A stretch of 64,000 nt of DNA from the NCBI GenBank assembly GCA_964017185.1, contig OZ024880.1, positions 45,955,071 to 46,019,070 on the forward strand, written 5' to 3'. Positions 1 through 64,000 of the stretch are shown here, in pieces. The notes under the pieces were generated by a model that did no database searches, had not been told where the DNA came from, and saw only the letters and a program-made list of their open reading frames with translations. This DNA comes from Rugalucina vietnamica (Eukaryota > Mollusca > Bivalvia > Lucinida > Lucinidae). The position numbers and the translations under genes are program-made. Each line of letters opens with the position of its first letter. Position 1 is the first letter of the stretch.

Positions 1-129
1 CGAAAATGAAAGAAGGCATACACTCAAATTGCTGGGAAAAGTTTTTGTTGGTAAAGTTTTAATGTCCCATTCAACAATTATTCATTCATGCCAAACAGAG
101 CCAATAGTTCCTGGATAGTACCAGTATTA

Positions 130-235
130 ACTACAGTAAATATTTCTTGCTGAAGACACAACCCAGCAGGGTTATGGTTCAAACCCAGGAGTTCTACGCT
201 CTACCACTGTGCTCCTCCATTGCACTACATGCTGC
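130..235 (-). repeat. tRNA-derived SINE fragment
   Basis: On the minus strand this reads as the tRNA-like head of the SINE family also seen at 2800-2965 and 11098-11315: a promoter-like GGAGCACAGTGGTAGAGCG segment, then a B-box-like region and CCTGGGTTTGAACC. The rest of 1-319 shows nothing else I can support. Confidence 0.5.
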
Positions 236-319
236 TAAGTTTCTGTCCATATGGGGCTTGGTTTAAAGTAAAAAATAAGATAAATATGTACAATATTTGC
301 TATATTTTAACATAATACT

Positions 320-556
320 TGAGCCACATCGTGAGAAAACGATATTTTTGCCTATGCGAAAACAAAGGTGCAGATCAGCTTCGCGGTAACCGCGAAGCTG
401 ATCAGCACCTTTGTTCTCGCTACACGGATAGTACAATCCCTCTTCTTCTTAAATCCGAAATTTCAAGCTTCTAGCCTTCTTCTGTAACTGTACAGGTGGG
501 TTTGTGTCAAACCTGGTCGAAAACCCCGAAGATCGGTTTTCTCGTGTCACGGCTCA
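320..556 (+). mobile_element. Hairpin MITE, TGAGCC family, copy 1
   Basis: Ends are TGAGCC and GGCTCA, with GAGAAAAC / GTTTTCTC just inside and a CT/CT 2-bp target duplication. The centre is a long palindrome around GATCAGCTTCGCGG with its complement, flanked by CAAAGGTGC / GCACCTTTG. The element ends 4 bp downstream of the CIAO1 stop codon, so it probably forms part of the CIAO1 3' UTR. Confidence 0.85.
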
Positions 557-560
557 CTTG

Positions 561-3350
561 TTAATCAGTAATTTCTTTGTATTTCCAAAGTTTAACATGC
601 CCATCATCGCTACATGATGCAAGCAGACCTGGAATTTTAGGGTTCCATGAAACTGAATTAACGTCCTGGGAATGTGCTTTCCTGGCCGTAGCCGTTAAAC
701 TGAATGATGGCTGGTTTTTACCCGAGGTTTCATTCTCTTTAAATACCCTAATACAGTCATCCCCACTAGCAGTGACTATTCTTCCATCAATATGGCTCCA
801 ATCGACGTCAAAAATAGTCCGATTGTGATAACCGCTCAATGTACAAACACATTTCCAAGTAGCGTCACTTCCCGTTGTAACCACGCCTTCAGAATTTCCC
901 GGCAAATATTCCTGCCAGATTTTCAATGTTTTATCATCACTAGCGGATACAAGTCGTGATCCACTGGCGTCGAAACAAATTTTCCAAACCGTCGACTCAT
1001 GTGACTCCAGCGTAGCGAAACACGTCCAATCATCAATTTCTTCCTTGAACAGTTTGATAGTGTTGTCGTAGCTACAGGAAGCTAATATTTCTTTGTTGGG
1101 GTGCCATGTGACATGCTTGACGTCCTGTGTATGGGCACTTAGAACACTGGCACATTCGAAATCTTCATCCTCAGTCACTGAAATATAAGATGTCATCATG
1201 TGAGCCATGACATGAGAAAACTGGTCTTAGGGATTTCCGACCAGGTCCAACACAAACCAGTCTAAACAGTCACAGACCCAAGCTAAATGGTTGAAAATTT
1301 GGATTTAAGAAGAAGAGGAATATTGCTATCCGTGATCTGCGCCTTTGGTTTTGCATAGGCAAAGTCCGGTTTTCTTGTGATGCAGCTCATGTGATAGACT
1401 GACATTACATACAAAACAAGGCTTTAAACCAACTGCAAAGTACGCTACATACTAAGTACTATCTTAAATACGCTCCATGAGCGACAACGCAAGAAAACCG
1501 GTCTTCGGGGTTTCCGACCAGGTCCTACGCAAACCAACCTGTACAGTCTCAGAAGCAGACTAGAAGCTTGAAATTTCAGATTTAAGAAGAAGAGAAATTT
1601 TACTATCCGTGTAGCAAAAACAAAGGCGCTGATCAGCTCGCAGTTACTGCTGTGAAGCTGATCGGCGCCTTTGTTTTCGCATGGGCAAAAATCCTGTTTT
1701 CTCATGATGCGGCTCACATACTTAGTACTACCTCTCTAAAGTTCAAGGCACTATTCATCTACTGAGGCTAAACAGCCTGATTTAGGACAGGTGGGGAGTG
1801 TGGAAATCCACAAGTTGAAATCATTTGAGCCATGTCAATCACGAGAAAACGGGCTTTATGTCTATTTGAAAACAATGACGCAGATCAGCTGTGCAGTTAC
1901 TACACAGCTGATCGGCGCATTTGTTTTCCCTCAAGGATACTATTATCCCTCTTCTTTTTATATTCAGAATTTCAAGTTTCTTAGATTTTTCTGTAATAAT
2001 GATTGTACAAGCCAGTCTGTGTCCGACCTGGTTGGAAACCTCGCAGATCGGTTTTCTTGAGTCGCGATTCATTTTACCTTCTATGCAGTACAACTCAAAA
2101 TGTGTTACAATCAGTCTGATATTGCAATTCCTTTTATCATGTGCACACTGTTTAGCCCTCTTATTTGTTTCATTTTCTGTTTTTAAAAAAGATAATCTTT
2201 TCCTAAAAACTAACCTCTGTATTTGCAATTTGGCGCATTAAATGTGAGAAGTGATGGAATGCAGCGCTCTTCACATATTTTTTTTTCAATAAAAATACTG
2301 AACAATGTCTTTAAATGGTGAACGTTAATGACCTTGTTAAGACTATTAACAATGATTCAAACAACACTGATTCCCACTGACAAGGCTAATATACCTTCCC
2401 ATATCCAGACACTTTTGTCCCTGCTGCAGGTTGCTAGGAGATTTCCACTCATCACCCAGGCAACAGCCTTGACCTCATTCTCATGTCCCTCCAGAGTGGC
2501 AATACATTCAAACTCTCCCTCCTTCCGACTCCAGATACAGGTTGTAGCATCAAAACTGCAGCTGGCTAGGTAGTTCCCACATGGGGACCAGGAAATACGC
2601 CTGAAAAGGAGAATTGGTTTGTATTAATAATGTTAATAATAAAGACTTTATTTAAAGAGGAGGCCCATTTGGCTTTCATCCAATCTTCCATGGGGTCCTC
2701 ATTTGAAACATATACAATATTCACATACATAAGACTAAAATGATATACACATTGGAAAAACACTTGTGAATGGTACTTGAGGTTTAACGTTCTAGTCAAC
2801 AGTTTTTCAGTATAATATGTCGAGACAGAGACAACGCTTCCTGTGTATTAACCAGTACTTTTGTAAGTTAATAGGACAAATGATGCCCTAAGTGGTGATC
2901 AAACCCAGGACCTGATTCGGAATTGTATGCTCTACTACCACCGCGCTCCCCAAAAGGAGACTTTGAGCACTGATGAAAAGGCCAATTCGTGACATGTTCA
3001 TGTACCCATACATATAAATTTGGGCGACATCACTGACATGCCATAAAAAGTAAATATGATATCAATTTGAGGCTTCTAAATAAGAAAGTATCTTAATCAC
3101 TCAAAAGGACAGTGACCTTTTGTAAAGCATTGAGAAAAATCTGTCTTTTTTATCATAATTACCTAATAGTTCTTTGATGTCCCTCTGTGAGGACAGATTT
3201 ACAGACCCAGTTTTCCCCTTCCTGGCCCCAGATTCTGATGGTCTTGTCCCCACCACATGAAGCCAGGAGTGTGCCGGAAGGGTTCCAGGCCACACACCAG
3301 ACCTGGTCTTGGTGACCAGCCAGGACACACACCTCTGTCAGGGTTTCCAT
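561..3350 (-). CDS. CIAO1: CIAO1, probable cytosolic iron-sulfur assembly WD40 protein
   Basis: Three coding exons on the minus strand: 3350-3163, 2600-2395 and 1177-561, joined by GT-AG introns of 562 and 1217 bp, give 336 aa (human 339). I recognise the family from [34 protein letters not shown], the [10 protein letters not shown] stretch of the fourth repeat, QEYLPGN and the final [12 protein letters not shown]. Seven WD40 repeats fill the protein, with W-D type blade ends throughout. Family knowledge: CIAO1 is a subunit of the cytosolic iron-sulfur targeting complex with CIAO2B and MMS19, which passes Fe-S clusters to cytosolic and nuclear enzymes. The ATG at 3350 follows directly on TTTCAG, so a 5' UTR intron is likely; a short upstream coding exon cannot be excluded. 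MITE copies lie in intron 2 (two to three) and right after the stop. RSU1 is divergently oriented upstream. Confidence 0.95.
1201..1389 (-). mobile_element. Hairpin MITE, TGAGCC family, copy 2
   Basis: Ends TGAGCC and AGCTCA with a TG/TG flank. The central palindrome is shortened. It lies in CIAO1 intron 2, with its edge 22 bp upstream (in transcript sense) of the exon 3 acceptor at 1178-1179. Confidence 0.75.
1478..1716 (-). mobile_element. Hairpin MITE, TGAGCC family, copy 3
   Basis: Nearly full copy in CIAO1 intron 2: TGAGCG ... GGCTCA, CA/CA target duplication, central palindrome around CTGATCAGCT with CAAAGGCGC / GCGCCTTTG arms. Confidence 0.85.
1826..2071 (+). mobile_element. Hairpin MITE, TGAGCC family, copy 4
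   Basis: Full-length but diverged copy in CIAO1 intron 2, TT/TT target duplication. Its central stem is the GATCAGCTGTGCAG variant rather than the GATCAGCTTCGCAG variant of other copies. Open frames of 89-129 codons through it are by-products of the repeat. Confidence 0.8.
2800..2965 (-). repeat. tRNA-derived SINE in CIAO1 intron 1
   Basis: Minus-strand copy of the SINE at 11098-11315. It has the tRNA-like head (GGGAGCGCGGTGGTAGTAGA), the GGGTTTGATCACC B-box-like segment and the tail TGTTGACTAGAACGTT. Confidence 0.6.
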
Positions 3351-3977
3351 CTGAAATTCATATATAAATAAATGCAACTAAAACTCTGAAAACAAAAAAG
3401 CCCTGCAATGAACAGAAACAGAAGATATGACCTGTCACAAGAAATCTTTTTTTTTCTCTCCTCTATTAAAACTTCACATCTCAATATCAGAAGTGACATC
3501 ATATGAGGCGAACATGGATCAAAGCTGTCGAGAAAAAGACTTGTTCGACCAATATTATGTCATAGAAAATTAGCCGCATTGTAAATAAACTATTATGAAT
3601 TTAGCAGGCATATGTAAAATTTAGTGCATAAAACCATGAAAACTGAGTTATCACTGTTTTACATCAAGGAATGGTGGCTGCACTGCAGAAATCAAAGCAG
3701 CTGCGCACATGCGCCCTTCAAGATCCTCTTCTACCGACAAAACTGACAAAAGAAAAACAAGTAATCTAAGATGAAGTATAGATACAAGCAATTCTAGTCC
3801 ACTTCTAGCAAATGATGCTACCTGGGTTTCTGAACTCTGTCGAGGTAAATTTAATGATGAAAATGCTAAACTTTTGTAATGCTCTTCGAGACACAATTGT
3901 TCAGGACAAGACATCAGCTTCCATGAAGCAGAAATTGAGAGTTGACCTATAGTGTGTCTGCTATACTACCAAGTAAG
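3351..3977. other. Region upstream of CIAO1
   Basis: Holds the presumed 5' UTR or promoter of CIAO1. The minus strand between 3914 and 3651 is open but shows no WD40 or other recognisable content. No promoter motif is clear enough to claim. Confidence 0.3.
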
Positions 3978-4765
3978 TAGTTGCGAAACCTCACTCCATC
4001 TCGTTCTGTTGCAGAGCTTGATGGTTTGATTTGATCAAAATAATTTCTGATTGAATAAATGAAGATTAAACATGGTTGACATGTGGTGAGTACATCCGAA
4101 CTTGAAGTCACCGTGCGCGCCTCGACTTCACAACACAAGCTTTGATGTCATGTCTCTAGAGCTGCTTTGATTGGCGCTTCAAAAATGAGACACATTCGGA
4201 ATGCTACTGTGTATACACAACAGTAGACTCAGACGGTGAGACCTTCAGCTGTTGTTTACAATCTCCATGCATGTTTACACAAAAGCATTCCGAATGTGTC
4301 ACACAGCCTCAGTGCCAAGTGTGTACTAACCAGTCAAAAAATGTTTTACTTTACACATCAAATTTTCAAACACGAAATTCACTGTGGAAAACTGAATCCT
4401 GCTCACTCACTTCGCATACTATTCATAGAGATATTAAATTTTGTCTTAAGATGATGTTCCATAAGAAAAGTCTCTGATTTCCTGCTTCAAATCCATAATT
4501 TCTGTGAGATTTACACATTCAACTAGCCCATTTGCTCCCACTTTTGATCCGCAATGCTAAGCCAATCAGAAAGAAGCTCTCCATGCTCGCGTGACAAAGC
4601 GCGCGCCGTGACGTCAAGGCACCCCCGTGACATCAAGGTTGAGTTTGGATGCACTCACCGCGTGACAACCATGTGTAATCCTGTTTATTCAATCGGAAAT
4701 TGTTTTGATCAAATAGACCCATCAAGGTCCGCAACAGAACGTAGTGGAGTGAGGTTCCGCAACTA
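3978..4765. mobile_element. Non-autonomous TIR element, TAGTTGCG ends
   Basis: The first and last roughly 37 bp are inverted copies with few mismatches: TAGTTGCGAAACCTCACTCC at the left and its complement (TAGTTGCGGAACCTCACTCC) at the right. Inner stretches are also inverted, including TTTGATCAAA segments and the GCGCGC / TGACGTC parts. A second inner inverted pair (ACATTCGGAATGC near 4190 and GCATTCCGAATGT near 4286) forms a smaller hairpin. No coding capacity; target duplication unclear. Confidence 0.7.
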
Positions 4766-5100
4766 ACACAACAGCTGAACGTCTGGATCTATCTAGTAAG
4801 TATCTGACTACTTAACAAATCACATGCTGAGTCAGGTCATCAATCTGTTTGTTGTGGCCTTGCGCAAGTCATCTTTACTCAGCTCCCGAGTCAGAAACTG
4901 ATTGAAAGACACAGTAAAAAATGTCAGTACGAAACAGATTGCTCAAAACCTGTCTGAGGCCGAAAACATTATTTTCAATTTTGGGTATCAGATACGTTCC
5001 AGCACGTGTTTCGTCTCAAATATGAGATGAAAAAGTACGAAAGACTGTGTTGAAACCAATGAAATTTACAAAGTGAGATGACATACACGTGATTATCTGA
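4766..5100. other. No feature seen
   Basis: Intergenic sequence between CIAO1 and RSU1. I see no gene or clear repeat here. Confidence 0.3.
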
Positions 5101-5111
5101 AAAGTACACAA

Positions 5112-5463
5112 ATAGGGCATGTTGGGATGACGTCATACAGGTAAGTTTGTTCATTCGGCGGAGGTACAAGACTCGGTGTTTATCGCTATGCCATACCAAA
5201 TTTGGAGCGCAAAATATGGAATCAAAATGAAATTTTTCCATCAAAGCATTGCATATTCTATTAGATTTCCGGACATAATTTATTCCAATGTAAGGAATGC
5301 GTAATATTTTGGTCAAATTATGGTTTTATTAGCGTCTGAAAGTAGTAAACGCATAGCGATAATGACCGAGGTTACCACCTCCACCGAATGGAGAAAATAG
5401 CGGGAAAGGTGACCGATATTGATTTTATTTCACGGAAGAGTACCTTGCCGACATGCCCTATTT
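5112..5463. repeat. Dispersed repeat (GACGTCAT ... ATTGATTTT), copy A
   Basis: Shares a left part (GACGTCAT, CATTCG.CGGAGGTA, CTCGGTGTTTATCGCT) and a right part (ATGACCGAGG, ACCGAATG, GCGGGAAAGGTG, ATATTGATTTT) with copies at 8130-10890 and 41255-46030. AATAGGGCATGT at the left is inverted as ACATGCCCTATT at the right, so it is probably a small TIR transposon. Confidence 0.55.
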
Positions 5464-5528
5464 TGAAGAGGGTTGAAAACATTCGCCTCACTAGTAGTGT
5501 CCTTGACCTTTGAACGCGTATGAATTTG

Positions 5529-6281
5529 GGCTGAGGCTATCCGCACGACGGTCGTGCCGATAAGCGGCGTTATCCGCACGACGGTCGTGCCGATAAGCGG
5601 CGTTATCGGCCCGACCGTCGTGCGGATAGCCAATGCTACAGGTATTGGCTATCGGCACGACGGGAGTATAAGATTTTCTTACAAGCTTACGAATGCATTA
5701 AACTATTAATTTTGTCATTAAATAAATAAAATATGGTTTTAGCTATATAGAAATACATTCGAAATTAACATTTTTGTTAATTATGACTAAGAAAACTAGT
5801 TTGATTTGATTTCTCCAGCTGATGCAAACTGAATCACAGCAGACGGAGAAAAAATATAATCATTGTAATTATTTAATTGTGTAACTGAAATGTTTCCACA
5901 CTTCATTGTTAAAATCAAAGGCTGTTTATTCTTTTGGATTACCACATTTTTTTAATATTTAGGTTACGATAATTGACATAATTTCTTTCTCATTTACGCA
6001 TACGCATGACTGATTTTTACAGGTAAATTCACAGGTAAGCCAATTTCAGCAAAGTTACAATTTTGTTAATTAAAAAGTAAAAAAATCCTGCATGTGTAAT
6101 ATTCTGTTTCAGTTTTGAAGCCAGTGTAATATATTTATCAACTTAAAATGTATCCATTTCTAGACATTTTTAACATTTGGATATCGATTTCCCTGTCGTG
6201 CGGATAACGCCGCTTATCCGCACGACGGTCGTGCCGATAAGCGGTGTTATCGGCACGACCGTCGTGCGGATAGCCAGTGTC
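5529..6281. mobile_element. Foldback-type element with palindromic end arrays
   Basis: Both ends consist of repeats of a CGCACGACGGTCGTGCCGAT palindrome alternating with AAGCGGCGTTATC, at 5536-5663 and inverted at 6193-6275; the 530 bp core is AT-rich and non-coding. A perfect 9-bp target duplication, ATGAATTTG, flanks it (5520-5528 and 6282-6290). A 9-bp duplication is typical of Mutator-like elements; that family assignment is inference. Confidence 0.85.
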
Positions 6282-6305
6282 ATGAATTTGAAAGCAACTT
6301 TTGGC

Positions 6306-7203
6306 GAATCCGGGACGTTTCGCCCCCAAACCATTTCGCCCCCTAGTCGTTTCGCCCCCAAGACGTTTCCCCCCTAGTCGTTTCCCCCCTAGTCGTTTCG
6401 CCCCCTAGTCGTTTCGTCCCCCTAGTCGTTTCGCCCCCTAATATATAGATATAGTATAATTACCTTTTGCTTCATGTAAATAATTATGCAAGGCAATAAA
6501 AAATTCAAACTTGTATAGTAAATTAATATCTTAGTTACCGGCCAGTACCGGGCCATTAATAAGTATTGGCTGAAAAAGAAATCATGGGTTCAAAGTAAAG
6601 TGCCTTTGGAATTCTATTACAGTTACGTGCCAAATCAATTTCCGCAACGACGAAACCTCCATAGAATTCAATGTATTAGAATGTGTACTAAACTATCCTG
6701 TTTCTTATTTTAAACTTATTTTCATGAGTTTGGTATCATTTGATAGGCAAATGAATTATGCAATAAACCACATATTTTCGTTAAATTCTATCTATGCGTT
6801 TTAAAGCTGCAAATAATTAAAGAGAATGTAAGAATTTTTCGACAATTGTTTGGCAACGTTGCTATTGACGTCAATAAATAATAAATAAATAAAAACAAAA
6901 ATATGAATGATGCTTAATGACTTAGAACATCTTATATACCCGATAATCGGTCTATTAAATCGCTGAATAAAAGATAATTGGATTTAAAACTCCACTGAGT
7001 CATTAAGTTCTTTTAAAGACAAAGCCTGCCGCATGCCGACAAAACCATAGGATTCGGAAAGCAATCTTTGATTAAAGAATCTATTTTTCACACTTTAGTT
7101 AATCATCCTTCAGACGTCGGTGTAAATAATTAATGACATTAATTCTGCGCATTATTATACCGTAAGTTTTTCACACCTTCACTTTATTACCACACCAAAC
7201 CTG

Positions 7204-7296
<93 letters not shown>

Positions 7297-7492
7297 TCGT
7301 TTTGTATATCCTAATAAACTTTGACCTTAATAAATAAAAATTGGGGGCGAAACGACTAGGGGGGAAATGGCATTGGGGGCGAAACATCTAGGGTATTGGG
7401 GGCGAAACGACTAGGGTGGAAAATAGAGGCGAAACGACGAGGGGGGAAACGACTAGGGGGGAAACGTCTTGGGGGCGAAACGTCTTGTGACC
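6306..7492. mobile_element. Foldback-type element with GGGGGCGAAACGACTAG end arrays
   Basis: The left end (6319-6441) is a tandem run of CGTTTCGCCCCCTAGT variants, and the right end (7343-7488) is the same run inverted. An 8-bp target duplication, CTTTTGGC, lies at 6298-6305 and 7493-7500. The core is non-coding and includes an (ATCT)n microsatellite. It inserted 16 bp from the edge of the preceding foldback element. Confidence 0.85.
7204..7296 (+). repeat. (ATCT)n microsatellite
   Basis: About 23 uninterrupted 4-bp units inside the core of the 6306-7492 element. Confidence 0.95.
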
Positions 7493-7500
7493 CTTTTGGC

Positions 7501-7755
7501 AAGTGTTGTCAAAACTTTTGAAAACGCTTAAATGATACTTTATTTCATTGTTAAAATTATCTAAAAAATATATCTGAAGAAAATATATCTAAAACCGTTT
7601 TTTAAATGCCGGTTAGTCGCTTTATCAACTTAGAACTATTTTTCACTGCAGCGCAATAATTCGACCGGAAATGTACTAAGGCACTTCCGGGTTTAATTTT
7701 AAGGCATCCTAATTAGGAATTAATTGGTTGTATTTTCATTTCCAGTTTCATCAAA
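7501..7755 (+). promoter_or_regulatory. RSU1 upstream region and 5' UTR
   Basis: The 255 bp between the foldback element and the RSU1 start codon must contain the RSU1 5' UTR and probably its core promoter. I see no unambiguous TATA or initiator element, so this is placement by position only. Confidence 0.35.
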
Positions 7756-10700
7756 ATGTCGAAGTTAAAGAAATATATAGAAGAATGCAAGAATCAGAAG
7801 AATACAGAATTGGAGGCCATTGACAAGGGAGTCACAGATTTGACTGATTCTCCATCATTGTGTAGGTGAAGTTTATGACTAATTAGTGTTTAGATTGTTT
7901 CTGATATACACAGACTTTTTGTTGTTGTTTTCTAATTAAACATCAGATCAACAGCTTAGGTCATACAGGGACGCTAATTTGTGTAACATTATATTGTTTG
8001 ATTATTCTGCTCATGTTGGGCACCCTAATTAAATTGGCAATAAAGAATTTGTATCTTGTATCTTGCTAGCATCCTCAGTTTAAAGTTTTATTTCATACCT
8101 ATTTAATAGACGTCAATATATTTGTCTATTGATCCAGTCGGCATGACGTCATCAGTCATTCATACGAGGTGAATGACTCGGTCTCTATTGCATGACTTAA
8201 CAGAATTCTAAAGGCGATCGCTACTGACAGCCGGCTGTCAATAGCGAAAGTTCGCTACTGACAGCCGGCTGTCAATAGCGAAAGTTCGCTATTGACAGCC
8301 AGCTACACATTTTCATATATTAATGTGCATAAGTTTATTTCTCTATATTTAAATTGAAATGGTTTCATAAATCCTAATAACAATCAACTCCATGAGAATC
8401 AAACACATCACAAGGAAAGCGAATAACTTGAAATTCAGCATTTATTATTTTCATTATCAAAATATTTAATATTCTGTCAGATCTGCACCTATATATTGCT
8501 ATCACAGATTCATTATTGAATTGTTTATGATTTATAAAGTAATTTATTTAAATACAACTTTATTTATTTATTAGATTACCCAGCAGTATATTCTGAAAAA
8601 GATGTAGAAACATGATGTTATGAACATTTGAACAGCACTGAGGCACCAACAATATTTCAAGTTGTATTAAAAAAGATGAAATTTTTATCCATTTCCTGCA
8701 AGTTTATAGCCATTTTAATGACTTTATAACAGTATTCCTCCATCTTATGCATAAATGTCTGAACAAAATAGTTTCACAGTCGAGATCATTGTCAGAATCT
8801 ATTACATGCAAGAGTTTCAACAAGATGTGATCCGACATGAAAATTATTTGTACGGTATACAATTTATGAAGGCATCTGTAATTTTGATGATTTTTTGCTT
8901 CCAAGCAGATATTAATGTTTAAATTAGCGTGTTTTTATTAAATACAAAGAACATTCAAAACCTGCAGGAATTTTACATTTTGGACTTTGGAGATCTATTT
9001 TTCCAAGATCTTCCCAAGAAGTGTTATCCACGGTATGAATTATTCCCCAGTAAGGCCTTAATGTGTGTGGACTTAGCAATGACCCCTGTTTATGCTAGTC
9101 TGGATGATTCAACTCACATCTGTTTCCATTTTCGGGGCTAGAAAATTTAGTTTTAATCTCAGAAATAGTTACATGCAAAATTTATGACTTCTCATTAAGT
9201 GTTATCGCCGGTATGAATTATTCCTCAGTAAGGGATAAAATGTGTGTGAACTCAGCCCTGACCTGTGTTTATTTCCTAGTTTGATGATTCAACCCACCTC
9301 AGGCGTCATTTAAACCCTGGAGTACAAGTCTGACATGATACAGGTACAAATGGTACAAGAATAAATGATTTCTATATTGATTATATAGGACCGTATTGAT
9401 TTAGAATTTTAAAGATCTCCTAGATTATGGCCTTTAGTCCCAGTCCCCTAACCCCAATTCCAGATCAAAAGACTAGTCCCTTGGATTTGATGGCATGTAT
9501 GGAATACCATTCCTATATGTAGCCTACTTGTTCCAAGTATGCAGTTGTCAAAAGATGGACTTTAGGAAACATTAATATGAAGAAAGTACTATGTTCAAAA
9601 GATATTTCAAATTATTTTGATCTCTAGCCCTATCCTGGGTATGTACCATTTGGCATCATGTCATAGACTATAAGCTAGAATCATAAGACTGAATGCTATT
9701 CATTTACCTGACAATATTGAAATCTAAATCCTTATCAGAAACCAACAGATATAAATTTAATAAGAAATAAATAGCTGGCTGTCAATAGCGAACTTTCGCT
9801 ATCGACAGCCAGCTGTCCATAGCAAACTTTCACTAATGACAGCCGGCAGGCCTAGTCGTTTATCAAATTGGTTTATAAAGTACGTAAAGTCGTCTATGCG
9901 CCATATTAGAGTTATAACAAGATATGATCTGACATGGAAATGTTATGACATTTTGCATCCAATTCATGAAAAACTTAATGGGAAAACCTTACAAATGTGC
10001 TTCTCATTTTGTCTGATATACTTTCAAATCCTTAAAGTGTCTAGATTTTGGCCTTAACACCCCCCCCCCCCACACACACACATACACAGTCCCAGATCAA
10101 TGGTTCCTAGGGTCTGATGCCATATTGGGAAAACTAGCCTTCAAGTTTACCAATAAAAGATGGACATTAGTATGTAGATATTGTTATACTTAAAAGATGT
10201 TGGATTATTTTGATTGTTGCCCTACCCCGGGTATGGGCCCTAAATTAAAGCTCCATGCCATTGAATGAAATCTACCCTTAAAGGAACTTATAGTTTAATG
10301 AATGCTTTATAAGTCACAAAGGTGCTGTCAGAATATGGAAAACTTGAAAAGGAAAACATTAATTTTGTTATTACCACAAATTTTAACATTTTCTGAAAGT
10401 CAGACTTTGGCCCAAAACCCAAACATACCTTAAAGGATACATGTGATGAACCTAGGGTCATATGATTTAATGTTGTTCATTTATCTGACAATATTAAAGA
10501 TAAGCCACCTGTTAGAAACCCACAAATATTAAGAAATATATAGCTGGCTGTCAATAGCGAACTTTCGCTATTGACAGCCGGCTGTCAGTAGCCACTAGAA
10601 AATCTAAACAGATAAAATGAAAACAAAATTGAATTTTTAATAAAAGCTTTGCATATACATGTATCTTTAGATTGTTATTATTTCTTGAACTCGAGGTATG

Positions 10701-13700
10701 AAATCTGTAGTATTTCTGGCAAATTTTGATTTTATGAGCATCTTAATCACTCTTAAAATGATCGCATAATGATAATGAACAAGTTGTACCCTCAACCTAA
10801 TGAGCATAAAAGCATGAATGGAGGAGTTCCTGTTACCAATATTGATTTCTTCTCACGAACGAGTAGGTTGCTGAACAGATCAATGGCGCTTCTGATGTTA
10901 TTTGATTGATTGGAGAATCCAGGGATCAAACCCAATGTGACCAGAAAATTTTCACAAAAATATAACAAGATTGTTTTATCTTCGAATCAACTTAATAAAA
11001 AAATTACACTGAAAAATGTTACATATACAACATGTACAATGGCTGATTATGCTTTTTATAGTCACGACCATCATGCAGATAACCTGAGCCAAAATTTTAG
11101 GGAGCGTGGTGGCGTAGTGGTAGAGCGTTGGACTCCGAATCAAGAGGTCCTGGGTTCGATCCCACTTGCATCACAGTGTTGTGTCCTTGAGAAAGACACA
11201 TTAACTTCCTACAGTACTGGTTAAACCCAGGAAGAGTTGACTCCGTCCCGACATGACTGAAAAATTGTTGACTGGGATGTTATGCCTCAATACAAACAAA
11301 AAAATTTTACACCATAATTAGCCATTTACCGTTTTTCATTCATTCATAAATACTAGTGGAGAAGAGTTGTTTTTATCGCACCTGCTTATAGCAGGGTGCA
11401 ATATAGGAGTCCAAATTTCCGTCTGTGTGTCCGTTCGTCCGTCCATGCATCAATCCGTCTGTCAACATTATTTCGAAGTTTGACATTTATGTCAAAGTTT
11501 GGTTTTCTCTGCATCCGTTTGTAGCCCCGAGTGTGAAACCTTGCATAGTAATTGTCCTTGACATACTCTTCAAGCATGCACCTTGACCCAGTGCCCTTGA
11601 CTTATATTTCACGGTCCATTGACTTTGTTAATTTTTACGTCGAAGTTTGCATTTCTCTGCATCAGTGATAGCCCCGAGTGTGAAACCTTGCATGGTCATT
11701 GTCCTTGACATACCCTTCAAGCACGCACCTTGACCCAGTGCCCTTGACCTATATTTCACGGTCGATTGACTTTGTTAATTTTTATGTCGAAGTTTGATTT
11801 TCTCTGATACCTGCGAGTGTTAAACCTTGCATAGTAATTGTCCTTGATATGCCCTTCAAGCATGCACCTTGACCTGGTGTCCGTGACCTATATTTCACGG
11901 TCCATTGACTTTGTTGATTTTCCTGTGGAAGTTTAGTTTTCTCTGCATCATTGATACCTGCGGTGTGAAAGCTTGCATAGTAATTGTCCTTGATATGCCC
12001 TTCAAGCATACACCTTGACCTGGTGCCCTTGACCTATATTTCACGGTCCATTGACATTGTTAATTTTTATGTCAAAGTTTGGTTTTCTCAGCATCTGTGA
12101 TAGCTATGAGTGTGAAACCTTACATAGTAATTGTCCTTGATATACCTTTCAAGCATACACCTTGACCTGTTGCCCTTGATCTATATTTCACGGTCCATCG
12201 ACTTCATCAATTTTTATGTCAAAGTTTGATTTTCTCTACGCCAAAGGAAACCTTGCATAGTAATTGTCCTTGACATGCCCTTTAAGCACACACAATGGCC
12301 TGGTGCCCTGACCTGTATTTCATATTTTTAATTATTTTGCCCGATGCAGGTGCGATATCGACCTCCACAGCATTCTTGTTTTTTCTAGCTTTAAAAGTTA
12401 TTTTAATTCAAGAAGTTAACAAAGCTAAAAAGCAAAGTACATGTATTTCAAAATGTTTAACAAGTTAATCATAGGCTGAATGTGTTTTATTTTCTTTTGC
12501 AGTTGAGCTTAGTCACCTTACCAGGCTAACTTTGAGCCATAACAAGCTTACAAGTAAGTACATGTACATGTATATAACTTATACTGAAAATATCAGTTTT
12601 CCAAAAAGCAGACTTTGCCAGTGTTTCAGACAGAAACAAAATCTGAGCAAAAAGTGTGTGTACAGCTTGCAGCAGATCTATGTGATGCACTGTTTGTTGG
12701 TGGAAATTAAGAAGCCTTATACTGTAAATTAGCTGAACACAGGTAGTGGTGAAGTAGGGCTGAAAAATTAAAATGCATAAAAATATTGTCAAGCACCAAT
12801 CAATATTACTGTACATAATCATTTGAAATATAATAAATTATGTAATAATGTTTTTTCTTTCTTTATAATTCTTGGCAATTCTGAAAGTTTAGTATTACTC
12901 TAAATATGTAGTGAAGAGATTTTGCCATGCAATTGTAAAACTCATTCAGGTAGTTAATATTAGAGACCGGAATTAGGTTACTCAAGCTGTTTTACCTGAA
13001 ACTTTAAGAATAGGAATTAGTTACTATTAAACCATGTTGTTTCTTTGTAGGTATACCTGCAGTGATTACCAACTTGTACAGCTTGGAGACACTAAACTGC
13101 TTTAACAATCACATCAAGGTGGGTGGTGTAATTTAAAAAGATAGATTTAAGGCTGTACATACCAGGGTCATACAGTAAGTTCTGACAATGGTCTCATGTC
13201 TCCCAAACAGTGTAAATCAAATGTGGCCATGGATGGTACCTACTGGTTTGTGAAATATGAAGTCTCTATCACAATCTGATTTGATGCTGTAAAACTTTGT
13301 AATTTTTTGTATGCAGTGCTGTCAGAGCTCATGTCCGCGGAAATTGCGGTTAATGGTGGTAGGGTAAGCAAAAGATTCACCGTGTTTCTTTGGTTAGTCA
13401 TATAAGTGTTTTTTTTATATATTTGGAATACTCAACAGGTCCAGAAAAGCAGCTATTGCAATAACATTGACTCAGTAGCTTTCGGCATGCATGGTTGCTT
13501 GGCACAACAGAAAGTTTATAATTTTCCTCACTGTAAATGTTACTGTATATTTTGAACACTTCCCTAATCTATACCAAACAGCTATTACATATCAATGGAT
13601 ACATTGTTTGATGAAGCTGTTGAACGGCCTTCTGAACACAAATAAAAAGTGACTTGCAATGAGTGTTTTATTTTTCTTCAGGAGCTTCCTCAGAGCCTTA

Positions 13701-16700
13701 GTTCTATGGCCAAGTTGAAAACTCTCAATCTCGGGTAAGGAGCAGACTAATGGCTATAATCTGGAATCTGATACTGTTTGTTCCGAGAGATATTTTTTTT
13801 CAGTACCTTGGTAATTTTAGAATTAACAAATACCATAAAACATTTATTTCTAAATTCAGGTTTGAATGTGAATTTTGCTCTTGCAGGTAAAAAAAATCAT
13901 GATCATGAACTTCATTTTTAGCTCGCCTGCACGAAGTGCACAGAGATATTGTTGTCACCTCGGTCGTCCGCGTTTACGTTTACGTGTACGTCCGCGTCAC
14001 ACTTTCGGTTAAAGTTTTTAGAAGTCTATATCTCTTGAACATGTAGATGTATCAAGTTGATAATTTGCATATTGGTAGATATTGGTCTGAGGTTTTATGT
14101 AGTACCATCATGACCCATCCTGGATGACCTTGAGGTCAAGGTCACAGACTTAGAAATTTTATGTTAAAGTTTTTCATTAAAGTTTTTAGAAGTTTATATC
14201 TCTTGAACATGTTGATGGATCAAGTTGATACTTTGCATGTTGGTAGATAGTGGTCTGAAGTTTTATGCAGTATCATCGTGGTCCACCCTGGGTGACCTTG
14301 AGGTCAAGGTCACGGACTTAGAAATTTTATGTTAAAGTTTTTCATTAAAGATTTAAGAAGTCTATATCTCTTGAACATGTTGATGGATCAAGTTGATACT
14401 TTGCATGTTTGAAGATATTGGTCTGAAGTTTTATGGAGTACCATCATGACCCACCCTGGGTGACCGTGAGGTCAAGGTAACAGATTTAGAAATTTTTTGT
14501 TGAAGTTTTTTGTTAAAGTTGTTAGAAGTCTATATCTCTAGAACATGTTGATGGATCAAGTTGATACTTTGCATATTTGTAGATATTGGTCTGAAATTTT
14601 ATGCTTTTACGACCCACCTGAGCGACCTTGAGATCAAGGTCATGGGTCATAGATTTTGATAAATTTAGTGGCAAAGCACAAGTCAGGCGAGCTACGCTGT
14701 CCTGCGACAGCTCTTATTTAATGCTCTTTTTTCTTTTCTTGCCTCATCCTATGGTTTTGGAGTGATTACATGTATTTGAAATTATAAAATACTACAGAAT
14801 TTCACATAATTTTACTAAATTTTAGAAACCAGATTGCAAAAGAATATATTGAAAAGGCACCACCATGTGTGGTAGCATTTTACAATTGAATTTTTAAATT
14901 TTTGTACTTTTGTGTACATTTTAGAATTTTTGTACATTTTAAAATTTTTGTACATTTTATTTTATTTTTACATTTTTCATCAAGTCTTATACCCAGTATA
15001 GTAAAAGGAAAAGTTCAAAATATTGGACACATTTTTATTGCTAATGTTTGATGTTATTGGTATATTATTCAGAATGAACCGACTGGATGTTCTTCCACGA
15101 GGATTTGGTGCCTTTCCTGTATTGGAGGTCTTAGATTTAACCTACAATAACCTCAAGGAGAACAGCTTGCCGGCCAACTTTTTCCAGTTGGGTAAGTCAA
15201 ACTTAGTGCCTGTGGTGATAGTAGTGCTGTATAGGTTTTATGTCCCACTATCAGGTGAGGTCAGATGCAGGTATTATCTTAATTTCAAGTGACATAAGAA
15301 AAATTGGAGAAGCCTGGGAGTAAACTTAGATCCAAGCAAGTAGGATTACCACTTAACCAAGAAGGCTTGTAAATGCTTATTAAACAGGCTTTACACCTTT
15401 TCAAATCACAGATTAAGGCATCCGGTCATCCTTATGAGAATAAATTGATTTTGATTGTAAAATTCATTTTAATTTGTATTCTCGTTGTGTATGTAATGTG
15501 TATTATATGTACTACTTTAGCTAAATCATCATGTGTGACCATGAGCATTTCTCATGATTAGAAGCCAGGAATTTAAACCTAAAAACAGGAATAGTGGACA
15601 TTTGTAGTATTTTCAGGTTTCCATCACCAAAGCCAGTAGTTTATCATGCTAAAAATTCATAAATGTTAAGCTGCCCAAAATGTTGGCATCTTAACAGTTT
15701 TTATCATGAAAACTGTTAAGATGCCTAACATTACTGGCAGCTTAACAAGTTTTACTCATGGTTAAACAGGAGGAATATATCTTGGGCCAAGTCTTTTCAC
15801 AACACAGCTCATTATGAAAACTTTCCCATGCATTATACAGAGATTTTTTCAGCCATAAAAAAATGAAAATTTCATTGGGGGAAAAAAACTGATATTTTGA
15901 ATATTTTCCTTAAAACATTGATTGTGGGTACAAGTTAGAACCGCCTCGGTGAGGCGGTTCTAACGAGTACCCACAATCTATGTTTTGGATCAAAAGTAAG
16001 AAAAATATGTATACATGTGTATACCCCATAAGGCATTTTCACTTTATAAAAGTGGAGTTTAATGGGGTATACTTTTCATGGACGTTTTTCTGATGTCTGG
16101 CATTGTGTAATTTCAGATCAACTGCGGGCCCTGTATCTGGGAGACAATGATTTTGAGACGTTCCCACCCGAAGTTGGTAGACTGAAGAACCTACAAATTG
16201 TAAGACGTACCATCACATTATGGAAACAAGCCTATGCAATATACAGAGATTTTTTTCAGCTGTAAAAAATGAAAATGGAGAAAAAAAATGATATTTTTAA
16301 TATTTTTGCTCGAAGCATTGATTATTGGAGTATCCACAATCTATGTTTTTGTTCTAAGTCACAGTTTTGAAAGGGAAACATCAGTAAGTATGATGCATCA
16401 ATTTTGAAAACAACAACAACAAAAATAAAAGTGCTGCAGACATGCATGATACCCCGCCACGCAAATTTAATTTAGTATGAATGCTCAGAATATCATGATG
16501 ACATCTGGAATCTGCGTTTCAAAACTAAGGCAAAACCAAGGGCCATAACTCTTTACTTAACAAAATTATTTGTCTACAATACCAAATCACCCCTTCCAGA
16601 TTTGAACTCCTTTACAAAGTTTGAAGAAAAATGCTCAAGATAGAGCCCGGAAATGAAATTGTAACATAAATCAAGGACCATAGCTCTGTACTAAGTTGAT

Positions 16701-19700
16701 AAAATACTCATCTTCAATCCCAAAACTACTCTGTTCTGATATGCACTCCTATATTAAGTTTGAAGAAAATTGGTCAATAAATGCTCAAGATAGAGCCCGG
16801 AAATGAAATTGTAACATAAATCAAGGACCATAGCTCTGTACTAAGTTGATAAAATACTCATCTTCAATCCCAAAACTACTCCGTTCTGATATGCACTCCT
16901 ATATTAAGTTTGAAGAAAATTGGTCAATAAATGCTCAAGATAGAGCCCGGAAATGAAATTGTAACATAAATCAAGGACCATAGCTCTGTACTAAGTTGAT
17001 AAAATACTCATCTTCAATCCCAAAACTACTCCGTTCTGATATGCACTCCTATATTAAGTTTGAAGAAAATTGGTCAATAAATGCTCAAGATAGAGCCCGG
17101 AAATGAAATTGTAACATAAATCAAGGACCATAGCTCTGTACTAAGTTGATAAAATACTCATCTTCAATCCCAAAACTACTCCGTTCTGATATGCACTCCT
17201 ATATTAAGTTTGAAGAAAATTGGTCAATAAATGCTCAAGATAGAGCCCGGAAACCAAATTTTAACATAAATCAAGGGCCATAATTCTGTACTTATTTGAC
17301 ATAACTAATCCATCTTCAATCCCAAACTACTCCTTCCTGTTATGAACTCCTATACAAAGTTTGAAGAAAATTGGTCAATAAATGCTCAAGATAGAGCCCG
17401 GGAAACCAAATTTTAACATAAATCAAGGGCCATAATATTGTACTTATTTGACATAACTAATCCATATTCAATCCCAAACTACTCCTTCCTGTTATGAACT
17501 CCTATACAAAGTTTGAAGAAAATTGGTCAATAAATGCTCAAGAGCCCGGAAACCAAATTTTAACATAAATCAAGGGCCATAATTCTGTACTTATTTGACA
17601 TAACTAATCCATCTTCAATCCCAAACTACTCCTTCCTGTTATGAACTCCTATACAAAGTTTGAAGAAAATTGGTCAATAAATGCTCAAGATTGAGCCCCG
17701 AAACAAAATTTTAACATGAATCAAGGGCCATAACTCTGGGCCTAAAATAAAATTTTGTTTGTTTGCAATTGCATACCTACCCACTATTTTTCCTCCTACC
17801 CAAAAAATTTTATTGGGTTTTCTGCAGTTTTTTTTTTTTTTACTGTCTGAAGTTTTGCAGCATGGCTGAGGGCGATTGAGTAATATAATAATTTTCAATC
17901 AACTTTATAGGCTCTGTTTAAATTTATTAAGATTCCTGTTGGACTTGAGCACTGAGTTGCTTAATTACTTTATTAGTATTACATGTATATTAAACAAAAT
18001 ATATACTGCATATTTCCACGTGACAAAAAGAAAAAAAAAAGAAAAAGAATCCGACCTACCTACCCACACCTTCAAACCCCGGGTAGGCAACTGCAAACAA
18101 ACAATTTTTTAAGGATGGCCCTGTACTTATTTGACAAAATTTACCCATTTTCAACCCCAAACCACCCCATTCTAATATGCACTCTTATGCAGTGTATGAA
18201 GGAACTTGGTTGAAAAATGCTCAAGATAGAGCCTGGAAACAAAATCTTAAAGTAAATCAAGGGCCATAACTCTGGACTTGGTAGACAGAATTTACTCATC
18301 TTCAATCCCAAACCACTCTTTCCTAATATGAACTCCTATACAAAGTTTGAAGAAAATTGGTAAATAAATGCTCAAGATAGATCCTGGAAACGAAATTTTA
18401 ATGTAAATCAAGGGCCGTAACTCTGTACTCATTTGACGAAATTTATCTATTTTCGATCCCAAACCACTCCTTCCTGATATGAACTCCTACACAAAGTTTA
18501 AAAAAAATCGGTAAATAAATGCTCATGATAGAGCCCAGAAACGAAGCGTTGACAGACAGGCGGACGGACGGGATGGACGGACACTCAAACGCAATTTTTT
18601 TGCGGAGGGTATAACATAATACCCTACACTTTTTCAAGTGGCGGGGTATAAAAACATGTATATGTAGTATTTGGACTTCTGAAATGTAGGATTTTCACTA
18701 CGATATTATTACGGATTTTCTGTGATACAGCTTGTGTTACGAGAGAATGATCTGATATCCCTACCTAAAGAGATCGGAGACCTTAGTCGACTGAGAGAGC
18801 TACACATTCAGGGTAACAGGCTCACAGTGCTTCCTCCAGAGATAGGTAATTACTCTCTATATGAGCTCTATATGGTCTTCGGGGTTTCCGACCAGGTCTG
18901 ACACAGACCGGTCTGTACAGTCTCAGAAAAAGGCTAGAGGCTTGAAATTTTGGCTATAAGTAGAAGAGGGATTGTACTATCCGTGTAGCAAAAACAAAGG
19001 CGCTGATCAGCTGTGCAGTTACTGCACAGCTGATCTGCACCTTTGTTTTCACATATGCAATAGTTTTCTTCGGGTTTTCCGACCAGGTCTGACAATATAT
19101 GACTTGCACAGTCACTGAAGATGGCTAGAAGCTTCAAACCTGGGATTCAACAAGAAGAATGATTGTATCATCTGTGCGGCAAAAAAAGTGCTGATCAGCC
19201 GTGCAGTATAATTATGTGCCTTTATTTTCACATAGGAAAAATCAGGTTTTCTCATGACTCGGCTCATTATGCTGGCTTACTGGTACTGCAAGACAACCTT
19301 GACAACAGCCTTTTAAGTACTCCCAAGGAAAAAATAAATGGCCAAATTTGTATCTCAAATGGCAAAATCTATAAGGATCTCTGCAGTTCTTTAACATGAG
19401 GCACATGCAAACTGCACATTGGATAGTATGCTTATTGTTGAGCAAGTTTTGTACTGATGACAGCTTTTTAATCACTAGAAATTAAATACCGTATAATGGG
19501 AAAATTCCGCATCGCCCAATTTTTGCTGAATTTGGCGGTAGGTCTTGATCCGCGAAATTTAAAAACCGCGAAATATTTTCCAAGTTTGACAAATAAGATG
19601 ATAAGAGACAGATCACCGCTGTGTTTGCAGGTATTATTTGTCACGCTTTATTGTTGTTATTGTGTCTTTGACCTTTCACAAATACACATTTTTGCCTTTA

Positions 19701-21304
19701 TCAGTTTATTTGCATGATCTGCCAGCCGTGGTAATAGCTGACTCAATTTTATGATCTGGCCACGACATGATAAAACAGCTCTGTCCTCTAAACTTTGCGG
19801 ATATGCAGATCAGACTGCCTCATTTTGTGCAGAATGTGTTCTGTCGTTATTAAGAAAACTGCATAAAGTAAGGTTGTGATACCCGGTATACCGGATAAAA
19901 ATATTGACACATACAAGCAGGCTAATCTGCCTTTGTTTTTTACACATACGTTTTTTTCTCATGCTTGGGCTCATTGCAGCTTTGTTTGTTTAATTGACAC
20001 ATCTGTTTGCATGATTATTTGAAGCAAACTGTGACCCGTGTGTTGTCTCTGCCATCGTTGACCTTGAATAACTAAGCGTGGACAGTGATCTCCCTATGCA
20101 CTGAGGATTTTTAATACACAAGTTTGTCTGGATTAGATTAGCCCATAATAAACCCAATATTTTTCAGCGTTGCAAATTAAAAAACGTGAGTATTAATCCT
20201 TGTGTTTTTGAGGTATATTCGCGAAAATTTGGCGACACGGAATATTTCCGTTATACGGTACATGGGGGAAAAAATGAATAATAACTGCATATAACTTGGG
20301 AAAAAGTTAATAATAACTGCATATAATACTTTGTTTTCCTCTGCCAGGTAATCTTGACCTGATTGGTTCCCGACAAGCCTTCAAGGGAGAGAATAACCCC
20401 TGGGTGACTCCTATAGCAGATCAGTACCAGGTCGGAGTGTCACATGTCTTTGACTACATCAGGACAGAAACCTACAAATTGTAAGTTAACCTGTTGATTC
20501 ATTTTCAACAGGCTTGAGTTTCATAAAAGAGAATCTGCCAAAGGATTTTTGTAAATTGTGTTCATCTCTTAACAAACCTTGCTTAATGTCATATATGATA
20601 TAAGACTAATCATTAGTATGGAGATCTATTTCAGGAAATGAACTTACATTTAACATGAAGATTGCTGGATGCAAGCATTTTTAATGACATTCTCCATTTG
20701 TAAAAACAAAAACATAAAAAAAAAAAACAAAAAAAAAACACTTTTGGGAAACAAACTCTGTGTAAGCTATCATTTGTGTACACAATGGTGACACCACACA
20801 TAAATTTGACATTTCAGACTAAGCGTAAGTTTGGAAAATTTGTGTTGCCATTTGCATGAGTCATTTGTGAAATATTTTACACATCCTATCGTATGCAGCG
20901 CACAGAATTGCTTGCATAACTGTAAAAAATTCACATAATTATCTTCATCTGGTCGCTGAGAACACTTCAGAAACTTTAAAGTTCTAAGTGTTCTAAATGT
21001 TGACAAATGTTTCAAAGAAAGAAAATATTGCTCAACAGTGATTATACTATGCTGCATATGATAGGGTATGTGTAAAACATTTACCGATATCTTTAACATG
21101 AATGCACTCTATATCGTATGATGTATACACAAATGACAGCAAACACAGAGTTTGTTTCCTGACACTGAAAAATAAAAAGCACATTTTAAAATTAATTTTT
21201 ATTTGAATTTCAGTTTGTATTCAAGACACCTGCAAGTATCTGCAGAATCTGCCCCACCCCCTAAAACCAATGACAAATCCAAGAAGATCAGCAGGCTGGG
21301 ATAG
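7756..21304 (+). CDS. RSU1: RSU1, Ras suppressor protein 1 (LRR adaptor)
   Basis: Nine coding exons: 7756-7861, 12503-12553, 13051-13118, 13682-13734, 15073-15191, 16117-16199, 18731-18845, 20348-20480 and 21214-21304. All introns are GT-AG and phases agree, giving 272 aa (human 277). Recognisable parts are the start MSKLKKYIEE, LSHNKLTSIP, FNNHIKELP, LPRGFGAFP, LEVLDLTYNNL, ALYLGDNDFE, ELHIQGNRLTVLPPE, the conserved NNPWVTPIADQ after the repeats, YIRTETYK and the basic tail NDKSKKISR. About seven leucine-rich repeats span residues 38-200. Family knowledge: RSU1 binds the LIM5 domain of PINCH1 in the ILK-PINCH-parvin complex at integrin adhesions. Introns hold most of the repeats between 8 and 20 kb; intron 1 is 4.6 kb. 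The C-terminal tail ends RLG and is a few residues shorter than in human. Confidence 0.96.
8130..10890. repeat. Dispersed repeat copy B, split by a foldback element
   Basis: Left part 8130-8185 (GGCATGACGTCATCAGTCAT, ACGAGGTGAATGACTCGG) and right part 10630-10890 (AAAGCTTTGCATA, ATGATAATGAACAAGTTGTA, CCAATATTGATTTCTTCTC) match copies A and C. The palindrome-bearing element at 8216-10594 lies between them, in RSU1 intron 1. Confidence 0.5.
8216..10594. mobile_element. Foldback-type element with GACAGCCGGCTGTC palindromes
   Basis: Three clusters of the palindrome GACAGCCGGCTGTC, joined by AATAGCGAAAGTTCGCTA, lie at 8216-8304, 9773-9847 and 10541-10594. The sequence before the second and third clusters is homologous (about 770 bp apart), so part of the core is duplicated. 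No coding sequence is evident, although diverged tandem segments occur at 9020-9330. Target duplication not resolved. Confidence 0.7.
11098..11315 (+). repeat. tRNA-derived SINE, complete-looking
   Basis: Starts with a tRNA-like head: A box TGGCGTAGTGGTAGAGCG, anticodon-loop-like CTCCGAA and B box GGTTCGATCCC. A unique body follows (TTGTGTCCTTGAGAAAGACA) and then TGTTGACTGGGATGTTA with an A-rich tail. Copies or fragments occur at 130, 2800, 26650, 27520 and 30000. Lies in RSU1 intron 1. Confidence 0.8.
11371..12385 (+). mobile_element. TIR element with 147-bp internal monomers, copy 1
   Basis: Left end TTATCGCACCTGCTTATAGC, right end GCAGGTGCGATATCGACCTC. Inside are tandem monomers marked by GTGTGAAACCTTGCATAGTA at 11531, 11678, 11817, 11963 and 12110 (spacings 147, 139, 146, 147). 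A (GTCC)n run follows the left end. No coding capacity. Related copies lie at 24459 and 62020. Confidence 0.8.
13920..14712 (+). mobile_element. TIR element with 168-bp internal monomers
   Basis: Ends AGCTCGCCTGCACGAAGTGC and CAGGCGAGCTACGCTGTCCT. Monomers marked by GAAGTCTATATCTC start at 14021, 14189, 14357 and 14525, exactly 168 bp apart. RSU1 intron 4; non-coding. Confidence 0.8.
14713..15072 (+). other. RSU1 intron 4, remainder
   Basis: AT-rich intron sequence with a few TTTTTGTACATTTTA short repeats at 14895-14960. Nothing else is seen. Confidence 0.4.
15770..16010. repeat. Repeat with central perfect palindrome
   Basis: A 64-bp palindrome at 15915-15978 runs from GATTGTGGGTAC through GAACCGCCTCGGTGAGGCGG to ACCCACAATC. 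The flanking CAGAGATTTTTTCAGCC and ATGAAAAT stretches recur on the other side of RSU1 exon 6 (16235-16350), and a diverged palindrome copy lies near 38080-38160. Confidence 0.65.
16235..16350. repeat. Partial second copy of the 15770 repeat
   Basis: Direct, partial copy 36 bp downstream of RSU1 exon 6 (CAGAGATTTTTTTCAGC ... CATTGATTATTGGAGTA ... CACAATCTATGTTTT). It lacks the GC-rich palindrome centre. Confidence 0.6.
16449..18649 (+). mobile_element. TIR element with 150-bp tandem monomers
   Basis: Ends are ATACCCCGCCAC and GTGGCGGGGTAT. Between them about ten tandem units carry CAAGGGCCATAACTCTGTAC and CTCAAGATAGAGCCCGGAAA. Four nearly identical units begin (at TAGCTCTGTA) at 16681, 16831, 16981 and 17131, exactly 150 bp apart; later units are more diverged. 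A different element interrupts it at 17749-18110. RSU1 intron 6. Confidence 0.85.
17749..18110. mobile_element. Nested TIR element
   Basis: Ends TTTGTTTGTTTGCAATTGC and, inverted, GCAACTGCAAACAAACAA, with CTACCCAC / GTGGGTAGG segments just inside. It splits one 150-bp monomer of the host array between AACTCTG and TGTACTTATTTGAC, so it is younger than that array. Confidence 0.7.
18862..19266 (-). mobile_element. Two tandem MITEs, TGAGCC family
   Basis: A copy with the GATCAGCTGTGCAGTTACTG stem is followed head to tail by a second, more decayed copy (junction near 19068). The block ends in GGCTCA. It begins only 17 bp after the RSU1 exon 7 donor. Confidence 0.7.
19488..20262. mobile_element. 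TIR element, TACCGTATAA ends
   Basis: Left end TACCGTATAATGGGAAAATT and right end, inverted, TACCGTATAACGGAAATATT, with GCGAAATTT / GCGAAAATTT motifs inside each end. Non-coding, RSU1 intron 7. Confidence 0.7.
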
Positions 21305-23291
21305 AGAACACAAAGTTTTGTGGTGTCATTTTAGACTTTGCAACCTGTGTTGTTTAAGGTTTGGTGGTCAAAATTTAGATACACAACAACTTGTTTGGTT
21401 GAATGTTGCAATGTTTCATGTAGTGCACCATTCATTTGTAACCACTGCACCTCCACCTACGGGGAAGGGTGGGGAATAGCCGGGCTAAAGTGCTGGGCAA
21501 TTACTTTTTGAGTGTCCCTGCAGTGCAGAGGAAATGATGGGGTTTTGACATTGGAATCCTTATCCTAGGGAGATTTTCTATTGCAAAGGGCAGGGCAAAG
21601 AGCAAAGTTTTGACCTCCAGTTTGTCCCCTGGGGTTGGGGCTTATAGCAGTGCACTGAAAGCCCGCCCTTCCCCGTAGGTGGGGAAGCAGTGGTTACAAA
21701 TGACTGGTGCATAGTGCACAATTCAGAAGCCATATTTTATCTTGGACATGTTGACTGCTTACAGCACCTGCTGTACATTGTTTCAAAATATGAGTTACAC
21801 CAGTGATATAGCTAATTGTCATTTCATGGGCATGGCTTAGATTTCAGAAACTATTTCTCTGTGTTGTTAGCAGTTATTTAATTTAGTCTCTGCAGTGTGT
21901 ACTTGGCAAAACATTTTGCAAAACATCAATGTCCAAAAAAAAAAAAAAAAAAAAAAACAACAAAAAAATGGATTATTTAAATGACTGACCTTAAACAAGC
22001 AATAGACAAGAATGTGGTGCTATTTTGTGTTATTTTCACACATTTAATCATTATTTAACAACTAGTAATAGATCAGTACAGATATCCTGTCTTAAAGTTA
22101 ATCCTTTTTGATTCACAATTTATAGCAATACATGTACATGTTCTACTGTTCATGGATGTAGGTAAAATTATAAACGTTGTGACAGAATACTTGTACTGAG
22201 CTATAGAACAGGACCTGGCTGCATTGCAAGTGTATTTTCATTTCATCTAGAGACTTTTTAATGTGACTTTTATGAAATTCATGATCCTCTTATCAGATAA
22301 AGAACCATAGCTATACTTAGAACATGGCTGTATGTTGCGTTACATTCTCAAGTGTATTCAAATTTTTCATTTGGGGCAGTATATCGTCTGATATACGGTC
22401 GGAAATTTTGTGTTAACGGTGATGCGTCAGCGGAGACATAAAACATGATTTCCAACCATATATGTGACAATATACCACCCTAAATGAAAAATTTGAACCT
22501 TGTTATCCCCATTCTAATGTACTTTATAATCATAAACATCGAAAATGTGTTATTTTTCACGAAACGTGAGAGTCACCATTCGATGTATAACCATGGCCTT
22601 AACCAATCAATCACAAGTGACGTTGCTCATGACGTTTGGTTTCTGACGGTATATTGCAGAATATACTGTCACAAATTTTTGAAGTTATCCAATCAGATGT
22701 CGCGTTACAATCTCAAGTGTATTAGAATGTGTATCTATAATAGCATACCATTAATTTTCATTACTCCTATCTATTTCTTTTCCTAATTTCATTATCATTG
22801 TATCAAGTAAGAACCATATTTATACCATCATTTTCTATCATATTTATTTTCATTACTATCTGCTTTTGTATCTTCTGAGTTTCGTTAAGCAAGATCTGCA
22901 TTATTATAACAAATACTCAAACCAGATGTAAATGTACTTTTCATTTTATGCATTTGTTTAAATGGCAGAGCTGGTAGCTCGGTATTGTGTCTAATAGAAA
23001 ATTCACAACTGATCGAAAAATCGGGCACATTTCTCTTTTTTCAGGAAAACATGTTAATCTCATTAAACCCCACTTTTATTTTGCAAAACTGGGGTATACA
23101 TATTTTTTTTTCTTTTTTTGCCTCAAAACAAATATTGCAGTTACTCATTAGAACCAGAGGTGTGATTTTAGCGTGTCCCTACAATTAATATATTGAACAA
23201 TAAATAAGAAAATATAAAAAAAAAAATCCATGGAAAATTATCATTTTTCACAGACGAAAAAATTACTCTGTATTGCATAGGCATGTTTTGG
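21305..23291 (+). other. Downstream of RSU1: 3' UTR and intergenic
   Basis: Presumed RSU1 3' UTR; I could not pick a polyadenylation site with confidence. Contains the hairpin element at 21421-21716 and an A run at 21935-21957. A repeat cluster at 22331-22720 shows a direct pair (CGTTACATTCTCAAGTGTAT / CGTTACAATCTCAAGTGTAT) and an inverted pair (AAATTTTTCATTTGGGG / CCCTAAATGAAAAATTT). Confidence 0.4.
21421..21716. mobile_element. Hairpin MITE in presumed RSU1 3' UTR
   Basis: About 50-bp inverted ends: CATTTGTAACCACTGCACCT ... ACCTACGGGGAAGGGTGGG at the left, and the same inverted at 21660-21716. It begins 117 bp after the RSU1 stop, so the mRNA would carry a long hairpin unless polyadenylated first. 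Confidence 0.7.
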
Positions 23292-23884
23292 GGTCCGTGA
23301 CACTTCGCTGAAAACCACTTTGCCGAAAAGACACTTCGCCGAAACGACACTTTGCCGAATGCGACACTTCGCCGAAATATTGCCGAAATTCGGCAAAAAT
23401 GCCGAAGAGTATTTCATACAATGTGATTTTTTCATAACTTTTACTTAAATCCACAGCACTATAACTATTTTAACGATTAAATTTGTATAGATCTATAAAA
23501 AGAGGCATTCTAAATTCGTAAGGAATTAAATGATTAGGTACATCAATGACCAATTATGGCGATCAAACTAATTAATATATGACCAATATAAAACATGGCG
23601 ATAAACCTAATTAATCGTATTGTTATTGGCATGAACACATTTAACTTCATAAATAAACAAACAAGGTAAAACAAACATAAAACGTAATTTTAAGGAACTG
23701 ATATTAAGTCCCCATTAAGACAATTAAGGCTCATCTAATAACGTTAGTTTCCCTCAAGCATGATTCATTGTTAATCATTTAAAACTTTCGGCGAAGTGTC
23801 GCACCGGAGAAGAATATCGGCATTGTGTCGTTTAGGCGAAATGACTTTTCGGCGAAGTGGTTTTCAGCAAAGTGTTGTGCACCG
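23292..23884. mobile_element. Foldback-type element with CACTTCGCCGAAA end arrays
   Basis: The left end (23300-23405) is a tandem run of GACACTTCGCCGAAAC variants, and the right end (23787-23880) is the inverse. A perfect 9-bp target duplication, ATGTTTTGG, lies at 23283-23291 and 23885-23893. The AT-rich core is non-coding. Confidence 0.85.
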
Positions 23885-24142
23885 ATGTTTTGGTATTGTG
23901 TCTGCAGGAAAGCTTCAACATTGGCATTTTGCAAATCTCATTATTATTATTGTTACAATTTCTTCATTTTATTTTAGCCAATATCCAAAATTAAACAATA
24001 ATTCTATACTTGAAACAGTGACCCCCAGCTAACGGTAAAAATACTTTGTGATGAATGTGTTTAGGCCTTTAGAATTCAGAATGATCTTATGAGTCTATGC
24101 TAGACACAGCATTCAAATCATTTGATTTCCTCAGCTCATAAT

Positions 24143-24379
24143 TGAGCCATTGCATGAGAAAACCAATAATCTGCATAGGCGAAAACAAAGACGCAGATCA
24201 GCTTCGCAGTTACTGCGAAGCTGATCAGCTCCTTTGTTTTCACTACACGGATAGTACAATTCCTCTTCTTTCTAAATCCAAAATTTCCAGCCTCTAACCA
24301 TCTTCTGTGACTCTACAGCCCCATTTGAGTCCAACCTGGTCAGAACCCCAAAGTGTTGGTTTTCTCACGCACAGGCTCA
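24143..24379 (+). mobile_element. Hairpin MITE, TGAGCC family
   Basis: TGAGCC ... GGCTCA with the central GATCAGCTTCGCAGTTACTG palindrome. The two-base flanks do not match in this copy. Confidence 0.8.
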
Positions 24380-24458
24380 TATCTCTTTGCAATGTTAAAG
24401 AAGGTTGGTTAAAAGGGCCTTACTTTTGCCAAAATGTAAACTCAATTTTCTGTTCATT

Positions 24459-24515
24459 TTTATCGCACCTGCTTATAGCAGGGTGCGATATAGGAGTCCA
24501 AATTTCTGTCCGTCC

Positions 24516-24546
<31 letters not shown>

Positions 24547-25343
24547 AACATTTACGTCGAAGTTTGGTTTTCTCGACATCAGAGATAGCTGCGAGTCTGA
24601 AACCTTGCATAGTAATTGTCCCTGACATACCCTTCAAGCACGCACCTTAACCCGGTGCCCTTGACCTATATTTCACGGTCCACTGACTTTGAAAATTTTT
24701 ACGTCGAAGTTTTTCGACATTTACGTCGAAGTTTGGTTTTCTCGACATCAGAGATAGCTGCGAGTCTGAAACCTTGCATAGTAATTGTCCTTGACATACC
24801 CTTCAAGCACACACCTTAACCCAGTGCCCTTGACCTATATTTCACGGTCCACTGACTTTGAAAATTTTTACGTCGAAGGTTGGTTTTCTCGACATCAGAG
24901 ATAGCTACAAGTCTGAAACCTTGCATAGTAATTGTCCTTGACATACCCTTCAAGCACGCACCTTAACCTGGTGCCCTTGACCTATATTTCATGGTCCACT
25001 GACTTTGAAAATTTTTACGTCGAAGTTTGGTTTTCTCGACATCAGAGATAGCTGCGAGTCTGAAACTTTGCATAGTAATTGTCCTTGACATACCCTTCAA
25101 GCACGCACCTTAACCTGGTGCCCTTGATCTATATTTCACGGTCCACTGACTTTGAAAATTTTTACGTCGAAGTTTGGTTTTCTCGACATCCGAGGTAGCT
25201 GCGAGTCTGAAACCTTGCATAGTAATTGTCCTTGACATGCCCTTCAAGCACGCACCTTGACCCGATGCCCTTGAACTATATTTCACGGTCTATTGACTTT
25301 GCGCGATGCAGGTGCGATATCGACCTCCGCGGAGTTCTTGTAT
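24459..25343 (+). mobile_element. TIR element with 147-bp internal monomers, copy 2
   Basis: Same ends as copy 1 (TATCGCACCTGCTTATAGCA; GCAGGTGCGATATCGACCTC) with an early (GTCC)n/(GTTC)n run. The marker GCGAGTCTGAAACC recurs at 24760, 24907, 25054 and 25201, exactly 147 bp apart. The first interval, 169 bp, contains an extra 22 bp. Confidence 0.85.
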
Positions 25344-25994
25344 GTAATATATAGCATGTTATGTTTATTTTGTATCTAGCATCTAGTTGTATTTTCGCAT
25401 ATTTGTATGCATAGACACTGCCATAAAACAAGAACCACCATACCATGACAAGAAATAAATGGAAACAAAAAGAGGGATTACCGGATTGGAGCAGCTATTT
25501 GACCGGTATTGGGTTTTGTATTCAAAACATGAAATATGATAGCCACACAGAAGATTCTATGTGAATTAAATTTGGTTTCTGGTTGTAACTAGGGGTAGGG
25601 GGCTAATTTTTGTACAGGTGTTGGGGTTTAATTTTTCAGAACCTGCCCCATATGTTTTCCTGGCCTTTGAAACAGGGACCCAATGATATATATTGCCTTC
25701 AAAAAACAGTCCCTATTTATGTACATGTACTTGGTTGTTCAAATGGGAAAGATAAACTTTATGATTGACTGATGTTCAGTGTACTCGACTCAGAAAAACT
25801 GTTCATTTCTTAGCATGGTATTGTATTGTGATATATATGATGTTGAAGAATGTTATTTATAGCTTTTAATATAAAATGTAAATAGTGCTAGGAAGTTATG
25901 CAATTGTATGTTTGTGTAAATTGCGGTTTCATAATACTTGTATTGGAACTAAACCATGTCATACTGAAGGAAAAAAAAGGTAAATTCAAACTTT
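25344..25994. other. No feature seen
   Basis: AT-rich sequence with no recognisable gene or repeat. It may include the distal part of a transcript from either side. Confidence 0.3.
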
Positions 25995-26182
25995 TCAGTG
26001 TATGCCTTTTTGCATACATGAAAACAAAGGTGCATCAAACTGCATTAAAACCATACAGTTGATGAAAAGACGGAAACTTGACTTTAAGTCTCTTGAGACG
26101 AAGTTGATAGACTTGTTAACCAGTGGTTCCATCCAGGGCTTCTCCAGGCTTTCATAAGAGTCCCATCTCTTTATGACCTTAG
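25995..26182 (-). CDS. Unassigned possible last coding exon
   Basis: The minus strand has a good acceptor (TTCCACTTAACAG) at 26183-26184 followed by 62 open codons and a stop at 25995. The peptide contains KVIKRWDSYESLEKPWM, then EPLVNKSINFVSRDLKSSF, and ends LFSCMQKGIH. It is not low-complexity and is not part of any repeat I recognise here. Its composition looks like real protein, and it would be the terminal exon of a gene lying above 26.2 kb and convergent with RSU1. I found no partner exon and do not recognise the family; it could be a gene remnant. Confidence 0.4.
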
Positions 26183-26399
26183 CTGTTAAGTGGAACATAA
26201 AAATATGAAATCAAATAAACAGCAAACGCGATGTCCCATCTGGGGCTATTCTGTTTGCACAGAGAAATTTCATCGAAAAAAAGAAATAAAAATCCGTCCT
26301 AACACCCCTAAAAATGAAAGTGGACTCACCCAATTGATAATAATGGGAGAATCCATTCTTTAAATATGGGTTAAGATGGGTCTGATTAAGGTCTTTGTT

Positions 26400-26710
26400 G
26401 CATGCTTATTATTATTCCTAATGGCCCCTGCCCCTCGGGGCCTAAAGAAATAGATGGGCTGCTTGTGCCTCCAGGCAAAGCTTCTTCTCTACTGACTGAC
26501 CATCTGATTACTGGTTAACCGCTCAGGTCTGTTGTGGTTCATGTCAAACTGTACATAAGCCTTAGTCTAGTTGGGTGGTTATATTGCAAGCACTTTTTGG
26601 ATGTCATGACGATCTAATTTTGGGTAAAAGTCCCATAAAATGGAGGCAGCGTCCCGACATGACCATTAGCTGTTGACTGGGATTTTAAGCATCAATTCAA
26701 ACAAACAAAC
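26400..26710 (+). repeat. SINE-like composite repeat, plus copy
   Basis: Contains TCGGGGCCTAAAGAAATAGA, TGATTACTGGTTAACCGCTC and the tail GTCCCATAAAATGGAGGCAG, CGTCCCGACATGACC, TGTTGACTGGGAT, ending in CAAACAAACAA. The tail is shared with the tRNA-derived SINE at 11098. Confidence 0.65.
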
Positions 26711-26875
26711 AATTATTACTCCTAAAGTGAAATTTTAGTTATGAATATTGAATATTTATAGTATAACAAGCTGTGCTTTCATTGTTATGATTGTATTTTA
26801 TAAATTTGAATAAAAAACCTCATTGTTTTCATGTATATACGACCCATGCCCAAAAACATTTGTGGCACAATGGTG

Positions 26876-27085
26876 AGGCCCTCCCAGGGGTTTTGGGGAT
26901 TCAGGGAGAAAGGCTATTTATTTTCAGGGATTTGGGGAGAAGGGACATTTATTTTCAGGGATTTGGGGAGTTTTTGGGGTTTTAGGGAGCAGGGGACTGA
27001 GGAAAAACATTTTTAGGGAGCTGGGGAGAAAGGTCATTTTTCTTTCAGGGAGCAGGGAGCAAAGACCCCACCCCTGGTGGGGCCT
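26876..27085. mobile_element. Small hAT-like element with 8-bp target duplication
   Basis: TIRs AGGCCCTCCCAGGGGT and ACCCCTGGTGGGGCCT, flanked by perfect CAATGGTG duplications at 26868-26875 and 27086-27093. The interior is a tandem of GGGGAGAAGGG...TTTTCAGGGA units. An 8-bp duplication fits hAT. Non-coding. Confidence 0.8.
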
Positions 27086-27093
27086 CAATGGTG

Positions 27094-27514
27094 ATTTCTC
27101 GAGCTCTTTTGTTAACCAAAACTATACTTACAACCCTGCAAATAGCAGCTTAGCAATCATCTCTTAAGGATGTTGTATGGGACATCTTTGTCTTCGCTTT
27201 GGGAAATACACCCGGATTTCATCTAATTAGAGCCAAAGTGTGTAGCGTTTTTAAATTGAAATTTGCACTCAACATACCGTATTATGTTTATCTATAAAAT
27301 ATATTATGTTATCTATTCCTTGAGACTCGACACACAATATCCAGATGTCACATTGCAACGCATTTTGACCTTAAAGCATGTCCAAGCACATGTTTGAATT
27401 TATTTGTGGTCACAAAATGTTTGAAACACACCCTAGGATACCATGACACAGACATTACCATATATATGCATCAACAAACACAGAAGGCAAACATGGCAAA
27501 GGAAGTTTTTGTTT
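27094..27514. other. No feature seen
   Basis: No gene or clear repeat seen. Confidence 0.3.
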
Positions 27515-27800
27515 GACTTCGTGCTTAACGTCCCAATCAAAAGCAAAGGTCATGTCGGGACATTGCCTCCATTTTATGGGACTTTTACCCAAAGTGAGGA
27601 TGTCATGACATCCAACAAGTGCTTCAAATATAACCATCCAACTAAGCCACAAAGGCTTATATGTATGGATGGTTTGATTTGAACCACTTTTCCTGGGCTG
27701 GCTCAAACCAGTACGGTATACCAGTAATCAGCTGGTCAGTCAGAAGCGTGTAAGCTTTGCCGGGAAGCACAAACAGCCCATCTATTTCTTTAGGCCCCAT
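27515..27800 (-). repeat. SINE-like composite repeat, minus copy
   Basis: Inverted copy of 26400-26710 (TTAACGTCCCAATC, GTCATGTCGGGACATTGCCT, CCCATCTATTTCTTTAGGCC). The pair, 0.8 kb apart, could form a long hairpin. Confidence 0.65.
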
Positions 27801-28750
27801 GCACTATTTGGTTGTCATTTTGATTGAATAATACATCAGCCATGTGAGGAGACTGTAAGCGCCAATGCAACGCGCTACAAATGTGATATTTGGTGAATGA
27901 TAAAAACCTGAAGTACAAAAATGCATGTTCATTGAGTGTGTTTAATGTTTAATATTGAAGAGTATACAATATTACCGAGTTGATTTTGGGTGAAATGATC
28001 TTCAAATATTGTTAAAATACAATGTACAGTCGAGTTTCCGGTTACACAAAGTTCCCGACTCCGGAAATCCTTATTAAAAACATGGTTAAACATGTATTAC
28101 CAAACAAATAATCAGTTTTTGTTCTCTTGGCAATTTTCTAAACATTGCATTATCCAATAAATATCTGTGAATGAGTTCACTCACACCAATCTTTTATCTT
28201 TAGTAGCTTTTTGCATGTCAAATTTTATGACATCTGATGTCACACTGTTACATACCGAGAGCAAAGAAACATCGATTATGCATGGAAACAACCATGTACA
28301 TTACGTACATGAAGGATCTCATAAAATTATATAGAAAATTGTAAACACAGTTACATTATATTTAATTAATGGCAAACACAGGCTGGACCAGAACCCAATA
28401 CTTCAAACTTACGTAGGATGACACATTGCCGGGGCTAAAAAATCAGCAAGAATGTACAATTTCTTTTGAAATAGTCGCTTCTATGAGGTAATGGTTTCAA
28501 GAAACGAAAATTTTGGTCATAAAAATCTTTCCTGCAAAGTAAAGGATATGACTTTGTCTACATCTTGTCGGGTATAGTTTAGCAGTAATTAAAATTCTAT
28601 TCTTCTGATGGCAATGGTTTATCATTGACAAGAACATTTTGCGAAACCAAGTACTTGACTGTAATGGAAATTTGATTTATGACAATTACTAAATTTATTC
28701 ACCCAAGAAACAAAAAAAAAAGCGGCTCTCCTAGCAAAACGTGGGGAGCC
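27801..28750. other. No feature seen
   Basis: AT-rich sequence, no supported gene or repeat. Confidence 0.3.
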
Positions 28751-28754
28751 TGGT

Positions 28755-29038
28755 TTGCTAACAGAGAACCGGACTAACAACTGAGAGGTCATGATTCGGT
28801 TCGATACCCGCCTCCGCCATGTAGTGTCCCCGTGGCCGGATGGTTAAGGTCGCTGACCAGTGCTCTTGATCATTCGATCATCTCACCCCTCGCACGGGGC
28901 ATGAGTCACATGTGGGACAAGCATAGTTCTGCTTGCGGGTGTGTCAGGTGGTTTTCCCCGGGTACTCCGGTTTTCGCCACACCTACCGATTGATTTGTCT
29001 CGATATGAGTAAAAAAGCTTGAAAGGGATGCAAAATTG

Positions 29039-29072
<34 letters not shown>
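28755..29072 (+). repeat. SINE with two tRNA-like segments and poly(A) tail
   Basis: A first tRNA-like unit (B box GGTTCGATACC at 28798) is followed by a second head resembling tRNA-Ser/Leu (A box TGGCCGGATGGTTAAGG at 28832). Then comes a conserved body (TGTCAGGTGGTTTTCCCCGG, ACTCCGGTTTTCGCC) and about 31 A. It resembles broadly distributed metazoan V-SINE or Meta-domain SINEs, such as the molluscan RUDI group; that naming is from memory. Confidence 0.75.
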
Positions 29073-29075
<3 letters not shown>

Positions 29076-29570
29076 CAAGCTCCACAAAGTACCGGTTACG
29101 TACCCAGAAAGGGATGGCTTTGTCTCGCAATGACTAAATAATAGTTGTGAAATACATTACGGCCAAAACACAAAAGAAAGTGAGAAAAAAAATAATGACT
29201 TGACACAACCATCCTATGAGTCAGTATTTACATTGTGTATATGCATTAGACCCAAGGTTGCAAATAACATGTCTAGGCAAAACAGTAAATTTTGCTTTAA
29301 TGGCTTGTTTGGTAATGTTTTTACGTCCCACTTAATACTGTAGCTAAGGTCATGTGGATAAACTAGCTCATTTTAAATTTTAACCGGAAAGGCTGAAGAA
29401 CCCTTGGATCAATACCACTCTGGAAACAGTTCAATATGCCCAGAGCTATGTATACATGTACATGTATGTCGATATTGTACCAGGTTGACCAATCTTTTGC
29501 TTGACCGACTTTGTCCAAGGACTATCCTATAAGGGGGTACAAGATAGACAAGTTTCAGTGGTCATTTTTT

Positions 29571-29607
<37 letters not shown>

Positions 29608-30264
29608 TTGTCTTTGCTGTTGGTATGGGTAACCTTAAGTGTTGTAATAAAAATAATAATAATAATAAATAAATAAATAAATTTTACATTTTAGGAGGAC
29701 AACTAATTTAGCACAATTGACAATCTTCCATATGGTCCTCCAGTGAATACAGACAGTGATCAGTATCAGACCTTTTTTTTTTTTCAGTCATTTTCATATA
29801 TTTTCGAGATGTAAGTAATGCTATATTTTGAAAGAAGAGAATCCAGTGCTTGCCTTATAATGCTGAGCGCCAAGCAAAGTAGCCACTGATACCATTTAAA
29901 CGGTCTTATTTATGATGCGGCTCTGGATCTAACCTACGACACTCTAACCATTACACAATGAGCAAGCACGATTTGGGAAAAATATCCGTAGGCTGTCAGC
30001 AGTTAATTTGGTTGTTTGTATGGAGGCTTAACATTCCAGTCAACAATTTTTTAGTCATGTCGGGGCGGAGCCAACGCTTGTGGGGCTGTCAGCAGTTTAG
30101 CAGTGTAGCATTGAAGTGAAGTCCTAAATCACGTACTTTGTAATATATATCAGCAGTAAGACGAATAGCAACTATTTAAGAAAAATCTGAAACTTAGACC
30201 ACTGAATCATATTCTTGTTGTAGTGGCAGCGTTTTATGCCCTAGGCCTACTTACATCGCAAGTC
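29073..30264. other. Intergenic with simple repeats
   Basis: Contains (AT)n at about 29576-29602, (AAT/AAAT)n near 29645-29682, and a minus-oriented SINE tail fragment at 30005-30085 (AACATTCCAGTCAACA, GTCATGTCGGGGCGG). No gene seen. Confidence 0.45.
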
Positions 30265-30910
30265 ATACTGAAACAGGGGCCCCTACCCATTGGGGCCCCA
30301 GAAGGAAATAGATGGGCTGATTATGCCTTCATTGAAAGCCTGTACGATGCTGACTGGCTATCTGATTACTGGTTAACCGCTCGGGTCTGAGCCTGCCCAG
30401 GAAAAGAGGTTCCGAGTCTAACCATCCGCACATTATAGTATGAGCCGCATCGTGAGAAAACCGGAATTTTGCATATGCGAAAACAAAGGCGCAGATCAGA
30501 TTCGCAGTAACTGCGAAGCTGATCAGCGCCTTTGGTTTCACCACTCGGATAGTAAAATTTCTCTTCTTCCTAGCTTTTGACCATTTTCTGAGACTGCACA
30601 GACCCGTTTATGTCGGACCTGGTAGGAAACCGCGAAGACCGGTTTTCTCGCATCAAGGCTCATATATTATAACCCCTTTTGGCTTTGTCTGGTTATATTT
30701 GAAGCACATGTTGGATGTCAAAGACTCATGACATCTTCATTTTGGGCAAGAGTCCCATAAAATGGAGGCAATGTCCCAACATGACCTTAGCTGTTGACTG
30801 GGACATCTTCATTTTGGGCAAGAGTCCCATAAAGTGGAGGCAACGTCCCGACATGACCTTAGCTGTTGACTGGGATGTAAAGCATCAATTCGAAAGAATT
30901 CAAACTGAGT
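30265..30910 (+). repeat. SINE-like composite repeat, third copy, interrupted
   Basis: Matches 26400-26710 at both ends, but a 222-bp MITE (30441-30662) lies inside. The tail segment CATCTTCATTTTGGGCAAGA ... TGTTGACTGGGA is present twice in tandem, about 70 bp apart. Confidence 0.65.
30441..30662 (+). mobile_element. Hairpin MITE, TGAGCC family, nested copy
   Basis: TGAGCCGCATCGTGAGAAAA ... GGCTCA with TA/TA flanks and the full palindrome GATTCGCAGTAACTGCGAAG. It is inserted into the composite repeat at 30265-30910 and is one of the best-preserved copies. Confidence 0.85.
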
Positions 30911-33170
30911 CAGGGCATATTTGAAATTTCATCTGGAATGAATATGCCGGAGAAGCCCTAAAGCGATTTCCCAACCACTTATTACATAGCAGATAGCTTT
31001 ACCACACCACGGATGCTCTAGACTTCAGTTGTATCCGAAGGATGCAACTAACATGGACTGACCTCCACCCCCGATCCCCACCCATTCGCACCCTTGTAAC
31101 TATAAAAAATGTGTTTAAACTGCACATACGCAACAAACGTGAACTGCATGAAAGGGACATTTGGCATACTGGACTTTGTCATGTATATTTCAATAGACAA
31201 AAATGGAACACAATGCATTTTCATTTATTCAATAAATGAAAACTAATAGGGTGACAGGACTTTTGAGGAAGAGTATATTGCACCCCGTGTTCAGGACTTT
31301 CTCAAAACTGTTGTGTAATGTTAAAACATGTACATAAGGAAAATTTTATACTACATTTTCCGCGTACATTGCTCTACATGAACCATAACTAATTTTCTCA
31401 AAACAAATGTGTTTTTGGTTAGTTAAATATCTTGTTTAATGCAGTCGGAATGTGATGTGCAGAAAAAATCTGCCATTCGCGTGCAAAAGGATTACCTAAG
31501 CTATTCATGGTGGTAAGTTTATCGAAAATGCTTGTTTTGGTCACTTTTCATATCCTTTGTAACGCCAAACTGGTGCTTTGCATGATTAAAATTGTGATGT
31601 TTGGCAATAAAGAATAACTATTCATAATAGAGTCGGACAAACTTTTGGCAAAATACACTCTTGTTTTCTCTCCAATCAGATGGTCAAAACTGGCCAAACA
31701 TGTTCGAAACAGCCAAAATATGCCAGTGTTTAGAACAATGACCTTAAACAGTTGTCAAAAAGATGAAATTGACATTTCCTGTCCAATATTTGTATCACCC
31801 TTGAAATACACATTGTCACCTCGTATATCTCTGATTGGTCACAGTAAGATGGAATTGACAGATGTTGATTTCTCTTTTCAAATTTCATTGGTTGTTTGAA
31901 AGTAATGAAACAACCAAGGTTATTGTTTGACAGCTTTTGGCATTTTTAAAGAAATGAACAACTTTTTCTATATTTAAATTGCACCTGGATGACTGTTGTG
32001 GGCGGTCCATTTCTTGCCTTTGACAACTGATTTTGAGATGTCTGAAACTTATGGATTGCTAAGCTGGTATTTGTGTGGTGGTATGTCAATAAAAAACGCA
32101 TCATCGAAAATGTTGCATAACTTGGCCAATACATATACAATGTAAACAAAATTTGCATCTTCCTTATTTTTACGTTCCCTCTCATGGTATAACATAAACC
32201 GAATTTGGTTAAGATGCGAACTCTTTGCAAAACTTGCGTGGGTGCACCATTTTTAAAAATGTATCCGACGTCATTACAGAGACGTTTTTGACATGAAAAT
32301 TCTTGAAAGCCGTGCAGAGTCGCTTTAAAAACTTAAGAACATCATAATTTTGAAACGTAACATTACTGGACTACGTGAAGTTGAAATACTGAAAATAACA
32401 GGACCTTTTCACAAGAAAAGAAACAGACTGAACGAAAGAATGATACTGTACGGTTTCTGGCGTTCGAAGTGACTCCATAGTCCGGGACCATCTTTCACTT
32501 TGGCATAAGATTCCCTCTATCGATTTTTGTTAACGTAGCTCTTTCGCTGCAGCTTCTGTAGCAAAATCATTTTGACGTCGACGTCTCTTATGCTTACAAA
32601 TTCTAATGATGAAACATTACAGAAACGATGCCGTTATATTCAGATGCACACCTTGAGTTAATTTCATATTGCATTATTTCAAATGAATAGCCAAGAATGG
32701 AGCAATGGTATTCTGACAGTTATTTCCTTAGACATCAAATACACAATATCCGTAAGGTCGTTCGTTTCACGCTGAAAGGCAGGAAAAGTAACAATAGAAA
32801 CTATTCTTTATCAAATAACTATGCCAGGATAGCCTTTGAAAATGTTTTGACCATTTTGACGGCGATTACCATTTCAGCATTGATGCAGTGACGTCAATAA
32901 CGCTAGAGAGCGAAATTCGGTTTTTAAAAAAATGTGTTTCAACAACATATGGTCACATATGGATATCCCACTGTATGGCTTATGTGTTGTTATTGCAAGG
33001 AGACTTTCAGTAATCGAAAAAGCCTATCAAGTATACACTTGTACAAGTCCTTTGTATCCAATGAATAACCCATATTTTTGCTGCAGAAATTTTTTGAATT
33101 CTCAGTCTCATTTTTGTTTCTAGATATAAACCGGAAAGCGATGTTAAATTAAGGAAATGGAGGTTAACTA
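30911..33170. other. No gene recognised
   Basis: About 2.2 kb of AT-rich sequence with only short open frames of unconvincing composition. Nothing I can support on either strand. Confidence 0.3.
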
Positions 33171-33386
33171 TGTTAGCCGCTGCATGGGAAAACCAACAAT
33201 TCGCATAGGTCAAAACAAAGGCGCAGATCAGCTTCGCACCTTTGTTTTCACTACACGGATAGTACAATTCCTCTACTTTCTAAACCCAAAATTTCCAGCA
33301 TCTAACCATCTTCTGTGACTGTACAGCCCGGTTTGTATTGGACCTGGTCAGAACCCAAATTGTTGGAGTTCTTGTGCACATGCTCA
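33171..33386 (+). mobile_element. Hairpin MITE, TGAGCC family, decayed copy
   Basis: Recognisable head (GCATGGGAAAACCAACAATT), half palindrome CAGATCAGCTTCGCACCTTTG (one arm and the loop lost) and tail. Confidence 0.65.
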
Positions 33387-33599
33387 TGTGTAAGTCAACA
33401 TGGTATAAAGAAATCAAGAAGCTGCTTCAACTTTTTATTACATTTATATATAATTCCAAAGTATAAAAGACAAAATGGCTACATATAAAAGACAAAATAC
33501 TAAATAATTACTTGAAAAAGTAGAAATAAGCACTGGTTTTAAAAAGGCTAGGAATCAGAGATCCTATGATAAGCACTTCCCGTCATGAGATCCTAAAAC

Positions 33600-33780
33600 T
33601 CTTCAATGCAAATGGTCAAATCATGAGAAAATCTTATCTTTGCATGTGCAAAAACAAGGGCTGAGCACTGTTCAGCGGTGTGCCTTTGTTTTTTTTCTTC
33701 ATAAACAGTACAATCCCTCTTCGTCTTAAATCCAAAATTTCAAGATTCAGACCTTATTCTTTGACTAAACAGGTCAATTT
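33600..33780 (+). mobile_element. Hairpin MITE, TGAGCC family, truncated copy
   Basis: Head with CATGAGAAAATCTTATCTTT, a degraded stem (GAGCACTGTTCAGC) and the body TACAATCCCTCTTCGTCTTA. The distal end is lost. Confidence 0.55.
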
Positions 33781-34100
33781 GAAATATTTTCAAGAAAAAA
33801 AATATGTCGCATGTTACGATCAAACACAAGTCCACTTTGTTACGAATCAAACATGCTACTAATCGAGCCATCGCACCCGATTCGCTTCCTTTTTTATAAC
33901 CATTTTGCAAACCCCTAAGCTAGCTTTGTAGCCAGGTGTCCGCATGACACAGCTCACGAGCTGTATAGATATCCAAAGAAATGTTGCTGATGAAGGAAGG
34001 ACTTTAAACTTAAATACACGTTGTAACTTTTGTATATACATGTAACTAAACTGTATAAGTAGAACAACTCTAGTGTGTATAACTGTTTAAATACAGTCTA

Positions 34101-34596
34101 CGTTCGGGGTTCTCCCAATGGTAAAATCTGTGCAAATCTACCAATGGTACTGTTGGTACCATTTCTACCAATGGTAACCAGAAAACCCTGAACGTTTTCT
34201 GCTGCCAATTGTACCATTGGTACCAATGGTACCATTGGTAGATCACATGGTGGAATTTTTATCATATTGATCAATACACCTCATTTGTTTTTGTCTTTCT
34301 TATTTACTTCATGTTTATTGTGTTATTTATAACATTTACATTTGCAAGTTTGACAAAAGTATTGCTTATTTACGAAATTCATGGTATATTTTTAGGCTCG
34401 CCATATTGAATCACGTGACTTTTCCCGCGTTGGTAGAATTACCCACGCTGTATTCTGTCTGCAACATTTGCTGCCGTATGTTGATAACATTGGTACCATT
34501 GGTACCAATGGCATTACCAATGGTACCATTGGTAAAACCTTGAACGGAATTTGTCTACCAATGGTACCATTTTTACCATTGGAAAAAACTACGAAC
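34101..34596. mobile_element. Foldback-type element with CCAATGGTACCATTGGTA ends
   Basis: Palindromic TACCAATGGTACCATTGGTA motifs cluster at 34110-34250 and, inverted, at 34490-34590; outermost are GTTCGGGGTTCTCCCAATGG and CCATTGGAAAAAACTACGAA. A non-coding core of about 240 bp lies between. A related single end lies at 46795-46912. Confidence 0.7.
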
Positions 34597-34599
34597 GCA

Positions 34600-36110
34600 C
34601 GCACAGTCAGTCAGACATAAGCATCAACTGAACATATTGTGTCGTAACTTTTTTAATACATGACATTTCTCCACCATGTATGTTTTGAAACCGAGCATGA
34701 TTATTTAGGAGGAAAGGTGTATTTAGCAACTGCCAATGACATGTAAACATTTGTCATACTGACCGGATGCATAACCCTACCCTCCATGAATTCAAAACAC
34801 AAGTTTGGTACATGTACTGTACCTTGCTTTTGATTGACCCGCTATACATCATGTAGAGTGCTTTATTATCTAACTGCAACTTTGACACCTCTTGGAATAG
34901 GTTCCAGAATGAAGTAGACAAACCATTCGACTTGTACCATTTATGACATTTGATAAATCAATGATAATTGACAAACAAATCTTGATACACCTTAAGGTAA
35001 TTTGACTATGTAAACATACCCTGAAACAGCCCAGAAATTTAAAATGTTCAAATCGCCAAAAAAAGTGTAAAATGTAAATATCATTTTGTTACAATGTTAA
35101 ATCCAGCCTATCCACCATAAAAATGCGAAAGTTCTGATATCTGTGATATCAAAATTAAGGACAGTCATTCCTATCGCTAAAATATTGATAGTAGTCATGT
35201 TTGAAAGGCATTTAGCCTACCTTAGGAAAATGTTACAAGCATAATCTGCATGTCATCTGAAAGAGGAGAAGATGTTCTTTCCACTGATATATGTATGTGT
35301 TGAGAATATTTTGTAACCTTTTGTTGACTCAGTGAGACAACTTTAATTGTCTTTTTGCAGTTTATTTGCATCTTCTTTTTAAGTTTTTGAGTTAGAGGTA
35401 CCTTTTTCTGTGACAGCCATCAGTTGATAGAGATTTACAATAATGTATCAGGGATTTTCGAAATCGAAGCTCTTTTGAAAATCTAATTGTCAGATAAACC
35501 TTAAAACTGTTTGATGATACAAAATGTCTGTAATCCTCTTGAATAGGTAGATTCTAGAACATGGCATCTTCACACATCCAATCAGCACTCTGGGAGACTT
35601 TGCTACACACCTTTTGGGCTGGTCTGCTTTATCATAGTATGCCAAAATTATGAAAATATTGTTTATTTTAACCAATAGCCTGATCTCCAGTCATGAATGC
35701 ATTTCACGGTCATTAATTAATGACCTGCCCTAAGTAGTGGAACATTCTCCAGGAAATCTTCAAAAGGGAGGCATAATCTACTATCACTTAATGATGGATG
35801 TGGAAATCAACTGTTACAGGAAATGAATGGATTGGGGCAAGTTTATTGCCTTTTTACTGTCTTCAGTATGTCTGATGTTAGCCTTTGTCTTGGGAAAACC
35901 TATGTACATCCAAACCCGAGATGTTGGATGCAAACCATGACTTAGAGTTTCATAGTTTACATTACACTTTTTACATTGAAATTTGAAATTCATGAACTAC
36001 ATGTAGTAAGATTATACTAGATAAACAGTAAAAGAGGGGAAAAAAAAGATCTGATCAAGCTTGTGCAACCAATTTGAGCCTAAAATAAGCTAAGATACAT
36101 GTAATACAAT
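34600..36110. other. No gene recognised
   Basis: AT-rich, no supported feature. Confidence 0.3.
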
Positions 36111-36111
36111 A

Positions 36112-36318
36112 CTGATCTTCAGGGTTTCGGACCAGGTCCGACACAAACTGGCCTATACAGCTACAGGACATGGTTAGAAGCTTGAAGTTTGGGATCTAGG
36201 AAGAAGAGGAATTGTACTATCAAAGATGCTGATCAGCTGTGCAGTTACTGCACAGATGATCTCCGCCTTTGTTTTCGTATATATAGGCAAAAGTCCAGTT
36301 TTCTCATGATGCGGCTCA
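36112..36318 (-). mobile_element. Hairpin MITE, TGAGCC family, one end lost
   Basis: Body and the GGCTCA end are clear (CTTCAGGGTTTCGGACCAGG; CTGATCAGCTGTGCAGTTAC stem). The other terminus is not recognisable. Confidence 0.65.
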
Positions 36319-37404
36319 ATTATAAAATGATGCTTTAATCTTGTCAGATTTGTAAAAAGAACAATGCTCCACTGTGAGAAAAACAGGTGTCTAGGCCATT
36401 TAACAGATACACAAAATAACCAGTTTCTAATTATAGGGATGTTTAAATGTGTAAAACAAAGTCCTGAACTTTGCAGCAGAAACACAGCTCATCTTTTCTT
36501 TATTTTATTTTTTTTTATTTTATTTTTCATGCCTTGTGCAAGAACTAACACAGGTTTTCTCAAGACAGTTCTTGTCTGTCTAAGTTAATTAATAGTCTAC
36601 TGGCCCTTCAGCTACCAGGTACAGAAAAATCTTTATAGTGTGTGAAATCAATTGGCCATTGGCAATCAGGGGTAAATTGATAGAACAAACTTATCCACAT
36701 TTTACAGTTACTTTGGAAATTTTATCAAATTCTAGCATTTCTAACAAAGATATGATTTTCATTTTTGCACATGAAGTAGAATATACTAAATGTATTTATA
36801 AACTATCAGTTTTGAAAAAAGAGCAAAAACCAGTGTAAGTGACGTCTGACTGTCCTTAAGGAATGGCATAATACATAGTGAAAACTTAATGCTTACATAA
36901 CAAGCGAATATTAAAGTTTGGATGGCTATTCCTGTAACTTCCATAAAACCTTGAGTATAACAAAATGCCTGTTAGAACTCATCTATTTTTACCTCTTGTT
37001 TATTTTCGAGCTAATACAAATTCAGATCGAATAGTTACTGATGAATTATACAATTACTAAGGGCATACCCCCAAAATAGGGGTAAGTGTATAAATGGCCG
37101 CATAGAATCTAAGCGATTGGGGCAAATGTGATTCGGACACTGGTAAAATGCCATCACAGAATAATTGTTGTTATGGAGTAATTGTTACCTCAATACCGTC
37201 TCCAGAATAATGTTAGGGTGATGCTTAACTTATGTCTGACTGTATATAAATTAAAAATCATAGCATTTATAATACTTAAAATTATCAAAAATCATCAAGG
37301 TTAGAAAACTTCCATAATTTAAAACACAAATACATCTGATAATAACAAACAGAAACTTAAATATACTGCTTCCCGGAATCAAGATAATTTTTTATTAACA
37401 TCCT
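36319..37404. other. No gene recognised
   Basis: AT-rich intergenic sequence. Short open frames are present, but none has splice context or recognisable content. Confidence 0.3.
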
Positions 37405-37625
37405 TGAGCCCCGACGTGAGAAAACCGGTCTTCGGGGTTTCTGACCAGGTCTGACCCGAACCAGGCTGTGCAGTCACTGAAAATAGTTAAAAACTTGAAA
37501 TTTTGGATTAAGTAAGAGAGGAATTGAACTATTCGTGTAGCAAAAACAAAGGCGCTGATCAGCTGTGCAGTTACTGCCTTTGTTTTTGCATAGGCAAAAC
37601 TCCGGCTTTCTTATAGCGCGGCTCA
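37405..37625 (-). mobile_element. Hairpin MITE, TGAGCC family
   Basis: TGAGCC ... GGCTCA. One palindrome arm is lost (GATCAGCTGTGCAGTTACTG followed directly by CCTTTG). Confidence 0.75.
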
Positions 37626-38079
37626 TTTTACCCCAACAAATACAACCTAAAAAGAATACTTAACAATAAAGTTGGCTAAAAATAAGTAAATAACTTGATG
37701 TGATACTAAAATTATGCAAACACAAAGAAACTGAATCTGATGGCACATTCACACATAGATCTGTCATGCAATGGCTTGTCATAATTCTGCTGTTATTTAC
37801 ATGATGTTCCTGGTCCTACTGTTAAACCATGGATGTGACCACCAGAAATGCAGAGTGGTCAAAGCCAAGGCCACAACGTGGCAAGTAGTTGGTCTGTATA
37901 CTGCTAAGGTAGATAAATCCCTGATTTCATTAAAAGTTTCTTTACTGTCATTTTCACCCTTCCTGGCATCATGCAAACATGTCGGATTGTACATGCATGG
38001 ATAGTCCCAAAATACCCTACTTTTCAGTGGTGAAGATGGGGTTGATAGGGGTAAACATATTTCTTATTTTTGCTCCAAA

Positions 38080-38160
38080 ACATAGATTGTGAGTACACAA
38101 TGCTTATTCCTGGCACCTCGGTGCCGAGATGGTTCTAACATGTAGCCACAATCAATATTT
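38080..38160. repeat. Diverged palindromic repeat related to 15915-15978
   Basis: AAAACATAGATTGTGAGTAC ... GGCACCTCGGTGCC ... CACAATCAATATTTTG. Same layout as the RSU1 intron 5 palindrome, with many differences. Confidence 0.5.
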
Positions 38161-38230
38161 TGAGCAAGCATGGGAGAGTTTTCATAATGGTCTCAATTCC
38201 TGAAGACACATTGCCTTTCTCCAGATTAAT

Positions 38231-38455
38231 TGAGCTGCGACGCGAGAAAACCGCTCTTTGGAGTTTCTGACCAGGTCTCACAAACCGACCTGTACAGTCA
38301 CAGAAGCAGGCTAGAAGCTTGAAATTTTTTAAGAAGAAGAGAAATTGTATTATTCGTGTAGACAAAACAAAGGCGCTTATCGCATTAACTGCGAAGCTGA
38401 TCTGCGCCTTTGTTTTCGCATAGGCAAAAATCCGGTTTTCTCACGACGCTGCTCA
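38231..38455 (-). mobile_element. Hairpin MITE, TGAGCC family
   Basis: TGAGCTGCGACGCGAGAAAA ... GCTCA within AT/AT flanks (the flank is itself ATTAAT on both sides). The stem is partly reduced. Confidence 0.75.
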
Positions 38456-39011
38456 ATTAATCTTAACTATTCAAGTTTTGATACTAACTAGCAAATGGAA
38501 ACAAAAAATGTTTCTTATAATGCATACTTCTGACTTGCTAAATTGTACAACTTGATCTAAAGCAAATGAGCAGATAAAATCTGCATCTTAACAGGCTGCA
38601 AACTAAAGGACATTTAATGATGATGTTTTCCCTGACAAGTCTTAATATATACATGCATCAGTAAAATTGCTGCCCTTGTTGAATTTAACTGTACATCATT
38701 TAAGTGGTGCAAACAGAAAATTGAACAAAAACTTTGTAAATCAAACTGCCTTAGCCATGAAAACACTAGAATAATGATACTCGGTAAAGTTGTAAAAATA
38801 GAAAAATAATAAAGAGCGCATAAAAATTAAATACATGTAAGTGAAAACAGGTGTAAAACATCATAGCACTAATTTTAAGTGATTGTTAAAACACATGACA
38901 ATAAATCACCAACAATAACGTAGAACCGGTATAATTTCTTGGTTATGGTCCAATATTTGGTGCAAATTAAATACCTCACTATAAATCACTAGTTTTCTAT
39001 TGTCTTTAAGC

Positions 39012-39251
39012 ACCTCATGAGTAAACCTGCTTTTTACATTATGGGAAAACAAAAATGCAGATCATCTGGACAGCTGATCAGTGCCTTTGTTTTTGCTTCA
39101 TAGATAGAACAACCCCTCTTCTTCCTAAGTTTAAAATTTCAAGCTCTATATCTCATAATCTGGATTTGTGACAAATCTGGTACGAAACCACAAAAACAGG
39201 TTCTCATGAACCATCTAGTCAAAAAGACCAGTTTTGTCGTAATGCCCCTCA
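39012..39251 (+). mobile_element. Decayed TGAGCC-family MITE at TMEM169 stop
   Basis: Head CATGAGTAAACCTGC, AAAACAAAAATGCAGATCAT, a partial stem GGACAGCTGATCAGTGCCTT and body match the family. The far end, read on the minus strand, is TGAGGGGCATTACGAC. Its first three bases are the TMEM169 stop codon. Confidence 0.6.
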
Positions 39252-39998
39252 TCTAGTCACTTCAACTTCTCCACTTTCATTTAATATGACAATATCATAC
39301 GGTGAACACTGCGGAAGACTGAACAAGTCACAGACCCAGCCATAAAATCCTTTCTCAAAGTCTCGAATCTGAGCACACCAGTGGTCCATAAACCAGGACA
39401 GCTGGATTATACAGCTATAGAGCGCGATTCCGAGGGCACTGAGGCATATTGTAAATGGAAAAGTTATAATGAGAATGGGACATAGAAAAACTTTGTGCCA
39501 AATAGTCCTTTCCTCACTGAAGTAAACTATTGCATTGTACCAGGTTAACGTTCCGAGATAAAATGACATAAATAATGATGAAATAAAGGAGAATGGCATG
39601 AATAATATTGACAGCAGAAATATATGTGGTCCTTTGTCGGACGTGAACACACACTCCGAACTCTCTGAATCACTCTGATTCAACTTCGTTAACTCATCAT
39701 CTGTCATTTCAAGTTGCACTTTAACTTGCTGACCTTGACACTGACCTATTTTGACAGTACCGGTGAAGGTCACGACCTGATGATCTGGTTGACCTATTTC
39801 CACCCATCCCGATCTATCCACTGGCTGCTCGCTAAATCGAGCTCTCCTAGTCAATGATGTTTCGTTATCATCTGTTTGTATGGCAGAAGCTGCAGTAGTT
39901 TCGGTCTCGTCTCTGGTGTCTACAGTAGGCTCTTCGGTGTCAATACACGTGTTGGATTCCAACGTATCATTGGCTATATACACTGTTGTTTCTGCCAT
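39249..39998 (-). CDS. TMEM169: TMEM169, two-pass membrane protein
   Basis: One open exon of 249 aa on the minus strand, starting MAETTVYIAN. The first 110 residues are acidic and Thr/Ser-rich, then FTGTVKIGQCQGQQVKVQLE, matching the TGT..RG...G conserved box. Two hydrophobic segments lie at about residues 124-148 and 168-199, linked by YLGTLTWYNAIVYFSEERTI, the family signature, and followed by FEKGFYGWVCDLF and CSPYDIVIL. The order and motifs match vertebrate TMEM169 (about 297 aa); its function is poorly known. The chosen ATG follows 3 bp after a CTTATTACAG acceptor, so a 5' UTR intron is likely; an ATG nine codons upstream is possible but lies in the presumed intron. The C-terminus is shorter than in vertebrates and the stop falls on a MITE edge. 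Confidence 0.9.
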   Translation of the reverse strand: MAETTVYIANDTLESNTCIDTEEPTVDTRDETETTAASAIQTDDNETSLTRRARFSEQPVDRSGWVEIGQPDHQVVTFTGTVKIGQCQGQQVKVQLEMTDDELTKLNQSDSESSECVFTSDKGPHIFLLSILFMPFSFISSLFMSFYLGTLTWYNAIVYFSEERTIWHKVFLCPILIITFPFTICLSALGIALYSCIIQLSWFMDHWCAQIRDFEKGFYGWVCDLFSLPQCSPYDIVILNESGEVEVTR

Positions 39999-40062
39999 CA
40001 GCTGTAATAAGAGAGGCTGAACCATGATGAGTAATGTCACAAGAAAACTGCTATTCAGAGTT

Positions 40063-40063
<1 letters not shown>

Positions 40064-40150
<87 letters not shown>
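40064..40150 (+). repeat. (ATCT)n microsatellite
   Basis: About 21 uninterrupted 4-bp units just upstream of TMEM169. Confidence 0.95.
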
Positions 40151-40310
40151 CTGATACTGAGTTGATCAATTTCTGATCATCACCTAAGGTGTGGTGTGGG
40201 TGGCAAAATTAAGAATTTAGCCAGGGAGAAAAAACATTTGGGGTGGACCATTAAATCTATTTACAAGATATAGATCAGAGGCGTACTTAAATGCATGCCT
40301 CTGGGCCTAT

Positions 40311-40896
40311 TACCGTATTCATTCTTATTAGCGCACATGTTTCAATAAGCACACACCCTGGTCATTTCCGAAAATCATGTGCATAAGCGCACACTGCTTG
40401 ACAAGCATATTGGTATTTCATAAATACACATTTATACTGCATTAACTATGTTAAAACTCAAGTTTAGATGACCAAACACTGTTTTACAACGATTGGAACA
40501 CTTTAATGACATCGTCATTGGTAGTTTTGACATGGTAGTTTCTGCACTTTAGGCCTTGTCCCCATGGACAATTTTTCTTTGACAAAGTAGGTTTGACGCA
40601 GAAAAATATGCTCGTGTAAATTCAATTCTGTGACGAAGTTTCATTGTCAAATATCTGCGACAAAGATGAGCGAGCTTTGTAATATAAGTAATCTTTGCTG
40701 TGTGTGAACGCAAACTCATTGCCAAAGTTTCTGTGACAAATAATCTTCGCCAAAGAAAAATTGTCCGTGGAGACGCGGCCTTATGTGTTGTTTCCGTTCC
40801 TACTTCCTAGTGTGCGCTTATTAGAACGATATTGTTACCTTAACTTAAAAGTATTTTGAAAAATTAAGCGCGCTGTGTGCTAATTAAAATGAATAC
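40311..40896. mobile_element. TIR element, CGTATTCATT...TTAGC ends
   Basis: Left CGTATTCATTCTTATTAGCG and right, inverted, TGTATTCATTTTAATTAGCA, with GCGCAC / GTGTGC motifs inside. It hosts the nested element at 40552-40780. Confidence 0.65.
40552..40780. mobile_element. Nested PIF/Harbinger-like MITE
   Basis: TIRs GGCCTTGTCCCCATGGACAA and TTGTCCGTGGAGACGCGGCC, extended by ATTTTTCTTTG / CAAAGAAAAAT. Flanked by TTA duplications (40549-40551, 40781-40783), the 3-bp target typical of PIF/Harbinger. Confidence 0.75.
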
Positions 40897-40984
40897 AATA
40901 TTTAAATAGAAGCATTAAATGTCCCAATGGTCTTTGATGAGACCACTGAAGAAGGGAGACTTTTCCAGAGCAAAATAGTTCTGG

Positions 40985-41145
40985 GGTATATCATATGTCG
41001 CTTATGTGACACAAGTTGACCTGTACAGACCTGAAGAAGGCTTGAAGCTTGAAATTTCAGATATAAGTAAGAACAGAACTGTATTATGGATGTAGTGAAA
41101 ACAGAGGCACGGTCAGGCACCAACATGAAAAAACGGGACAGTCAA
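40985..41145 (-). mobile_element. Hairpin MITE, TGAGCC family, strongly decayed
   Basis: Body recognisable from GACCTGTACAGACCTGAAGA, GCTTGAAGCTTGAAATTTCA and ATGGATGTAGTGAAAACAGA. Both ends are degraded. Confidence 0.5.
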
Positions 41146-41465
41146 CAAGATCAGGTTGTTTTTCCAGGAGTATGGTCACACACCTGCAAGTAATCTGAGA
41201 CTTCTCTGACATTAAATAATCTTCGATTATTTTTGACTGGCGGCTATCAGACCCTTTATTGATACGATCGGTGTGACGTCATAGGTCATTCGTACGAGGT
41301 GAATTCCTTTTTTTATTTTTTTTTTTACTGTTTACTGAGTCGATCAATTTCTGACCATTACCTCAGGAGCTGTGGAAATGTGACTTGCTCAAGGCCACAA
41401 CGAAAAGCGCCCCGGCTCGGTGTTTATCGCTGTAACCTTACAGAACTAGAATTGTCAGAGAATCT

Positions 41466-43456
41466 GACTATAGCCCCGCTTCTCAGCTTTTTTGCAGGGT
41501 GAAAAAAAACAATGACAGGTAACTATCACAAGCTAGATCTAGTCAATATTGATGCGCATACAAAATTTGGTTGGATTATGTCAATTCGTTCTCAAGATAT
41601 TGAGCAGAAACAAAATTCTGACCTCAATAAAGGGCCATAACTCCATCAAAATTTTGCAAAAAATGAGGGGTAACATCCCAAGCTAGATCTTGTCAATGTT
41701 GATGTGCATACAAAATTTGGCCGAATTCTGTCAATTTGTTCTCAAGATATTGAGCGGAAACGAAATTCTGAAGTCAATCAAGGGCCGTAACTCCGTCAAA
41801 ATGTTGCGAAAAATGAGGGGTAACAATCCCAAGCTAGATCTTGTCAATGATGCTGTGCATACAAAATTTGGCCGGATTCTGTCAATTCGTTCTCAAGATA
41901 TTAAGCGGAAACCAAATTCTGACGTCAATCAAGGGCTGTAACTCCGTCAAAATTTTGCGAAAAATGACGGGTTACAATCCCAAGCTAGATCTTGTCAATG
42001 ATGATGTGCATACAAAATTTGGACGGATTCTGTCAATTTGTTCTCAAGATATTGAGCGGAAATAAAATTCTGACGTCAATCCAGGGCCGTAACTCCGTCA
42101 AAATTTTGCGAAAAATGACGGGTAACAATCCCAAGCTAGATCTTGTCAATGTTGATGTATATACAAAATTTGCTCAGATTCTGTCAATTTGTTCTCAAGA
42201 TATTGAGCGGAAACGAAATTCGGAAGTCAATCAAGGGCCATAACTCCGTCAAAATGTTGCGAAAAATGACGGGTAACAATCCCAAGCTAGATCTTGTCAA
42301 TGATAATGTGCATACAAAATTTGGTAGGATTCTGTCAATTCGTTCTCAAGATATTGAGCAGAAACGAAATTCTGAAGTCAATCAAGGGCTGTAACTCCGT
42401 CAAAATTTTTCGAAAAATGACGGGTAACAATCCCAAGCTAGATCTTGTCAATGTTGATGTGCATACAAAATTTGGCCGCATTCTGTCAATTCGTTCTCAA
42501 GATATTGAGCGGAAACAAAATTCTGACGTCAATCAAGGGCCGTAACTCCGTCAAAAATTTGCAAAAAAATGACGGGCAACAATCTCAAGCTAGATCTTGT
42601 CAATGTTGATGTGTATACAAAATTTGGTCAGATTCTGTCAATTTGTTCTTAAGATATTGAGCGGAAACGAAATTCTGACGTCAATCAAGGGCTGTAACTT
42701 CGTCAAAATTTTGCGAAAAATGACGGGCAACAATCCCAAGCTAGCTCTTGTCAATGTTGATGTGCATACAAAATTTGGTCAGATTCTGTCAATTTGTTCT
42801 TAAGATATTGAGCGGAAACAAAACGTTCACGGAATGACAGAATCACGGAATCACGGAACCACGGAAGGACAGGGTGAATCCAGTATAGCCCCACTTTTCC
42901 AAAGCGGGGCTATAATTAAGGGCCGTAACTCCGTCAAACTTTTGCGAAAAATGACGGGTAACAATCCCAAACTAGATCTTGTCAATGTTGATGTGCACAC
43001 AAAATTTGGTCGGATTCTGTCAATTCGTTCTCAACATATTGAGCGGAAACGAAATTCTGACGTCAATCAAGGGCCGTAACTCCGTCAAAATTTTGCGAAA
43101 AATGACGGGTAACAATCCCAAGCTAGATCTTGTCAATGTTGATGTGCACACAAAATTTGATCGGATTCCGTCACTTCGTTCTCAACATATTGAGCGGAAA
43201 CAAAATTCTGACGTCAATCAAGGGCCGTAACTCCGTCAAAATTTTGCGAAAAATGACATGTAACAATCCCAAGCTAGATCTTGTCAATGTTAATGTACAT
43301 ACAAAATTTGGTCAGATTCTGTAAACTGGTTCTCAAGATATTGAGTGGAAATGAAATTTTGACGGAATAACGGAAGGACAGAATGACGGAAGGACGGAAC
43401 GACGGAAGGACATGGTGAATCCAGTATAGCCCCACTTTTTCAAAGCGGGGCTATAA
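41466..43456 (+). mobile_element. TIR element with 151-bp tandem monomers, copy 1
   Basis: Begins CTATAGCCCCGCTTCTCAGC and ends AAGCGGGGCTATA. About a dozen monomers of exactly 151 bp carry CAATCCCAAGCTAGATCTTG, GTTCTCAAGATATTGAGCGG and CAAGGGCCGTAACTCCGTCA. An extra element end lies inside (42835-42916: a run of GGAA/CACGGAA, then CAAAGCGGGGCTATA), so two elements appear fused. Because 151 is not a multiple of 3, the overlapping 83-codon open frames shift frame from unit to unit and are not genes. Confidence 0.85.
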
Positions 43457-43508
43457 TTAAAATCAGAAAATATGAAAACAAAATAAACTAGAATTGTCAG
43501 AGAATCTG

Positions 43509-45239
43509 ACTATAGCCCCGCTTCTCAGCTTTTTTGCAGGGTGAAAAAAAACAATGACAGGTAACTATCACAAGCTAGATCTCGTCAATATTGATGCGCA
43601 TACAAAATTTGGTCTGATTATGTCAATTCGTTCTCATGATATTGAGCTGAAACGAAATTCTGACCTCAATAAAGGGCCATAACTGCGTCAAAATTTTGCA
43701 AAAAATGACAGATAACAATCCCAAGCTAGATCTTGTCAATGATGATGTGCATACAAAATTTGGACGGATTCTGTCAATTTGTTCTCAAGATATTGAGTGG
43801 AAATGAAATTCTGAAGTCAATCAAGGGCTGTAACTCTGTCAAAATTTTGCGAAAAATGACAGGTAACACTCCCAAGCCAGATCTTGTCAATGTTGATGTG
43901 TATACAAAATTTGGTTGGATTCTGTCAATTCGTTCTCAAGTTATTGAGCGGAAATAAAATTCTGACGTCAATCAAGGCAGTAACTCCGTCAAAATTTTGC
44001 GAAAAATGACAGGTAACAATCCCAAGCTAGATCTTGTCAATGTTGATGTGCATACAAAATTTGGTCGGATTCTGTCAATTCGTTCTCATGATATTGAGCG
44101 GAAACGAAATTCTGACATCAATCAAGGGCCGTAACTCCGTCAAAATTTTGCGAAAAATGACGGGTAACAATCCCAAGCTAGATCTTGTCAATGGTGATGT
44201 GCATACAAAATTTGGTCGGATTCTGTCAATTCATTCTCAAGATATTGAGCGGAAACGAAATTCTGACATCAATCAAGGGCTGTAACTCCGTCAAAATTTT
44301 GCGAACAATAACTGGTAACAATCCCAAGCTAGATCTTGTCAATGATGACATGCATACAAAATTTGGTCGGATTCTGTCCATTCGTTCTCAAGATATTGAG
44401 CGGAAACGAAATTCTGACGTCAATCAAGGGCCGTAACTCTGTCAAAATTTTGCGAAAAAAGAAGGGTAACAATCCCAAGCTAGATCTTGTCAATGTTGAT
44501 GTGCATACAAAATTTGGTCCGATTCTGTCAACTCGTTCTCAAGATATTGAGCGGAAACGAAATTCTGACGTCAATCAAGGGCCGTAACTCCGTCAAAATT
44601 TTGCGAAAAATGACGGGTAACAATCTCGAGCTAGATCTTGTCAATGATGATATGCATACAAAATTTGGTCGGATTCTGTCAATTCCTTCTCAAGATACTG
44701 AGCGGAAACGAAATTCTGACGTCAATCAAGGGCCATAACTCCGTCAAAATTTTGTGAAAAATGACGGGTAACAATCCCAAGCTAGATCTTGTCAATGATG
44801 ATGTGCATACAAAATTTGGTCGGATTCTGTCAATTCGTTCTCAAGATATTAAGCGGAAATAAAATTCTGACGTCAATCAAGGGCCTTAACTCCATCAAAA
44901 TTTTGTGAAAAGACGGGTAACAATCCCAAGCTAGATCTTGTCAATGATGAAGTGCATACAAAATTTGGTTGGATTCTGTCAATTCGTTCTCAAGATATTG
45001 AGCGGAAATAAAATTCTGACGTCAATCAAGGGCCGTAACTCCGTCAAAATTTTGCGAAAAATGACAGGTAACAATCCCAAGCTAGATCTTGTCAATGATG
45101 ATGTACATACAAAATTTGGTCGGATTCTGTCAATTCGTTCTCAAGATATTGAGTGGAAACCAACTATTCACGGAATCACGGAAAGACGGAATGACAGGGT
45201 GAATCCAGTATAGCCCCACTTTTCCAAAGCGGGGCTATA
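43509..45239 (+). mobile_element. TIR element with 151-bp tandem monomers, copy 2
   Basis: Same ends and monomers as the preceding element, about eleven units, ending in CAAAGCGGGGCTATA. The two copies share GAATTGTCAGAGAATCTGAC before the left end, so the boundary may lie there (41443 and 43488). Confidence 0.85.
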
Positions 45240-45266
45240 AATATTAAAGTCTGTTTCGTAGTATGT

Positions 45267-45798
45267 GATAATGGTTTTTCGCAGATATTTTACAACTGTT
45301 CAAATGTAGAAGAAATATTTTCTTGGCACAATTGAGCATTTAATTTGTCGCAAAATTAGCAGCAAAAATTTTGAAAATCGGTTGACAAATAAAAAAGTTC
45401 TGGTCAAAAACATTTTTGAATAGGGATTTCCTGTACAAAAATCTGATGGAAGGGAGGTAAATATTTTCCCGCAAAAAAATTAAATTATAACTATTTAATC
45501 ATGATTGCTCAAAATTATTATAAATTGACACAAATGACATACCTGAGACAAAATCTTCATGATCAGGTAAAATTTCTCGAAAAATATGCATTTTCACGAT
45601 CATCGATTATCTCCCTTGCCAATGCAAAATCCCTATGCAAAATTCATTTTGGCCATAAAAACTTTATTTGTTCACTGATTTTCAAAATTTTTGCAGGTCC
45701 TATTAGCATGATTAGGACAAACTAAGATCAAGGTTTTGACATAAAAATAATTTTTCTGTTGTCCCCAATACAAACATTTTCTGCGAAAAACCATTATC
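45267..45798. mobile_element. TIR element, GATAATGGTTTTTCGCAGA ends
   Basis: Perfect 19-bp inverted ends at 45267-45285 and 45780-45798. The 494 bp interior is AT-rich and non-coding. Confidence 0.75.
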
Positions 45799-46382
45799 AG
45801 AGGCATGTTTTTAGACAGTAATAAAAGCTTTGCATGTCTTTTTAGATCTTCATAATTGTTTATTCAACTCATGGTATGAACCCCATTATTATTCTGACAA
45901 ATTATGATTTTATATGCGTCTAAAAATAATCAAATCACAGCGATATTGACCGAGTTATACCCTCGACCGAATGAGAGAAGAGGCGGGAAAGGTGCAGTTC
46001 CGGTAACCAATATTGATTTTTTACCCTGGCGAAATATGTTAAATGTCATCTGGCATACCACCAGTAAACTAATCAGATTCAGACCAGCTTTTATGAAAAG
46101 CAAATACTTGTCAAAACTACTGCCAACACCGGTTAAATGTACATTTTCTTTTACCTCTAAAACGTGAGGATGAATTCATTTATTATCGTTTCTAGTTGCA
46201 GATATCCGTTGAGAATTTATGTTCATTTATAGCCAATAATTTTCATTAAAGAAATATGGCTGTAGAGGCGAAAGTTTGTTGAAAAAGAAATCCATATTGT
46301 GAAGCGGATAAATTCAACTTGGCAATTATACAGTATCGCCGTCTTCAAGTCCCTCGAATTACCCTAAAAGCTTCTTCATATG

Positions 46383-46790
46383 GGCCGTACTTGATATAGC
46401 CAATCCGATTGATCCGATCGACCGGAGTATAAGGATTCTAAATCAAGTAGTCGCAATGGAGCGTGACGAAGCGCTCCGCCGTCCAAGGTGGTGTGGTTGG
46501 AGCAAGTCACGGGACCTGCTCTAAAAAAATCATGGCGTCAAAATATTTATACAAAACACAATCGTACAGCGAGAGTGCGAGTGCTGGTGACTTGTGGAAG
46601 TACTCTTCATCTGAATCATCTTCAGATGAGCCGTGGAATCGCTCATAATTAGACTTGCTACGACCGAATTCAGAACATTGCTTTTCCTCACTTGATTTAG
46701 TAATGGGAATGCACTCCGTTTGCCCACTTTCCCTTGATTTAGCGTGCTGCTCGGAGCAATCCGATCGCTCTTAAAATTTCTAAATCAAGT
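46383..46790. mobile_element. Possible TIR element, TACTTGAT ends
   Basis: TACTTGATATAG near 46388 and CTAAATCAAGTA near 46779 are inverted, and CTAAATCAAGTA also appears at 46439. GATCCGATCG / CCGATCGC motifs occur at both sides. Boundaries uncertain. Confidence 0.35.
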
Positions 46791-46794
46791 ACGC

Positions 46795-46912
46795 CCATGG
46801 TACCTTTTGTACCATTTGCACCAATTTCTTTACCAATGTTACCATTGGTAATTAAATTGGTACAAATGGTAAAGATGTTACCAACCAGTGGTAAAATGGA
46901 GAACCCCGAACA
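46795..46912 (-). repeat. Single end of the CCAATGGTA foldback family
   Basis: ATGGTACC..TTGTACCATTTG, TTACCAATGTTACCATTGGT and the terminal GGAGAACCCCGAAC match the outer end of the 34101-34596 element. The opposite end is not found nearby. Confidence 0.55.
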
Positions 46913-46937
46913 CGCACATTCTTGCGTATAGCTAAAC

Positions 46938-47005
46938 AGCGAAAGGAAGGTTCCTTTCGCGAAAGGAAGATTTTTGTACGAAAGGAAGATTTTTGTACGA
47001 AAGGA
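46938..47005 (+). repeat. Short tandem repeat, GAAAGGAAGATTTTTGTAC
   Basis: Three to four units of about 21 bp, with a GGTTCCTTTCGCGAAAGGAA palindrome at the start. Confidence 0.7.
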
Positions 47006-47098
47006 ACATTTTATCATTATCGCCATTGATATTTAACAGCTTATTGTTGTTGTTTTTTTACACATATTGTAATCTGAGATAAACAATATCAAGTAAAA

Positions 47099-48430
47099 TT
47101 TTTTTTTTTTTTTACAACAATTAAGTTTATTGACATGAAACATATTACAATGCTTTTCGCCAATAAAACAAAGAAAAAAAGAGAGTGGTAACATACAAAC
47201 ATGGTTAACAAGAAGCAATAATACAAAATTATGATATAAGTTATTGCAAGTACATGCATTTAATCAGGTAAATCGAATGAATATACCATCATATTATGTT
47301 CCTAAATTTCGTCTGTTAAATGCAAAGTATATATATTTGGAAAGATTATTCATTAATTTCCTAGATTTGGATTGAAGAATGCTTTTGAATTTAGGTATGG
47401 TGGGCCAACTACAGTAGTAGGCTGGAAGATATTTCCTTCGAAGGTCAATATAGAACGGACATGCAAAAAGAAAATGAAACTCATTCTCAACGACATTCAT
47501 GTTACAAAAAGCACAGATTCTTTCATGTCTAGCAATTCTAGGCCGAGGATATCTCCCTACTTCAATAGCAAGAGAGTGCGAACTTAATCTGAAACGACTT
47601 AACGCAAATTTATATTTAGTTTGTTTAATAGTGTCAATGTATGGTTCCAGTACGGTGTCTTCTTTAAATATACAGTATGAATCGAGCTTTGAGGACGTGT
47701 TTATTGACATCATCATATCTTGATTTGCTTGGTCAAAAAGTCTCTGCTTTATTTCATTAAATGTCAGGTTATCAAGGACTTGGTTTTCAAATACGTATGC
47801 AAAACCTAGCGACTCAAGTAAGCATTTTACCTGATACGCCCAGTTTGTATTATTATAATTGCGGCCATTCAATGCATCGTTATACAAAGAGCTATAAACA
47901 GATTTTATGAGACTATCACCACTTTCAATGGCTTTCCGCCAATATTTCAAGATTCGTAGCTTCCTTAAAACTATCAATGGTTTACGTCCTAGTTCGCAAT
48001 ATAGCGCTGCCAGATTGGTTGATTTTTTGACGCCAAGTATACTTCTACAAAACTGTGTATGCAAACGTTCGATATCAGGGGCTCCATGGAATCCCCAAAC
48101 TTCAGCCGCGTATCCTAATAATGGACTAACTAGACAATCAAAAAGTTTAAATTTTTCGTTTGATGTTATATTCATATCTTGAAATAGTTTATATAAATTA
48201 TAAAGGGCATGTGATCCATATTCGGCCAAGGTTTTTTGCGTTCTGTTCCAACAACCATTCTTGTAGAACGTTATGCCTAGGTATTTAAAGCTGTCTACTA
48301 CCTCAAGCTCTATGTTATCATAATATATGTGTGCATCAGTTGGAAGACCTTTTTCAAAGATCATAACTTTTGTTTTGTCTGTATTGATTTTAAGACCCCA
48401 TTCATTACTGTAAGTATGTAGTTTATTCAG
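47099..48430 (-). mobile_element. 5'-truncated LINE
   Basis: Minus-strand non-LTR retrotransposon: the poly(A) tail appears as the T run at 47099-47113, with AATAAA at 47131-47126 just before it. About 160 bp of 3' UTR precede the tail. The copy starts inside the reverse transcriptase domain, the usual result of incomplete target-primed reverse transcription. Confidence 0.9.
47294..48430 (-). CDS. LINE ORF2 C-terminal fragment (RT thumb and zinc-knuckle tail)
   Basis: Continuous open frame of about 378 codons (356 from its first start-like codon at 48364). It begins in the RT domain just after the catalytic region: NEWGLKINTDKTKVMIF, then FKYLGITF, the typical post-catalytic motifs. Next are LLGYAAEVWGFHGAPDIERL and CRSILGVKK, common to CR1/Jockey-group LINEs. 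Near the C-terminus a Cys-rich motif, CAFCNMNVVENEFHFLFACP, fits the gag-like CCHC tail of these elements. No stop or frameshift is seen in the remaining part, so the insertion is fairly young. The endonuclease and the RT catalytic motif are absent because of 5' truncation. Clade assignment is tentative. Confidence 0.85.
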   Translation of the reverse strand: MNKLHTYSNEWGLKINTDKTKVMIFEKGLPTDAHIYYDNIELEVVDSFKYLGITFYKNGCWNRTQKTLAEYGSHALYNLYKLFQDMNITSNEKFKLFDCLVSPLLGYAAEVWGFHGAPDIERLHTQFCRSILGVKKSTNLAALYCELGRKPLIVLRKLRILKYWRKAIESGDSLIKSVYSSLYNDALNGRNYNNTNWAYQVKCLLESLGFAYVFENQVLDNLTFNEIKQRLFDQANQDMMMSINTSSKLDSYCIFKEDTVLEPYIDTIKQTKYKFALSRFRLSSHSLAIEVGRYPRPRIARHERICAFCNMNVVENEFHFLFACPFYIDLRRKYLPAYYCSWPTIPKFKSILQSKSRKLMNNLSKYIYFAFNRRNLGT

Positions 48431-48556
48431 AAACAGAAACAGAACTTTATTAACTTAAGCATATACAGCTCATCGTTAAACAACATATATACAGCACATG
48501 AAACAAAAGGGTGTGTTGAGAGTGGATTACATATAATAGCATTTTAGGTGTACATA

Positions 48557-50010
48557 TGGAACGCCATAGCTGTCTTATGATCTACCAACTTCATTATATG
48601 ATGCACCTTCTTCATTATATGATGCACCTTCATCAGTATATGATGTACCTTCTTCATTATATGATGCACCTTCATCATTATATGATCTACCAACTTCATT
48701 TTATGATGCACCTTCTTCATTATATGATGCACCTTCATCATTATATGATGCACCTTCATCATTATATGATGCACCTTCATCATTATATGATATACCAACT
48801 TCATTATATGATGTACCTTCTTCATTATATGATGCACCGTCATCATTATATGATGTACCTTCTTCATTATATGATTCACCTTCATCATTATATGATGCAT
48901 CTTCATCATTATATGATGTACCTCCTTCATTATATGATGTACCTTCATTATATGATGTACCTTCATCATTATATGATCTACCTTCATCATTATATGATCT
49001 ACCTCCTTCATTATATGATGTACCTTCATCATTATATGATGCACCTTCATCATTATATGATCTACCAACTTCATTATATGATGCACCTTCATCATTATAT
49101 GATGCACCTTCATCATTATATGATGCACCTTCTTCATTATATGATGTACCTTCATCATTATATGATGTACCTTTATCATTATATGATGCATCTTCTTTAT
49201 TATATGATGTACCCTCATCATTATATGATGTACCTTCATTATTATATGAAGTACCTTCATCATTATATGATGCACCTTCTTCATTATATGATGTACCTTC
49301 ATCATTATATGATGTACCTTTATCATTATATGATGCATCTTCTTCATTATATGATGTGCCCTCATCATTATATGATGTACCTTCATCATTATATGAAGTA
49401 CCTTCATCATTATATGATGCACCTTCTTCATTATATGATGTACCTTCATCATTATATGATCTACCAACTTCATTATATGATGCACCTTCATCATTGTATG
49501 ATGCACCTTCATCATTATATGATGTACCTTCATCATTATATGATGCACCTTCTTCATTATATGATGTACCTTCATCATTATTTGATGTACCTTCATCATT
49601 GTATGATCTACCTCCTTCATTATATGATGCACCTTCATCATTATATGATGTACCTTCATCATTATATGATCTACCTTTATCATTATATGATCTACCTCCT
49701 TCATTATATGATGCACCTTCATCATTATATGATCTACCTTCATCATTATATGATCTACCTTCATCATTATATGACCTACCTTCATCATTATATGATGTAC
49801 CTTCATTATTATATGATCTACCTTCATCATTATATGATCTACCTCCTTCATTATATGATCTACCTTCATCATTATATGATGCACCTTCATCATTATATGA
49901 CCTACCTGCATCATTATATGATGCACCTTCATCATTATATGATGCACCTTCATCATTATATGATGCACCTTCATCATTATATGATGCACCTTCTTCATTT
50001 TATGATGTAC
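48557..50010. repeat. 21-bp tandem array, TATATGATGCACCTTCATCAT
   Basis: About 69 units of TATATGATG(C/T)ACCTTCATCAT with variants CTACC, CTTCTTC, CCAACTTC and one 18-bp unit near 48940. Every unit length is a multiple of 3, so reading frames stay open on both strands for up to 500 codons (7-residue repeats such as HHIMMKV, YMMHLHH and SLYDAPS). No start context, splice site or non-repetitive domain is attached, so I treat it as DNA repeat. It directly adjoins the inverted repeat at 50021. Confidence 0.9.
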
Positions 50011-50017
50011 AAACTTT

Positions 50018-50119
50018 ATGATGTAGCGTTTTCTTTATGCACCTACTTCATGATGTAGCGTTTTCTTTATGAGCCGGGTAAAATCACAAGTAAAGATTTT
50101 TACATGAACACCGGTAGAA
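50018..50119 (+). repeat. Left inverted repeat of a possible large element
   Basis: Contains ATGATGTAGCGTTTTCTTTA twice, 32 bp apart, then GAGCCGGGTAAAATCACAAG and CATGAACACCGGTAGAA. Bases 50021-50119 recur inverted at 63905-64000 with two substitutions and one 3-bp gap as far as I can count. Inside the GGTAGAA boundary the flanks diverge completely. Confidence 0.85.
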
Positions 50120-50204
50120 TTTGCTTGTATAATTCACGGTATTGAAGAAGTCAGGAACAAACTCGAGTCTTTTCGTTCCAAGCCATTCCTTCGTCCACGT
50201 TCAC

Positions 50205-51345
50205 AGTAGGGGAGCTGAAGTGAACGAAAATTACGGCACTTGCGTTTTGTACATTGGACGATCGGTCACATGCTAACTGTACCACAGACGATCGGTCACT
50301 TGCTCTTTACATCATTAAAGCAAGTGATATTTGGCATCCTTAAACAATTCTGACACTTGTTTGTTCTATTATCTCAGTAAGTATTTCTATTCGATGACAA
50401 AAACTTTCAATGACAGGTGTTTTAGCTCACCTTAGCCGACGGCTCACAAGGTGAGCTTATAGGATGGCCATGCTCCGGCGTCCGTCCGTCCGTCGTCGTC
50501 GACCACAATTTCAAACTAGAATATCTCAGAGACAAGAAGGCCGATTGGAATCAAACTTCATCAGAAGCACCACTGTGATAGGGGATTTTCTGCATTAGGT
50601 TTTGGACTAGGTAGGATCAGAACTCTGGTTTCCATGGCAACAGGTAGCTCCCATAGAGTTATAATGGGAAAAACGTTGTGAACACTAGCGCCTACATTTT
50701 TGATCGGATCTTCTCATTTTTGCAGGTATCAAGGACATCCATACGATGTCGAATGACTTCGAAATTCGGGTAGATTCGATCATGGACCTTGAGCGTTTGA
50801 AAAAATCCCCATTGACTTACAATGGGAGAGATGTTGTGAACACTCTAGCTAGCTCATTCTTGCAGATGACAAGGGCAGCCATAAGATCTCGGATAAGTTC
50901 GAAATTCAGTGAGATTCGACCATAGACTGCAGAGTTACCTGCCCTTGAGCGTCTGGAAATTGGCTTTTTAGTGTTGTGAACACTCTAGCGCATACATGTT
51001 TGATCGGATCTTCAGAGCCCCTCAAGCGACGCAGCGTCATCGATTTGGTTCCAGGAGGAGGTAACTTATGTAAATATTGAAAGATGTGGCGTATGTAAGA
51101 TTACTGGACTGTTGTATTTGGAAGATAATGTTGCTGAAAAACGATTTTTGTCCGATAATACCCCCATTGACGTTATGACTTAACTAAAAGCCAAATAACC
51201 TATGTTTGTCCACTTCTGTGTGTATGTGACAGAACGTTTCGAAGCGTGCAAACGCAAACAAAAAATCAATAGAGCAAGTGACCGATTCTCCAATGTACGA
51301 AAAGTCAAGAGACGTTCGTTTCCGTTCAACACCCTGTAGACCGTT
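50205..51345. repeat. Inverted flanks around an AGCTCACC element
   Basis: GTGAACGAAAATTACGGCAC, TTGTACATTGGACGATCGGT at 50219-50290 is repeated inverted at 51275-51345 (AAGTGACCGATTCTCCAATG). Between them, 50425-51050 begins TTAGCTCACCTTAGCCGACG with a (GTCC)n run, the left end of the AGCTCACC family also seen at 54100-55434. Confidence 0.55.
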
Positions 51346-51388
51346 GGATACAACCAAATTCTTTACAGCAAAGGTGGATACAACGTTA

Positions 51389-51576
51389 CACGGCGCGTGA
51401 CAAAATGGAGTGCGCTGATTGGAAGACAGATCGATTGATATACACTTTACAGCGGAAAGTCATCGATTTAGATACACTTTACAGCAGAAAGTCCATGACA
51501 ATGAACTTTCCACTGTAAAGTGTATCGAAATCGATCTGTCTTCCAATCAGCGCACTCCATTTTGTCACGCGCCGTG
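51389..51576. mobile_element. Full-length palindromic MITE, CACGGCGCGTGACAAAATGG ends
   Basis: The whole 188 bp folds on itself: 46-bp near-perfect outer arms and inner ATACACTTTACAGC(G/A)GAAAGT repeats inverted as ACTTTCCACTGTAAAGTGTA. It is flanked by TA on both sides, as for Tc1/mariner-type targets. It adjoins the end of the preserved Penelope-like sequence. Confidence 0.8.
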
Positions 51577-53125
51577 TAGGATTGTCAATATTCAAAAGGT
51601 CATCGAGGTACCTAGACATCGAATTAAAAAGCCTCGATAACATCAGATTGGTTGTTATTGTTAAGAGAATCCATGAAATCTCTTTCGTAGCAGTATAAAA
51701 ATAAATCAGCTACGAGAGGGGCGCAATTTGTACCCATCGGAATTCCAACAATTTGTCTGTATAACTTGGTTCCGAATCTGATATAAATATTATCCAAGAG
51801 ATAGGATAAGGCGTCGCATACATTCTGACATGACCAAAGTGTATATCGACTTTGGTCAGAGGAAGTGAAAAAAGCTTTTCTGTCATAACAGGCCATATAG
51901 AGTGAACCATAGTTTTTTAATGCTCTTTCGAAGGTCCACTCAACCAAGTCCAGAAGTTTTTCTTTAATCAGATTATGTGGCAAAGTAGTATACAGAGTAG
52001 AAAAATCGTGTGTAGACAAACTCGTTGCACGGAACCCTCTACATTTTAGTTTACTGAGCACCTCACCAGAATTTTTTATGGACCAAAACCAATTTTTATT
52101 TGAAGTTTCATACACGGTCTCACAGTATCGTATGACATGAGATTTGATAGCAGTAAGACAGGAAGTTAATAATTTAGAAAGTTCAGTGGTAGTACAAGAA
52201 CTAGAATTTGCAATAACTCTAGCTTTATAAGGTCTTTTGTGAAGCTTAGGTAACCAATACATCGTAGGGAGTTTGTCTTGGCCTTCACTGACACGCACAG
52301 AAAACTTAACAGGTAATTCGTTTGAGTGAGCATTAACTACAGATATTTCATCACTATCTGTCTCCTGATAAGCCCTAGTACCATCAAGCTCCTGTTTTAA
52401 GGTGTTAATGTAATGAAGCCTACAAACAACGACAACGTTGTTTGCGGCCTTGTCTGCTGGAACCAAGACATACTTTCTATGAAACTCTTGGATACCCTGT
52501 TTCAAATGCCGAAAGGACGATTTGGGTTTAGGCGGTAAAATGTTGGTATTTTGTGAATAAAATTTTATACGTTTTTCTACAATAGTGAAGATACTACTTT
52601 TCCATGCTTTAAGAGCACCATCCTCAACACCCTCTCGCTTACACCATCGATTACCGAAATCATTCAATGCAGAAGCAATCTCCTCCCTACATTTGTCGAA
52701 ATTAATGTAGGAAGGGAATCTATATTTTGGACCTTCAGAAACAATTTTGCGAATTCTAGAATCCGAAATTATCTTTAAATTTCCAGTTACTATATGTCCA
52801 GTAGGTTGATAAATATATTGTGAATCTTTAAAATCTCAAGAATTAGGAGAATTAGCATGAATATCAAGATCCGAAACAAGTTTATTAAAATTAAAAATAG
52901 TATTTCTGATTGGTTTATTATATTTGTAACAAATAATAGGAGGTTCTGAATTTTGGAAGTACGTAGGAATATCCTGTGTCACTGATTTATCCTGGAATAT
53001 TCTAGGCAAATTAATGAAGTCAATACCTTTGTTAATGAAAGAAATTTTAATAAAATGCCTAATATGATTTGACTGGAAGTCATTCAAGCATATATTGACA
53101 AATGACAAATGGCAACAGTACATGT
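51577..53125 (-). mobile_element. Penelope-like retroelement, decayed partial copy
   Basis: The minus strand encodes much of a reverse transcriptase in which YWLPKLHKRPYKARVIANS, STHDFSTLYTTLPH and IVGIPMGTNCAPLVADLFLY are the characteristic Penelope-like motifs: the PKLHK box, the RT palm start and the PMG box. The longest open part is 51624-52667; an upstream piece rich in N, I and K (52836-53123) probably belongs to the N-terminal region. The copy is incomplete and broken. I see no GIY-YIG endonuclease part. It would be an old insertion inside the larger region bounded by the inverted repeats. Confidence 0.8.
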
Positions 53126-53640
53126 AGTGGCAAAATATGAATTACATGTAGCTAAAATGATTTCAACTTTACATGTATATCTTTTGTCTACAGAAGCATT
53201 TTAATGTATTTGAACAGTCAACTTTCTGTTTAAAATTCTTTCTGTTTTTATCAAAGCTAACAAGACCATCTACAGTCTTAAATGATGTTTTTGATGTATA
53301 ATGTAAAGTTATAAGTCAAATACTTGAAAATGCACACCTTATTGATTATAAGTAAATGGCTTATTATGATAACTACACCATTATACATGTAGGTTTAGTA
53401 GATAAATAACTAAGTTCTTGGCTCTATTCATCTGTGGTTCTGAACTATCTTTTGCATTTAAAATACTGTTGAGTGTTGACATTCATACAGGCCTATGGCA
53501 TTGTGTTTTTAATTTACTAAGTATGAATGTTCACTTTATCAAGCACACCTCTATTCAGCAAGCACCTGTTTTAAGCAATCGATTTTAGTGTTTCCCATGG
53601 CCACTTGCTTAAGGCAGGTTAGACTGTATACTATTTATCT
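53126..53640. other. No feature seen
   Basis: AT-rich spacer without a recognised gene or repeat. Confidence 0.3.
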
Positions 53641-53894
53641 TCACCCCTCATTTAATTTCTTAAGCCTCTCTGTATGAACAGCAAAGCACAATTTTCGCGA
53701 AAGCCTCTCAATGACCAAAAGATCCAGCTGTTTCGCGGATTGAAGTTCCTCTATCTGACCACAATCTATTATCAGTTTGATTAAGCTATCCTTTGTTGGG
53801 AATACAGTTCTCCAGAATTCTGAACAAGTTCTGCTTACTATATAGTCCTTTAAGATCCTGTAGGGTTCTTTCCTAAATGGAGTTCCTAAAGAAA
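53641..53894 (-). CDS. Unassigned possible terminal coding exon
   Basis: The minus strand carries TGATTTTCAG (acceptor at 53896-53895) or, 9 bp on, TTTCTTTAG, then about 80 open codons to a TGA at 53643-53641. The peptide includes TPFRKEPYRILKDYIVSRT, CSEFWRTVFPTKDSLIKL and ends LCFAVHTERLKKLNEG. It has no ATG near its start, is balanced in composition and is not in a repeat I know. It lies between the inverted repeats on the same strand as the integrase gene, so it might be a 3' exon of a second gene of that element, or an exon of a host gene. I do not recognise the family. Confidence 0.4.
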
Positions 53895-54099
53895 CTGAAA
53901 ATCAGGTAAAACAACAATTATACTGATTTCAACAGACAATTGAGTGACTTAAATTCAACACCATCAGTTATCGACCTTCTAAACACATTAAACCATTAAA
54001 ATGCACGATTCAAATCAGTTTAATTACGCCAAACATGGCATTAACATCATTTTGACGTTGTTGTTGCCTGACTAACACCGATCCTATTCCTATACCAGA

Positions 54100-55434
54100 G
54101 GACCATTGGTCCTGAGAACGCTCACCTGAAGCCTGATCTTGGAGTATTAAGTCGTAATGAAATGACATTGACCTTGAATACTCACACACTTTATTGACTT
54201 CATAAGTTGTCTGCATCTGCAAAGTTTCAGGTCTCAGGCTGCAATCGGCCCGCCGGTTCTGGAGAAGATTTTTGAGTGTTTTTATCATATATGGGCGTGG
54301 TGGCCATCTTGGTCATGTGACCCAGATTTCGCGATCAAACTTTGGTTCCCCCTACCCATGGATGCTCCACATAAAATTTGGCTTTCATTGGCCAAGCAGT
54401 TTCAGAGAAGAAGATCTTTGAAAAGTGTGTATGGACAACAGACTGGCCAAGGTCAAGAGATGACCTTGACCTATATTAATCAATACCTTCATCTACTCCA
54501 TTAGTTGTTTGCATCTACCACTTTTCAGGCCTCAGGCTGCAATAGTTTTCAAAAAATCCATAGTTTTCACTTCTTCCTATGTAAAAGCCTATGTTTCCAA
54601 ATTTGACCTTGCCATAAAATAGGTCAAGGTCATCCAAGGGTCATCATTTTATCAAACTATGATGGGCTGAGGTACTCAATGCTACATACAAAGTTTCGTG
54701 GAAATCGGCCCATCGGTTCTGAAGAAGAAGATTTTTGAGTGGTTTTATTCATATATGGGCGTTGCGGCCATCTTGGTCATGTGACCTGGATTTCGCGATC
54801 AAACTTTCGTCTCCCCTACCCATGGATGCTCTACATAAAATTTCACTTTGATTGGCCAAGCAGTTTCAGAGAAGAAGATCTTTGAAAACTGTATGGACAA
54901 CAGACTGGCCAAGGTCAAGAGATGACCTTGACCTATATTAATCACATACCTTCATCTACTCCATTAGTTGTTTGCATCTACCACTTTTCAGGCCTCAGGC
55001 TGCAATAGTTTTCAAAAAATTCCATAGTTTTCACTTTTTCCCATGTAAAAGCCTATGTTTCCAAATTTGACCTTGCCGTAAAATAGGTCAAGGTCATCCA
55101 AGGGTCATCATTTTATCAAACTATGATGGGCTGAAGTCCCCAATGCTACATACCAAGTTTCGTGGAAATCGGCCTACCAGTTCTGGAGAAGAAGATTTTT
55201 GAAGGGTTTTTACCATATATGGGTGTGGCGGCCATCTTGGTCATGTGACCTGGATTTCGCGATCAAACTTGAAATGCCACTACCCAAGGAGGCTCCATAT
55301 AAAATTTCAACTAGATCGGCCAAGCGGTTTCAGAGAAGAAGATCTTTGAAATTGTGGACGACGGACGGACAGACGGACGCCGGATCATGGCCATCCTATA
55401 AGCTCACCTTGTGAGCCTTCGGCTCAGGTGAGCT
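54100..55434 (+). mobile_element. AGCTCACC-family element with 464-bp tandem units
   Basis: The right end is CACCTTGTGAGCCTTCGGCT then CAGGTGAGCTAA, preceded by GGACGGACAGACGGACGC. About three tandem units are marked by ATGGGCG(T)GG at 54291, 54755 and 55219, exactly 464 bp apart, each with CCATCTTGGTCATGTGACC and GAGAAGAAGATCTTTGAAA. The left end is unclear. Confidence 0.7.
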
Positions 55435-56061
55435 AAAAAAAACTGGCTTTAATGTTTTTCTAGCGCAAGAGGTTCACAAATGGTAATCTGTATCCGCAAA
55501 CTTTGTTGCATTTTTTTACTTAACGTTTGCTTCGCGTCAAGTTTCAATAAATGATGTTTCTTGTCGTTGTCCTTGAAACCGTTAGTAATCTGGGAAAATT
55601 TTTGTGACCTTATGTGCAACACCAGTGTCAACGATTGACCACAGAAAGAAAATGACACAAACGTCATTTACCAAGGCTTAGAATAACCGTTAATTTTTAA
55701 TTGGCTTTTTAACGTCAGATATCGAGATAAACATGCCTCTTTATCGACGTTTTGTGTGTGTTTTTCCACCAACCCTTTGCGGATTTAATGTTTATGTATC
55801 CAGCAGTTACACTTCAAATGAATTTTGATCGTGATTGTCATTTTATTGCCCGCTGGCTTGAAGAAATTGCAAAATCACATAAACTGACGTTAAACGTTTA
55901 TAAAGCCACTTTTTGATTCAAAATTGCTGTGATCGCAAGTTTTGTGTCAAGTAAAGTGTTTTAAATCAGTAACGACCTAAGTAACGATGTAGTATTGTCT
56001 AAAACAACAACACAAAATCAATATGAAAATAATTGCTAAACTTATTTCTCTCAGTATAAGG
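55435..56061. other. No feature seen
   Basis: About 0.6 kb of non-repetitive sequence, no convincing gene. Confidence 0.3.
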
Positions 56062-56298
56062 TGAGCCACCGCATGAGAAAACCAACAATTGGCATAGGCG
56101 AAAACAAAGCCGCAGATTAGCTTTGCAGTAACTGTACAGCTGATCAGTGCCTTTGTTTTTGCTACACGGATAGTACAATTCATCTTCTTCTTAAATCCGA
56201 AATTTCAAGATTCTAGCCTGCTTCTGTGGCTGCACAGCGCGGTTTGTGTCAGACCTGGTCTGAGCCCAAAATTGTTGGTTTTCTCACGCAAAGGCTCA
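56062..56298 (+). mobile_element. Hairpin MITE, TGAGCC family
   Basis: Complete: TGAGCC ... GGCTCA with GG/GG duplication. The stem is mismatched in part (GATTAGCTTTGCAGTAACTG / TACAGCTGATC). It lies 59 bp downstream of the integrase-like stop. Confidence 0.85.
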
Positions 56299-56357
56299 GG
56301 TATTAAAATGATTAGAATGTTTGATTTTCATAGCATGTATGCAGTGTTGCTATGGTT

Positions 56358-59300
56358 TTATATTAAATCACTACTGAGAATCTCCACTGCTCTTAAAAAT
56401 ATGTCTATCCCAAAGTTATCACTGTACCAGTCTTCAGGACATCTGTGTTCAAGGGTCTGTTTGATTCTCTCTCCAAAATGTAATTGTATTGATTCTACAA
56501 TAGGCCTGGTGTCTGTATCAGTTTCAATGTCCAGACCAGATGTGTCATCTTCTTCCATGAACTCGTTATCATTCACAGGATTGTTAATCATGCTAGATGT
56601 ATACAATTGCAAAGGTGAAGTACGTACAGTTCTTAATCTATGGCTTGCCCAGGCTTCTTTCCAGATACACAGCTTTTTATTGATTTTTTGTGTGTACACA
56701 TAATGCAATGCAAATATATGCAACTCATTCATGACATCTAAAATTCCTTGATCTTCCATGTAATAGAATAACTGGTAATAGTAATCTAGAACACCTTCAT
56801 AAAGGTCACGCCAAAGGCGTTCAATACGTTGATTATGGACGCTTTTGCCTGTCAAAATACCACTAGGACCCCGCTTTTCAATCATAAAGTCTGCGATTTC
56901 AACATTTTCCATGCCCTTATCAGTTCTCACCCGCAAAGGCAAGCCATACTTTTCGACACCTTCCTTGAAGCATAAAAGAAGGGAAGATGCTCGGATGTTA
57001 TTCAAACACTTAACAAATGTAACTAATCGACTAAAGCCATCTATGCCAGCTGCGATGACAAAAGACCATCTGATTAGTTTATGGTTGGTATCTACATGCC
57101 ACAGATGATTTGCTCCCTGTACCATGTAAACTCGTCGATGTAGGCGTCCTCTTCTTCTTGCACCGACACCAGTACTATCTATTTCGTGCACGACATCTCT
57201 CAGCCGAAACCTTTGTATCTGTAACAGGTAATATCATTAAAACTAAACTGAAGTGAGTTAATGCTCTATAATACCGACCAAACCCATCCCAAACAAGTTG
57301 CATAACTAGAAATCATAGCAATCAATGGTCCTTAGCTCACCTGAGAGATTTGGTCATTGTAAGCTTAATAATGATCATGTTAATTGGATTCAGCATCAGA
57401 GAAGAAGACTTTTTCATGTGTTTACTACTATACGGCTATGGCAAATAATGATGCCCCTGGGATGTGGCCAGTTTGTCCCAAGGGGCATGGTTGGCAGGAT
57501 TTATGAAATAATGTTGTTGTCGTTTGACAGCTGCATTATATCAATACAGTTAGTTAAGATGGAGCTTGACAGCACTGAGGCAGGTACTACAGAAGACAAA
57601 AATTCTATCATACTTAAACATGGTACGAGGGTCATATGGAAACTTTGTAGCATGGCTTCATAATTCTTTTGTTCCCCCTTTAAAAGGATGCTCAACAAGA
57701 AGTTAACCTTTGAATAGCCAAACCGTTTCAGAGTTGTTTGAATACTAGAAAAAGTGCCTTGAGGGGCACGATACCCCCAGCCCGTATTCTAGCCCCCCCC
57801 CCCCACCACCATCACCACCAAACCCCTCCATCCAGGTTATGGGCCCAATGGTTGAAGTGAAATAAGACTGTGAAGAAGGCTTTTCCAGGAGAATGGGGGG
57901 GGGGGGCAATTTTCATGGAACAGGTCTCAAGTCTAATATCATCAACTAGATCCTTCCTAATGTTCACTATAAACTTTAACCATAAACCTTAACAATTTCT
58001 CTTAACAAACAATTTCTAAGTCTGTGAACTTGACCATAACGTCACTGAGGTAGAGCTTAAAACTCAGACGAATATCTCACAACAGGCATAGTATCAACTA
58101 CATCTATCCATCCACAAGTTCCAGAGATATAGACTTATAAAACTTTAATCAAGAACTTGAACAAAATTGGTAGGGTAGGGTTGGGTAGGGTAGGGTCGGG
58201 TCGGGTCGGGTTGGGTAGGGTAGGGTCGGGTCGGGTCGGGTGGGGTGGGTGGGGTGGGGTGGGGTGGGGTGGGGTAGGGTACAGCATAAAACTTCATACC
58301 AATATCTTACAAGCGTAGTACATGTACCAAGTATGAACAGCAAGTAACACAATAAATTGTACTTTTTTATAAGTGTGCTAAGCTGTGACCCCTAGCCCCA
58401 CCCCAGGCATGGACCCTGGGGTCTGATGTCATGAAATGAAAGCTTACCCTATAGTGTGCCTATGGTGCAAATATGAATGGCATCTCATGAGTGGTGGTCA
58501 AGATATGGACACTTAACACAGTAAATTGCACATTTTTATAATTGACCGAAATTGTGACCTCTAGCCCCACCCCCAAGCATGGATCCTGGGGTCCGATGTC
58601 ATGGAATGAAGCCAACCCTATAGGGTAGCTATGGTCCATGTATGAATGGCATATCACAAGTGATTATTAAATATGGACAATAGTAAAGTAAATTGTACAT
58701 TTTATAAGTGTCCTAGATTGTAACCTCTAGTCCCACCCACGGGCATGAACCCTGGGTATCAATGTCATGGAATAATAGCTAAGCCTACAGGATATCTACA
58801 GTCCAAGTATGGATGGTATCTTGGAACTGGTTGTCAAGATATGAACATTAACACAGTAAATTGCACATTTTTATTTGCGCCCTAAATTGTGACCTTTAGC
58901 CCCTCCCCATGGCATGGACCCTGGGGTCCGACATCATGGAATGAAAGGTAACCCTATAGGGCATCTATGGTCCAAGTATGAATTGCATACCACAAATGGT
59001 TGTCAAAATATTGACATTAATACAGTAAATTGCACATTTTTATAAGTGCCCTAGATTGTGACCTCTAGCCCCACCCACGGGCATGGACCCTGGGGGTCCG
59101 ATGTGATGGAATGAAAGCTAACCCTATAGGGTGTCTATGGTCCAAGTATGAATACTAAATCTGATTAGTGGTTGTCAAGATATCGACTTAGAGAGAAGAA
59201 CAATAACACAGTCTACTGCACAGTTTTGAGGTGACCTACATGTTGACCTCTAGCCCCACCCCCGGGCATGAACCCTGGGGTCCCATGACATGGAATGAAA

Positions 59301-61707
59301 GCTAATCATATAGGGTACCTATGGTTCAAATATGAATGCTTTCTGACCACTGGTTGCTGAGATATACACCTCTAGAGAAACTTTAACCAAAAACTTTAAC
59401 ATGAATTCCACTAACGCGACGGAAGTACTAACAAACATACGAACGAACGAACACACGAACGAACGAACAGACAAATGGAAAACAAAAACTATATACCGCC
59501 TCGGCATAAATGCCGGGGGTATAATTATGAAAAAAAAAACAATAGAGCCCTGGGTCAGTGGGAATCATTCTGTTGGGGGGGGGGGGGGGGGGAAGAATTC
59601 AAACAGAAATATTCTGTCCATATGCCCATTCAAAGCAAGACTTCCCCCATTAAATGGCATTTTACCAATCTGAGTTGACCTTGTTATAATATAGGTCAAG
59701 GTCATCCTAGGGTCATGATTTATACAAACTTTGTAGAGCTCCATTCCTTATTGCTTCATGCCAAGTTTCAAAATCATAGGCCATCTGCTTCTGAAGAAGA
59801 TTTTTAAAGGTTTTTGGTATTTATAGCCATGGTAGCCATTGGGGCCATCTTGGTCATGTGACCTGGGCCATTTATACAAACTTTAGTTCTACTCCAAGGA
59901 TCCTCCACATGAAGCTTGGCTTTGATTGGTCAAGAAGTTTCAGAGAATAAGATCTTTGTAAATAGTTGACGGACGCCAGAGACTGGATATATACTATACG
60001 CTTACCTAATGAGCCTAAAGGCTCAGATGAGCTAAAAACAAATGAACAGTCGCAATTAAAACAGGCAGATGTTTGCATAAATTTGCTTTTTTGCAAGATG
60101 TTTGCAATAAATGTATCATGATAGTAAAAGCTTTTTTTCTCTCTCTCTTTGTCGCATAAGGACTTCTGATATATGTTTCTATAGCAGGCATGTATAAAGG
60201 CATAAAGATTGAAATATCCTAGACGTCCTGAGCCAAAATGAGACCTAGTTCTAACATATACTGAGCCAAACTTATAACGCAACATCAGTTTATTTTTAAT
60301 TTTATTCACTGGAGCGTTATCAAATAAACTTTCTCTTAGCTAAATTAGATTGCCGGACCATCGATCCATCTCACAACATCTAGGTTGTAACATTCCGTGC
60401 TATGCGACTCAAGAAATCAATCATTTTTCAGAGGTAGGGTCTTGGCAAAAAATGAAATGCATTGTAATTTTTCCAGAACGCGACATGTGACATGAATTCG
60501 TACCCTTGAAATTAATGCCGGTTTTAAGGAATACTCTTGCTCCATTTTGGATGACTCATTTTACCGTCAAACGATCAATTTTGTTTCATTTTGAACAGAG
60601 TTGAAGACTCATTTTCACGTTGAACCAGTAAAGTTTACTCAGATTTTAGCATAAATTTGTTACAGACGTTCCTGATGCAACAATTGCAAGTTATTGTGTT
60701 TTCAAACAATGCTGAATGATGGAATGAACATGTTTTCACAAAGGTTTCATTAAAAACATTGACCATTTGAAATTTTCACCAATTCCATTTTCCATTGTGT
60801 TGTATGGAATGTTCAGTATTAAACGCAAAATTTTCAACGATGCCAACTTTGTTTTGAAATTTAGGGTACAAATGGAAGACATTTTGCAATTACCTGATCG
60901 TACCTCACTTGACGATCCGTGTTAAAACTGACTTCCAGAATCTCTCAGGGGGCGCATGCCACCAAATTAACCGGTTTGACCAATCAGATTCGAGCTCAGT
61001 GACCCAGGCTCTGAAAACCAAATTTTTTGTACCCAATTCATTTATTGGCAATTGCTGACAAATATATTTCGGGTATACCGTCGTACATTACATCAAAATG
61101 CGAAAAATATTACATAACCATGTTGCGTTGTTTGGCTCAGTATATAATGAGAAAAGTAAGGGAACTGCTATCTCTTTGGTGTATAAATCCCTTGAGCTAA
61201 CGCTTCCATTACAGTATGACAAATTAATACCTTTATATTCCTTTGTTTCAATATTTGGTTTAGCATAGTCTCTCCACAATTCGGAAAGTCATTGATAACT
61301 TCCTGGACAACAGCAATCAGTTGTTCATCCTCAATATCGGTAAAGTTGGCTTTCGTTAATCCAAATGCACGCATTCGTCTGTATACTGTACTTTCTGAGA
61401 CCGATAATAGTTTAGCTATTTCCTTTATTAAAAACCCTGTTTCAATCAAAGTTTCTAAAGTAGCTTTTGATATGAGGAATTCTAGTGGCCCAATCCCTGT
61501 AGAAGGTGCTTTTCTTGGTTGGTAGCTGCCATAGTTCAAGCACACTCTCCTCAAGTTCATAACGTCAGAACGGTTTACCACCCCAAGGGAATTCATTTCA
61601 TACCAGGAAAGTTTGCAAACTATATCTGGAGACACTTTCTCTGCTTCAAATGCAGGTGCTAACCTCTCTAAGCCCAGGTTTTGCAAAATGTTTTTCATTT
61701 GATTCAT
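56358..61707 (-). CDS. SAM + HTH + DDE integrase-like protein, two exons
   Basis: Exon 1 61707-61231 (159 codons) and exon 2 57218-56358 (286 codons and stop) are joined by a phase-0 intron of 4012 bp with a consensus GT donor and a CCTGTTACAG acceptor; total 445 aa. Residues 5-58 resemble a SAM domain (LGLERLAPAFEAEKVSPDIV). Residues 92-114 are a helix-turn-helix (IKEIAKLLSVSESTVYRRM). The integrase core follows HLWHVDTNHKLIRW and IDGFSRL. Probable acidic triad: D202 (HVD), D259 (RTDKG), E292 (NQRIERLWRD). Similar integrase-core proteins are known as multicopy genes in fish, cnidarians and molluscs, with the WH.DGNHKLIRW signature. An in-frame stop 25 bp upstream supports the ATG at 61707. 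The gene looks whole. It may be a transposon integrase or a co-opted gene; the inverted repeats at 50021 and 63905 favour the first. Confidence 0.85.
57760..59525 (+). mobile_element. Element with tandem monomers of about 169 bp
   Basis: Marker CTAGCCCCACCC recurs at 58392, 58561, 58727, 58896, 59065 and 59250 (spacings 169, 166, 169, 169, 185), each with GGACCCTGGGGTCCGATGTC and CAGTAAATTGCACATTTTTA. The right end has a (GAAC)n run and TATACCGCCTCGGCATAAAT. Confidence 0.7.
58168..58281 (+). repeat. GGGTA/GGGTC/GGGTG pentanucleotide run
   Basis: About 22 GGGT(A/C/T/G) units in a row, strongly G-rich on the plus strand and capable in principle of G-quadruplex formation. It is internal to the 169-bp array and not a telomere. 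Confidence 0.85.
60034..61230. other. No feature seen in this part of the intron
   Basis: Non-repetitive as far as I can tell. Short open frames without support. Confidence 0.3.
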
Positions 61708-62019
61708 TTTACGAGTCAATTGTAGTATATTCTACGACATGTAATGTTAGCTGGTATCAGTGGCACAACCTGAAATTGAATAATAGATTCTAAAAGTTTC
61801 ATGATATGATGCAAACTAAAATGCAACCTGCAGAAAATGTGCGATGGAAAAGCTGAGAATTTCTGTGGGGATCACTGTAACAATGTGAATCTCTGGGTCA
61901 TGTGGCAGGCAGTCATCGGGCCTTGCACTGGTTTAAAGGTATGTTATTTGTTTACTATTATTTTAAAGCAAAATCTAGATTAGATACTGTCCCGGGACAC
62001 TGTACCTAAACAAGACCGC
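61708..62019 (-). promoter_or_regulatory. Upstream of the integrase-like gene
   Basis: Presumed 5' UTR or promoter by position. An upstream exon is possible because GTAG precedes the open frame. No motif is claimed. Confidence 0.3.
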
Positions 62020-62763
62020 CGCAGAGGTCGTTATCGCACCTGCATTGGGCAAAATAACTAAAACCGTAAAATATAGGACAAGGGCACCAAGTCAAGGTGC
62101 ATGCTTGAAGGGTATGTCAAGGACAATTAGTATGTAAGGTTTCACACTCACAGCTGTCACAGGTGCAAAGAAAACCAAACTTTGACCTAAAAATTGACAA
62201 AGTCACTGGACCTTGAAATATATCTCCAGGGCATCAGGTCAATGTGCGTGCTTGAAGGGTATGTCCAGGACAATAACTATGCAAGGTTTCATAATCGCAA
62301 CTATCATTGATGCCGAGAAAAACAAACTTTGACGTAAAAATTGACAAAGTCACTGGACCGTGAAATATAGGTCAAGGTCATCGGGTCAATGTGCGTGCTT
62401 GAAGGGTATGTCCAGGACAATAACTATGCAAGATTTCATAATCGCAGCTATCACTGATGCAGAGAAAAACAAACTTTGACGTAAAAAATGACAAAGTCAC
62501 TGGACCGTGAAATATAGGTCAAGGGCACCAGGTCAAGGTGCGTGCTTGAAGGGTATGTCCAGAACAATAACTATGCAAGGTTTCATAATCGTAGCTATCA
62601 GTGATGCAGAGAAAACTAAACTTTGACGTGAATGTCAAACTTTGACGTGAATGTCAAACTTTGACGTAAATGTTGATGGACGGATGGACGGACGGATGGA
62701 TGGACGGACGGACGGAAATTTGGACTCCTATATCGCACCTTGCTATAAGCAGGTGCGATAAAA
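62020..62763 (-). mobile_element. TIR element with 147-bp internal monomers, copy 3
   Basis: Inverted orientation relative to copies 1 and 2: ends GAGGTCGTTATCGCACCTGC and GCAGGTGCGATAAAA, with a GGAC-rich run before the right end. The marker G(C/T)AAG(G/A)TTTCA lies at 62134, 62281, 62428 and 62575, exactly 147 bp apart. Confidence 0.85.
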
Positions 62764-62895
62764 ATGCTTAACAATTTTGTGCAGTCTTCACAAAAAGTGC
62801 CGGACAGCAAAACAAAACCGGCAAAATTTCATTCTGTCCAGCAGAAACTTTTAAGTTGACAAAAGTTAGGCAAAACTTATCAAGGTTATAAGCAA

Positions 62896-63370
62896 ACCCA
62901 GAGGACCAAAGGTCCAGAGAGCACTCACCCAAGGTCCGACCTTACAACACTTACTGAAAAAGAAATGACTTTTAACGTTAAATATGCATGTATCTTCATC
63001 AACTTAAGTACTTGTCTCCATCTGCAGCAAACTTTCATTTCTAAGACTAGAACAGTTTCCAAAATATCGATTTTTATTTTTTTTCTCCATGTATTTAAAC
63101 CTAAGTTTCCAAAATTATATCGATTTTTATTTTTTTTTTCTCCGTGTATTTAAACCTAAGTTTCCAAAATTGACCTTGTCATAAAAAGTCATGATCATTT
63201 GAGCAAACTAAGATGGGCTGGAGACCCAAATACCACCTACAAAGTTTCGTCAAAATCGGCCTGCAGGTTCTGAAGAAGATTTTCTGAGCATGAGAGCATG
63301 CATGGTGGCCATGTTGGGCATGTGACACAGATTTTGCGAACAAACTTTTGATCCCCTACCGATGGATGAT
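62896..63370 (+). repeat. AGCTCACC-family fragment
   Basis: CCAGAGGACCAAAGGTCCAG, ACTAAGATGGGCTGGAGACC, CAAAGTTTCGTCAAAATCGG and GGTGGCCATGTTGGGCATGT match the 54100-55434 element. A ATATCGATTTTTATTTTTTT segment is duplicated at 63065 and 63117. Confidence 0.6.
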
Positions 63371-63904
63371 CCACATTAAATTCAGATTTTATCTTTTGCG
63401 GATACACAGGATGGTTTGTGTAAAAACCAAGCACCCAATAATAAGATGAAACAGTTTAGAATCTGAATAATAATGAATGAGTGCTCGTCTCCCTTGAAAA
63501 AGTTGAAAAAACATTCAGACATTCCAGACATCAAACTCAGACTTCAGCGGAAATTATGCAGAAATGTACTTTCTCACAACATAATTCTTGCTAAATGAAT
63601 TATATGACACAGTTAGAGTGGCATCTTTGACTTACAGGTTGATATTTGAATACAAACAGCATTTATCAGCCACGAAAATATGTGACAACTAGCCTGTGAA
63701 AAATGCAGTTGCAAACATCTCCAAAAATACACTAAATACGGAACTGACACTTAGCGGATATCTGAACTAGATGCTCGTGCAGCTTTCTGCATCATTAAAA
63801 TACCATGACATTACCTGAAGAATAAGAGAGAAGTGAAAATATAAATCGTTTCTGTATTCATGCTTTGTTGCGCACAATTAACATATAATCTCGCGAGACG
63901 AGTG
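63371..63904. other. No feature seen
   Basis: No gene or repeat recognised up to the right inverted repeat. Confidence 0.3.
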
Positions 63905-64000
63905 TTCTACCGGTGTTCATGTAAAAGTCTTTACTTGTGATTTTACCCGGCTCAAGAAAACGCTACATCATAAAGTAGGTGCATAAAGAAAACGCTACAT
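63905..64000 (-). repeat. Right inverted repeat of a possible large element, cut by window end
   Basis: TTCTACCGGTGTTCATGTAA ... CCGGCTCAAGAAAACGCTAC ... GGTGCATAAAGAAAACGCTA is the complement of 50021-50119, about 96% identical. The window stops exactly where the left copy passes into the 21-bp array. Confidence 0.85.

Follow-up and report, generated by a model that had tools for sequence, protein, structure and literature searches.

What is the pair of inverted 99-bp repeats that brackets an integrase-like gene in the genome of the lucinid bivalve Rugalucina vietnamica? The window, that is, the whole stretch of 64,000 nucleotides that was analysed, corresponds to C12:45955071-46019070 in an assembly of 1.09 Gb and 47 contigs. 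An earlier note on this DNA had proposed a foldback layout on a large scale, with an internal recombinase gene, the alternative being that two copies of a dispersed repeat lie in opposite orientation by chance. The repeat is present where the note had placed it, at 50021-50119 and, inverted, at 64000-63905, with an identity of 94.9% over 99 columns (E 9e-40, within the window) rather than the claimed value of about 96%, and there is no third full copy in the window. The window holds 34 distinct inverted repeat pairs of at least 80 bp spaced by more than 2.5 kb, and 28 direct pairs of the same description; three of the 34 reach 90% identity, the 99-bp pair being the most similar. Since inverted pairs are so common, the 99-bp pair carried little weight by itself, and genome-wide evidence was needed. 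(RNA families gave no match in the window at gathering thresholds.)

The genome places the boundaries well outside the 99-bp repeats. The element runs from window position 48555 to position 66096 (C12:46021166), a length of 17,542 bp, with its right end beyond the window; it starts TATGGAACGCC and ends GGCGTTCCATA. The target-site duplication TGTACA lies at 48549-48554 and again, as an exact 6-bp match, directly after 66096. On the forward strand, the left arm consists of a terminal 21 bp, TATGGAACGCCATAGCTGTCT, which contains the palindrome TATGGaacgCCATA (48555-48575); an array of 21-bp units with the consensus TATGATGTACCTTCATCATTA, counted at 68.5 copies by Tandem Repeats Finder (48576-50010); and the 99-bp repeat, an inner domain with an internal direct repeat of 32-bp period (50021-50119). 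The right inner domain occupies 63905-64000 on the reverse strand, and the right arm continues beyond the window through 97.6 inverted copies of the 21-bp unit to the mirrored terminus (C12:46021146-46021166). Each arm thus has three parts, a unique tip of 21 bp, a variable tandem array of 21-bp units and the 99-bp inner domain, and in the fully read large copies described below the terminal inverted repeats are 1.4-2.3 kb long. Long inverted repeats with tandem repeats between terminal and inner domains are the foldback architecture. The array that the earlier note had described to the left of the 99-bp repeat, the mirror array that it predicted to the right of 64000 and the target duplication that it asked for were all found, the true left end being 48555. 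A solo element consisting of the array and the 99 bp only was also considered and rejected: its lone 6-base match, TATAAT, sits off the boundary, and the element is bounded at its outer ends.

How often does this arrangement recur? A genome search with a 102-bp query gave 40 matches among the 40 of 102 candidates that were scored, 26 of them at 95-100% identity to the 99-bp repeat and 14 at 79-81%. The 26 close matches form 11 inverted pairs, in each of which a left-type copy (99-100%) faces a right-type copy (95%); three left-type copies and one right-type copy lack a partner. Judged by outer ends instead, 28 exact ends and one with a single mismatch give 14 pairs, 4.3-45.2 kb long, here called subfamily A, and leave one end on C11 single. 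All 13 left ends that were read begin with TATGGAACGCCATAGCTGTCT, followed by 21-bp units. The 14th copy (C12:15.5) was read at one end, and flank counts therefore refer to 13 copies: 12 of these have the termini TATGG..CCATA, and 10 have an exact 6-bp duplication. The copy at C1:79.4 ends in CCATC and has no duplication.

Gene content follows size. The eight large pairs (17.5-45.2 kb) all enclose the same SAM-HTH-DDE gene and the six short pairs (4.3-7.7 kb) do not, which answers the second check named in the earlier note, whether genomic pairs of the 99-bp repeat bracket the integrase gene: every pair of at least 17.5 kb does. With both of its checks bearing it out, the large-scale foldback layout with an internal recombinase gene is well supported. 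The five short copies that were read from one end to the other have lost the middle of the element, and the deletion breakpoints differ among them (two identical copies on C13 being counted as one); these copies are internal deletion derivatives. The interiors of A copies are colinear, and the four other fully read large copies differ from the window copy by 2.4-2.9 substitutions per kb, measured in aligned blocks of more than 300 bp and more than 95% identity (11.3-13.0 kb in all). The family looks young. For the copy on C3, the joined flanks read through all 197 translated codons in one open frame, and stops interrupt the other five frames. By eye, this frame resembles a LINE reverse transcriptase.

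The gene itself lies on the reverse strand. Exon 1 (61231-61707; predicted start codon at 61707-61705) encodes the SAM-like and HTH domains, the former as a weak match to SAM_1 (E 0.017, below the curated cut-off). A predicted intron of about 4.0 kb (57219-61230; donor AAG/GTATTA, acceptor ACAG/ATACAAAGG) separates it from exon 2 (56358-57218), which includes the stop codon and encodes a DDE catalytic domain of the form D-56-D-32-E. Exon 2 matches PF24764 with an E value of 9e-73 and rve weakly; it also matches the IS481 family model NF033577 (E 7e-7), as exon 1 does the IS3 model NF033516 (E 0.003), both under the curated cut-offs. No integrase zinc domain was found in exon 1 among the 25 of 28 Pfam families listed. 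The SAM-HTH-DDE gene reported from the letters alone is confirmed. A genome search with exon 2 returned nine matches of at least 97% identity, the next being at most 49%, and no close host homologue (134 of 168 candidates scored). Eight of the nine lie in the eight large A pairs, each free of stops, and none in the six short pairs; the ninth is in a truncated remnant on C11, whose alignment begins in the right arm and goes no further than a point inside exon 2. All close copies of the gene in this genome belong to subfamily A. Both exons are open in all five large copies that were fully read, the other four being 99.6-100% identical to the window copy across exons and flanks, and the splice sites are conserved except for an extra base by the acceptor in the C4 copy. 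That copy also has three amino-acid differences, apart from one residue at which the window copy alone differs, so not every copy need be active. In viral contigs, an exact pattern taken from the 99-bp repeat found no match and the integrase found no relative; one stretch there matched a peptide pattern, unconfirmed.

The rest of the interior, we infer, consists mostly of passenger repeats carried along. A short palindromic, MITE-like insertion (51380-51585) is found also in other copies of the family. A 403-aa frame on the reverse strand (51624-52835) looks like a broken reverse transcriptase, presumably Penelope-like by its motif; it has no Pfam or PDB match and is taken as a dead passenger. 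The "unassigned exon" of the earlier note is probably this broken frame, a detail in which the present account differs. A repeat of 147-bp units with a GGAC run (62008-62766) occurs outside the element as well, at 11370-12381 and 24455-25341. All three passengers are shared by A copies. The larger copies have extra insertions, such as one of 11.4 kb in the C4 copy, and sequence like the inner arm of a related subfamily, B, lies by the 53874/53875 site in four of the five fully read large copies, the window copy being the one without it. Fifteen frames of at least 100 aa overlap the element in the window; among the 13 that were scanned, the 11 other than the two transposase frames have no Pfam match above the curated cut-off.

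What, then, is this element? With a probability of roughly 0.92, it is a cut-and-paste DNA transposon of the IS3EU/GingerRoot type, recently active and potentially autonomous, with a foldback architecture, a reading drawn from sequence comparison. The sections cited here describe IS3EU/GingerRoot elements as having TA..TA termini and usually 6-bp duplications, as being related to the bacterial IS3 and IS481 families, and as poorly separated from IS481EU (PMC10045372). The TA..TA termini, 6-bp duplications and IS481/IS3-like DDE domain found here appear to fit that superfamily. In the mechanism that we propose, the encoded protein would bind the tip and, via its HTH, the array units with their dyad TCAT-tat-ATGA. 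Many bound copies of the protein could then bring the two ends together despite the 14-42 kb between the arms, after which the DDE domain would cut at TA..TA and join the ends to the staggered strands of the target, which would leave the 6-bp duplication. The long inverted arms would also favor internal deletion, as well as recombination between copies, which would yield inverted chromosome segments.

Why would an element have such arrays? The units were profiled from 1206 A units in nine copies and compared with 61 units of one B copy, leaving out the duplicate C13 copy, two right arms without an inner domain and units more than six bases off the consensus. The A and B consensuses share 17 of 21 positions. 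In A units, TATGAT and TCATTA are 93-100% conserved and positions 9-11 and 14 are 92-99% conserved, positions 7, 8, 12, 13 and 15 being more variable; in B units, TCATTA is again 93-100% conserved, and the fourth base (54%) and positions 9, 10 and 15 vary. Where units meet, they form the conserved dyad TCAT-tat-ATGA. Conservation alone does not single out this dyad, since A positions 9-11 and 14 are about as conserved. In Galileo, binding of the transposase to sites in the tandem repeats has been shown, according to the part of the work drawn on here (PMC3688188). By analogy with this, and from the conservation of the units, the arrays are putative banks of transposase binding sites.

The terminus is not confined to subfamily A. 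A 27-base terminal pattern, allowing up to two mismatches, occurs 214 times in the genome, and the reversed control pattern does not occur at all. The exact ends of subfamily B number 86. Pairing accounts for 64 of them, giving 32 pairs that span 0.5-27.8 kb (median 10.0 kb), and 22 are unpaired; in 31 of the 32 pairs a left-type tip is matched with a right-type tip. For subfamily C there are 78 exact ends, 62 of them in 31 pairs that span 8.1-41.8 kb (median 15.0 kb) and 16 without a partner. As a control, neighbours within 60 kb in minus-then-plus order gave one pair for B and none for C, and neighbours on the same strand gave two for each. Together, B and C comprise at least 63 paired elements of 0.5-42 kb that share their terminus with A. 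Of the 134 PF24764 matches in the genome, obtained by scoring 150 of 242 candidates, none falls within any of the 63 pairs, and in one B copy of 12.3 kb, of which about 5.3 kb was read, four frames that were scanned gave no Pfam match. One B copy that was read has the 6-bp duplication CAGTGC, and its joined flanks align across the junction to the window's 147-bp satellite (in one case at 85% over 172 columns and with a single gap). This empty site and that of the C3 copy support insertion. B and C may be non-autonomous giants that depend on the A enzyme or a relative of it, or may carry an enzyme that the search missed.

Could the A element, too, be a large non-autonomous foldback, with its integrase-like gene a passenger or a captured host gene and the true transposase elsewhere? 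Among the alternatives this one survives best, and it is improbable. B and C lend it some weight: with 32 and 31 pairs they outnumber A, and being so numerous with no PF24764 match inside, they imply that something may act in trans or that an unseen enzyme exists. The many evident passengers in the interior would be in keeping with one passenger more. Against this, the gene keeps open, almost unchanging exons in the five large A copies that were read and is free of stops in all eight; its class fits the termini and duplication length reported for IS3EU/GingerRoot, and no close host homologue turned up among the 134 of 168 genome candidates scored.

Polintons (Mavericks) have an integrase, inverted repeats and 6-bp duplications, which raises the question of whether the element is one of these or another self-synthesizing, virus-like element. 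A size of 17.5-45 kb and the inverted repeats would be compatible with this, but the integrase matches PF24764, and rve only weakly, and no DNA polymerase, protease or packaging ATPase was matched in Pfam among 13 of the 15 frames in the window copy up to the window end; such an origin is very improbable. (Polintons are typically 15-25 kb, and up to 40 kb, in the part of the source cited: PMC6431247.) Still less credible, to the point of being excluded, is the alternative first put forward with the layout, that two unrelated copies of a dispersed repeat lie in opposite orientation by chance around a host gene or a separate transposon: the window is indeed full of dispersed repeats, and four of the 26 close 99-bp copies have no partner, but chance does not account for 11 inverted pairs genome-wide, for complete mirror termini with matching 6-bp duplications, or for a gene inside eight of eight large pairs and none of six short ones.

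If the element is a foldback transposon of the IS3EU/GingerRoot type, as we favor, its arms may also have rearranged the chromosome. The short copies at C13:31.05 and C13:33.30, the remaining two of the 13 with both flanks read, are identical, 4,326 bp long, in opposite orientation and 2.25 Mb apart. The two flanks of each copy do not match one another but match those of the other copy reciprocally, as TATCAG and AATACT, and flipping the segment between the copies restores both duplications. An exchange of this kind is expected where two copies have recombined and inverted the DNA between them; a misassembly could also produce it. When the cross-joined flanks were used as an empty-site query, 41 matches were obtained: the two flanks matching themselves, and 39 others, all on the right-hand side. 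Since no match spans the cross-joined junction, the exchanged duplications are the one thing that points to an inversion here. The cited part of the Galileo literature describes inversions by recombination between copies with the same exchange of duplications (PMC3573991).

Taken further, these observations allow a bolder scheme, which we hold tentatively and think somewhat more apt to be wrong than right. A single transposase, encoded by the few A copies and nowhere else, would mobilise a whole community of giant foldbacks, subfamilies A, B and C together, which number at least 77 paired copies of up to 45 kb and for the most part lack a recognisable transposase gene. The tandem arrays would offer rows of dyad binding sites with which an enzyme from a lineage of small transposons could pair ends separated by tens of kilobases, and the same arms would be engines of megabase inversions. 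Apart from this scheme, dispersed 21-bp "satellite" arrays in such genomes may be transposon ends, and the C13 pair is a candidate inversion caught with its target duplications exchanged.

How does the element compare with known systems? Polinton and Teratorn likewise have tens of kilobases between inverted repeats, as outlined in the section cited (PMC6431247), whereas here no viral replication or packaging genes were recognised in the scanned frames and the length is largely made up of passenger repeats. Foldback (FB), Tetris and the Mutator-type foldbacks share the division of each arm into terminal, tandem-repeat and inner domains, in the portion of the account used here (PMC4079207). In the same portion, Tetris has duplications of 8-10 bp and no known autonomous copy, in contrast to the 6-bp duplications and the intact putative transposase inside the present element. 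Most foldbacks seem to be Mutator elements, with exceptions, and that text refers to a proposal by which different lineages evolve the form independently (PMC4079207). A Mutator-type transposase and longer duplications would mark that lineage; here there are a PF24764 domain and 6-bp duplications.

A further architectural parallel is with Galileo, a foldback-like member of the P superfamily in Drosophila. As covered in the cited portions (PMC3573991, PMC3688188), it likewise has long, internally repetitive inverted repeats, differences in array length from arm to arm, deletion derivatives, and chimeric copies with non-matching duplications; it also generates inversions, for which there is a candidate here, and has transposase binding sites in its repeats, which are putative here. 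Galileo differs in its P/THAP transposase and 7-bp duplications, as against PF24764, no THAP match among the families listed and 6 bp. Its inverted repeats are about 0.3-1.2 kb, compared with 1.4-2.3 kb in the fully read large copies, and its repeat unit is about 210 bp, compared with 21 bp. The present element thus adds a foldback lineage other than Mutator and P, and since its putative enzyme is intact inside it, the role of the tandem arrays becomes directly testable.

A search of the open-licence PubMed Central literature found no foldback-type or giant IS3EU element; a Repbase entry may exist. The likeness to IS3EU/GingerRoot lies in the TA..TA termini, the usual 6-bp duplication, a DDE domain near IS481 and IS3 and the lack of an HHCC zinc motif, and the difference lies in the kilobase-scale 21-bp arrays that serve as inverted repeats and in copies of up to 45 kb, neither of which is described in the cited sections on that superfamily. 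Here an IS3EU-type element is shown carrying 17-45 kb. Giant foldbacks, it would seem, can be built and moved by a transposase lineage whose relatives include small bacterial elements.

Two short subfamily-A copies of 4,326 bp, members without the transposase gene, lie 2.25 Mb apart at C13:31049969-31054294 and C13:33304762-33309087; they are identical in sequence and opposite in orientation, and their 6-bp target duplications are reciprocally swapped. This pair is a candidate chromosomal inversion, or else a misassembly.

Subfamilies B and C, whose terminus is nearly that of subfamily A, include 63 elements with paired ends, 0.5-42 kb long, across the R. vietnamica genome. None of the 134 genomic matches to PF24764, the Pfam family of transposase exon 2 (150 of 242 candidates scored), falls inside these elements. 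By the same scoring, contig C11 holds 42 of the 134, many of them broken, an unusual density for a single contig.

A genome search with exon 2 (134 of 168 candidates scored) found more distant integrase relatives, at 31-45% identity, in inverted pairs spaced 9-13 kb apart (C3:1767297+/1776234-, C3:40272033+/40283689-, C6:59342467+/59353815- and C6:8285829+/8299092-), as if each arm of a long inverted repeat carried the gene. In a second set from this search, 130-aa integrase-like frames each have an opposite-strand match 16-24 kb away (C16:16206101/16222622, C9:46453118/46469769, C7:46157724/46139908, C3:66845809/66829766 and C4:70436945/70461364). Such pairs may represent an additional family of large elements, each with two integrase-like genes.

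The window also contains, at 41511-45160, a 151-bp tandem array that is unrelated to the foldback element; its roughly 24 units form two blocks and show a higher-order periodicity of 452 bp. Arrays of 147-bp units flanked by a short GGAC/GTCC run occur three times (window 11370-12381, 24455-25341 and 62008-62766), and a similar satellite on C1 is the site of one subfamily-B copy. The three arrays in the window resemble non-autonomous Helentron-type repeats.
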